NCBI RefSeq assembly: GCF_000564855.1
Contig: NZ_AYXG01000212.1
Span: 1 to 44,045, forward strand
DNA length: 44,045 nt
Direction: 5' to 3'
Source: Actinokineospora spheciospongiae
GTDB taxonomy: Bacteria; Actinomycetota; Actinomycetes; Mycobacteriales; Pseudonocardiaceae
Shown here: piece by piece, positions 1 to 44,045 of the stretch
Layout of the letters: each line of letters starts with the position of its first letter
How positions within the stretch are numbered: the first letter of the stretch is position 1
Notes under the pieces: generated by a model
The model's input: only the letters and a program-made list of their open reading frames with translations
The model's database searches: none
Told to the model about the DNA's origin: nothing
Position numbers and translations under genes: made by a program

Positions 1-2
1 GC

Positions 3-110
3 GGCCACACCCCATTCAAGCTGAACTCCAGCGTGGGCGGCAGCTTGGGCAACCTGGTCCGATCGAACCGCTTGATCGACTTCGACCCCTGCTGGGTCGA
101 GGTGGGCTGA
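3..110 (+). CDS. C-terminal end of an unknown protein (cut by window edge)
   Basis: An open frame enters from the left edge and stops at TGA 108-110. The last residues read SNRLIDFDPCWVEVG. I recognise no family from these 35 residues. The frame was chosen because its composition looks protein-like (mixed polar and hydrophobic residues, few Arg/Pro runs), whereas the other open forward frame is Arg/Gly/Pro-rich. The next gene starts 22 bases downstream on the same strand, so the two could share a transcript. The whole start and most of the protein lie outside the window. Confidence 0.45.
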   Translation, partial: GHTPFKLNSSVGGSLGNLVRSNRLIDFDPCWVEVG

Positions 111-132
111 CCACGACGACGAGGGAGTCGCG

Positions 133-774
133 ATGACCGGGGCGCAGGCGCTTGCTGACTGGAACTGGCTGGGACCACTGCTCGATTTCGGGGGGTGCTT
201 GACCTTCGCCAAGGGGGCGAGCCGTGAACGCGTGCTGCGCGCTTTCGACCTCGACCCGGCGACGGCCGTCGACTGGACCCTGCGGCAGGCGCTGCGCGAG
301 CACGGTCTCCCCGGCCTGCACGTCCCGCCGTTCTGGGTTCGCGTCGCCGAGCTGGGTGGGTGGACGATGGCCGCTGAGGTCTCGCAGGCCAAGGGCTACC
401 TCGACCAGATCGAGCTCGACCTGGCCCGCGAGCACGATGTCGTGACGATGTTCTTCTTCGAGACCACACCACCCGTGCTGAAGTTGACCGGCCCCGGTGG
501 TGCTCTTGTCACGACCACCCTCGGGGAGGGCCACGACACACGGGAAGGGACCGACCCGCACCACCTCGACCCCGCGCTCGACGCCGCGGGCGTGCTCGAC
601 TTCGCCGCACCGCTGCCGTACGGCAAGGCGTTCAGCCGGGCTGCGGCGGCGGTGGCGGCGCAGCTCGGGATCGCGTTGGACGCCGAGGCGTTCACCGGCC
701 CGCTGCCCACTGCCAGCCGCAACCACCCCTACACGTTCGCCCCTGGACCGCACGACCGTGCAGGAAAGCCATGA
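133..774 (+). CDS. DUF6461 domain protein
   Basis: This 213-residue soluble protein opens with ATG 133. Its N-terminal segment LDFGGCLTFAKGASRERVLR is what I associate with the actinobacterial DUF6461 family, whose function is not known. The middle part (about residues 60-150) is mixed alpha/beta with a segment VTMFFFETTPPVLKLTG. There is no signal peptide or membrane helix. It overlaps the next start by four bases (ATGA at 771-774), which suggests translational coupling with a Tat-signal gene that is itself broken. Family assignment is by remembered motif, not by alignment. Confidence 0.7.
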   Translation: MTGAQALADWNWLGPLLDFGGCLTFAKGASRERVLRAFDLDPATAVDWTLRQALREHGLPGLHVPPFWVRVAELGGWTMAAEVSQAKGYLDQIELDLAREHDVVTMFFFETTPPVLKLTGPGGALVTTTLGEGHDTREGTDPHHLDPALDAAGVLDFAAPLPYGKAFSRAAAAVAAQLGIALDAEAFTGPLPTASRNHPYTFAPGPHDRAGKP

Positions 775-1283
775 CCACCAACCGGAGGCAGTTCACCGCC
801 GCGCTCGGCGCGGGCGTCGCAGGCGTCTGTCTGGTCACCCCGTCCGCCGCGGCGGCTGAGACGACGGACGGGCTGAGCGCCGCCCAAGCCGCCGCTGTCC
901 TGGCGGTCCCGCGCACCGGGGCCGTGTACCCGGTGGACTCCCGTCGTTCGGCGGGCCGGGCCGGGGACCGGGCCGGCAGGCAATGGCAGGTCGCTCTCGC
1001 GGGGTGCTGCACACGACGCGATCAAGCCTCAGGTCGGGCAGTCGGACGCCCAACGCGGACGGAGGTCGGGCCGGATGTGACGATGCTCGACGCTTCAGCT
1101 CCTGCGGTGGCGCTCGGGCGTGCCAGCCCGCAGAGCCTTCGGCGGCGTTGCTCGGCGGCGGCGTCGCTCGCACGCTCCGGCTGTCGAGCAATTCGGTGCT
1201 GGGTGGGGTCCCGCTCGGGCTCTTCGGAAGGGTTGCGCACTCTTGATTGGCGCCACTGCTCCTGCTCGGCGTGTCGGGGCTGA
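771..1283 (+). pseudogene. Truncated Tat-signal secreted protein
   Basis: The ATG overlaps the DUF6461 stop. Residues 1-28 form a clear Tat-type signal: the twin-arginine segment NRRQF, the hydrophobic stretch ALGAGVAGVCLV, and a likely cleavage after SAAAA. About residues 30-55 still look like a mature N-terminus (AAQAAAVLAVPRTGAVYPVD). Beyond about base 930 the frame becomes Arg/Gly/Ser-rich with no protein-like pattern and runs on to a chance stop at 1281-1283. I infer that the original gene was cut by a deletion or rearrangement and that its exported domain is lost. The original product cannot be named. If translated, it would be a signal peptide with a random tail. Confidence 0.5.
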
Positions 1284-1601
1284 TATCGACTGTGTATGTG
1301 CGATGAGTGGACAGTGGTGAGCTGATTGGAATTTGGTGCCCGGGCTGAGAGGTGGCTTCGTCCGCGCCGGAGCGGTGACGGGGTGGACCCACTGTTCGAT
1401 TTCGATGAGGAGGGGTTCCTGGAGGAGGGGGGTGGGTTGCTGCGTCATCGGGCTGCGCCGGTGGAGACGGTGGCTGAGCAGCGGGTGGCGATCGCCTCGC
1501 GTATTGCGGCTTACGTGTTGTTGTGTGGTCAGCGAACACTGTGGATGGGTCGACTGTCGGGAAAAGGGGCTCGGGACGTGTCGCCCGAGGCGGTCTGCGG
1601 G
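1284..1601. other. Gene-poor stretch with a possible unrecognised remnant
   Basis: No convincing complete gene is visible here. A forward frame from about 1326 to 1600 contains DPLFDFDEEGFLEEGGG and then EQRVAIASRIAAYVLL, which could be a worn helical coding remnant, but I recognise no family. It runs directly into the transposase fragment at 1602. Confidence 0.3.
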
Positions 1602-1659
1602 TCGGCAGGTACCGCTGGGTCGTCGAACGCACCCTCGCCTGGCTCACCAACGGATACCG
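1602..1659 (+). mobile_element. 58-bp IS5-type transposase fragment
   Basis: This stretch encodes RYRWVVERTLAWLTNGYR, the DDE-transposase C-terminal signature of IS5-type elements. It is base-for-base the reverse complement of 3080-3137 inside the IS copy described below. Sequence on either side does not match the IS, so only this piece remains. It marks a former insertion or a recombination junction. Confidence 0.75.
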
Positions 1660-1679
1660 GCGCCGCTGAGGTGCCGGTC

Positions 1680-1955
1680 CACGAGTACGGGCGTCGACCG
1701 CGGGGTCGGGTCGAGCCCGCTGTCGCGGGGCGGGTCGCCGGTGTTCGTGGCCGAGGGGCTGTTCGCCGACCGGATCGTGCCCGACAGCGAGCGGGCCGAG
1801 TGCTGGGTGAGGCGCTGGTGCTCGCGCCCAGCGCGGCCCGGACGTTCGCCCGCCGGTTCGCCGGGGACGTGGCCGAGTCGCGCAAGGCGGTGCCGCCGCT
1901 GCTGCGCCGGGGGCTGCGGCTGTGGCGCGAGCACAGCGCGGTGGTGCGCCGGTGA
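1680..1955 (+). pseudogene. Frameshifted uridine-kinase-like remnant
   Basis: Two forward frames together give a protein-like product. The first reads GGSPVFVAEGLFADRIVPD. After a shift near 1790-1810 the other reads APSAARTFARRFAGDVAESR followed by PPLLRRGLRLWREHSAVVRR. I associate this pattern with the C-terminal half of actinobacterial uridine-kinase-like P-loop proteins. The Walker A half is missing: upstream sequence switches to the transposase fragment. The gene is therefore truncated at its 5' side, most likely by the insertion or rearrangement that left the 58-bp IS piece, and is frameshifted as well. It ends at TGA 1953-1955, about 100 bases before the methyltransferase. Assignment is from memory of the family and is moderate. 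Confidence 0.5.
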
Positions 1956-2056
1956 GCAGACCGGGACGGTGCGCTGCACGGTGGAGGAGGCGGCCGCCCG
2001 GGTGCGTCCCAGGGTGGGAAGCGCCCGATAAGTCTGGTTTGGTGTTGACTGGCGAC

Positions 2057-2848
2057 ATGGAGAACACCTACGAGAACCTGGCCGAGTTCACCGATGTCGA
2101 CCAGGCGGCGGACCCGGCCGTGTTCGTCGACCTCTTGCAGCGGCTGGACGCGATGCCGCAGACGGTGCGGCTGCGCGAGCTGAGCTACGCCCGGCTGGGG
2201 TCGGGCCGCGGGGTGGATGTGGGGTCGGGGCGGGGCACCGTCGTGGCGCAGTTGACCGCGCGCGGGCTGACGGCCTTCGGGGTCGACCTGAGCGCGGCGA
2301 TGGTGGCCGAGGCCGAGCGCCTCAACCCGGGGCACGACTTCCGCGTCGGCGACGCCTACGCGCTGCCCGCGGGCGACGGGGAGCTCGACTGGTACCACTC
2401 CGAGCGCGTCTACATCCACCTCGACGACCCCGACCGCGCCGCCGCCGAGGCGTACCGGGTGCTGCGCCCCGGCGGCCGGGTCGTGCTCGTCGACCTGGAC
2501 TCCGACGCGATGTCGGTGGCCACCGACCACCCGCGCGCCGCTCGCGCCGTGCTGGCCGCGTCGTCGGACAACCTGGCCAACGGCCGCTCCGGCGTGCGCG
2601 CGGCCGACACGCTGCGCGCGGCGGGCTTCGTCGATGTCGAGGTCCAGCCGTACTCGCCGGTGCACACCGACCCGGAGGTGGTGTGGCCGCTGTACCCGGG
2701 GCCGGGGCTGGCCATCGCGCAGCAGACCGGGGCGATCACCGCGGCCGAGGCCGAGGCGCTGACCGCCGAGGCGCGGCGGCGGGGCGCGGACGGCACGTTC
2801 CTCGCGGTGCCCGCGCTGTTCGTGGTGTCGGCAGGCAAGCCCGCCTAG
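2057..2848 (+). CDS. Class I SAM-dependent methyltransferase
   Basis: The product is 263 residues and probably methylates a small molecule. Motif I is visible as GVDVGSGRGTVVAQL near residues 55-70, followed by an acidic residue at the end of strand beta2 (FGVDLS), motif II-like DWYHSERVYIHLDD around residue 115, and motif III-like VLRPGGRVVLVD near 140. This is the UbiE/Methyltransf_11 layout. ATG 2057 was preferred over upstream in-frame codons because the protein pattern begins there (MENTYENLAEFTDVDQ) and the length then suits the family. No partner gene reveals the substrate: upstream is a pseudogene and downstream an IS. The stop TAG lies in a CTAG shared with a possible minus-strand gene end. 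Confidence 0.85.
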   Translation: MENTYENLAEFTDVDQAADPAVFVDLLQRLDAMPQTVRLRELSYARLGSGRGVDVGSGRGTVVAQLTARGLTAFGVDLSAAMVAEAERLNPGHDFRVGDAYALPAGDGELDWYHSERVYIHLDDPDRAAAEAYRVLRPGGRVVLVDLDSDAMSVATDHPRAARAVLAASSDNLANGRSGVRAADTLRAAGFVDVEVQPYSPVHTDPEVVWPLYPGPGLAIAQQTGAITAAEAEALTAEARRRGADGTFLAVPALFVVSAGKPA

Positions 2849-2985
2849 GCGACCGGCTCCGGCCCGGTCCGCTCGGCCGCGCGTCGCGCCGCGTCCAGAG
2901 CGCGCTTCGCGTCGGCCGGCGGAGGGCGGGCACGCGCGATCCTCTGCCGAGGGCGGTTTCGCGAGTGACGCAACACGAACGCCAG
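2847..2985 (-). pseudogene. Possible C-terminal remnant of a gene cut by the IS
   Basis: On the minus strand an open frame enters from the IS boundary and ends at TAG 2849-2847 with ADAKRALDAARRAAERTG near its end. The helical, Ala/Arg/Glu-rich composition looks coding, and its stop sits tail-to-tail with the methyltransferase stop. The 5' part would lie beyond the IS and is not found there, so I infer a truncated gene. No family is recognisable. Confidence 0.35.
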
Positions 2986-3775
2986 GGGTGTGTCTCATGT
3001 GGGTGGTTTCTTGAAACAGGTGAATGTGGCGAAGCCGGGGCAGTTGCGGGCGTGGCGCTCCCAGCGGGCGCTGAGGCGTCGGTATCCGTTGGTGAGCCAG
3101 GCGAGGGTGCGTTCGACGACCCAGCGGTACCTGCCGAGTTTGTCGGAGGTGTCGATGTCGCGGCGGCTGATGCGGACCATGACGCCGCGGTCGATGAGCC
3201 ATCGACGCAGTTCTTTCACGTCGTAGGCCTTGTCCGCGTGGAGCTTGTCCGGGCGGAACCGGCGGCTGCCGCCTCGCCGGCGCACCGCCGGGACCGCCCG
3301 GACCAGGGTTCGCCGGGCGAGATGGTCGTTGAGGTTGGCCGCGGACACCTCGACGACCAGGGGCAACCCGGCCCGGTCGGTCAGGACGTGGATCTTCGAC
3401 CTCCTCTTGGCCCGGTCGACCGCATTCGGGCCGGTCAGCGATCCCCTTCTTTCGCCCGGACCGTCGCCGCGTCGACAACAGCCCGGCACCAGTCGATCAA
3501 CCCGGCCGTCCCGGGTTCGTCGAGGACCGCCCGGTGAATCTGCCCCAACGAACCGGCCTTCGTCCAGTCGGTGAACCGGCGGTGCGCGGTCGGCACCGTC
3601 ACCCCGAACGACGACGGCAACATCCGCCACGCACACCCACTGGTCAGCACGAACACGATCGCGGTGAACACCGCCCGATCACCCACCGGCGCGGTCCCAC
3701 CACCCTGCGGACGGACAGCGAACCCCGGGACCAACGGCTCCACCAACACCCACGACTCATCCGGGCTTCTCAGGC
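2986..3775 (-). mobile_element. IS5-family insertion sequence, one end apparently lost
   Basis: The element carries a two-frame DDE transposase read leftward. The left boundary is near GGGTGTGTCTCATGTGGG (about 2986-3004). I could not find the matching inverted end on the right: the transposase reading frame runs straight into another gene at about 3773. No target duplication is evident. The right terminus is therefore probably deleted, and the copy is likely immobile by itself. Confidence 0.7.
2995..3773 (-). pseudogene. IS5-family transposase, two frames, no start
   Basis: Frame A (3773 to 3435) begins at LRSPDESWVLVEPLVP and includes GCAWRMLPSSFG, the N-terminal part of IS5-type transposases. 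Frame B (about 3450 to 2995) carries HADKAYD (DDE core) and RYRWVVERTLAWLTNGYR. The frames join smoothly by a -1 shift at GCGAAAGAAGGGG near 3445 (VRAK then RRGSLTGP), which fits the programmed frameshifting known in this family. The normal start and the first residues before LRSPDE are missing, replaced by sequence of the neighbouring gene. The transposase is therefore probably inactive, although its catalytic region looks complete. Confidence 0.75.
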
Positions 3776-4212
3776 AGTTGATCGGCGCTTTCACGGACGT
3801 GCCGACCGAAGACGATCTCCAGCGCAGTGGCGGCATCGATGATCACGCGCCGACTGGCGTTGCGGCTGTGCGCCGCTCGCGCGTCACGGCTCAACATCTC
3901 GTTGAGGGGCGGCTTCTTGCCATCACGAACGAACCCGAGAATGCCAGCCCATTGCTGCGCGTGAAGTGGCAGAACACGAGGTGTGGTGAGCGTGAGGCGC
4001 AGAGCCTCGTCGTCGGGCGGCTCGATGAATGTGAGCCCGGCACCGACCGGCTCCACGTCGTGAACGCGGTGACGGGGGGCGAGGTCCTGGCCGGTCACCA
4101 CCTCCACCCAGGTGCACATGTCGTCGAACCATCTGCCGACGGCCTCGGCAAGCTGGTGTTCGGGGGTACACCACAACCTGTATTCGTAGGTTGGGCCCTC
4201 AACGTCGGTCAT
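3757..4212 (-). CDS. Unknown protein, C-terminus probably altered by the IS
   Basis: This protein is 151 residues from ATG 4212 (GTG 4218 is an alternative; no strong ribosome site is visible for either). The N-terminal half is acidic (WCTPEHQLAEAVGRWFDDMC). The C-terminal third contains HSRNASRRVIIDAATALEIV, which resembles the helical RxxxxH/HEPN-like tails seen in several uncharacterised bacterial proteins; this is only a resemblance. The last residues (DQLPEKPG) are encoded in the same bases where the transposase frame begins, so the native C-terminus may have been replaced. It lies 48 bases downstream of the acyltransferase on the same strand and could be co-transcribed with it. Confidence 0.5.
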   Translation of the reverse strand: MTDVEGPTYEYRLWCTPEHQLAEAVGRWFDDMCTWVEVVTGQDLAPRHRVHDVEPVGAGLTFIEPPDDEALRLTLTTPRVLPLHAQQWAGILGFVRDGKKPPLNEMLSRDARAAHSRNASRRVIIDAATALEIVFGRHVRESADQLPEKPG

Positions 4213-4260
4213 GGCCACCCGATGAAGGGCGGCCGGCTGAAGCGACTCGGGGATGTCGAG

Positions 4261-5475
4261 TTACGCCCGCAGGCTCGTCGACGCGGCGAAGACCGCCTGC
4301 CAGTCGATCCGGTGGCCGCGCGCGTCCAACCGCGCCAGCGCGGTCAGGAAGGCGGTGGTCTCGTCCGGTTCGGCCTGCAGGGCGGGGACCACCCGGTCCT
4401 GCTCGTCGGCGGGGAGGCAGCGGGCCGCCAGCCTGCTGAGCACGCCGCTGGGGCCGACCTCGACGTACGTGCCGACGCCCCGGGCCTGGAGGGTGTCCAT
4501 GATGGAGGACCAGCGGACCGGCAGGCGGCAGTGCCGGGTCCAGTGGTCGGGGGTCGCGGCGTCGCCGGGTGGGACGAGGTCGCCGGTGGAGTTGCCGACC
4601 AGGTGGATCGCGGCGGGGCGGCCGGGGACCGCGGCGATGGCGGCGGCCAGGGCGGGCATGGCCGGGTCGACGGCGGGGGAGTGGTAGGCGTTGCCGACGC
4701 CGACGCGGCTGGTGCGCACGCCGCGCGCGGCGAAGCGGTCGGAGATGGCGGTGATCTCCTCCAGCGGCCCGGCGATCGCGACCGACGACGTGTCGTGCAC
4801 GGCCGACACCGACGCCGCCGTGCCTGCCAGGGCGGGGGCGACGACGTCCTCCGGGGCCTCGATGGCGATCATCCCGCCGCCGGGCGGCAGCGCGTCGAGC
4901 AGCAACCCCCGGCTGGTGACGACGGCCGCCGCGTCCTCCAGCGACCACACCCCGGCGGCGGTGGCGGCGACGTACTCGCCGAAGGAGTGCCCGGTCACCA
5001 CGTCCGGCCGCAGCCCGGCTGTCGTGAGCAGCTCGAACAGGCCGATCCCCAGGCCCAGCAACGAGGGCTGGGCGAACGCGCAGTCGTCGAGGCCCTCGGC
5101 GGCGCCCGCGACGACCGACCGCAGCGGGGTGGGGAGCATCGGGTCGACCCGCGCGCACACCCGCGCCACCGCCGCGTCGACCTGCGGGAACTCCAGGCCG
5201 AGTCGGGCGCCCATGCCGACGCGCTGGCTGCTCTGCCCGGAGAACAGGAACGCCACGGGACCGGGTTCGGGCAGGGGCGCGCACGCGGCGGCGGCGGCGG
5301 GCGCGGCGGCCAGGTCGTCGGGCCCGTGCGCGAGCAGGACCGTGCGGAACCGGTGCTCGGGGCGGGCGCGCGCGGCGAGGGCTCGCCCCAGGGCGGGCAG
5401 GTCGCCGGACAGCGATTCCGCCTGGGCCACCAGTTCGGCCGACGTGGGTGCGCTGAGCAGCAGCGGGACGCTCAT
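4261..5475 (-). CDS. Discrete malonyl-type acyltransferase (trans-AT)
   Basis: This 404-residue enzyme has the fold and motifs of PKS acyltransferases. AFLFSGQSSQRVGMG lies at about residues 75-89, the nucleophile elbow GHSFGEY has Ser164, and the substrate motif is NAYH at 262-265. Malonyl enzymes usually have HAFH and methylmalonyl enzymes YASH here, so specificity cannot be read with certainty, though it is closer to the malonyl type. The first 70 residues (start ATG 5475) resemble the linker that precedes AT domains, suggesting origin from a modular PKS. It faces away from the PKS operon across a shared control region. The operon PKS has its own AT, so this enzyme may charge a separate carrier or supply an unusual unit. 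It also gives the locus a hint of trans-AT chemistry. Confidence 0.85.
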   Translation of the reverse strand: MSVPLLLSAPTSAELVAQAESLSGDLPALGRALAARARPEHRFRTVLLAHGPDDLAAAPAAAAACAPLPEPGPVAFLFSGQSSQRVGMGARLGLEFPQVDAAVARVCARVDPMLPTPLRSVVAGAAEGLDDCAFAQPSLLGLGIGLFELLTTAGLRPDVVTGHSFGEYVAATAAGVWSLEDAAAVVTSRGLLLDALPPGGGMIAIEAPEDVVAPALAGTAASVSAVHDTSSVAIAGPLEEITAISDRFAARGVRTSRVGVGNAYHSPAVDPAMPALAAAIAAVPGRPAAIHLVGNSTGDLVPPGDAATPDHWTRHCRLPVRWSSIMDTLQARGVGTYVEVGPSGVLSRLAARCLPADEQDRVVPALQAEPDETTAFLTALARLDARGHRIDWQAVFAASTSLRA

Positions 5476-6093
5476 GCGGGGACTCCTTCCCGGGCGCGGC
5501 CGCCCAGCGGGACGAGGGTGCGGGTGGGGGCGCGGCGGAATCGACGCCGATTCCCGGAACGGGTCGGGGGGTACGGGGAATGCGGTGCGGCGGGTTCCGG
5601 CATCGTCCTCACTGCTCGTGGCGCGGGGTGCGGTGGCGTCGGACCAGACTTCAACCTAGCGGTCGGGTGTGATGTTCCGGTAATAGCCCGACATCGATTT
5701 GCCGGACCGCCGTCGTGGTCCATCCGGGCGGGCGGCACCGGCGAGGATGATCTTGTCCGGTCCCGGGTCGAGGACGCGCGCCGGGGCCGGCCCAGGTCGA
5801 TGGGAAGCGCTGTGAGCTGGGAAGTCGGTGGTGAGTGTCTCACCAATCCAGATACTGGGTAGCGTCTGATTTGCCGGATATGTACTATCGACGTTGTCGG
5901 TGTCGGCAGCGTCCACTCGGGAGGTGGGGCGGTTCGGTCGGTGGTGCGCCAGGCTTTCCCTCGACCGCTCGGCTGGTACGGCACCAGCGCCATCCCGTTT
6001 CATTCCCGGCTATTCCCCCATTGTGTCCCCGTGTACCCCGAATGCGCCGGCCGCGTTTCCCCGACGCCCGCGCGGAATCCGGAGGAGTCGACC
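5476..6093. promoter_or_regulatory. Divergent control region of the biosynthetic locus
   Basis: These 618 bases separate the leftward acyltransferase from the rightward ligase-PKS operon and hold no convincing gene. Two exact copies of GATTTGCCGGA lie at 5696-5706 and 5868-5878, with a related inverted TTCCGGTAA at 5675-5683. GTGAG-N3-CTCAC, a small perfect inverted repeat, lies at 5831-5843. Immediately after the second copy comes ATATGTACTATCGAC, the most AT-rich part of the region and a possible -10 area. I infer binding sites for a locus regulator. No regulator gene lies within the cluster itself. Confidence 0.5.
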
Positions 6094-7650
6094 GTGTCCC
6101 CACCGGCCGACCTGCCCGCAGGCGCCCGCGTCGTCCTCGCGCTGCCCAGCGGCGACCGGCTGGCCGAGCTGCTGCTCGGCTGCCTCGACCGCGAGCTGGT
6201 CGCCGTCCCGCTCGACCCGCGCACCCCGCCCTCACGCGTCGCCGAGGTCGTGCGCCGCGTGCGCGCCTCCGCCGTGATCACCCCGGGCGGCGTCGAGACC
6301 ACCGGCCTGCCGCACGAGCACCCCGACGCGGACGGCCTCGCGCTGATCATGTTCACCTCTGGTTCGACGGGTGTTCCCAAGGGCGTGATGCTGCCCAGGG
6401 CCGCGGTGCTGGGCAACGCCGCCAAAACAGCGGCCTTGCACGGTTTCGCGCCCGACCGTCCACACGCGACCTGCCTGCCGCTCTACCACTGCAACGCGCT
6501 GGTCATGTCCCTGGTGGGCACGCACACCACCGGCACGCCGCTGGTCCTGCACCCCGGGTTCGACCCCGCCGCCTACTTCGCCGACCTGCGCGCCAAGGAG
6601 GTGCGCACGGCCTCGATCGTCCCGGCGATGCTGCCCGACCTGCTCGACTCCGCGCCGCCGTGGCCCGAGAGCCTGGACTACCTCATCACCGCCGCCGCCC
6701 CGCTCACCGCCGACCTCGCCCGCCGCTTCCACGCGCGCTACGGGCCGAGGCTGCGCCAGGGCTACGGGCTGACCGAGCTGGTCAACTTCTCCTTCACCAC
6801 ACCGCACCCCGGCCCGGAGCGCTGGGCGGCGGAGTACCTCGACCACCACCCGCCGGTCGGAGCCCCGCTGCCCGGCACCGAGCTGCGGCTGGAGGCAGGC
6901 GAGGTCTGGATCCGCTCCGCGGACCGGATGCGCGGCTACTGGGAGGACCAGGAGGCCACCGCCGCCGCGCTCACCCCGGACGGCTGGCTGCGCACCGGCG
7001 ACCTCGGCGCGCGGCGCGGCGACCTGCTCGTGCTCACCGGCCGCCGCAGCGAGCGCATCGAGCGCGGCGGCGAGAAGCACTACCCGCTGGAGGTGGAGCG
7101 GACCTGGCGCGAGGCGGGGCTGCCCGGCCGGTTCGCCGCCGTCCCGGTGCCGGACGACACCCTCGGCCACGAGATCGGCCTCGTCACCGCCGACACCGAC
7201 GCGGGCACCATCGCCGCCGCCCGCGCCATCGCCGAGAACGGCCCGCTCCGCCCCGCCGCCCTGGCGTTCGGCGCGTTCACCGCAACCGCCACCGGCAAGC
7301 CGCAGCGCACGGCCATGGGCCGGGCGCTGGCGGCGGGCCGGGAGAACCCGAGCCGGTGGAACCGCGCGCTCGACCCCGGCGGGACGGCCACCCTGCGGGC
7401 CGCCGCACAGACGGCCCGCGCGCGCCTGGCCGACGAGGTCGTGCGGCGTCTCAACCACACCGGCCCGGTCCGCGTGGCCGACCCGGCGGACCCGCGCCGC
7501 GCCCCCGGCGAGCTGCTGGTCGTCCCGCACGGCCCGGGCCCCGGCCGCTGGGACCTGGTCGAGGCGCTGCGCGCGGACGCGGACGCGGTCGGGACCAGCG
7601 CCCTGCGCGCGGGCCGCCACGACCTGGGCGGGGTCGTCTGGGCCCGGTGA
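6094..7650 (+). CDS. Acyl-adenylate (AMP-forming) ligase
   Basis: The product is 518 residues and belongs to the ANL superfamily, which activates carboxylic acids as acyl-AMP for transfer to CoA or a carrier. Motif A3 reads LIMFTSGSTGVPKGVML near residues 86-102, A5 reads QGYGLTE, A7 reads WLRTGDLG, and A10 is GKPQRT near residue 405. The GTG start at 6094 follows GGAGGA at 6081-6086; the open frame extends farther upstream but without protein-like pattern. Only about 85 residues precede A3, much fewer than usual, so the N-terminal subdomain is shortened. About 110 residues follow A10, ending in ALRAGRHDLGGVVWAR, and this tail is not a recognisable domain. It heads the PKS operon. It could prime the PKS or activate the free product. 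Confidence 0.85.
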   Translation: MSPPADLPAGARVVLALPSGDRLAELLLGCLDRELVAVPLDPRTPPSRVAEVVRRVRASAVITPGGVETTGLPHEHPDADGLALIMFTSGSTGVPKGVMLPRAAVLGNAAKTAALHGFAPDRPHATCLPLYHCNALVMSLVGTHTTGTPLVLHPGFDPAAYFADLRAKEVRTASIVPAMLPDLLDSAPPWPESLDYLITAAAPLTADLARRFHARYGPRLRQGYGLTELVNFSFTTPHPGPERWAAEYLDHHPPVGAPLPGTELRLEAGEVWIRSADRMRGYWEDQEATAAALTPDGWLRTGDLGARRGDLLVLTGRRSERIERGGEKHYPLEVERTWREAGLPGRFAAVPVPDDTLGHEIGLVTADTDAGTIAAARAIAENGPLRPAALAFGAFTATATGKPQRTAMGRALAAGRENPSRWNRALDPGGTATLRAAAQTARARLADEVVRRLNHTGPVRVADPADPRRAPGELLVVPHGPGPGRWDLVEALRADADAVGTSALRAGRHDLGGVVWAR

Positions 7651-7708
7651 CGGCCCAGCCCCCGCCAGCACCTCCCCGCTCGACCCCGCCGAAGAACGGA
7701 GAGCCACT

Positions 7709-8277
7709 GTGCCGCACGAGACCCGCCCACCCCGCGCTGGCGCCCCCGCGCTGAACATCGTCACCTGGGCGGACGCCGAACTCGACGACGAACGCACCAC
7801 CCTGCACGTCGGCCACGGCCCGCTGCCCTCGGCCATGCACGGCGCGGTCGGCGCGACCGGCCGGGAGCTGGCCACGATCGGCGCGATCGGAGCGGACCTG
7901 ATCCGGCTGCCCGCGGGCAGCGGCTTCCAGCCGCACACCCACCCCGGCCACCACGTGCTGACCGTCGTCGGCGGCATCGGCACGATCACCTACGGCGGCA
8001 GAGTCTACGAGACCAACGCCGGACAGACCTACCTCATCGAAGGCGACGTCCCGCACGCCGTTGGCGCCATCACCGACCACGTCATCCTGGCCGTGGGCTC
8101 CCCGCACATGCCCGTCGACCACGAGAACCGGATGGCCCCGGTGCCCTACGAGGAGGTCATCGCCCCCGATGGCGACCTGACCTGCCTGATCTGCGCGGTC
8201 ACCGCCCTGGCCCCGGTCAAGCTGCACGCCAAGGGCTGCCCGCACTGCCCGTGCGCGACGTGCGTCGGTGTCGCGCC

Positions 8278-8281
<4 letters not shown>
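7709..8281 (+). CDS. Cupin protein with a C-terminal cysteine cluster
   Basis: This 190-residue protein starts at GTG 7709, preceded by GGAGAG. Residues about 60-135 form a single cupin barrel with the metal motif PHTHPGHH (His76, 78, 81, 82) and the second motif EGDVPHAVG. The C-terminal 35 residues contain six cysteines (159, 162, 177, 180, 182, 185) in CLIC and CPHCPCATC, a likely zinc or iron-sulfur site not found in ordinary small cupins. It overlaps the PKS start by four bases (GTGA, 8278-8281), so it is made with the synthase. A role in tailoring or in shaping the polyketide is plausible. Cupins in PKS loci often act as cyclases or oxygenases, but the sequence does not decide. Confidence 0.8.
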
Positions 8282-13217
<4,936 letters not shown>

Positions 13218-13221
<4 letters not shown>

Positions 13222-14597
13222 GCAGTCAGACCGCGACCACCGAGGAGCTCTTCGCCGACGACCCGCTGGCCTGGGCGGGCGGGGACTACCGCGCGCTGCA
13301 CCGGCTCGGGCAGACCGAGCTGGCCGACCTGCAGCTTGCGGCCCTGCGGCGGCGGTTCGCCGACCTGCGCGGCGGGCTGGCGGTGCTCGACGCCATGGTG
13401 GCCGACACCGGCGTCGAGGCGATCGAGACCCTCGGCGACGCGATCCCGCTGCTGTTCTCACCGGAGGTCTACAAGTCCTACCCGGCCTCGCTGCTGCGCC
13501 GCAAGCGGTTCGACGTGCTCACCGGCTGGCTCAGCCGACTGACCACAGTGGACCTCTCCGGCGCGCGGGCGTCGGCGGCGACCTCCATCGACGACTGGCT
13601 CGCCGACCTGGACGCCAGCACCGACCTGCGGGTCCAGCACTCGTCGGTCACCTCGGGCACCATGTCGTTCGTCCCGCACACCCACAGCGAGGTCGACGCC
13701 ATGTTCTCCGTCGTCGGTGCCAGGGTGCGCGGCGGCGGCGACCCGGTGCCGGTGGTGTGGCCGATGATCCGCGGGGGCCGCAGCGGCATCATGCGCTGCG
13801 CCGACGCCCTCGCCGAGCACGTGGCGGGCGGTGAGGACAACGTGCACGCCATGCACCCGGGACGGATGAGCGCCGACGTCATGCTGCTCGCCGGGCAGAT
13901 CGCCGCCGCCCGCGCCCGCGGCGAGGACGTCGACGCCGACCCGGGCCTGCTGGCCCGCCGCGAGGAGTTCGAGGTGCTGCGCCGCGAGTCCGAGGCGGCC
14001 ATGCCCGGGTTCGTCGAGCGCCTCGCCGACACCCTGCGCGGGCGGCGCGTGTACCTGATGAACACCTGGAACACGCTGCACCAGGTGGCGACGGCCGGGC
14101 TCGACCGCGGCCTCGACGGCCTGTTCGCCGCCGACTCGCTCATCGAGCCGGGCGGGGGCACCAAGGGCGCGCACATGCCCGACGACTGGCAGGACCGGGT
14201 GCTGCGGTTCACCGGGGCCGACCGCTTGCAGCACATCTACGCGATGACCGAGACCACCGCGCTGCACCCGATGTGCGGCGAGGGCCGCTACCACCTGGAG
14301 CCGTGGACGGTCGCGTTCGTCCTCGACCCGGCCACCGACGAGCCGCTGCCGCGCACCGGCACCCAGACCGGGCGGGGCGCGTTCTTCGACCTGCTCGCCC
14401 GCACCCACTGGGGCGGCTTCCGGTCCGAGGACCGGATCACGGTCGCCTACGAGCCCTGCGCGTGCGGGCGGTCCACCCCGCAGGTGCACGACGGCATCCG
14501 GCGGCTCAAGGACGTCGGCGACGTCGACAAGATCAACTGCGCGGCGACCGACTCCGCCCACCGCGCCGCCCTGGACCACCTGAGCGGGGGGTCCTGA
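13218..14597 (+). CDS. LuxE/PaaK-like acyl-adenylating enzyme
   Basis: A 459-residue member of the ANL superfamily on the LuxE (acyl-protein synthetase)/phenylacetate-CoA-ligase branch. The phosphate-binding loop reads SSVTSGTMSF at about residues 138-147, and the adenine-binding segment HIYAMTETTALHP is near 340. A CxCG motif (PCACGRS) near 415 is typical of PaaK-type C-termini. GTG 13218 overlaps the PKS stop (GTGA), and the gene shares one base with the LuxC-like gene that follows. In luminous bacteria LuxE activates a fatty acid as acyl-AMP and passes it to LuxC. Here the pair most likely processes the polyketide. LuxE-type enzymes pass the acyl chain through a cysteine near the C-terminus; I could not assign that residue with confidence. 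Confidence 0.8.
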
Positions 14598-16033
14598 TGG
14601 CCCTGGCGGTCCCCGCCGTCGTCCGCGGCGAGCTGGTCGAGGGCCCGCTGGTCGAGTTCGGCGGTCGCGGCGAGACCGGCTTCGCCGTCGCCGACCCGGC
14701 CGCGGTCGTGCCACGCCTGGGGAGGCGGAACCTGGCGCTGAGCCGGGAACTCGCCGCGCTCGACCTCGACGAGGTCCTCGACTACCTGGCCGAGCTGGGG
14801 GCCAGGCTCGTCGACAACGAGTACCTGGACGAGGCGGTCGAGCGGTCGGCCGGGCTCGCCGACACCCCGCCGGGGCTGGTCCGCTCGAACCACCGGCTGC
14901 TGCCCGGCCTGTTCGCCCGCGAGGCCACCGAGGAGGTCGTCGCCGCGATCGGTCGTGACGTGCTGACCGGCTGGCCCGAGCGGCGGATGGCGGACGGCCG
15001 CGTCGGCGCGGTGCACGCGTTCGGCGTGCGGTCCGCGCACGTCATCGCGGGCAACAGCCCGCTGATCGCGGCCATGACCCTGGTCCGCACGGCCGTCACG
15101 CGCGGCGAGGCGGTTGTCAAGACCCCGTCCAACGACCCGCTGACGATGGTCGCGCTGGTCCGCACGATGATCGACATGGCCCCGGGCCACCCACTGACCC
15201 GCGCGGTGTCGGTGGCCTACTGGAAGGGCGGCGACGAGGCGCTGGAACGGCGGCTCTACCACCCGGCCGCGTTCGACAAGATCGTGGCCTGGGGCGGGAT
15301 GGCCTCGGTCAAGCACGTCGTGCGCTACCTGGAGCCGGGCCTGGAGCTGGTCACCTTCGACCCCAAGCGCAGCGCCACCATCCTCGGCCCGGAGGCGTTC
15401 GAGCCTGCCGCGCTCGACGACGTCGCCCGCAGGCTGGCACTGGACGTGGGCGCGTTCAACCAGGTCGGCTGCGTGAACGCCCGGGTCGTCTACGCCGTGT
15501 GCGACACCGGGGCCGCCGAAGACCTCGCCCGCCGCGTCTACGCGGAACTGCGAGAGCTGCCGCCCACCGTGTCCACCGCGGCGGGGCGGATCGACACCGA
15601 GCTGCGGGCCTGCCTGCGCGCGCTGCGCGCGGGCGGCTTCCACACCGTCGTCGGCGGCGAGGCCGACGAGGGCGCGGTGATCGTCTCGCACCTCGACGAG
15701 CCGGTCGGCTTCGCCGGGTCGCTGGCCGGGCGGGTGGCCAACATCGTCCCCGTCGAGACCGCCGAGGACGCCGCCCGGCACCTCGACGCCGCCACCCAGA
15801 CGGTCGGGGTGTACCCGGCAGCCCTGCGCCACCGGCTGCGCGAGGTGCTCCCGCTGGTCGGGGTGCAGCGCACGGTCGAGCTGGGCTGCGCGGTCAGCGT
15901 GCACCCGGCGCTGCCGCAGGACGGGTTCGAGCCCGCCCGCCGCCTGGTCCGGTGGGTCACCGACGAGCACCTGCCCGCCGGGTCCGACCCGCTCGACATC
16001 GTGTTCCCGCCGCACCGCGAGGAGGACCCGTGA
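14597..16033 (+). CDS. LuxC-like acyl reductase (aldehyde-forming)
   Basis: A 478-residue protein of the LuxC branch of the aldehyde-dehydrogenase superfamily. It reduces an enzyme-bound or CoA-bound acyl group to an aldehyde with NADPH. The LuxC-like region with VIAGNSPLIAAMTLVRT, VKTPSNDPLTMVAL and the nucleotide-binding WGGMASVKH runs from about residue 150 to 240. The catalytic cysteine is Cys292 in FNQVGCVNARV. The length is the usual one for LuxC. TGATG at 14595-14599 couples its translation to the LuxE-like gene. With no luciferase genes nearby, the aldehyde is a biosynthetic intermediate or end product rather than a light substrate. The acyl donor is inferred to be the PKS product. 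Confidence 0.88.
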   Translation: MALAVPAVVRGELVEGPLVEFGGRGETGFAVADPAAVVPRLGRRNLALSRELAALDLDEVLDYLAELGARLVDNEYLDEAVERSAGLADTPPGLVRSNHRLLPGLFAREATEEVVAAIGRDVLTGWPERRMADGRVGAVHAFGVRSAHVIAGNSPLIAAMTLVRTAVTRGEAVVKTPSNDPLTMVALVRTMIDMAPGHPLTRAVSVAYWKGGDEALERRLYHPAAFDKIVAWGGMASVKHVVRYLEPGLELVTFDPKRSATILGPEAFEPAALDDVARRLALDVGAFNQVGCVNARVVYAVCDTGAAEDLARRVYAELRELPPTVSTAAGRIDTELRACLRALRAGGFHTVVGGEADEGAVIVSHLDEPVGFAGSLAGRVANIVPVETAEDAARHLDAATQTVGVYPAALRHRLREVLPLVGVQRTVELGCAVSVHPALPQDGFEPARRLVRWVTDEHLPAGSDPLDIVFPPHREEDP

Positions 16034-17034
16034 TCTGCGTCCGCGCCGTCTCGACCTGGCTGCCCGACACCCGCGAGACCCTGGCCGAGGCCCTGGCCGA
16101 CGGCCGGATGACCGAGCAGGACCTCGAGCGGTCCGGCTACTCGTCCATCCCCGTCGCCGGACCCGACCTGCCCGGTCCCGTCCTCGCCGCCAACGCGGCC
16201 CGAGCCGCGCTGGCCGAGTCCGGTGTGGACCCCGCGCGGGTCGGGCTGCTGCTGCACGCCTGGACCGAGTACCAGGGCCACGACCTGTGGTCGCCCCCGC
16301 ACTACATCGCCGACCAGGTCGGCGCTGGCGACGCGCTCCCCGTCGGCGTCCGGCAGTTGTCCAACGGCGGGGCCGCGGCGACCGAGCTCGCCGCGAGCTG
16401 GCTGCACGCCCACCAGGACGGCTTGGCCGTGGTGACCACCGGCGACCGCTTCTGCCTGCCCGGCTTCGACCGCTGGCGCTCCGACCGCGGCCTGGTGCAC
16501 GCCGACGCGGGCACCGCGATGGTCCTGGCCGCCGCGCCCGGGCCCGCGGACGCGCTGCGCCTGCTCGGGATCGCCAGCGCCTCGGCCCCGCGGCTGGAGG
16601 GCATGCACCGCGGCGACGACCCGTTCAGCACCGGCCGCTACGACCAGGGCGCCCCGATCGACCTGGCCCGCACCAAGAAGGCGTTCTTCGCCGCCCACAC
16701 CCGCGAGGCGTTCACCGACACCGCCACCGGCAAGGCCAAGCGGGTCGTCACCGAGGCCGCCGAGCGCGCGGGCGTCGCCCTCGACGACCTGCGCCACCTG
16801 CTGCTGCCCCGGATCGGGCGGCTGACCTACGAGCTGTACCGGCCGGTGTTCGGCGAGATCACCACCGCCGAGGTCCTCGACCGCGGCGAGCACACCGGGC
16901 ACCTGGGCGCGGGCGACCTGCTCGCCAACCTCGCCGACCTGACCACCCTGCTCGGCCCGGGGGAGAAGGCCGCGGTCTTCAACGGCGGCGGCGGGTACAC
17001 CTGGACGGCTGTGGTCGTGGAGCGACCCGCGTGA
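16030..17034 (+). CDS. KAS III-like enzyme with altered active site
   Basis: This protein is 334 residues with the thiolase fold order of ketoacyl-ACP synthase III (two halves, C-terminal GHLGAGDLLANLADL and FNGGGGYTW). At the position of the catalytic cysteine the sequence reads RQLSNGGAAATELA, placing Ser111 where related enzymes have Cys (compare QQCNGG). The usual HQAN histidine is replaced by LPRIG, and the GN(T/S) asparagine by GH. Ser-for-Cys is known in DpsC, and KAS III-like acyltransferases (ChlB3, CerJ, PtmR) move aromatic acyl groups off iterative PKSs. I therefore infer acyl transfer rather than chain extension. GTG 16030 overlaps the LuxC-like stop, and the gene overlaps the P450 by four bases. 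Confidence 0.85.
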   Translation: MICVRAVSTWLPDTRETLAEALADGRMTEQDLERSGYSSIPVAGPDLPGPVLAANAARAALAESGVDPARVGLLLHAWTEYQGHDLWSPPHYIADQVGAGDALPVGVRQLSNGGAAATELAASWLHAHQDGLAVVTTGDRFCLPGFDRWRSDRGLVHADAGTAMVLAAAPGPADALRLLGIASASAPRLEGMHRGDDPFSTGRYDQGAPIDLARTKKAFFAAHTREAFTDTATGKAKRVVTEAAERAGVALDDLRHLLLPRIGRLTYELYRPVFGEITTAEVLDRGEHTGHLGAGDLLANLADLTTLLGPGEKAAVFNGGGGYTWTAVVVERPA

Positions 17035-18203
17035 GCGGCGCCGTCGACCGGCTCGTCGCGCGCTTCGACCACCACGACCCCGAGTTCACCCCCGAGGTGG
17101 CCGTGGCCGTGCACCGGCGGCTGCGCGAGGTCGGCGAACCCGTGCACTCCGCGGCGCACGGCGGCGTGTGGGTCCTGGCCCGCTACCGGCACGTGTTCGA
17201 CGCGCTCAAGGACCACGGGACGTTCTCGTCGGCGCAGGGCGTGTTCTTCCCACGCGGCGCCGACCAGCCCAGGTTCGCGCCGCTGGAGTACGACCCGCCC
17301 GAGCACACCGCGTTCCGCTCGCTGATGCGCCCGGCGCTGGCCGCGGCGGCGGTGCGCGCGGTGGAGCCGCGCATCGACCGGCTCGCGGCCGAGGTCGTGC
17401 GGCCGTTGGTGGCGCGCGGGTCGGCGGACCTGGTGGCGGAGCTGACGACCACGCTGCCGCTGGCGGTGCTGGCCACCACCATCGGGTTCTCCGACGCCGC
17501 CCGCAGCGAGATCCTGGAGCTGACCCGCACCACGTGGTCGAGGATGGCCACCGGCGGGCAGTTCTGGCCGCAGTTCGCCGCCCTGCTCGACGCCGAGATC
17601 GCCCGCGCCCGCCGCGACCACGACGGCACCTACCTGGCCGAGCTGGTCCGCACCGAGGTCGACGGCGCGCCGGTCACCGACGAGCAGCTGCGGGTCATGC
17701 TCGTCGCGTTCGCCATCGCCGGGCACGAGACCACGATGAACACCACCGGGCACCTGCTCTGGCGCCTGGCCCAGGACCCGGACCTGGCCGCCCGGCTCGC
17801 GCGGGACCCGGGCGCCCGCCCGGCCGCCGTCGACGAGTCGCTGCGGCTGGACGCGCCCGTCGACCACGGCAGCCGGGTCACCACGCGCGAGGTCGAGGTG
17901 GGGCGCACGACCATCCCGGCCGGGTCGCGGGTGCTCTTGGCCGTGGGCGCGGCCAACCGCGACCCCGAGCGGTTCGACGACCCGGAGGCGTTCCGGCTCG
18001 ACCGGGGCCCGGCCCGGCACCTGTCGCTGGGCCAGGGCATCCACTTCTGCCTGGGCGCCCAGCTCGGCCGCAGGCAGATCGTGGCCGTGCTCGACGAGCT
18101 GGCCGCCGCGCCGCCGATGACCCTCGACGGGCCCGTGCGCAGGCACTACGCCAACGGTCGCCACCTCAACCTGGCCGCGCTGCCGGTGCGGTGGGGCGCG
18201 TGA
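17031..18203 (+). CDS. Cytochrome P450
   Basis: A 390-residue soluble bacterial P450 (class I, needing ferredoxin and reductase encoded elsewhere). The I-helix oxygen-binding motif AGHETT is near residues 234-239, ExxR appears as ESLR near 267-270, and the heme loop reads LGQGIHFCLGAQLG with Cys340 as the iron ligand. All key residues are present. The enzyme probably hydroxylates or otherwise oxidises the polyketide product. GTG 17031 overlaps the preceding stop and the gene overlaps the transporter start by four bases, so it belongs to the PKS operon. The substrate is inferred only from location. Confidence 0.95.
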   Translation: MSGAVDRLVARFDHHDPEFTPEVAVAVHRRLREVGEPVHSAAHGGVWVLARYRHVFDALKDHGTFSSAQGVFFPRGADQPRFAPLEYDPPEHTAFRSLMRPALAAAAVRAVEPRIDRLAAEVVRPLVARGSADLVAELTTTLPLAVLATTIGFSDAARSEILELTRTTWSRMATGGQFWPQFAALLDAEIARARRDHDGTYLAELVRTEVDGAPVTDEQLRVMLVAFAIAGHETTMNTTGHLLWRLAQDPDLAARLARDPGARPAAVDESLRLDAPVDHGSRVTTREVEVGRTTIPAGSRVLLAVGAANRDPERFDDPEAFRLDRGPARHLSLGQGIHFCLGAQLGRRQIVAVLDELAAAPPMTLDGPVRRHYANGRHLNLAALPVRWGA

Positions 18204-19417
18204 GGAACGGCCTGGCCTGGCCGGTCGCGCTGGGCGCGGCCGGGCTGGTGTTCGACGGGTACGACCTGGTCGTCTACGGCGCGCTGGTGCCACTGTTCCT
18301 GCGCTCGCCAGGCGAGATCGGGGCGCTGACCCCCGCGGCGGCCGGTGCGCTGGGCAGCTACGCGCTCATCGGGGTGCTGGTCGGTGCGCTCGCCGCGGGC
18401 GCGGTGTCGGACCGGTGGGGGCGGCGGCCGGTGCTGCTGGGCGGGTACGCGTGGTTCTCCGTGGGCATGGGCGCGACCGCGCTGACCTCGTCGACGCAGG
18501 CGTTCGGGGCTTGGCGGCTGGTGACCGGCATCGGGATCGGGGTCGTCGTGGCGACGACCGGGGTGCTGGTGTCCGAGCTGGCGCCGCCGGGGCGCGGGCA
18601 GCTCTGCACGACGGTCGCCTACTGCGGCATCCCGCTCGGCAGCGTCCTCGGCACGGTCGCCGCACTGTCCCTGTTGGACACGATCGGTTGGCGGGGGCTG
18701 TTCTGGATCGGGGCGCTGCCGCTGGTGGTGTTGCTGCCGCTGGCGTGGTGGCGGCTGCCGGAGTCGCCCGCGTGGCGCGGGCGGGAGCGGGGGCGGTCCG
18801 GGTTCGCCGGGTTGTTCACCGGTCCGACGCTGCTGCCCGCGGTGCTGCTCGGCGTGGTGAGCGGGATCGGGCTGCTGCTGGTGTTCGCGCTGAGCACGTG
18901 GCTGCCGGAGCTGATGGGGCGGTCCGGGTTCGGCTCGCGCGGGTCGCTGGTGCTGCTGCTGGTGCTCAACGGCGGCGCGGTCGTCGGGGCGCTGCTGGCC
19001 TCGCCGCTGGCGGAGCGGTTCGGGCCCCGGCGGGTGGTGGCGGGCTGCTTCGGGCTCGGCGGCGCGGGCATGCTCCTCATCGGCTCGCAGCCCCCCGCCG
19101 CCGTGGTGCCGGTGCTGGTCGCGGTCGTGGGGCTGGGCACGACCGGGACGCAGATCCTGGTGATCGGGCTGGCCACCGCCACGTTCCCCACCGCCGTGCG
19201 CGGGGCGGGCGTGGCCTGGTGCACCGGCTTCGGGCGGCTCGGCGGGATCGCCGGGCCGCTGGTCGTCGGGCTGCTCGTGGCGGCCGGGTCGGGCGTCGAG
19301 TCGCTGTTCACCGCGCTGGGGGTGGTCGCCGCGCTCGGCGCGGGGCTGGCCCTGCTGGTCAGGTCCGGTCGAGCTGCTCCTCGAACGCCGTCTCCCGGGC
19401 CAGCGCGGCACACGTGA
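18200..19417 (+). CDS. AAHS-type MFS transporter
   Basis: A 405-residue inner-membrane protein with about 12 hydrophobic segments. The N-terminus VFDGYDLVVYG is the signature of the aromatic acid:H+ symporter group of the major facilitator superfamily, and the loop 2-3 motif GAVSDRWGRRPVLLGG is present. AAHS members carry benzoate-like acids. As the last gene of the PKS operon, it is most easily explained as exporter or re-importer of an aromatic product or precursor. GTG 18200 overlaps the P450 stop. Its last 59 bases overlap the convergent MHS gene. The final residues (GRAAPRTPSPGPARHT) look like a low-complexity cytoplasmic tail. Confidence 0.88.
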   Translation: MRNGLAWPVALGAAGLVFDGYDLVVYGALVPLFLRSPGEIGALTPAAAGALGSYALIGVLVGALAAGAVSDRWGRRPVLLGGYAWFSVGMGATALTSSTQAFGAWRLVTGIGIGVVVATTGVLVSELAPPGRGQLCTTVAYCGIPLGSVLGTVAALSLLDTIGWRGLFWIGALPLVVLLPLAWWRLPESPAWRGRERGRSGFAGLFTGPTLLPAVLLGVVSGIGLLLVFALSTWLPELMGRSGFGSRGSLVLLLVLNGGAVVGALLASPLAERFGPRRVVAGCFGLGGAGMLLIGSQPPAAVVPVLVAVVGLGTTGTQILVIGLATATFPTAVRGAGVAWCTGFGRLGGIAGPLVVGLLVAAGSGVESLFTALGVVAALGAGLALLVRSGRAAPRTPSPGPARHT

Positions 19418-20657
19418 TCGTCACCGCCGCCAGACCCGCGTAGTACAGCAGCACCCACCACGGCCGCCCGTCGCCCGCCAGCACCAGCGCCGCGGCGATC
19501 AGCGGCGTGAACCCGCCCGCGAGCACCGACCCGATCTGGTAGCCCAGCGACACCCCGCTGTAGCGCAGGTGCAGCGGGAACAGCTCGGAGAACCAGGCGG
19601 GCTGCCCGGCGGCCATCGCGTCGAAGAACACGCTCGTGGCCAGCACCACCGCCAGCACGATGAGCACGGTGGACCCGGTGTCGACGGCGAGGAAGAACAA
19701 CGCCAGCGCGGCGACGGCGCCCACGGCTCCGAACAGGTAGGGCCGCTTGCGCCCGAACCTGTCGGTGAGCCCGCCCCACACCAGGGTCGTGCCGATCGAC
19801 ACGGCTGAGGACACCACCACCGCGATCAGGCCTGCATCGCTGTCCTCGCCGAGGTTGGCCGAGATGTAGCTGAGGCCGTAGGTGGTGAGCATGACGTAGA
19901 GGCCGATCTGCGACAGCCGCAGGCCCGTCGTCAGCAGGACCGGGACCGGCGCCGCGCGCAGCACCTCCAGGACCGGCAGGCGGGCGACCCCGCCCTGGTC
20001 GCGCAACCGCTGGAACTCCGGAGCGTCCCGCAGCCGCAACCGCACCGCCAGGCCGACGCCGACCAGGACGACGCTGAGCAGGAAGGGGAGCCGCCACGCC
20101 CACGCCAGGAACGCCTCGGGCCCGGCTGCCGTCCGGGTGATCCAGAACACGCCCGTCGCCAGCAGCATGCCCGCCGGGGAGCCGATCTGGGTGAAGCCGC
20201 CGAACCAGCCGCGCCTGCCCGGCGGCGCGTGCTCGACGGTCAGGATCGCCGCCCCGCCCCACTCCGCGCCGACCGCGAGCCCCTGCAGCGTCCGCAGGAC
20301 GACCAGCAGCGCAGGCGCGAGCATGCCGATCGTGGCGTAGGTGGGCAGCAGGCCGATCAGCGTGCTCGCGCCGCCCATCAGCAGCAGCGCGCCGACCAGG
20401 ACGGCCTTGCGCCCGATCCGGTCGCCGAGGTGCCCGGCGACCACCGCGCCGATCGGCCGCGCGCCGAACCCGGCCGCGAACGTCGCGAACGCCGCCAGCG
20501 TCCCGGTCGCCGGGTCGACCGAGGAGAAGAACACCTTGTTGAACACCAGCGCTGAGGCCGTGGCGTAGAGGTAGAAGTCGTACCACTCGATCGTCGTCCC
20601 GATCGCGCTCGCGAACGCCACCCGCCTGGGCGTTCGCACCACGGTGCTCCCCGACAC
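19359..20657 (-). CDS. MHS-family MFS transporter
   Basis: A 432-residue membrane protein with the metabolite:H+ symporter signature IEWYDFYLYATAS at about residues 23-35 and HLGDRIGRKAVLVG in loop 2-3, as in ProP, KgtP and ShiA. It imports a small organic acid or osmolyte; the substrate cannot be told. Start is GTG 20657, with GGGAGGG a short distance upstream. A strikingly AT-rich patch (about 20684-20706) immediately upstream is a likely promoter. It converges with the PKS operon and overlaps it by 59 bases, so strong expression of one could interfere with the other. Whether it belongs to the biosynthetic locus is uncertain. Confidence 0.88.
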   Translation of the reverse strand: MSGSTVVRTPRRVAFASAIGTTIEWYDFYLYATASALVFNKVFFSSVDPATGTLAAFATFAAGFGARPIGAVVAGHLGDRIGRKAVLVGALLLMGGASTLIGLLPTYATIGMLAPALLVVLRTLQGLAVGAEWGGAAILTVEHAPPGRRGWFGGFTQIGSPAGMLLATGVFWITRTAAGPEAFLAWAWRLPFLLSVVLVGVGLAVRLRLRDAPEFQRLRDQGGVARLPVLEVLRAAPVPVLLTTGLRLSQIGLYVMLTTYGLSYISANLGEDSDAGLIAVVVSSAVSIGTTLVWGGLTDRFGRKRPYLFGAVGAVAALALFFLAVDTGSTVLIVLAVVLATSVFFDAMAAGQPAWFSELFPLHLRYSGVSLGYQIGSVLAGGFTPLIAAALVLAGDGRPWWVLLYYAGLAAVTITCAALARETAFEEQLDRT

Positions 20658-20848
20658 GCCGAGTCCCTCCCTGAACTGGGCAAAAGTAACAAAACGAATC
20701 TATTGAACCACGGTGGGCCAGTCATCCCACCGGGTCGGACCACCCGCTGCCGACCGCCACTCCGGTAGTCGCGGTGGCGATTGTCCTTTCCACCGTTCGC
20801 GTCCACTTCTGACCCGCCGACTCGGTCGACCCCCAGCAGACTGGGCGC

Positions 20849-21022
20849 ATGGGCGTTCGCGGCAAGCACCGAGACGTGGCCACGACCGGCGCCGGGGTCG
20901 CCGTCGTCGTGGGCCTGTTGGCCGCGCTCACCCCGGCGCAAGAGGTCCGCCGCTTCTCGCTGGGAATCGCGCTGGCGGTCATGATGGCCGTCGGGATCAC
21001 GAACCTGCCGAACCGCGGCTGA
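20849..21022 (+). CDS. Small two-helix membrane protein
   Basis: A 57-residue open frame with ATG 20849 and TGA at 21020. After a basic start (MGVRGKHRD) come two hydrophobic segments, TGAGVAVVVGLLAAL and LGIALAVMMAVGI, separated by TPAQEVRRFS, ending NLPNRG. No ribosome site is strong, but the composition is clearly membrane-protein-like. The family is unknown. It precedes another small membrane gene that is broken by a stop codon, and lies upstream of the cobalamin riboswitch but outside its control. Confidence 0.55.
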   Translation: MGVRGKHRDVATTGAGVAVVVGLLAALTPAQEVRRFSLGIALAVMMAVGITNLPNRG

Positions 21023-21034
21023 GCAGTCCTGCGG

Positions 21035-21400
21035 ATGGGGCCACCGCCCCCGCGCCGCGACGCTGGGTATGCGGAAAGCACAGCCGTTCACCACTCCGCC
21101 CCGACGCCGTCCACCCGGCCGACCGCCACCGGGTTCCTGGTCGGCGCCGCACCGCAGGTGGCCCTGCTGATCGCCCACGCGGGGGGCGCGCTCGCGGACG
21201 CGTACTTCGCCGCCCACACCGCCGTCTCGCTGGCGACCGCGCTCACCGGCTTCGGCTGAGGCCGGTTCCTGCCCGAGCCCAGCCGGTCGGCCGCCCGCGG
21301 CGCCGGAATCGCGGGGCTGGTGGGCCTCGCGTTCAGCCTCACGCTCGTGGTCCTGGTCGTCTTCGTGCTCCTCGCGCTGTCGACCCAGGTCCCTGGCTGA
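21035..21400 (+). pseudogene. Small membrane protein interrupted by an in-frame TGA
   Basis: One frame stays protein-like through an internal TGA at 21257-21259. Before it are GFLVGAAPQVALLIAHAGGA and FAAHTAVSLATALTGFG. After it, in the same frame, come RFLPEPSRSAARGAG and the long hydrophobic segment GLVGLAFSLTLVVLVVFVLL, ending at TGA 21398-21400. The frame is entered somewhere after 21035; a first methionine with a good ribosome site is not clear. I infer a three-helix membrane protein inactivated by one nonsense change. Readthrough cannot be excluded but has no support here. The family is not recognised. Confidence 0.5.
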
Positions 21401-21429
21401 ACCGAGCTCTTGTCTTCACCGACCGTGAA

Positions 21430-21575
21430 CCGGGGCGACGGGGTGCGGGGCGGGCGCGGGGGCGTGCTTGTGCTGTCGCCGACAGCCGAGGGAATCCGGT
21501 GGGAAACCGGAGCGGTCGCGCCACTGTGACCGGTCGTCGAAGACGACCGGGAGCCAGACCTCTCGCTGTCGCTGT
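21430..21575 (+). promoter_or_regulatory. Cobalamin (B12) riboswitch
   Basis: The conserved core is clear: GAGGGAATCCGGTGGGAAAC at about 21488-21507, the B12 box GCCACTGTGACCGG at 21520-21533, and GGGAGCCAGACCT at 21550-21562. Together these are the class-I adenosylcobalamin aptamer signature. A C-rich downstream stretch (ACCCGGGCCGCGCCAGCCCC) precedes the ribosome site GAGGAG at about 21598, so control of translation initiation is plausible. It sits directly in front of a FecCD-type permease, an expected B12-regulated target. Bases of the aptamer core look intact although the genes behind it are broken. Confidence 0.93.
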
Positions 21576-21609
21576 GCACCCGGGCCGCGCCAGCCCCGAG
21601 GAGACGCTG

Positions 21610-22650
21610 ATGGACAACGACCGCGGTTCCCGCTGCCCAGCGCCTCCCCGGTGAGGTTGCGCGTCGGCGCCACCGTCCTCGTCCTGGTGGCGCTGCTCGG
21701 CCTGAGCGTCGTGGTGTTCACCGCCTTCGGCGCGCAGCAGCTCCCCCTCGGCTCGGTGGCCCGGGTGCTCCGGGCCCGCACCTGCGGCTGCGCCACCACC
21801 GCCCTGGTCTCGGACACGATCGTCCGGCAGTTCCGCGCCCCCGGGTGCTGCTGGCCGTCCTGGTGGCCGCCGGGCTGGCGTTGGCGTGCAGACCCTGGTG
21901 CTCAACCTGCTCGCCGACCCGTACCTGCTCGGCGTGTCCTCCGGCGCCGGGGTGGGCGCCTCGGCGGTGCTCACCATGGGGCTGTTCGCCTCCGCGGGCG
22001 GCTACGCCCTGACCGCGGGCGCGCTCGCCGGGGCGCTGACGGCGGCGCTGGTCGTGTTCGGCTTGGCCACCGCTCAGGGCGGGCTGACCCCGCTGCGGCT
22101 GGTGCTGACCGGCACCGTGCTCGGCTCGGCGTTCTCCGCGCTGGCCGGCTTCCTCGTCTTCCGCAGCCCCAACCCGGCCGCGGCTCTGGCTGCTGGGCAG
22201 CCTCGCGGGCGCGGGGTGGCAGCAGTTGGTCCTCCCAGCCGCCATCGTGGCGGTGGTCGGGGTGCTGATGCTCCTGGGCAGCCGGTGGCTCGACGCGCTG
22301 CTGATCGGGCCGGAGACCGCCTCGGCGGTCGCGTCCCCGTGCGGCAGGTGCGAATCACCCTGTTCGTGGCGCTGGGCGTCCTGGTCGGCGTGCTGGTCGC
22401 GGTCTCCGGCGGCATCGGGTTCGTCGGGTTGGTCGTCCCGCACGCCGCCCGGCTGCTCGTCGGGCCGCGGCACCGCGCGCTGCTGCCGGTCGCGGCCGTG
22501 CTCGGGGCGGTGTTCCTGGTGTGGGTCGACGTGGTCATCCGCATCGCTGTGTGTCCCACGGAGATCCCGCTGAGCGTGGTCTTCGGGCTCATCGGCGCCC
22601 CGGCCTTCCTCGCGCTGCTGGGCAGGCACCGCTACCGGTTCGGCTCGTGA
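21610..22650 (+). pseudogene. BtuC-like B12/siderophore ABC permease, multiply frameshifted
   Basis: Three frames must be combined to recover a FecCD/BtuC permease. ATG 21610 has a good ribosome site but its frame stops after 14 codons. Frame 2 gives SASPVRLRVGATVLVLVALL. Then RVLLAVLVAAGLALA is in a third frame. ADPYLLGVSSGAGVGAS begins another run, followed after a shift near 22190 by LLGSLAGAGWQQLVLP. After another near 22325, RITLFVALGVLVGVLVAVSG continues through GFVGLVVPHAARLLVG to TGA 22648-22650. At least four shifts, plus a small deletion near 21890, make a working protein very unlikely. The family is certain from the ADPYLLGVSSGAG and GLVVPHAAR motifs. Confidence 0.9.
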
Positions 22651-22920
22651 GCGGCATCGAGGCGGTGGCGCTGACCTGCGCCATCGGCCGTCGGACCATG
22701 CTCACCGAGGTGGCCCTCGACCTCGCGGCCGGGTAGGTCGTCGGCGTCGTCGGACCCAACGGCAGCGGCAAGTCGACGCTGCTGCGCGCGCTGGCCGGGA
22801 TCGCCAAGCCGCGGGCCGGGCGGGTGCTGGTGGCGGGGAGGACCTGCACCGGCTGCCCGCCCGCGCGGGCGGTCCCGCAGTTCCGGGTAGGGGGCAGACC
22901 CTGCTGGTCAACGGTGACAG
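22647..22920 (+). pseudogene. BtuD/FecE-like ABC ATPase, stop codon and truncation
   Basis: GTG 22647 overlaps the permease stop, the usual btuCD arrangement. The frame reads TCAIGRRTMLTEVALDLAAG, then TAG at about 22735-22737, then continues VVGVVGPNGSGKSTLLRALA with an intact Walker A. After about 22850 (GRVLVAGRT) the ATPase pattern ends: no Q-loop, signature or Walker B follows. The gene therefore has a nonsense codon and has lost its 3' two thirds. It was part of a cobalamin-riboswitch-controlled B12 uptake operon that has decayed. Confidence 0.88.
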
Positions 22921-23234
22921 GCCTGGTGATTGAGGTCATCCCGCCATGTCCACCGGGTTCGAGGTGGCGCGCGGCTCGGGTGCAGCTCGACGGCTTGGTG
23001 CCATCGGCAGCGATCTGGTGGAGTGTGCTCGCCTTGCTCCGGCTGCGGCGGTGCTCGATGCGCTCGAGCACCGCCGACTGGCACGCAGTGCTCATCACCG
23101 CCCACCGCACCTCCCTCGGTCAGACGAACCCACACGTGGCCTGCAGAATCGACCTCCCGCGAAAACTCAAGACCTATGCCGGGCGGGAAACGCCAGCGGG
23201 ATAGCCCACACGCGCCTCGTGCACCAGTTCACCT
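22921..23234. other. No recognisable gene
   Basis: Several short frames cross this stretch on both strands, none with a family I recognise. On the minus strand, SAVLERIEHRRSRSKASTLH (about 23085-23025) is the most protein-like piece and might be a worn remnant. The stretch joins the truncated ATPase to the AbrB-like locus and is probably debris of a deletion. Confidence 0.3.
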
Positions 23235-23935
23235 TTAACCCTGCTGTGGTTCATGGTTCTGGAGCACGTGAATGGCTTTGGCCAGTCCACCGACGCGGCT
23301 TGGGCTGACGCGGACTTCGCGCAGGACGCGCTCTTGAGTTGGGCGCCGGGGCCGCGCAGGCGGGCGTGGGCACGGTCGGTGTCCTTCTGAGACCCCGCCC
23401 CTGCGCGTCCACCGCCGACATCGCATACATCAGCGTGCCCGCCCGCCGTTCCCCGGTCGCGGCCGCCCACCGCCCGGTGGGCGGCCGCGACCACATCCGC
23501 GACCACGGCGGGCGAATACAGGGTCAACGTCGCGGACGACGAATCGGCGATCAACAGCAACTGATCGCCCCGGCGCACCGCCAACCGTCGCCGCGACGAC
23601 GACGGCAACCGCACCCGACGAAGCCCGACCAAGTTGTGTTCACCGCCGGGATCGGCGGTAAACACCACCAGCCCGTCGACCTCGCGGACGGTGAGCCGGG
23701 TGTCACCCTCCCACCCCAGGGCGCCCAGCATCGTCCCGCAACTCACACCACTGTTGAAGTCCAACGCCGCCATCGCGTAGACCAGCGGACTCGTCCGCGG
23801 CTGCGCCACCGCCACCAACGGGGTACGCCGACCCACCCCACCGGACACCGCCACAGCGGGCACCGGCCGGGACAACGGGGCAGGACTCGGAGGCAAACCC
23901 GACGGCGGGATCACATCAGGGCTCACCACGACCAC
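23174..23935 (-). CDS. AbrB/SpoVT-like swapped-hairpin protein with abnormal tail
   Basis: The frame runs 253 residues, but only about the first 150 look native. After a Pro-rich lead, PLVYAMAALDFNSGVSCGTM and RVRLPSSSRRRLAVRRGDQL are the strand-loop-strand pattern of actinobacterial AbrB-like transcription factors, followed by LLLIADSSSATLTLYSPAVV. From about residue 148 the coding sequence enters a perfect palindrome (23455-23492), and the rest (Cys/Ser/Arg-rich) is unlike the family, so the native end is probably lost or shifted. Proteins of this kind often sit beside small partner or recombinase genes. A DNA-binding regulatory role is inferred from the domain only. Confidence 0.55.
   Translation of the reverse strand: MVVVSPDVIPPSGLPPSPAPLSRPVPAVAVSGGVGRRTPLVAVAQPRTSPLVYAMAALDFNSGVSCGTMLGALGWEGDTRLTVREVDGLVVFTADPGGEHNLVGLRRVRLPSSSRRRLAVRRGDQLLLIADSSSATLTLYSPAVVADVVAAAHRAVGGRDRGTAGGHADVCDVGGGRAGAGSQKDTDRAHARLRGPGAQLKSASCAKSASAQAASVDWPKPFTCSRTMNHSRVKGELVHEARVGYPAGVSRPA
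23235..23426 (-). pseudogene. Possible remnant downstream of the AbrB-like gene
   Basis: In a different minus-strand frame from the AbrB-like one, the segment RVLREVRVSPSRVGGLAKAI then HVLQNHEPQQG looks coding. It has no clear start and overlaps the abnormal tail of the AbrB-like frame. It may be the end of a partner gene that lost its beginning. No family is recognised. Confidence 0.25.
23455..23492. repeat. Perfect 18-bp palindrome with a 2-base centre
   Basis: GGTCGCGGCCGCCCACCG at 23455-23472 is exactly mirrored by CGGTGGGCGGCCGCGACC at 23475-23492, with CC between. The hairpin would be very stable. It lies where the AbrB-like coding pattern ends. There is no T run, so it is not a classical terminator. 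It may be a recombination scar, a terminator of the GC-rich actinobacterial kind, or a protein-binding site. Confidence 0.85.
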
Positions 23936-24021
23936 CCCCGAACGGGGTGGATCAGCCCGAAACGGGTGTCAAAGTGCCACTCGGTACAGCACGCAAAACT
24001 GTGCGGATTCCCCACTGAGAA

Positions 24022-24031
24022 GTGTCCGAGG
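24022..24031 (+). repeat. Candidate left attachment-site core
   Basis: GTGTCCGAGG here equals the 3'-end sequence of tRNA-Leu at 34764-34773. Matching beyond ten bases is poor. A ten-base match over this distance could occur by chance, so this is a candidate only. Confidence 0.3.
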
Positions 24032-24218
24032 CGGGAGGCACGCACTAGCTACACGCCTCACCTTGCCGAGCCTATGAGCACTCACCGCGATCGCATCCGC
24101 TGCTAGCAGTGTTGTGCATCCTGACGTGGCCACAACGAGGTGGAACCCAGACCGGTAGTCATCGTTCGGAATCCGAAATGTAGGCCAATCAGTCGATGGA
24201 GTGGACCAAGGTTAGAAG

Positions 24219-24234
24219 TGGTCTAGAATAGACC
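24219..24234 (-). terminator. Weak hairpin at the stop of the 604-aa gene
   Basis: GGTCTA-GAA-TAGACC (24220-24234) is a perfect 6-bp inverted repeat overlapping the stop codon of the leftward gene. It lacks a strong T run. It could aid termination or be a regulatory site. Confidence 0.3.
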
Positions 24235-26037
24235 AAAGAGCCAATCGCGCACGTGGCTAAACACCGTTTCAGTCTTGTACTCTGCGGCTAAAATAGTCAA
24301 GGTTGCTACAACCAATGACAATGCGGAGACCGCCAGGGCAAGTCTCGACACCTTAAAAGTATCGATTGAAGCACCCAGAGAGGAGGCGGTCATTAGAGTT
24401 TCTCGAAAATCTTTGTCTATTTGTATAAGACGTGCAATCGCATCTTTTTGAAGCTTACGGTCGAAATGTGTGATATCTATTGGCTCAAACGGAGTTCTGT
24501 CCAGTCTTTCATCTCCCGCTTTTAGATTTGGAGACAAATCCAGGGTTAGATCAATTTTCAGGTCGTAGCGCTCCGTGGAGTGATAGATCTCGTCAATGTC
24601 TTGTCTGAGACTTGTTAGGTCCAAATTCAGAGAGAGTAGACTGGTACGGACACTGCGCAAGTCTTTTGAACGAAACTTGCCGTGACGACGTCGAGCCGTG
24701 TCACGTAACTCCGCGTACTCACTTTCCAGAACCGCAACCATCTCCAGCGTTGCCTTCTGCACCAGGAATGCGAAAATAGTCTTTCCGGCGCGATGAGATA
24801 TCGCGTTGGCAAGCGTTCCACCGTACAAGTGAACTTCTCCATGAAACTCATCCTTGGCATGATTATGCTGTCCCCATAGCGACCAAGTAGGAGTTCGATC
24901 AAACACCCTGCACAGGATATGGCTCGTTTCTTCAAAGGTTAGCCCGGGGAGGGACTTGGAAGTCGTAATTCGCGAAGTATACTCAGTTAGCCCTACAGCC
25001 CTCAAAGAACTCTCGATGCCAGTCTTGGTCACACGAGGTGTCAGCGGGTCGAATTTATCTGTGAGCATTAAATCAAGAACAAGTTGCGGCCTACTTTTCG
25101 ATGAGAAAAAGCCGGGACAATACTCCGAAAACCATCTGCGAGCTTCGTCGTGCAGAGCTTTTCTCTTCTCCTGGTTCTTTCTGTAGAAGGTCCATTCGCC
25201 GTCCTCTGCGCGAATAAACCCATTATTGTTGTGGATTATTTCGGGCTTGTGCGCTTGGTGCCAGAGCACATCAATCTTCTTTTTATGCTCAGCGGACACC
25301 TGAAAATCGCCGATAATCGCCGTGAGCCCTGTCCCCAGATGCACCGCTGTAAGATGTATTGAGACAAACTCTATGGGGATTCTGCGCCGTACACTATCAG
25401 GATAGTAGGTCGTAACGTTCTCTGCAACTACTGTACCAATTGACCATTGGGTGTAGCCTTGCCCCGAGCGCGCGTCGACCATGCGTTCACGAGTATTTTC
25501 CCGTACACCAAGAAGCAGTGAGTTGGAATCAAGTTTCTGACGCTCTACTTTTTCGATAAATTCTTCCAATGTGGATGGCGAAACAATCTCCACCACCCAT
25601 GCATGGGAGAGTTCGATGTGCTCGTCTTCGTTTGGAAGGTATCTGTTCTGATCTTCTGGTGCGATGTGTACTTGCACATCGTGCTCATGGTATTGATAGA
25701 GAACGTTTATATAGTAGACCACAAGCTCGCGAATCTTGGTCGGCACGATATGTCGAATTCGTTTGTGCAAGAACAGTTTCAAGATCTTGTAGATCCAGCC
25801 GTACCATCGGGTAGATCTTTCAATCTCGGCCACTTCTTTCCGGGCCTGTTCCCGTAGAGGTCTCCTGCCGATGGCTGGACCCGTATTGCTGTCGTCACCC
25901 ATGCCATCACTTTCCTGTTGGGACCAAGGCCGATCGTGCCCGCGTAGGTCTTTGCATCCCCGGGTTGTACGGCGGATCAGGAATACTCCAAGGATGTACA
26001 AGGCAATTATAGCCATCCAATGCTTATAGCGGAACAT
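24223..26037 (-). CDS. Orphan 604-aa protein with membrane segments at both ends
   Basis: I do not recognise a family. ATG 26037 was chosen because TGAGG ends eight bases upstream; GTG 26046 and ATG 26043 are in frame but too close to it. The N-terminus has a hydrophobic helix (WMAIIALYILGVFLI) followed by a basic, charged stretch. Residues about 60-450 are soluble-looking and rich in Glu, His, Tyr and Thr, and include IAPEDQNRYLPNEDEHIE and YGGTLANAISHRAGKTIFAF. A charged helical region (about 450-560) precedes a C-terminal membrane helix LALAVSALSLVVATLTILA. Codon use is strikingly AT-richer than every neighbour, with ATA, AGA and TTA present, which indicates recent transfer. Two membrane anchors around a large soluble region and its location as mobile-element cargo are compatible with a defence or signalling role, but that is inference. 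Confidence 0.8.
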   Translation of the reverse strand: MFRYKHWMAIIALYILGVFLIRRTTRGCKDLRGHDRPWSQQESDGMGDDSNTGPAIGRRPLREQARKEVAEIERSTRWYGWIYKILKLFLHKRIRHIVPTKIRELVVYYINVLYQYHEHDVQVHIAPEDQNRYLPNEDEHIELSHAWVVEIVSPSTLEEFIEKVERQKLDSNSLLLGVRENTRERMVDARSGQGYTQWSIGTVVAENVTTYYPDSVRRRIPIEFVSIHLTAVHLGTGLTAIIGDFQVSAEHKKKIDVLWHQAHKPEIIHNNNGFIRAEDGEWTFYRKNQEKRKALHDEARRWFSEYCPGFFSSKSRPQLVLDLMLTDKFDPLTPRVTKTGIESSLRAVGLTEYTSRITTSKSLPGLTFEETSHILCRVFDRTPTWSLWGQHNHAKDEFHGEVHLYGGTLANAISHRAGKTIFAFLVQKATLEMVAVLESEYAELRDTARRRHGKFRSKDLRSVRTSLLSLNLDLTSLRQDIDEIYHSTERYDLKIDLTLDLSPNLKAGDERLDRTPFEPIDITHFDRKLQKDAIARLIQIDKDFRETLMTASSLGASIDTFKVSRLALAVSALSLVVATLTILAAEYKTETVFSHVRDWLFGLF

Positions 26038-26122
26038 GGACATCACCTCAGCGTTACACTATACGGGACGGGTCCGTATGGACACATCGCAGGTTATGGA
26101 TTATTGCGACATTCGATTGAAA

Positions 26123-26428
26123 TCAGATTGCTGAGCGAACCGCTTCCCACTGTTTGATGATCGAATAAAGCGAGGCGATATCAGCCCAATGGTGACCCGG
26201 TGAAGTGCGGATAACCGTTATAGGTATTTGAGGCCCTTCAACGATTGGACCTGAAGGAAGGTGGTCCCGGATGATCAGGTGGCGGTGTTGTTCGATGACA
26301 GTGCCGTGGAAAACGGCGATGTGGGTGTCACCTTTGGCAAGGCGGAAGGTGTGGCCGTGGTGGTAAATGCGGACGTGGGGGGTGGTGGCGAGTTTGTTGC
26401 TGGGGGTCAGGCGGTGGGCTATGGGCAT
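26123..26428 (-). CDS. Small conserved-looking protein of regulator operon
   Basis: A 101-residue protein; ATG 26428 is preceded by AGGA with suitable spacing and lies 23 bases after the previous stop. It is His-rich in its first half (RIYHHGHTFRLAKGDTHIAV) and contains IIRDHLPSGPIV. The pattern of alternating strands suggests a small beta-rich domain. It is the last gene of the leftward operon starting at 27936. Function unknown. Confidence 0.65.
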   Translation of the reverse strand: MPIAHRLTPSNKLATTPHVRIYHHGHTFRLAKGDTHIAVFHGTVIEQHRHLIIRDHLPSGPIVEGPQIPITVIRTSPGHHWADIASLYSIIKQWEAVRSAI

Positions 26429-26451
26429 GAGGTGTCCTGTCGGACTGAGGG

Positions 26452-27060
26452 TTAGGGGTTTAGGACGGTGGTTTCTGTGAGTTCGCGAACGAGATGGAAG
26501 GCGAGGAGCCAGAGGAGGCGGGGGCTGTCGTAGTGCAGGATTTGGGGGTCTGGGGATTGGGGGCGGGGGCCAATGGGTGTGGGGGTGTAGAGACCGCCTT
26601 GCACGCCTGCGAGGGGTGCGTGGGCGGCGCGGATGATGGCGTGGCCGTGGCGGAGAGCGGGGCAGGCACGGGTGGAGAGGTTGAGACAGGGGGTGCAGAT
26701 GGGTGGTTCGGTAATGCCCATGCCGTTGGGCCAGTTCGGCCAGTCGGTGCGGTGGTCGGGAAGGACCCAGAGGATGCCGTCGGGGTTGTGGTCGGCGGGG
26801 TTGGCGCAGACTTGGCAAAGAAGCTTGCGCATTGCGCGGCGTTGGCGGGCAGAGTGGACTTGACCGAATTCGGGAGTGCCTTGGCCTTGGGCCAGTGGGG
26901 TGCGTGCCCAGAGGATGCCTCGGGAGTCGCGGTCGCCGATGGTTTCGTCGGGGTAGGCAATGCCTCGTTTGTTGGGGAGTTGGATGAGGTGGGGGGCTGT
27001 GGTGGTGGCTTCTGCTGACCAAGAGGTAATGTAGGGGACGCGGAGTTTTGTTGAGTTCAT
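26452..27060 (-). CDS. Zinc-ribbon-like conserved actinobacterial protein
   Basis: A 202-residue protein with ATG 27060 overlapping the upstream stop (ATGA). It begins LRVPYITSWSAEATTTAPHL, then YPDETIGDRDSRGILWAR. It has two cysteine pairs, LLCQVCANPAD near residue 95 and PICTPCLNLSTRACPAL near 130, that could bind one zinc ion. I recall similar uncharacterised proteins beside XRE regulators in streptomycetes and relatives, but no biochemical function. The operon and location suggest a role in regulation or maintenance of the mobile element. Confidence 0.75.
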   Translation of the reverse strand: MNSTKLRVPYITSWSAEATTTAPHLIQLPNKRGIAYPDETIGDRDSRGILWARTPLAQGQGTPEFGQVHSARQRRAMRKLLCQVCANPADHNPDGILWVLPDHRTDWPNWPNGMGITEPPICTPCLNLSTRACPALRHGHAIIRAAHAPLAGVQGGLYTPTPIGPRPQSPDPQILHYDSPRLLWLLAFHLVRELTETTVLNP

Positions 27061-27320
27061 GTGCTTTCTGCCTTGAATTCGGCAAGAGTGAACGCCTCGA
27101 AGAGTTCTCGGGCTTTGGGGGTGTCGCGGTGGTCGAGGAGCCAGCGGAGGCACGTGGTGGTGTCATTGAGAGCGATGCCGAATAGGGCCACGTACTCCAA
27201 GGTGGCGGTGTTGTCAGCGAAATTGTTGAGAATTTTTGGGGGGTAGATCAGAAGGTCGAGCAGGTTTCCGGGGAGTGAGTACATTTGGGTGGGCGGTTCG
27301 TCTTCGTCGTTTGAGGTCAC
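27057..27320 (-). CDS. Unknown 87-aa acidic protein
   Basis: The start is GTG 27320, overlapping the preceding stop, and the end overlaps the next ATG by four bases, so translation is coupled on both sides. The sequence is helical and acidic, with NNFADNTATLEYVALFGIAL and a C-terminal AFTLAEFKAEST. No motif is recognised. The tight coupling is the main support that it is a real gene. Confidence 0.65.
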   Translation of the reverse strand: MTSNDEDEPPTQMYSLPGNLLDLLIYPPKILNNFADNTATLEYVALFGIALNDTTTCLRWLLDHRDTPKARELFEAFTLAEFKAEST

Positions 27321-27562
27321 CGTTTGGTCCGGGTGAGTTGTTGAGCGAGGAGTTCGTGGCAGGTGGTGAGAACGCAGGGTTCGAGGGCTTCGAGCCGTTC
27401 GACTTCTGCGGGGTTCAGGCCTCCGACTTCGAGCGCATATCGGATTTGGTCTGCCGTGGTGAGGACGGCTTGGAGTTGTGCGATGAGAGTTGTTGGCACG
27501 ATGGTTGGCGGTTGCGGTATGTGTAGCCGCGCGAGTGGAGTGATGATCTTTTTAGGTCTCAT
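27317..27562 (-). CDS. Unknown 81-aa helical protein
   Basis: ATG 27562 overlaps the XRE stop by one base (TGATG) and the gene overlaps its follower by four. The first 25 residues are basic and Pro-rich. Residues 25-78 form a long predicted helix (LIAQLQAVLTTADQIRYALE, then ECLEAL-like repeats of Leu/Glu). A short coiled-coil or dimerisation role is possible. Family unknown. Confidence 0.65.
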   Translation of the reverse strand: MRPKKIITPLARLHIPQPPTIVPTTLIAQLQAVLTTADQIRYALEVGGLNPAEVERLEALEPCVLTTCHELLAQQLTRTKR

Positions 27563-27936
27563 CAGTGGTCGCTCCGGTCGTAATTGAAAATTTCAGAAGG
27601 AGTGATACCGCAGTAGAAAAGCAGGGCGTGGAGGTGTTGGCGGATGGGTGACTGGATTGTTTGCGTGATGGGTGGATAACCGTGAGCGCGAGTGATGTAC
27701 TCGGCGGTGGTGAGCAGGATGGCGAAAGGGGTGGTATCGCACGCGGTGGCGATGGTCAGGAGTCGAGAGAGAGTGGGTTGGGTTGTTGCTTTCTCGTAGC
27801 TGCGAAGTGTTGGTTCTGGGACGCCGGTGGCGTCGGAGAGGTCACGGATGCTGGTTTCGGTGGTGGTGCGGAGGGTGGTGAGTGTCAGGGCCAAGGCGGT
27901 TCGGTAGTCACGGACGAACTGCCGGTCTTGGGGCAT
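27562..27936 (-). CDS. XRE-type helix-turn-helix regulator
   Basis: A 124-residue protein starting at ATG 27936. Residues about 10-65 form a Cro/cI-type HTH: IRDLSDATGVPEPTLRSYEK is the helix-turn-helix core, followed by PTLSRLLTIATACDTTPFAI. The C-terminal half (IRQHLHALLFYCGITPSEIF) may mediate dimerisation. It opens the leftward operon and is divergent from the zinc-ribbon/HTH/TPR gene, with the inverted repeat GCGCAT-N7-ATGCGT between them, so it is a candidate to bind that site. It resembles the repressor arrangement of actinobacterial integrative elements. Confidence 0.8.
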   Translation of the reverse strand: MPQDRQFVRDYRTALALTLTTLRTTTETSIRDLSDATGVPEPTLRSYEKATTQPTLSRLLTIATACDTTPFAILLTTAEYITRAHGYPPITQTIQSPIRQHLHALLFYCGITPSEIFNYDRSDH

Positions 27937-28018
27937 GTGCGGCCTGTTCTGGCTGGGTGGTTCGGGTGTTTCACCTCCTGACAGTGGTGGGCTGGGTAAA
28001 GGGCTTCTATCGACACGG

Positions 28019-28037
28019 GCGCATGATTTTTATGCGT
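28019..28037. promoter_or_regulatory. Operator-like inverted repeat GCGCAT-N7-ATGCGT
   Basis: The exact arms GCGCAT (28019-28024) and ATGCGT (28032-28037) flank GATTTTT. It lies between divergent regulator genes. The same arms with the same seven-base spacing recur at 30225-30243 before the translocase operon. I infer a shared repressor site. Confidence 0.65.
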
Positions 28038-28136
28038 GGAAGTCATACAGGGCTCGACCTGGGGTTATGGTGGAGGTTGAGGGGTTGAAACGCTGTACGG
28101 GACGGGGCGGGTATGCGCGCCCGGCTAGGGGGAGGG

Positions 28137-29495
28137 ATGAGCGGCCGGTACTGCATGAAGTGCGGCGGCAGGCTCGCGCGGGACAGCCAGACGAGCATGT
28201 GCGCTCCGTGCCGTCAGGTGAGCGGCGTGGGGACCGACCACGCGCCGAAGCTGGGCATGGCGTTCTGGGCGACTGATCAAATGCGGGACGCCTTCGCCAC
28301 GCGGGAGATGGGCGCGGTCGTCCGGGCGTACCGGTACCACCCCGCTCACGGGCACAAGCCGTTACCGCAGGAGACGGTGGCTCGGTGGCTGGGGACTGTC
28401 ACCCAGTCGCAGTTGAGCAGGATCGAGTCCGGGCGCAACCGGGTTGAAGCGTTGGACAAGTTGATCCACTACGCGCGGGCGCTGCGGATGCCTGCGGAAC
28501 TGCTGTGGTTCTCGCTGCCGGATGACCACAGTGCGATCCCGATGCCGCGCGCTGAGGACGTGTTGGCGTTGCCGGGTGGGCCGGTGGTGCCCGCTGCCAG
28601 TGCCCCGACCGGTTCGGCCATGGCGGACACGCTGCTGCGGACGTTGGACCACTACGCGAGTACGGACAACCTCGCGGGGCCGCACTCGCTGTTGGACGTA
28701 GTGCCGCCGCAGCTCCGGTTCATCGAGTCGCTGTTGGAGAAGTCCAGGGGGAGGGATCGGCGGGCGCTGTTGCGGGTGGGCGCTCGGTACGCGGAGTTCG
28801 CGGGGTGGGTGTATCAGGACACCGGGGACGTCGTGAACGCGATGCAGTCGTCGGCGACGGCTTTCGACTTCGCCGACGAGGCTGATGACGGCGAGTCGAA
28901 GTCCTACATTCTGATGCGGCGCAGCAACATCGCAACCGATGCGGGTCGCAGTGAGTTGGCGCTGAGGCTGGCGAACTCCGCGCTGAGGGAAGCTGAGTCC
29001 TTGTCTCCCCGGTTGCGTGCCTTGGCGCTGCGCCAGCAGGCGCACGCTTACGCCCAACAGGGCAACGACGTGGCGTGTGCTCACGCACTGGAGCAGGCGT
29101 TCGCGCTGGCAGCTCGGACACCGGACTCCGAGATGGACTTGGGGCACTACTGCACCCCTGAGTATCTGGAGATGGAGGCGGCGCACTGCTGGGTGGAGCT
29201 GGGCAGGCCGCACGACGCCATCGGGTCGCTGTGGAAGGGGTTGAGCGAGTGGCAGCCGGAGTTCCGGCGGGACTTGGGGCTGTGCCTCGCACGGTTGTCG
29301 CTGGCGCACGCGATGGACGGACAGCCCGAGTACGCGGCGCAGGTGGCACGCAATTCCACTGTCATAGCGATGGAAACGCGGTCGGCTCGGATTCAGGCGC
29401 AACTCGGGCGCGTGTCGGGGGTGTTGGCGGCTCAGGGGGCGGTGGAGGAATCCCGGCAGATTGATCGGCTGGTAGCATCTTTGCGGTTCAATTAG
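28137..29495 (+). CDS. Zinc-ribbon, HTH and TPR regulator
   Basis: A 452-residue protein from ATG 28137, preceded by a G-rich GGGGGAG stretch. Residues 5-30 carry CMKCGG and CAPC, a probable four-cysteine zinc ribbon. Residues about 75-110 form an XRE HTH (ETVARWLGTVTQSQLSRIES, then GRNRVEALDKLIHYARAL). The C-terminal two thirds are helical repeats of TPR type (YAEFAGWVYQDTGDVVNAMQ; ALALRQQAHAYAQQGNDVAC). This layout recalls actinobacterial regulators whose TPR region senses a peptide or small ligand. It starts a rightward group with the creatininase gene 20 bases downstream. Likely role: control of the element's genes in response to a signal (inferred). Confidence 0.85.
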   Translation: MSGRYCMKCGGRLARDSQTSMCAPCRQVSGVGTDHAPKLGMAFWATDQMRDAFATREMGAVVRAYRYHPAHGHKPLPQETVARWLGTVTQSQLSRIESGRNRVEALDKLIHYARALRMPAELLWFSLPDDHSAIPMPRAEDVLALPGGPVVPAASAPTGSAMADTLLRTLDHYASTDNLAGPHSLLDVVPPQLRFIESLLEKSRGRDRRALLRVGARYAEFAGWVYQDTGDVVNAMQSSATAFDFADEADDGESKSYILMRRSNIATDAGRSELALRLANSALREAESLSPRLRALALRQQAHAYAQQGNDVACAHALEQAFALAARTPDSEMDLGHYCTPEYLEMEAAHCWVELGRPHDAIGSLWKGLSEWQPEFRRDLGLCLARLSLAHAMDGQPEYAAQVARNSTVIAMETRSARIQAQLGRVSGVLAAQGAVEESRQIDRLVASLRFN

Positions 29496-29515
29496 GGCGA
29501 CGAACGAGGGTGTCT

Positions 29516-30232
29516 ATGTTTGCCGGTGCCACGGCGGAAGAAGAAGCGGAACGCGGCGCGTCGGTCGCGGTTCTTCCCGTCGGGAGTTTCGAGCAACACG
29601 GCGGGCATTTGCCGTTGGCGACGGATGCCATCATCGCTGAGACCATTTCTCGGAGAGTTGCCGTTGACTACGGCTTGTTCTGTCTTCCTCCCATCACCAT
29701 GTCGTGCTCGCATGAGCATGAGGGGTTCGCGGGAACGGTGAGCATCAGCGCCGGGACTTTGATTACGATGATTGGTGATATCCGGGCATCGTTGGCCCGG
29801 TCCGGGGTGCACAAGTTGGTGATGGTGAACGGACACGGCGGCAATTACGTGCTGTCCAACATCGCGCAGGAAGCCAACGTGAACGGCCCTGTGCTGGGCT
29901 TGTTCCCCGGAAGCGATGACGTCGACACTGCCCGACGGGCCGCAGGGATGGCGACGTCGGCGCATGAGGACATGCATGGTGGTGAGTGGGAAACCTCGAT
30001 CCTGTTGCACGCGCATCCCGAGGTTGTACGGCCGGGATATCGGGATGCCGATTTTGACGCATCGGATCGGCCGTATCTGCACGCGGTAGGGATGGGCGGG
30101 TATACGAAGTCTGGGATCATCGGTCGTCCGTCGTTGGCCACTGCGGACAAGGGGCGACTAGCGTTGGATTCGCTGTCGAGTTCTTTCGGCGCTTTGCTTC
30201 GGACGCTCGGACTGGATGTGGGCCGCGCATAG
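29516..30232 (+). CDS. Creatininase-family amidohydrolase
   Basis: A 238-residue metal-dependent amidohydrolase. Family motifs are present: PVGSFEQHGGHLPLATD (metal-binding Glu, His, Asp) at about residues 21-37, NGHGGN near 104-109, and EDMHGGEWETS (Glu, His) near 152-162. ATG 29516 has GAGGG five bases upstream; GTG 29510 is an alternative. The creatininase family includes MftE peptidase and riboflavin-pathway ArfB as well as creatininase, so the substrate is open. A peptide or amide signal linked to the adjacent TPR regulator is one possibility. Its stop lies inside the operator array at 30225-30291. Confidence 0.88.
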   Translation: MFAGATAEEEAERGASVAVLPVGSFEQHGGHLPLATDAIIAETISRRVAVDYGLFCLPPITMSCSHEHEGFAGTVSISAGTLITMIGDIRASLARSGVHKLVMVNGHGGNYVLSNIAQEANVNGPVLGLFPGSDDVDTARRAAGMATSAHEDMHGGEWETSILLHAHPEVVRPGYRDADFDASDRPYLHAVGMGGYTKSGIIGRPSLATADKGRLALDSLSSSFGALLRTLGLDVGRA

Positions 30233-30291
30233 CGGGTATGCGTGCGACAGAAATGCGCGAAGCCTGTCGCGCATAGGAGTCATGCGCGCAT
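30225..30291. promoter_or_regulatory. Cluster of GCGCAT/ATGCGC inverted repeats before the transfer operon
   Basis: Three units follow one another. GCGCAT-N7-ATGCGT at 30225-30243 has the same arms and spacing as 28019-28037. ATGCGCGA-N6-TCGCGCAT at 30253-30274 is a perfect 8-bp inverted repeat. ATGCGCGCAT at 30282-30291 is a perfect palindrome. They lie about 90 bases before the first gene of the translocase operon and are probably repressor sites. Confidence 0.7.
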
Positions 30292-30379
30292 TTCATCAAA
30301 TGGGTGTTGGTCGAACCGTTTACTTGGTTTCACGGGCCGGTGAATACGCCGGATCGAAACCAGAAGACGGGACTCGATC

Positions 30380-30583
30380 GTGGAACGCTGGGAAGACCTT
30401 CAGAGCAGGCTTTTTCACCTGGGGTACCTGGGCGAGGAGTTGGAGTACTTCGCCACCGACCGGCGGCGTGGGGCGTGGCTGTATCGGCAGATCGCGGTGG
30501 AGGCATTCAAGGCCGCCGAAGTGGCCGATGCCTATGCGCAGGAGTCTTACACCGCTGAGAGCTTCCTGGGCGGTGACCAGTGA
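30380..30583 (+). CDS. Small helical protein coupled to the translocase
   Basis: A 67-residue acidic protein starting with GTG 30380. It reads VERWEDLQSRLFHLGYLGEE and later YRQIAVEAFKAAEVADAYAQ, suggesting two amphipathic helices. Its stop overlaps the translocase start by four bases (GTGA), so it is made together with it. No family is recognised. It is the first gene after the operator cluster. Confidence 0.65.
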   Translation: MERWEDLQSRLFHLGYLGEELEYFATDRRRGAWLYRQIAVEAFKAAEVADAYAQESYTAESFLGGDQ

Positions 30584-32757
30584 GGCGGCAGTGGGTGCGG
30601 TCGCAAGGCGGTCGCACCCCCGTTCGCTCGCGAGTGGTGATTGTGCGGACGGGGCTGCCGTGGTGGCGGCTGGCGTTGGGTCGGGTGGCAACGCTGGTTC
30701 GGCGGTCCTGGGCGCGGTGGGTCACCTACTGGCCTGGACTGGCATATCCGGGGATCGCGTGGCGGGTGGTGGCCGCATGGCATGGGTGGGCCGTCCTGGG
30801 ACGGATCGTGGCTCGCGGGTGCTCGCGCATCGGGCGAGTGGTCGAACCGGTGTGGCGGCTGGTCGGGCCGCGGTGCCGTGATGCGGTCGGGTGGGTTGTG
30901 CACGTGGCCCCTGGGCTGGTGCTACGGCTGGTCTGGCGCGGTGTGCTGCGGCTGCTGCGGTGGTCGGTCCGACGCGGGTTGCCGGGGTTAGTGCGGGTGC
31001 TCGGGCTCGCCGTGGTCGGTGGTGGGTGGTTGGCCGCGTGTCTGGGCCGGTACGTGCTGGCTTACCGGGACTTCGGGCCGTTGGTGCGCGAGCTGGAGAC
31101 CGAGGGGGTGCGGGCGCACCGGGTGAAGGGCGCGCGGGACGCATGGCGGCGGACCGCGTATCGGCGGCTGACGGTCGTGGTCCTGCTGGGCCTGGCGCTG
31201 CTGGTGGGTGTGCTCGGACTGGTGTACCGGTATGGGCCGGTGGCCGGGTGGGGGTCGGGAGCTGCGGTTGTGGGGGTGTTGGCCGCTGTGGGGCGAACAC
31301 GTCGACCCCGGACCGTGCGGGCTGATGAACTGGTGGCCGGGGTGCCAGGGCCGGATGAGCCGTACCCGATCGCCGACGCGCACACCCGCGCCCAGGCGGC
31401 GGACTGCGTGGCGCGGGCGGTCGCGGCCGAGGGGATCGAGCTGCGGGCGGTGGAGAGCGCCCGCAGGCAGCCGTGGGGATGGGAGACGGCTGTTGTCCTG
31501 CGGCGGGGGACGCCTGCGGGGTTGGTGGGCAAGGTCGCGGAGTTGGAGACGACGTTGGACCTGCCCGCAGGTGGGGTGCTGGCGGCGCCGGATCGGGGGC
31601 GGCGGGCGCGGGTGGTGCTGCGGTTGGCCGAACGTGACCCGTTCGCCGGGTTGGCGGCGGCACCCGACCACGGACCGGGGACGTTGAGCATCCGTGAGTC
31701 GCATCCCGTCGGGGTGCGGATGAGTGGGGAGGATCTTCGGCTCTCGCTCTACGGGGTTCACGGGGTGGTGATCGGTGGGCCTGGCGCAGGCAAGTCGCAG
31801 ACGATGCGGACGCTCGCGGACGTGGTGTCGGCGTGCTCGGATGCGCAGGTGTGGGACTTCGATCCGGCGGGCAACGGGCTGGAGGTGCTGGGTGGAGGCG
31901 TGGCCCGGTCCGAACGGGACATGCCGGGGATCGAAGCCGCGTTCGTCGAAGCGCTGGCGATGGCGCAGGCGCGGCCGAGACTGCTGTCCCGGTTGGGCAT
32001 GGGCGACGCGTGGGACGCCACTCCGGACCGGCCTGCGGTGGTGGTGTTTTGCGATGAGTACCCCCGACTGTCCGACCGGGCGAAGAGCCTGGCGGTCGAC
32101 CTGATCCGGGTGGGACGCAAGGCGCGGGTGACGTTGGTGTTGGCGGCGAGTGAGGCCACATCGGACGCCCTCGGGGCTGCCGTCGCGGAGATCGCGGCGT
32201 TGAAGATCATGCACGCCTGCCGTCACTCGGATGTGCGGTTGGTGCTCGGGGCGAACATGGGCGCCGAGGGGTGGCGCCCGGACCGGCTCAACCCGGCCAC
32301 CGGGGAGGCGCCCGAGGACGCCGGGGTGTGCTACGTGCACGCGGCCGGGGCGCGCGATCCGGTGCTGAACAAGATCCGGCCGGTGCCCGCCGAGCGGGCA
32401 CGGCTCAACGGCACCCACCGGGCCGCGCGGGGGCTGCCCCGGATCGACGTGGAGACCCGGACGGCCGCTCTCGTGGGTGGGACTGAGCCAGCCGTGGTTG
32501 ATCCGGTCGACCGGGTGGCGGTCGGGGACGTACTGGCCGCGTTCGGCGCTGATGATCGGCTGTGGACTGAGACCCTGTTGACCCGGTTGGCCGAGGCTGA
32601 CGACCGGTACACCGAGTGGTCGGCGGACGAACTGGCCGGGGCGCTGGCGCCCTTGGCGGTGCGGCCGGTGCAAGTCAAGATCGACCGGCGCAACCGCAAC
32701 GGGTACCGCCGCGACGCGCTCGCGGCGGCGTGGGACACCTACCGGGGTTCGTCATGA
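30580..32757 (+). CDS. FtsK/TraB-like DNA translocase
   Basis: A 725-residue protein. The first 230 residues are Arg/Trp-rich with at least two strong membrane segments (VLGLAVVGGGWLAACLG; VVVLLGLALLVGVLGLVY). The ATPase domain has Walker A GGPGAGKSQ near residues 398-405 and Walker B VVVFCDEYP near 490. The C-terminus (DELAGALAPLAVRPVQVKID) resembles a winged-helix DNA-recognition end. This is the type of protein that moves double-stranded plasmid or integrative-element DNA between mycelial cells in actinomycetes. It is coupled to the 67-aa gene before it and, by four bases, to a small gene after it. It is the main support for calling the region transferable. Confidence 0.9.
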   Translation: MRRQWVRSQGGRTPVRSRVVIVRTGLPWWRLALGRVATLVRRSWARWVTYWPGLAYPGIAWRVVAAWHGWAVLGRIVARGCSRIGRVVEPVWRLVGPRCRDAVGWVVHVAPGLVLRLVWRGVLRLLRWSVRRGLPGLVRVLGLAVVGGGWLAACLGRYVLAYRDFGPLVRELETEGVRAHRVKGARDAWRRTAYRRLTVVVLLGLALLVGVLGLVYRYGPVAGWGSGAAVVGVLAAVGRTRRPRTVRADELVAGVPGPDEPYPIADAHTRAQAADCVARAVAAEGIELRAVESARRQPWGWETAVVLRRGTPAGLVGKVAELETTLDLPAGGVLAAPDRGRRARVVLRLAERDPFAGLAAAPDHGPGTLSIRESHPVGVRMSGEDLRLSLYGVHGVVIGGPGAGKSQTMRTLADVVSACSDAQVWDFDPAGNGLEVLGGGVARSERDMPGIEAAFVEALAMAQARPRLLSRLGMGDAWDATPDRPAVVVFCDEYPRLSDRAKSLAVDLIRVGRKARVTLVLAASEATSDALGAAVAEIAALKIMHACRHSDVRLVLGANMGAEGWRPDRLNPATGEAPEDAGVCYVHAAGARDPVLNKIRPVPAERARLNGTHRAARGLPRIDVETRTAALVGGTEPAVVDPVDRVAVGDVLAAFGADDRLWTETLLTRLAEADDRYTEWSADELAGALAPLAVRPVQVKIDRRNRNGYRRDALAAAWDTYRGSS

Positions 32758-32900
32758 CCGGGCCTACCGGCCTCTACCGGGTAGGCGCCGGTAGAGGTTC
32801 CGGCAGACCTGCGGAAATGCGGCCTGACCTGGGCGGTAGGCAGGTAGACGGGATGTGGCGGCTGCGGGTGCTGTGGGCATGGGTGAGCGCCGATGGCTGA
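32754..32900 (+). CDS. Very small protein after the translocase
   Basis: A 48-residue open frame whose ATG overlaps the translocase stop (ATGA at 32754-32757) and which ends at TGA 32898-32900, overlapping the next start. The product (MTGPTGLYRVGAGRGSGRPA onward, then MWRLRVLWAWVSADG) has no known motif. The frame covers the hairpin cluster at 32763-32797, so it may be only the by-product of a DNA or RNA structure. Confidence 0.4.
   Translation: MTGPTGLYRVGAGRGSGRPAEMRPDLGGRQVDGMWRLRVLWAWVSADG
32763..32797. repeat. Perfect 10-bp hairpin and CTACCGG repeats
   Basis: CCTCTACCGG (32771-32780), loop GTAGGCG, then CCGGTAGAGG (32788-32797). A further CCTACCGG copy lies at 32763-32770, and CTACCGGG recurs near 32929. 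It sits just after the translocase gene. Repeat clusters near such genes serve as the DNA site recognised during transfer in other elements. Confidence 0.75.
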
Positions 32901-33069
32901 CCAGGACGCAACACGGGTGCGGGTGCGTCTACCGGGTGAACTTCCCCGATTGAACCCGACCGCTGCCCGCATTCTGCTTGCCATTCTCATCGAACTGACG
33001 ACTATGGAGACCTTGGAAAGGGGGACGCATGACCATCGAGATGACGAATCCGTGGGCGACGCTGGATGA
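32893..33069 (+). CDS. Small protein in excisionase position
   Basis: A 58-residue open frame from ATG 32893 to TGA 33067-33069. It contains RVRVRLPGELPRLNPTAARI and LLAILIEL, a basic start with a following helix. It overlaps the recombinase start by 41 bases in another frame. Small genes directly before an integrase often encode the excision factor; there is no HTH I can point to, so this is positional inference. Confidence 0.5.
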   Translation: MADQDATRVRVRLPGELPRLNPTAARILLAILIELTTMETLERGTHDHRDDESVGDAG

Positions 33070-34783
33070 CCTCTGGGGCATCGAGGTCGAAACGGAGTTG
33101 GCCGCGCGCCTGTCGTGGAATGTGGCGTTCTACGGGCGGTGCTCGACCGAGGACAACCAGGACCCGGAGACCTCGCACGGCTGGCAGTTGGGCAACGCCC
33201 GCAAGTTCGTGGAGCCGGTCGGCGGGACCGTGGTGGCGGAGTTCTTCGACATCGGGCAGTCCCGGTCGGTGCCGTGGGAGCGGCGCACCCACGGGGCGCG
33301 ACTGCTCGCGGCGTTGAAGAACCCGAGGCGTGGGTGGGACGCGCTGGTGGTGGGTGAGGGGACGCGGTGCTGGTTCGGCAACCAGTTCTCGCTGATCGCC
33401 CCGAGGTTCGCCGCCTACGGGGTTGAACTGTGGATTCCTGAGCTGGGAGGGAGGTTCGACCCCCGCAACCCCTCGCACAAGATGCTCATGAGCGTGCTCG
33501 GGGGCATGAGCGAGTCCGAACGCCAGCACGTCCAAGCCCGCGTCCGGGCCGCGATGGACGCCCAAGTCCTCAACGAGGGCCGCCACCAGGGCGGGCGGGC
33601 GCCGTACGGGTACGTCACCGTGGACGGCGGCACCCACCCCAACCCGCGCAAGGCCGCCGAGGGCTACCGGCTGCGGGTCCTGGCGATCGAGGACGCATCG
33701 GCGAACGTGGTTCGCCGGATCTTCGCCGAATACCTCGACGGCAACGGCGACCGCGCAATCGCCAACATGCTCAACAGTGAAGGCGTCGAATGCCCATCAG
33801 CGCGGCGACCGGATCAGAACAGGCACCGACTCGCGGACGGGTGGCAAGCGAGCACAATTCGGGCGATTCTGGAGAACCCGCGATACACCGGATACGCGGT
33901 ATTTGGCCGGTGGTCGAAACATGAGACGTTGATTGACCCGGACGATGTGGGCGCCGGACACAAGACGCTGTTTCGGAAGGCGCCTGCGGACAAGATTGTT
34001 CGGTCCCGGGTTCCGGCGCACCCGGAAATCGTGTCGGTTGAACTGTTCACCCAAGCCCAACTGCTGCGCCGGTCGAAGTCCAGTGGTGGTCTGGCGACCG
34101 CCCGGAAGGCTGAGCGGGGTGGGCGCAGTTCGGCGCGGACGTACCTGCTGCGGGGCATCGTGCGGTGCGGGGTGTGCCACCGGAAGATGCAGGGCGCGAC
34201 CATCCGCAGCGGCGCCTACTACCGGTGCACAGCCCGCACGATGGCACCCGGATCGGCGACACTCAACGACCACCCGAAGACGGTCAACCTGCGTGAGGAC
34301 GCGGTGACTCAGGCGGTCAACGGGTGGATCGGGCAGTTGTTCCACCCGGACAACCTTGATGACACCGTGGCCACCCTCATGGGTGCCCAGTCCGACGCTC
34401 ATGAGGCGCCGAGGACCAGCAACGCCAAGGCGCGCAAGGCAGAAGCGGAACGGCGGCTGCGGAAGCTGCAAGAGGCGATCGCGGCCGGTGTCGACCCCGC
34501 CGCGCTGGTCGAGCCGATCAACCAGGCGCAAGCCGATCGGGTGGCCGCACAGGTCGAGATGGACAACCAGCCCGCCGTGGGTGAGCTGGACCGTGCCGAG
34601 GTCTACGCCATGATCGACTCACTCGGCGACGTCGGCGCCACCCTGGCAGACGCCAAGCCTGCTGGGCTGGCCAGGCTGTACCGGAACCTCGACTTGAACA
34701 TGGTCTACCAACCAGAAGAGCAGGCCATCGATGTGACGGCCTGCCCCGGTGTAGATAGTGCGTGTGTCCGAGGGGGGACTTGA
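33029..34783 (+). CDS. Large serine recombinase (integrase)
   Basis: A 584-residue recombinase from ATG 33029, with AAAGGGGG upstream. The resolvase-type catalytic domain includes YGRCSTEDNQDPE with the nucleophile Ser39 and SVLGGMSESERQHVQARVRA. The recombinase domain includes GGRAPYGYVTVDGG and ILENPRYTGYAVFGRW. A zinc ribbon CGVCHRKM (Cys380, Cys383) pairs with YYRCTAR, and a coiled-coil follows (AKARKAEAERRLRKLQEAIA). It is complete and probably active, integrating the element. Its last seven codons (CVRGGT and stop) lie within the 3' end of the converging tRNA-Leu gene, placing the attachment site there. Use of a tRNA end by a serine recombinase is less common than by tyrosine integrases. 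Confidence 0.93.
   Translation: MTIEMTNPWATLDDLWGIEVETELAARLSWNVAFYGRCSTEDNQDPETSHGWQLGNARKFVEPVGGTVVAEFFDIGQSRSVPWERRTHGARLLAALKNPRRGWDALVVGEGTRCWFGNQFSLIAPRFAAYGVELWIPELGGRFDPRNPSHKMLMSVLGGMSESERQHVQARVRAAMDAQVLNEGRHQGGRAPYGYVTVDGGTHPNPRKAAEGYRLRVLAIEDASANVVRRIFAEYLDGNGDRAIANMLNSEGVECPSARRPDQNRHRLADGWQASTIRAILENPRYTGYAVFGRWSKHETLIDPDDVGAGHKTLFRKAPADKIVRSRVPAHPEIVSVELFTQAQLLRRSKSSGGLATARKAERGGRSSARTYLLRGIVRCGVCHRKMQGATIRSGAYYRCTARTMAPGSATLNDHPKTVNLREDAVTQAVNGWIGQLFHPDNLDDTVATLMGAQSDAHEAPRTSNAKARKAEAERRLRKLQEAIAAGVDPAALVEPINQAQADRVAAQVEMDNQPAVGELDRAEVYAMIDSLGDVGATLADAKPAGLARLYRNLDLNMVYQPEEQAIDVTACPGVDSACVRGGT
34764..34773 (+). repeat. Candidate right attachment-site core
   Basis: GTGTCCGAGG covers the acceptor end of the tRNA-Leu gene and the 3' end of the recombinase gene, and equals 24022-24031. 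See the mobile element entry for its limits. Confidence 0.35.
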
Positions 34784-34848
34784 ACCCCCACGCCCGTTAA
34801 GGGCACTAGCACCTCAAGCTAGCGCGTCTGCCATTCCGCCACCCGGAC
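34765..34848 (-). tRNA. tRNA-Leu (anticodon GAG)
   Basis: Read on the minus strand, the gene begins GTCCGGGTGGCGGAATGGCA and folds as a class II tRNA of 84 bases. The acceptor stem GTCCGGG pairs with CTCGGAC, the anticodon arm is CTAGC-TTGAGGT-GCTAG with GAG at the centre, a long variable arm has GCCC/GGGC, and the T arm carries GTTCAAG. The discriminator is A, as in leucine tRNAs. CCA is not encoded. It converges on and overlaps the recombinase gene by 19 bases. Confidence 0.95.
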
Positions 34849-34941
34849 TTGCGAGGTCAAGGCCTCGCCGGTGTGGTTACAGAGTATCCGACACGCCGGT
34901 AGGGGCTCAAACCGGGGCGGGTGGGGTGATAGGAAGGCGAG

Positions 34942-36285
34942 GTGCATGAGCAGAGGGACGCAGCCGTGGGTCAGGGCACCAGTGTCGCCGAGGAGGAGGC
35001 GGTGGTGTTCACCAGTGAGTTGATTCGGATTGACACGACCAACACCGGTGATCCGGCGACCGTGGTGGGGGAGCGGGTGGCGGCGGAGTACGTCGCCGAG
35101 AAGTTGGGGGAGGTGGGGTTTGAGACCACCTATGTGGAGTCGGGGGCGAAGGGGCGGGGGAACGTCGTCGCGCGGTTGGCGGGGCGGGATGCTTCTCGGG
35201 GGGCGTTGTTGGTGCACGGGCACTTGGACGCGGTGCCTGCTGATGCTTCTGAGTGGTCTGTGCACCCGTTCTCGGGGGCGGTGCAGGACGGGTACGTGTG
35301 GGGGCGCGGGGCCGTCGACATGAAGGACATGGTGGCCATGACCTTGGCGACCGCTCGGCGGATGAAGCGGGACGGCATCGTTCCGGAGCGGGACATCATC
35401 TTCGCCTTCCTCGCCGACGAGGAGGCCGGGGGGGACTACGGGGCCGGGTGGTTGGTGCAGAACCGGCCCGAGCTGTTCGAAGGCGCCACCGAGGCGATCA
35501 GTGAGGTCGGGGGGTTCTCGATCACCGTCAAGGACGGGGTGCGGGCCTACCTGATCGAGACCGCCGAGAAGGGCATCGCCTGGATGAGGTTGCGGGTGCG
35601 GGGGCGGGCCGGGCACGGGTCGATGGTGCACGAGGACAACGCCGTCACCAAGTTGACCCAGGCCGTGGCCCGGTTGGGCACGCACAAGTTCCCGCTGGTG
35701 CTGACCGACTCGGTGCGCGACTTCCTCGCGGCCATGACCGACCTGACCGGGATGGAGTTCGACGAGGAGGACCTCGACGGCGCTGTGGCCAAGCTCGGGG
35801 CCGTGGCCCGGGTGGTGGGGGCGACGATCCGGGACACCGCGAACCCCACCATGCTCAGCGCCGGGTACAAGGCCAACGTGATCCCCTCGGTGGCCGAGGC
35901 CGTCGTGGACTGCCGGGTGCTCCCTGGGCGGCAGGCGGCCTTCGAGCGGGAGCTGGACGAGATCCTCGGGCCCGACGTGGAGCGCGAGTGGATCACCTCC
36001 TCGCGCGCGGTCGAGACCACGTTCGACGGGGCACTCGTGGACCACATGACCGCCTCCATCACCGCCGAGGACCCGGGCGCCAAGGCGATCCCCTACATGC
36101 TCTCCGGCGGCACCGACGCCAAGTCCTTCAGCACGCTGGGCATGCGGTGCTTCGGGTTCGCCCCGCTGCGGCTGCCCGCCGACCTGGACTTCACCGCGCT
36201 GTTCCACGGCGTCGACGAGCGGGTGCCGGTCGACGCGCTGAAGTTCGGGACCCGGGTGCTCGACCGGTTCCTCCGCAACTGCTGA
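34942..36285 (+). CDS. M20-family metallopeptidase
   Basis: A 447-residue zinc hydrolase of the ArgE/DapE/CPG2 group, which cleaves amide bonds of small peptides or N-acyl amino acids. Motifs are LLVHGHLDAVPAD (first metal ligand, about residues 90-102), WGRGAVDMKDM (bridging Asp), and DEEAGG (catalytic Glu and ligand). The lid domain contains RGRAGHGS, and a late metal-binding histidine lies in LFHGVDE. All the usual residues are present. GTG 34942 follows GGAAGG; GTG 34966 is another option. The next gene starts one base after its stop, so the pair is probably co-transcribed. Confidence 0.9.
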   Translation: MHEQRDAAVGQGTSVAEEEAVVFTSELIRIDTTNTGDPATVVGERVAAEYVAEKLGEVGFETTYVESGAKGRGNVVARLAGRDASRGALLVHGHLDAVPADASEWSVHPFSGAVQDGYVWGRGAVDMKDMVAMTLATARRMKRDGIVPERDIIFAFLADEEAGGDYGAGWLVQNRPELFEGATEAISEVGGFSITVKDGVRAYLIETAEKGIAWMRLRVRGRAGHGSMVHEDNAVTKLTQAVARLGTHKFPLVLTDSVRDFLAAMTDLTGMEFDEEDLDGAVAKLGAVARVVGATIRDTANPTMLSAGYKANVIPSVAEAVVDCRVLPGRQAAFERELDEILGPDVEREWITSSRAVETTFDGALVDHMTASITAEDPGAKAIPYMLSGGTDAKSFSTLGMRCFGFAPLRLPADLDFTALFHGVDERVPVDALKFGTRVLDRFLRNC

Positions 36286-36286
36286 C

Positions 36287-37162
36287 GTGCGGACCACCGG
36301 TCGCTTCGTGCTGGGGGACGGGGCCGAGTTGGCCCTCACCCGGGCGGGAGATCCCGAGGCCGGTGTCACCGTCGTGCTGGCGCACAGCTTCGCGCTGGAC
36401 CGGCGGGTGTGGCACCGGCTCGTGGACGCCCTGCCGGAGGCCGCGGAGCGGCCGGTGTCCGTGCTGGCCTACGACCACCGCGGGCACGGGGAGTCCTCGG
36501 CGGCGACCCTGACGACCGCGCTGGTGGAGCGGCTCGCCGACGACCTGGTCGAGCTGGTGGACGGCCTGGTGCCCCGCGGCCGGTTGGTGCTGGTCGGGCA
36601 CGGGGCGGGCGGGCAGGTGCTGACCTCGGCGACCGCTCGGCACCGGGACCTGCTGGCCGACCGGCTCGCCGGGATGGCCTTCCTCTCCACCGGGGTCGGC
36701 TGGCTGGCGGAGACCTCCGTCGCCTGGCCGGGGTCGCTGGGGGCGGTGCTGCGGGACCTGCGGGCGATCCTGGGGGAGCGGATCGGCAGCCGGTTGGACA
36801 AGGCCACGACCGTCGGGCTGCGCTGGGTGCTGCTGGGGGAGAACCCCGACCCGGACGACGTCCGGCTGGTCGCGGACATGGTCACCGCGCACTGGCCGGA
36901 CACCGCCGCGCTGTTCCGGCCGGGGTTGGACCGGTTCGGGCGGGAGGCCGCGCTGGAGGTCGCCGCCGACGTGCCGGTGCTGGCGATGGTGGGGGACCGG
37001 GACCGGTTGGTGCCCGCCGCGCACGCCGAGGCGCTGGCCGGGGCCGCGCGGGACGGGGTGGCGGTGGTGCTGCCCAGTGTGGGGCACATGCTGCCGCTGG
37101 AGGCCGTCGCGCAGTTGCTGCCGCGGTTGGTGGGACTTGCCCAGGCCGCCTTGCGGCGGTGA
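36287..37162 (+). CDS. Alpha/beta-hydrolase-fold protein lacking the nucleophile serine
   Basis: A 291-residue protein from GTG 36287 with the standard fold: VVLAHSFALDRRVW (oxyanion region), YDHRGHGES, and the elbow LVGHGAGGQVL where the expected GxSxG nucleophile is Gly106. The acid (GDRDRLVP) and the histidine (SVGHML) remain. With no Ser, Asp or Cys at the elbow, hydrolysis by the normal mechanism should fail. It may be a binding or signalling protein, or a non-hydrolytic lyase-type enzyme. It follows the M20 peptidase directly. The start assignment is firm by position and length. Confidence 0.88.
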   Translation: MRTTGRFVLGDGAELALTRAGDPEAGVTVVLAHSFALDRRVWHRLVDALPEAAERPVSVLAYDHRGHGESSAATLTTALVERLADDLVELVDGLVPRGRLVLVGHGAGGQVLTSATARHRDLLADRLAGMAFLSTGVGWLAETSVAWPGSLGAVLRDLRAILGERIGSRLDKATTVGLRWVLLGENPDPDDVRLVADMVTAHWPDTAALFRPGLDRFGREAALEVAADVPVLAMVGDRDRLVPAAHAEALAGAARDGVAVVLPSVGHMLPLEAVAQLLPRLVGLAQAALRR

Positions 37163-37250
37163 GGTGGGTCGATTTCCCGGTGGGTGGTGAACCGGGTTCG
37201 GCGGTGCGGCGTACACCCCGACGAGGTTTCCTTGTCACGGAGGTACGCAC

Positions 37251-37790
37251 ATGCCCGATTTCGTCAACGGTCTGCCGCTGCACGCCCTGGTGGTGCACGG
37301 GGTCGTCGTGCTCGTCCCGCTGGCCGTGCTCGGCGCCGTCGTCATCGCCCTGTGGCCCGCGGCCCGGCGGCGCTACGGGTGGCTGGTCGTGGCGGTCGCG
37401 GCGGTGGGCACGGCGATGGTCCCGGTCGCCGCGGGCAGCGGGGAGGGGCTGGAGCGCAAGCTGCCGGAGAACCCGCTGATCGAGGAGCACGCCGAACTCG
37501 GCGGCACGCTGATCTTCTTCGTGCTGCCGCTGTTCCTGTCGATCCTCGCGCTGATGGTCGTCCACACCGTCGCCGCCAAGGCGACCGCACCGTCCACTCC
37601 GGCTCCCGGCGCCCCGGGGGACGCGGTCACCGCGACGAGGACCGCTCCGGCGTGGACGAAGGTCGCGCTGGTGGTGACCGCGCTGCTCAGCATCGGCTTC
37701 GGCGTGGCCGCGGGCGTGCAGGTCTACCGCGTCGGCGACGCGGGCTCCAAGGCGGTGTGGGAAGGCGTCGAGGACCAGCCCTCGCGCTGA
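37251..37790 (+). CDS. DUF2231 membrane protein
   Basis: A 179-residue protein starting at ATG 37251, with GGAGG ten bases earlier. It has four hydrophobic segments, beginning LHALVVHGVVVLVPLAVLG, the His-containing start typical of DUF2231. A second histidine-containing helix pair surrounds EEHAELGG (about residues 81-88). DUF2231 members resemble heme-binding membrane domains, but no function is proven. It converges with the DUF5703 gene four bases away. Confidence 0.85.
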   Translation: MPDFVNGLPLHALVVHGVVVLVPLAVLGAVVIALWPAARRRYGWLVVAVAAVGTAMVPVAAGSGEGLERKLPENPLIEEHAELGGTLIFFVLPLFLSILALMVVHTVAAKATAPSTPAPGAPGDAVTATRTAPAWTKVALVVTALLSIGFGVAAGVQVYRVGDAGSKAVWEGVEDQPSR

Positions 37791-37794
37791 GGCG

Positions 37795-37995
37795 TCAGGT
37801 GATGATGCCGGGCAGCGGCACGTTGCGGCGCTTGCGCCGCAGCACCACCTTGCGGGTGCCGTCGCTGTAGAGGCGGACGTTCGACAGCTCCCACCCGGCG
37901 AACTCCGCGTGGATGGACAGCTGGGTGGCCGCGGTCAGCCGGGACACCCCCGGCGGCAACCGCAGCGGCATGTACTCCCAGTCCTCATCGGTCAC
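37795..37995 (-). CDS. DUF5703 protein
   Basis: A 66-residue soluble protein beginning at GTG 37995. It reads VTDEDWEYMPLRLPPGVSRL and ends RRKRRNVPLPGIIT, the pattern of the small actinobacterial DUF5703 family. The basic C-terminus could contact nucleic acid or membrane. Its GTG overlaps the stop of the lipoprotein gene upstream (GTGA), so the two form an operon. Function unknown. Confidence 0.8.
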   Translation of the reverse strand: MTDEDWEYMPLRLPPGVSRLTAATQLSIHAEFAGWELSNVRLYSDGTRKVVLRRKRRNVPLPGIIT

Positions 37996-39008
37996 GGCTG
38001 CACCACCTGCACCCCTCCTCCGGTGCCGGACGCCACGACGACCCGACCGCTCACCGGGTCGACCGCCACCGAGTCCGGCTGGACCACGGTCGGGAAGCGG
38101 TGGCGCTCCACGGGCTCCTCGCCCGCCACCGCGAAACCGACCACCTCGTTCGTCTCCGTCAGCGTCACCCACACCAGGTCCCGCTCGCGGTCGTAGGCGA
38201 TGCCGTACGGCGAACCGGGGACCGGGAAGCGCTGCCGCATCAGCAGCGGGTCCACCGAGAACGCCAGCAGCGCGCCGCCGCGGGTGTCGGTGACCAGGAC
38301 GCGGTCGAACCGGTCGACGACCCCGTTCGTGGCCCCCTGGCCCGCACGCAGGCCCTCGCCGACGGTGCCCTGGGCGACGTCGAGCTGGAACACGGCGTTG
38401 CGCAGGCGGTCGAGCACCACGGCCCGGTCGCCGACGCCGTAGACCTGGTCGGCGCTGAGCAGGCCGCCGCTGATCACGCGCTGGACCCCGTCGCCGCGCA
38501 GGACCGCGACGCCCTTGCCGCCACGGACGGCCACCAGGGTGTCCGACCGGTAGCCGGTGGCGGCGACCGGGTCGCCGTCCACGGTCGCCGGGGTTGCGGT
38601 CGCCGAGGACAGGTCGACCCGGACCACCGCGTTCTTGTCGCCCGTGGAGGCCAGCACCGGGCCGCCGGGGGCAGCCACGGCCAGCGCGGTCGCGGGGCCG
38701 GGCAGCGCCACCGAGCGGGGGGCGGCGTCGAGCCCGTCCAGGTCGTAGAGCTGGACCGACGGGGGAGTGGACACCGCGACGGCCAGCGTGCGGGTGCGCT
38801 CGTCGGTGGCCACGGCGGTCACCGGGGCCGCGAGCGGCAGCACGGTGCCCGCGGGGGTCTTGGTCTGCGCGGGGGAGCGGGCGGCGGTCGCGGCCACCGG
38901 GTTCGACGAGAGCATCAGCTCGTCGGTGGGTTGGGCGTCGGACGAACACCCCGCGAGCAGGCTCGCCCCCGTGCTGACGACCAGGGCGACGACGACCAGG
39001 GGGCGCAA
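37992..39008 (-). CDS. Lipoprotein with beta-propeller-like repeats
   Basis: TTG 39008 is preferred as start because GGAGG lies seven bases before it and it gives a normal lipoprotein signal: LRPLVVVALVVSTGASLLAG followed by Cys21, the lipidated residue. The mature part has repeated strand units such as VTAVATDERTRTLAVAVSTP and PYGIAYDRERDLVWVTLTET, ending VDPVSGRVVVASGTGGGV, a YVTN/NHL-type propeller. It is exported and membrane-anchored on the outside. The ligand is unknown. It is coupled to the DUF5703 gene downstream. Confidence 0.85.
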   Translation of the reverse strand: MRPLVVVALVVSTGASLLAGCSSDAQPTDELMLSSNPVAATAARSPAQTKTPAGTVLPLAAPVTAVATDERTRTLAVAVSTPPSVQLYDLDGLDAAPRSVALPGPATALAVAAPGGPVLASTGDKNAVVRVDLSSATATPATVDGDPVAATGYRSDTLVAVRGGKGVAVLRGDGVQRVISGGLLSADQVYGVGDRAVVLDRLRNAVFQLDVAQGTVGEGLRAGQGATNGVVDRFDRVLVTDTRGGALLAFSVDPLLMRQRFPVPGSPYGIAYDRERDLVWVTLTETNEVVGFAVAGEEPVERHRFPTVVQPDSVAVDPVSGRVVVASGTGGGVQVVQP

Positions 39009-39197
39009 CTTCGGACCTCCGCGCAGAAGATTCGGGAACGTTCCCCCCAGCATCCCGCACACCGGGCGAGCGGGCCACGACACCCCGCACCGCGTATCTC
39101 ACAGGCCGGCATTGACCCGATCGGGGGACTTTGAGACCAACTTGTAACAATGCGGTGCGATCGGCCGACTGAGCAGGCACGACCGCAGGAGGCAGCC

Positions 39198-39614
39198 ATG
39201 GCGATCGATCCGGCGAACCTGCCCATCTTCGGGGACCCGAGCCCCACCGACCCGCCCGCCCCGGTGCGCGCGGCCTGCGGGCTGCTCGTCACCGGGGCCG
39301 GTGTCAGCGCCGCCCAGATGACGTACCTCTCCGTCGTGGGCGGCCACGACCTCGCGATCTTCTTCGTGCCGCTCGCGCTGACCGTGTGGTTCGCGCTGAG
39401 CCTGCGCGCCGGGCGGGCGTGGGCGCGCTTCGCCGCGGTGATGGCCGCCTGCGTCACCCTCGTCCCCGGGTTCGCGCTGTTCTCCGGACCCGGGGAGCTG
39501 GGCGTGCTCCTGGTCGCGGTGGCGTTGCTCGTCGCCGCGACCAGGCTGGCGTACCGCGCCGACGTGCGCGGGTACTTCGAGCCGGAGGACTGCCCGGAGC
39601 AGGAGCGCGTCTAA
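39198..39614 (+). CDS. Small integral membrane protein
   Basis: A 138-residue protein with ATG 39198 and a strong AGGAGG five bases upstream. After a soluble lead (MAIDPANLPIFGDPSPTDPP) come about four membrane helices, including AIFFVPLALTVWFALSL and ELGVLLVAVALLVAATRLAY. The tail EPEDCPEQERV is acidic. No family is recognised; it resembles the many small actinobacterial four-helix membrane proteins of unknown role. Its stop overlaps that of the aldo/keto reductase on the other strand. Confidence 0.8.
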   Translation: MAIDPANLPIFGDPSPTDPPAPVRAACGLLVTGAGVSAAQMTYLSVVGGHDLAIFFVPLALTVWFALSLRAGRAWARFAAVMAACVTLVPGFALFSGPGELGVLLVAVALLVAATRLAYRADVRGYFEPEDCPEQERV

Positions 39615-40588
39615 CCCCGGCGGCGTTCCGGGTACCCGATGTCCAGCTTGCTGACGTCATCGAGGGCGGCTCGGATCGCGGTCGGCAGGACCAGGTCCTC
39701 GGAGCTGAGTGAACCCCGTAGCTGCGCGGCGTCGCGGGCGCCGACGACGGGGGCGACCACGCCGGGGCGGTCGCGGACCCAGGCCAGGGCGACCGCCAGC
39801 GGCGACTTGGCCAGCCCGTCCGCGGCCGTCATCAGCGCCTGCACGATCCGGGCGGCGCGCTCGGTGCGGTGGTGGTCGACGTACGGGGCGAAGGCGGTGC
39901 GGGCGCCGCGCGAGTCCGGCGGCGTGCTGGTGCGGTACTTGCCGGTCAGCACGCCCCGACCGAGCGGGGCCCAGGGCAGGATGCCGATGCCGTGGTGCTC
40001 GGCGGCCGGGACGACCTCGCGCTCGACCCCGCGCTCCAGCAGCGAGTACTCGACCTGGGTGGACACCAGCGGCGCCGCCCCGGCGACGCAGGACTGCCTG
40101 GTCGCCGCGGTCGCGGTCTGCCAGCCGGAGTAGTTGGAGATGCCCGCGTAGCGCACCTTGCCGCTGCGGACCGCGGCGTCGACCGCGCACAGGGTCTCCT
40201 CCAGCGGCACGGAGTCGTCCCAGGCGTGCAGGTGCCAGAGGTCCACGTGGTCGGTGTCGAGCCGGACGAGGGAGCCCTCCAGCGCGGCGAGCAGGGCACC
40301 GCGGGACGCGCCGCCGCCGAACGGACCGCCGTGCCTGCGGGCAACGGCCTTGGTGGCGAGGACGACGTTGTCGCGCGGGACCACGTCGTCGAGCAACTCG
40401 CCGAGCAGGCGCTCGCTCTCGCCGTCGGAGTAGACGTCGGCGGTGTCGACGAGCGTGCCGCCCGCCTCCACGAAGGCGGTCAACTGCGCCGCGGCGTTGT
40501 CCGCGTCGGTGTCCCCGCCCCAGGTCATCGTGCCCAGGGCGAGCCGGGACACGCGCAGCCCGCTGCGCCCGAGGTGTCGTTGCTCCAC
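39611..40588 (-). CDS. Aldo/keto reductase
   Basis: A 325-residue NADPH-dependent TIM-barrel oxidoreductase. It starts MEQRHLGRSGLRVSRLALGT. The catalytic tetrad is visible: Asp and Tyr in LVDTADVYSDGESE, Lys in VLATKAVARRHG, and His in DLWHLHAWDD. GISNYSGWQ and LPWAPLGRGVLTGKYR are family segments, and SPLAVALAWV is the cofactor-loop region. It belongs to the AKR group related to yeast Aad and YdhF/YghZ-type proteins. The substrate is unknown, and it stands alone as a transcription unit. Confidence 0.92.
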   Translation of the reverse strand: MEQRHLGRSGLRVSRLALGTMTWGGDTDADNAAAQLTAFVEAGGTLVDTADVYSDGESERLLGELLDDVVPRDNVVLATKAVARRHGGPFGGGASRGALLAALEGSLVRLDTDHVDLWHLHAWDDSVPLEETLCAVDAAVRSGKVRYAGISNYSGWQTATAATRQSCVAGAAPLVSTQVEYSLLERGVEREVVPAAEHHGIGILPWAPLGRGVLTGKYRTSTPPDSRGARTAFAPYVDHHRTERAARIVQALMTAADGLAKSPLAVALAWVRDRPGVVAPVVGARDAAQLRGSLSSEDLVLPTAIRAALDDVSKLDIGYPERRRG

Positions 40589-40694
40589 GGCACGGAAGCC
40601 TAGGGCTGGAGTAGGCCCGCGCCACTCTGCGTGCCTCCATCGCCTGTCAGCGCAGGTGGGACGCCGTTCGCTTCCCTGGTTTGTTTATTAACTA

Positions 40695-40970
40695 TTGACT
40701 ATCAAGATCATGGATGGTTTCCAAGTGGAGGAAACGCATATAGAGAAGCCCAGCATCGAGGAACAGGGTGCGGGCGGTGATGGGGGAGCGGGACGGCTTG
40801 GGCGGCGGGGGAGGGCTTCGCCCCTGGCGGCGGACCGGCAGCGGGAGGTTGCTTCGGGTGGGGCGCTCGATGCCATCGGCGCCGAGTCCGGGCCGGCGGC
40901 TCGGTCGTCAAGGCGTTTCGGGTGTCTACGAGGTGTGCGATCCGCAGGACAACGTGCTGATTTGAGCTAA
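40695..40970 (+). other. Doubtful open frame between the AT-rich repeats
   Basis: From TTG 40695 the frame reads 91 codons, beginning LTIKIMDGFQVEETHIEKPS, acidic and protein-like, then switching to Gly/Arg-rich sequence. Another frame ends with GVYEVCDPQDNVLI at 40963-40965, also protein-like. The two ends may belong to one small gene joined by a frameshift, or to a gene reduced by internal deletion. No family is recognised. Confidence 0.25.
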
Positions 40971-40983
40971 CTATAAGCTATTC

Positions 40984-41005
40984 ACTATCAAGATAATTAG
41001 ATAGT
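40984..41005. promoter_or_regulatory. AT-rich inverted repeat, operator-like
   Basis: ACTATC-N10-GATAGT with the centre AAGATAATTA. Its left half ACTATCAAGAT is repeated at 40698-40708. Located about 100 bases before the LLM oxidoreductase, it may bind a regulator of MarR or similar type. This is inference from shape only. Confidence 0.45.
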
Positions 41006-41100
41006 TCACACAGGCGTAGGGGTCGACAACGGGACAGGGAAAAAGGACCAGCGGAGGACGCGGTGGTGGAAGTCGGCTACCGGTGGGTAATGTCTGCGGG

Positions 41101-42150
41101 GTGCGACTGGGACTGAACATGGGCTACTGGGGCGCCGGGAACGACGCCGCGAACCTCGAGCTGGCCAAGGAGGCGGACCGGCTGGGGTACTCCGTGGCCT
41201 GGGTCGCCGAGGCCTACGGGTCTGATGCGCCGTCGGTGCTGTCGTGGGTGGCGGCGCAGACGACGCAGATCGATGTGGGCAGCGCGATCCTGCAGATCCC
41301 GGCGCGGCGGCCGACGATGGCGGCCATGACGGCGGCGACGCTGGACACGCTCTCGGGTGGGCGGTTCCGGCTGGGGCTGGGGGTGTCCGGGCCGCAGGTG
41401 TCCGAGGGTTGGTACGGGGTGAAGTTCGACAAGCCGCTGGGGCGGACCCGCGAGTACGTGGAGATCGTGCGGTCGGCGTTGCGGCGGGAGCGGGTGGACT
41501 TCCAGGGCAAGCACTTCGTGCAGCCGCTGCCGGACGGTCCGGGCAAGCCGTTGAAGTTGACCGTGCACCCGGTGCGGGAGCAGATCCCGATCTACCTGGC
41601 GTCGATCGGGCCGAAGAACCTGGAGTTGACCGGGGAGATCGCCGACGGGTGGTTGGCGATCTTCTACTCGCCGGAGCACGGGCGGGAGTCGCTGGAGCTG
41701 ATCGCCAAGGGGCGGGCGAAGGTGGGCAAGACGTTGGAGGGGTTCGACGTGGTGCCGACGGTTCCGCTGGTGGTGGGGGAGGACTGGCGGGAGGCCGCGG
41801 ACCTGGTGCGGCCGTACGCGGCGCTGTACGTGGGTGGCATGGGCAGTCAGGAGCAGAACTTCTACAACAACCTGGCGTGTCGGATGGGGTTCGAGGCGGA
41901 GGCCGCCGAGGTGCAGGACCTGTACTTGGCGCGGGACTACGCGGGGGCGGCGGCGAAGGTGCCGTTGGGGTTCTTGGACGCGACGGCGCTGTTGGGGCCG
42001 AAGGAGCGGGTGGCGGAGAAGATGCAGGCCCTGGCGGAGTCGGGGGTCACCACGTTGACGGTTTCGCCGATCCTGCAAGATCTGGAGCGAAGCAAGGCGG
42101 CCCTGAGGGTCGCCGTGGAAGCTCTGGATCTCGCGGGAGTCGGTAGTTGA
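41101..42150 (+). CDS. F420-dependent LLM-class oxidoreductase
   Basis: A 349-residue TIM-barrel enzyme of the luciferase-like family, F420-dependent type. It begins [20 protein letters not shown] from GTG 41101. Typical segments are [52 protein letters not shown] and [20 protein letters not shown]. It is similar to mycobacterial proteins annotated as F420-dependent oxidoreductases and needs reduced F420 rather than FMN. Its stop overlaps the TTG start of uppP (TTGA), a pairing common in actinobacteria. The substrate is unknown. There is no reason to connect it with the LuxC/LuxE pair 25 kb away. Confidence 0.92.
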
Positions 42151-42977
42151 CCTGGTTTCAAGCTCTTGTGCTCGGTGTTGTTCAGGGTCTGACCGAGTTC
42201 TTGCCGGTGTCGTCGTCGGCGCACATCCGGATCGTGTCGGAGTTGTGGTTCGGTGCTGATGCGGGTGCGTCGTTCACGGCGGTGATCCAGCTCGGTACGG
42301 AGTTGGCGGTGGTGATCTACTTCGCCAGGGACATCGGGCGGTTGATCGCGGCGTGGTTCCGGGGTTTGTTCAGCGCTGGGGCGCGGCGGACCCCGGAGTA
42401 CCGGATGGCGTGGTATGTGATCATCGGGTCGGTGCCGATCAGTGTGCTGGGTGTGTTGTTCCAGGACCAGATCAAGTCGGGTTTGCGGAACCTGTGGATC
42501 ACGGCGATCGTGTTGATGGTGTTCGCGGTGTTCTTGGCGGTGGCGGATGAGACGGCGCGGCAGGCTCGGGACACGTTGACGTTGCGGGACACGGTGTCGA
42601 TGGGGTTCGCGCAGGCGTTGGCGTTGATCCCGGGGGTGTCGCGGTCGGGTGGGACGTTGACGGCGGGGTTGTTGGTGGGGTTGAAGCGGGAGGCGTCGAC
42701 CCGGTATTCGTTCCTGTTGGCGATTCCGGCGGTGTTCGGGGCGGGGTTGTTCTCGATCCCGGACATCGTGGCCGCGGATGGTTCGGGGCCGTTCGAGGCG
42801 TCGGTGGCGCAGACGGTGGTGGCGACGGTGGTGTCGTTCGTGGTGGGGTACGCGTGTGTGGCGTGGTTGTTGAAGTACGTGGCGAAGCACAGTTTCATGG
42901 TGTTCGTGTGGTATCGGATCGTGTTGGGTGCGGTGTTGTGCGGGTTGTTGGCGACGGGGGTCGTGAGTCCGACGTGA
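42147..42977 (+). CDS. uppP: Undecaprenyl-diphosphatase
   Basis: A 276-residue membrane enzyme that recycles undecaprenyl pyrophosphate for cell-wall synthesis and can give bacitracin tolerance. Signature segments are [20 protein letters not shown] (catalytic Glu, Ser, His) at about residues 10-30 and [14 protein letters not shown] (catalytic Arg) near 155-168. About eight membrane helices are present. The TTG start at 42147 gives the conserved N-terminus [10 protein letters not shown] and overlaps the preceding stop. A histidine-phosphatase gene follows 23 bases downstream. Confidence 0.96.
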
Positions 42978-43000
42978 GGGGTGGGCTTTAGGCTCGGGGG

Positions 43001-43696
43001 GTGGCCACTGTCGTTCTGCTCCGTCATGCCCGGTCGACTGCGAACAATTCCGGTGTGCTCGCCGGTCGCAGTGGGGGTGTTCACCTGGATGAGTCGGGTC
43101 GGCGGCAGGCGGCTGCTGTGGTGGAGCGGTTGGCTGAGGTGCCGTTGCGGGGGATCGTGGTGTCGCCGTTGTTGCGGTGTGGGCAGACGGTGGAGCCGTT
43201 GGCGGCGGCTCGGGGGTTGACGCCGGTGGTGGAGGGTGATCTGGCTGAGGTGGATTACGGGTCGTGGACGGGGAGGGCGATCAAGGACTTGTTGGGGGAG
43301 CCGTTGTGGAAGGTGGTGCAGCAGCACCCGTCGGCGGCGGTTTTTCCGGGGGGTGAGGGGTTGGCGGGGGTGCAGGCGCGGGCGGTGGCCGCGGTGCGGG
43401 CGCATGATGCGCGGGTCACGGCTGAGTTCGGTGATCGGGCGGTGTGGTTGTTGTGCAGTCATGGGGATGTGATCAAGGCGTTGTTGGCGGATGCGTTGGG
43501 GCAGCACTTGGATTCGTTTCAGCGGATCGTGGTTGATCCGGCGTCGGTGTCGGTGGTGCGGTACACGGAGACGCGGCCGTTTGTATTGCGGATGAATGAT
43601 TCGGGTCGGGAGTTGGGTGGGGTGGTGCCGCCGGAGCCTGCGGTGGGGGATGCGCCTGCGGGTGAGGCTGTGGTGGGTGGGTCGACGGGGCGGTAG
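43001..43696 (+). CDS. Histidine phosphatase (phosphoglycerate-mutase-like)
   Basis: A 231-residue member of the histidine phosphatase superfamily. The nucleophile motif is VVLLRHARSTAN (Arg-His), conserved Arg/Glu segments are SPLLRCGQTVEPL and EVDYGSWTG, and the second catalytic His is in LLCSHGDVIKALL. It resembles the MSMEG_4193-type group commonly found after uppP and an LLM gene in mycobacteria and relatives. GTG 43001 gives VATVVLLRHA with no excess N-terminus. The Gly/Pro-rich tail is probably disordered. Substrate unproven. Confidence 0.9.
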   Translation: MATVVLLRHARSTANNSGVLAGRSGGVHLDESGRRQAAAVVERLAEVPLRGIVVSPLLRCGQTVEPLAAARGLTPVVEGDLAEVDYGSWTGRAIKDLLGEPLWKVVQQHPSAAVFPGGEGLAGVQARAVAAVRAHDARVTAEFGDRAVWLLCSHGDVIKALLADALGQHLDSFQRIVVDPASVSVVRYTETRPFVLRMNDSGRELGGVVPPEPAVGDAPAGEAVVGGSTGR

Positions 43697-43763
43697 TTGG
43701 TGGGGGGCGGGTGCTTGGGCCCGGCTTCACCGGGAGGGGGTGAGTTCGGGTTCGGTGTGGGGG

Positions 43764-44045
43764 TCAGGGGGCGAGGAGTTGGATCTGGGTGAGGGTGGGG
43801 GTGCCGTGGAAGGTGAGGCGGTGGTGGGTGTGGTGGGCGGGGGTGGTGATGGTGAAGGGGCGGGTCTGGTGGGGCCAGGGGAAGGTTTGGTCGGTGCGGT
43901 GGTCGAGGGTGGTCCAGGTGGTGCCGTCGGTGGAGGCTTCGAGGGTCCAGGCGGTGGGTGCGGTGGTGGGGTGGGGTGAGGTGAGGGTGTAGATGCGCAG
44001 TTCGCCGGGGGTGGTGTGGGTCAGGGGTGTGGTGATGCGGGTGGG
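43764..44045 (-). CDS. C-terminal end of a probable GH92-type glycosidase (cut by window edge)
   Basis: The minus strand is open from the right edge to TGA 43766-43764, giving 93 residues. They include ELRIYTLTSPHPTTAPTAWT, LEASTDGTTWTTLDHRTDQT and RPFTITTPAHHTHHRLTFHG, a discoidin-like beta-sandwich as found at the end of secreted alpha-mannosidases (GH92) and other carbohydrate-active enzymes. The catalytic part is outside the window, so the enzyme class is a guess. His/Thr/Pro-rich composition reflects the strong C bias of this strand. Confidence 0.6.
   Translation of the reverse strand, partial: PTRITTPLTHTTPGELRIYTLTSPHPTTAPTAWTLEASTDGTTWTTLDHRTDQTFPWPHQTRPFTITTPAHHTHHRLTFHGTPTLTQIQLLAP

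What the first reader, a model, noticed from the sequence alone, without database searches (positions are those of the whole stretch)
4261..19417. Iterative PKS locus wired to a LuxE/LuxC-type reductive release pair
A KS-AT-DH-KR-ACP synthase without thioesterase is followed, with start/stop overlaps, by LuxE-like and LuxC-like genes, a KAS III-like enzyme, a P450 and an aromatic-acid-type transporter. LuxC/LuxE normally make fatty aldehyde for bioluminescence, and no luciferase subunits are here. The simplest reading is a polyketide aldehyde pathway: the PKS makes a short aromatic acid, LuxE activates it, LuxC reduces it, and the remaining enzymes tailor or transfer it. I know of no described pathway with exactly this gene set.
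Basis: partly seen in the sequence, partly recalled or inferred. Interest (0 to 1): 0.82.

Follow-up and report, generated by a model that had tools for sequence, protein, structure and literature searches.

The report
Aromatic polyketide cluster with Lux-type reductases
An actinobacterium related to Actinokineospora carries a compact gene set in which a small iterative polyketide enzyme is coupled to relatives of the two enzymes that make aldehyde for bacterial light, so it probably makes an aldehyde (perhaps aromatic) instead of an acid; the same set recurs in other actinobacteria, including on plasmids of ant symbionts, and its product is unknown.

Summary
The gene set is real. On the + strand, cupin, KS-AT-DH-KR-ACP synthase, LuxE-like, LuxC-like, KAS III-like, P450 and MFS genes overlap by 1-4 bases at all six junctions; an AMP ligase lies upstream and a stand-alone acyltransferase diverges. 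The order is conserved in 5 genomes (type A: window, two named Actinokineospora, two ant-associated Pseudonocardia plasmids). A form without KAS III (type B: PKS-LuxE-LuxC-P450) occurs at 4 loci, one on another contig of this genome. The PKS groups with iterative PKSs, some KAS III-linked, apart from modular ones, which fits a 6-methylsalicylate-type synthase. LuxC is a clear PF05893 reductase. 'LuxE' is a PaaK-like adenylating enzyme, distantly LuxE-like, with an invariant C-terminal cysteine. The KAS III-like protein has a serine nucleophile position with the His-Asp pair of the acyltransferases ChlB3/CerJ. Most likely: the PKS makes a short, probably aromatic chain, LuxE/LuxC reduce it to an aldehyde, P450 and accessory genes tailor it. 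Substrate, direction and product are inferred. LuxE-LuxC pairs also occur in many loci without a PKS. No description of this set appeared in the paper searches made. Verdict: new variant of a known kind.

The parts
4261..5475 (-). stand-alone type I-like acyltransferase (AT), divergent from the main run
   Evidence: PF00698 146 bits; active-site GHSFG in 4 of 4 proteins compared (window, A. pegani, A. bangkokensis, Pseudonocardia); orthologues at both other Actinokineospora clusters and both Pseudonocardia clusters (46-48%)
6094..7650 (+). AMP-dependent acyl ligase (ANL); start GTG 6094 chosen for the GGAGGAG upstream (6031 also possible)
   Evidence: PF00501 162 bits; nearest solved structure feruloyl-CoA synthetase 8wev E 1.3e-29; start site; orthologues in the 4 other type A genomes
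7709..8281 (+). small cupin protein
   Evidence: PF07883 41 bits; present in A. pegani and both Pseudonocardia, no hit in A. bangkokensis
8278..13221 (+). iterative type I PKS, KS-AT-DH-KR-ACP, no TE
   Evidence: Pfam; KS Cys/His/His, AT GHSVG, DH His [12 protein letters not shown] and ACP motifs present; KS tree
13218..14597 (+). LuxE-like/PaaK-like adenylating enzyme
   Evidence: model with PaaK-type ligase matches; family profile match to LuxE of the LuxC-LuxE structure 7xc6, E 1.8e-4; Cys441 in 94 of 94 family members aligned
14597..16033 (+). LuxC-family acyl reductase
   Evidence: PF05893 E 2.9e-40; family profile against LuxC 7xc6_A E 4.1e-52 over nearly full length; active-site Cys (292 from ATG 14597) in 94 of 94
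16030..17034 (+). KAS III-like acyltransferase (or condensing enzyme) with Ser in place of the catalytic Cys
   Evidence: DpsC 4xs7 E 5.8e-55, CerJ 1.5e-39, ChlB3 1.1e-35; Ser111, His291 and Asp296 in 5 of 5 type A proteins, Arg261 where DpsC has its other catalytic His
17031..18203 (+). cytochrome P450
   Evidence: PF00067; haem Cys motif GIHFCLG, AGHET, ESLR; at least 55% identical in all 8 other PKS-linked loci
18200..19417 (+). MFS transporter resembling aromatic acid/H+ symporters
   Evidence: TIGR00895 212.1 bits, below its 418.55 cut-off; present in all 5 type A genomes
19359..20657 (-). second MFS transporter (metabolite/H+ symporter, shikimate-transporter-like); doubtful member
   Evidence: TIGR00883 385 bits against 443; kept at the same edge in A. 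pegani and A. bangkokensis; no match in the Pseudonocardia stretches searched

Best explanation
The locus is a small biosynthetic cluster for a polyketide-derived aldehyde (or the alcohol or other compound made from it). The PKS, a 6-methylsalicylate-synthase-like iterative enzyme, builds a short, probably aromatic acyl chain on its own ACP (inferred from relatives). Having no thioesterase, it gives the chain up either through its DH-like (thioester hydrolase-like) domain or, in this type A cluster, by transfer to the serine of the KAS III-like protein. The LuxE-like protein then adenylates the acid and holds it, probably on Cys441; LuxC takes it over on Cys292 and reduces it to the aldehyde. 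The P450 oxidises the product, the MFS proteins move acid or product; the AT, ligase and cupin supply or tailor a type A-specific part. Shown: genes, domains, catalytic residues, overlaps, conservation. Inferred: substrate, direction, order of steps, product.
For: Six of six junctions overlap. PKS-LuxE-LuxC-P450 is a conserved core at 9 loci: window, A. pegani, A. bangkokensis, two Pseudonocardia plasmids, own contig C130, S. niger, a Frankia contig (PKS cut by the contig end), G640. The 7 of these PKSs in the tree form one group, support 94/91, inside 16 iterative-type rows set apart from 10 modular rows, support 98/97; of the other 9 rows 4 lie next to a KAS III-like gene, as in ChlB1/ChlB3, where 6-methylsalicylate is not released for want of a thioesterase and is handed on by a KAS III-like enzyme (PMC9573744, introduction read). 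LuxC. LuxE: PaaK-type fold matches, best E 1.4e-13, LuxE 7xc6 E 1.8e-4, invariant Cys441 beside a low-confidence, perhaps flexible, stretch 435-439. His291-Asp296 of the KAS III-like protein match the His-Asp pair of the acyltransferases ChlB3/CerJ. DH-like domain as thioester hydrolase in 6-MSA synthases: PMC4797705 (passages).
Against: No characterised bacterial 6-MSA-type PKS sequence could be put in the tree, and 5 of the 9 other iterative rows showed no KAS III-like gene in the 14 kb read. KR and the DH His/Asp are present, so a reduced, non-aromatic chain is possible. LuxE is below the Pfam/NCBIfam LuxE cut-offs, its best fold matches have TM-scores near 0.5, and LuxE of 7xc6 is not among the 50 fold matches listed. 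The same LuxE-LuxC family serves loci without PKS whose substrates are unknown and may be oxidised rather than reduced. The ligase at 6094-7650 could be the one that activates the acid. Type B loci lack KAS III, so it is not needed for release in general.
Confidence: 0.58

Rival explanations
1. The PKS makes a reduced, non-aromatic (polyene or hydroxy) chain and LuxE/LuxC turn it into an unsaturated aldehyde, closer to the fatty aldehyde role of Lux.
For: KR with Ser/Tyr/Asn and DH His and Asp are intact in the full-length type A and B PKSs read; Lux enzymes are known for fatty acyl chains (established knowledge).
Against: Grouping with iterative PKSs of which some are KAS III-linked; the DH-like domain departs from the usual motifs (MGFPW and LLDAALS in the window where I recall YGP and DxxxQ/H as usual) and resembles that of the KAS III-linked PKSs; transporter resemblance to aromatic acid symporters.
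Confidence: 0.17
2. LuxE/LuxC do not act on the PKS product but on another acid or aldehyde (for example the acid activated by the neighbouring ligase), making a partner that the KAS III-like enzyme joins to the polyketide; or LuxC oxidises an aldehyde, as it may do in catabolic loci.
For: The LuxE-LuxC family is mostly found without PKS (76 of 80 loci), in three loci read by eye beside ORFs that look like BVMO, alcohol dehydrogenase or short-chain dehydrogenase (my reading of ORF starts); type A has its own ligase, AT and KAS III-like enzyme.
Against: In type B loci only PKS, LuxE, LuxC and P450 are shared, leaving the PKS product as the obvious substrate; LuxE lies directly behind the PKS with overlap.
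Confidence: 0.15
3. The KAS III-like protein with the AT and ligase primes the PKS with a non-acetate starter, as DpsC primes the doxorubicin synthase, and release is by LuxE/LuxC alone. (Compatible with the aldehyde reading; it differs in the KAS III role.)
For: DpsC is the nearest solved structure, E 5.8e-55, and its Ser and its His297 align; AT and ligase were found with the KAS III in type A loci and not by homology in type B loci (the Frankia contig is only 6.3 kb).
Against: DpsC's His266, one of the two His said to stabilise enolisation (PMC9573744, passage), aligns with Arg261 in 5 of 5 type A proteins (numbering by a shift of three from the chain), while the His-Asp pair of the acyltransferases ChlB3 and CerJ is kept. 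I lowered this rival from a first estimate of 0.35 for that reason.
Confidence: 0.22

Closest known systems
ChlB1/ChlB3 of chlorothricin (6-methylsalicylate synthase plus KAS III-like acyltransferase)
   Same: Iterative PKS without TE working with a KAS III-like enzyme; His-Asp pair of the KAS III kept here (PMC9573744, introduction and passages)
   Different: Here LuxE and LuxC stand between PKS and KAS III; the KAS III has Ser for Cys; no macrolide to acylate in the cluster
LuxC-LuxE fatty acid reductase of luminous bacteria (structure 7xc6)
   Same: Adenylating enzyme plus LuxC-family reductase with conserved active-site Cys
   Different: No luxA/luxB/luxD found in the cluster; LuxE here only distantly related (E 1.8e-4 by profile); order LuxE-LuxC; coupled to a PKS
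EhpF/EhpG of D-alanylgriseoluteic acid (phenazine) biosynthesis
   Same: AMP-binding protein plus aldehyde dehydrogenase-type protein encoded side by side in a phenazine operon (table passages of PMC11278526; EhpF fold match, PDB 3hgv, E 2.9e-9). That they reduce an aromatic acid is recalled; the EhpF paper was not held
   Different: Substrate is a shikimate-derived phenazine, no PKS
DpsC (with AT DpsD) of daunorubicin/doxorubicin
   Same: KAS III-like fold with Ser nucleophile position, E 5.8e-55; that an AT accompanies it there is recalled
   Different: DpsC primes a type II PKS (recalled); its His266 is Arg here

Membership tests
6-MSA-type bacterial iterative PKS (ChlB1-like) | KS-AT-DH/TH-KR-ACP on one chain of about 1650-1750 aa, no TE | tested here: met
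   (length norm recalled)
6-MSA-type bacterial iterative PKS (ChlB1-like) | groups with KAS III-linked iterative PKSs apart from modular PKSs | tested here: met
   16 rows (4 of them KAS III-linked others, 5 without a KAS III seen) against 10 modular, 98/97; inner order of the 16 partly open
6-MSA-type bacterial iterative PKS (ChlB1-like) | sequence clade shared with characterised ChlB1, NcsB, AviM etc. | not testable with these tools
   no such sequence reached; none seen among the 60 PDB chains listed (79 matched)
6-MSA-type bacterial iterative PKS (ChlB1-like) | makes 6-methylsalicylate or a related aryl acid | not testable with these tools
   needs expression
LuxC (PF05893) | Pfam score above gathering | tested here: met
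   138.8 against 21 bits
LuxC (PF05893) | NCBI equivalog long-chain-fatty-acyl-CoA reductase LuxC | tested here: not met
   126.9 against 750 bits: family member, not the bioluminescence equivalog
LuxC (PF05893) | active-site Cys aligned with LuxC of 7xc6 | tested here: met
   (that this Cys is the active one is recalled)
LuxE (PF04443) | curated LuxE models recognise the protein | tested here: not met
   window protein: no LuxE hit at E up to 10 (Pfam; AMP-binding 0.0082 only) or 1 (NCBIfam); 2 of 12 family members hit LuxE models weakly
LuxE (PF04443) | adenylating (ANL/PaaK-like) fold | tested here: met
   pLDDT 89.2; PaaK matches E 1.4e-13, TM-score about 0.5
LuxE (PF04443) | acyl-accepting Cys near the C terminus (recalled) | tested here: inconclusive
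   Cys441 in 94 of 94 at about the right place, but the PDB alignment ends before it
lux bioluminescence operon | luciferase subunits in the cluster | tested here: not met
   none among the cluster genes; the luciferase-like gene at 41083-42150 is an F420 oxidoreductase by NCBIfam with no hit in 11 locus files covering 6 of the clusters
DpsC/ChlB3/CerJ KAS III-like enzymes | sequence similarity | tested here: met
   the three best-matching molecules are these
DpsC/ChlB3/CerJ KAS III-like enzymes | catalytic residues of DpsC (Ser-His-His) | tested here: not met
   Ser and His297 kept, His266 is Arg in 5 of 5 type A
DpsC/ChlB3/CerJ KAS III-like enzymes | catalytic residues of ChlB3/CerJ (Cys-His-Asp) | tested here: not met
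   His and Asp kept in 8 of 8 aligned proteins, Cys is Ser in 5 of 5 type A and in G010

The most novel reading that the evidence does not exclude
A discrete Lux-type acyl-protein relay is a distinct chain-release system for thioesterase-less iterative PKSs: the serine KAS III-like enzyme plays the part of LuxD (taking the aryl chain from the ACP), LuxE carries it on a C-terminal cysteine and LuxC reduces it, so that a 6-MSA-type synthase ends in an aryl aldehyde. The cassette has spread over several actinobacterial families and onto plasmids of ant symbionts.
Probability: 0.28. Interest if true: 0.75.

Novelty: new variant of a known kind. Interest (0 to 1): 0.55.

Why it matters
If true, it adds a reductive off-loading route to iterative PKSs that uses separate, portable enzymes instead of a fused reductase domain or a carboxylic acid reductase, and it gives a small (four-gene in type B) set that can be expressed and tested directly. 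It would also give the large, unexplained LuxE-LuxC family found outside luminous bacteria a first substrate class, and point to an unknown product of fungus-growing-ant symbionts.

Tried and rejected
Bioluminescence: rejected, no luciferase subunit in the set; the luciferase-like gene at 41083-42150 scores as an F420 oxidoreductase (402.5 against 335 bits) and has no hit in 11 locus files that cover 6 of the clusters.

Large minus-strand ORFs (8146-13461 and six others of 10 proteins given) tested in Pfam: no hits; taken as shadows of the + strand genes. Neighbours: the genes left of 4261 (methyltransferase 1922-2848, DUF6461-like 133-774) gave no hit at the A. pegani or A. bangkokensis clusters, so are not counted in. 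Right of 20657, pieces of an ABC transporter also follow the cluster in A. pegani, but not in A. bangkokensis; not counted in.

P450 as a glycosyltransferase activator (TIGR04515, 129 against 343 bits): rejected, haem Cys present. Part of the selvamicin cluster in Pseudonocardia: rejected for lack of modular PKS genes in the 49 kb of annotation read (that gene table is incomplete by its own description); both strains are listed as selvamicin producers (PMC7763482, passages).

[quoted passage not shown] Paper searches for a described PKS-LuxE-LuxC set gave nothing relevant (listings; all 10 searches spent). AT specificity motif: no HAFH/YASH-type match by pattern, no conclusion drawn.

LuxC tree: the 9 PKS-linked LuxC fall in two groups (2 changes), against one group for LuxE (support 93), both with quick search only and long-branch warnings; a single origin of the PKS link is therefore likely, not shown. 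My first reading that the KAS III-like protein keeps all three DpsC residues was wrong and was mended.
Full report
Place. The window is a whole contig (C211, 44045 bases) of a 7.5 Mb genome. Its nearest named relatives at the cluster are Actinokineospora pegani and A. bangkokensis, which equate to G007 and G002, listed as the same genus; so the genome is an Actinokineospora by inference.

Anatomy. On the + strand lie an AMP-dependent ligase (about 6094-7650), a cupin (7709-8281), the PKS (8278-13221), a LuxE-like gene (13218-14597), a LuxC-family gene (14597-16033), a KAS III-like gene (16030-17034), a P450 (17031-18203) and an MFS transporter (18200-19417). From cupin to MFS all six junctions overlap: GTGA five times, TGATG once. 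An acyltransferase gene runs the other way at 4261-5475.

The PKS. Pfam gives KS, AT, DH, KR and ACP and no TE. The catalytic residues checked are present in the window, its three compared orthologues and three type B enzymes; the Frankia copy is cut by its contig. In 61 genomes searched the best full-length matches other than the orthologues and the own C130 copy are G010, G022 and G027; each lies directly beside a KAS III-like gene, and so does the G050 copy. Five further iterative-type PKSs showed none in the 14 kb read. A KS tree of 26 rows separates 16 iterative-type PKSs from 10 modular ones (98/97); the type A and B rows together (7) are one group (94/91). Partnership with a KAS III-like enzyme is the arrangement of ChlB1/ChlB3, where the 6-methylsalicyl chain stays on the TE-less synthase until ChlB3 moves it (PMC9573744, introduction). 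In 6-MSA synthases the 'DH' region has been proposed as a thioester hydrolase (PMC4797705, passages). A short aryl chain is thus the best guess, not a result.

LuxC and LuxE. LuxC scores 138.8 bits in PF05893, and its family profile aligns along nearly its whole length with LuxC of the structure 7xc6 (E 4.1e-52); the cysteine aligned there is kept in 94 of 94 aligned members. LuxE has no LuxE hit in curated models for the window protein itself, but a 62-member family profile finds LuxE of 7xc6 at E 1.8e-4 and PaaK-type ligases at similar values. An AlphaFold model (mean pLDDT 89.2) matches PaaK-type adenylating enzymes (best E 1.4e-13, TM-score about 0.5; LuxE of 7xc6 is not among the 50 rows shown). 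Cys353, Cys414 and Cys441 are present in 94 of 94; Cys441, 18 residues from the end, is the candidate for LuxE's acyl-carrying cysteine (that LuxE uses a C-terminal cysteine is recalled).

The pair is not rare. A scan of the genome collection with the LuxC family found 312 relatives, of which 80 were kept. In 73 of 80 LuxE is immediately upstream, in 2 immediately downstream, in 4 elsewhere, in 1 not in the held DNA; 4 of 80 have the PKS. Many are in Pseudomonas, Burkholderiales, sphingomonads and mycobacteria, some in Asgard archaea by record title. LuxE relatives at E <= 1e-40 occur in 7 of 297 genomes of the same family (query: window LuxE) and 22 of 394 of the class (query: S. niger LuxE). 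So the unusual thing is the PKS link, not the pair.

The PKS link is a conserved cassette. Type A (PKS-LuxE-LuxC-KAS III-P450-MFS, with ligase and AT): window, A. pegani (93% PKS identity), A. bangkokensis (71%; no cupin hit), and Pseudonocardia sp. HH130629-09 and HH130630-07 from Apterostigma ants, on plasmid records. The annotated plasmid stretch of HH130629-09 shows MFS, P450, KAS III ('hypothetical'), 'acyl-CoA reductase', LuxE ('hypothetical'), PKS, cupin and ligase on one strand with MFS, AT and oxidoreductase divergent, with transposase and toxin-antitoxin genes on both sides. Type B (PKS-LuxE-LuxC-P450): contig C130 of this same genome, Streptomyces niger, a Frankia contig and G640. 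The P450 is at least 55% identical to the window's in all eight other loci, so it belongs to the core; a KAS III hit appears only in type A.

KAS III-like protein. Nearest solved structures are DpsC (5.8e-55), CerJ and ChlB3. All five type A proteins have serine in RQLSNGG, as DpsC has; G010 also has it, G022 and G027 have cysteine. PMC9573744 describes DpsC as Ser-His-His (His266, His297) and ChlB3 as Cys-His-Asp (passages). In type A, His297 and the Asp five residues on are kept, but His266 is Arg (5 of 5). So it matches neither set fully: a serine enzyme with the His-Asp pair of the acyltransferases. That leans towards acyl transfer rather than condensation, without proving it.

Mechanism offered. 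PKS builds the chain; release by the thioester-hydrolase-like domain or onto the KAS III serine; adenylation and thioester on LuxE; reduction by LuxC; P450 and others tailor; MFS moves. Shown by sequence: genes, domains, catalytic residues, overlaps and conservation. Everything chemical is inference. Against it: KR and DH residues allow a reduced chain, LuxE is below family cut-offs, the pair serves other loci, and a second ligase is present.

Known or new. LuxC-LuxE, MSAS-like PKSs, DpsC/ChlB3-like enzymes and adenylating-enzyme/aldehyde dehydrogenase pairs in antibiotic clusters (EhpF/EhpG) are each known. Their combination did not appear in the ten paper searches made (listings seen, with passages of seven papers and one introduction read), and no cluster database could be searched. 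I rate it a new variant of a known kind.

Noticed in passing
L003 8806-17769 (G000:C130, same genome): A second PKS-LuxE-LuxC-P450 set in the same genome, 48-58% identical by tblastn, without a KAS III hit.
   Followed up: yes
L026-L105 in general (for example L035, L058, L092, L045): A widespread LuxE-LuxC pair without PKS in genera such as Pseudomonas, Sphingobium and Mycobacterium and in Asgard archaea; function unknown, possibly oxidative in catabolic loci.
   Followed up: partly
24223-34848: Possible integrated element: large serine recombinase 33029-34783 overlapping the end of tRNA-Leu(gag) 34764-34848, with a 607-aa ORF in about 50% GC DNA at 24223-26046 without family match and an NsdA-family regulator at 28113-29495.
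   Followed up: partly
20713-23204: FecCD-type permease and ABC ATPase pieces in short frames beside the cluster; A. pegani has a longer permease frame (415 codons) there, so the window copy may be decayed.
   Followed up: no
30580-32757: 725-aa protein with a weak match to a MADS defence component (mad8, E 9.5e-7).
   Followed up: no
41083-42150: LLM-class F420-dependent oxidoreductase of the luciferase-like family; not part of the cluster.
   Followed up: yes
L156 15678-35254 (NZ_CP011869.1): The Pseudonocardia copy sits on a plasmid between insertion sequences, with VapC and Fic/Phd toxin-antitoxin genes near, which suggests horizontal spread of the cassette.
   Followed up: partly
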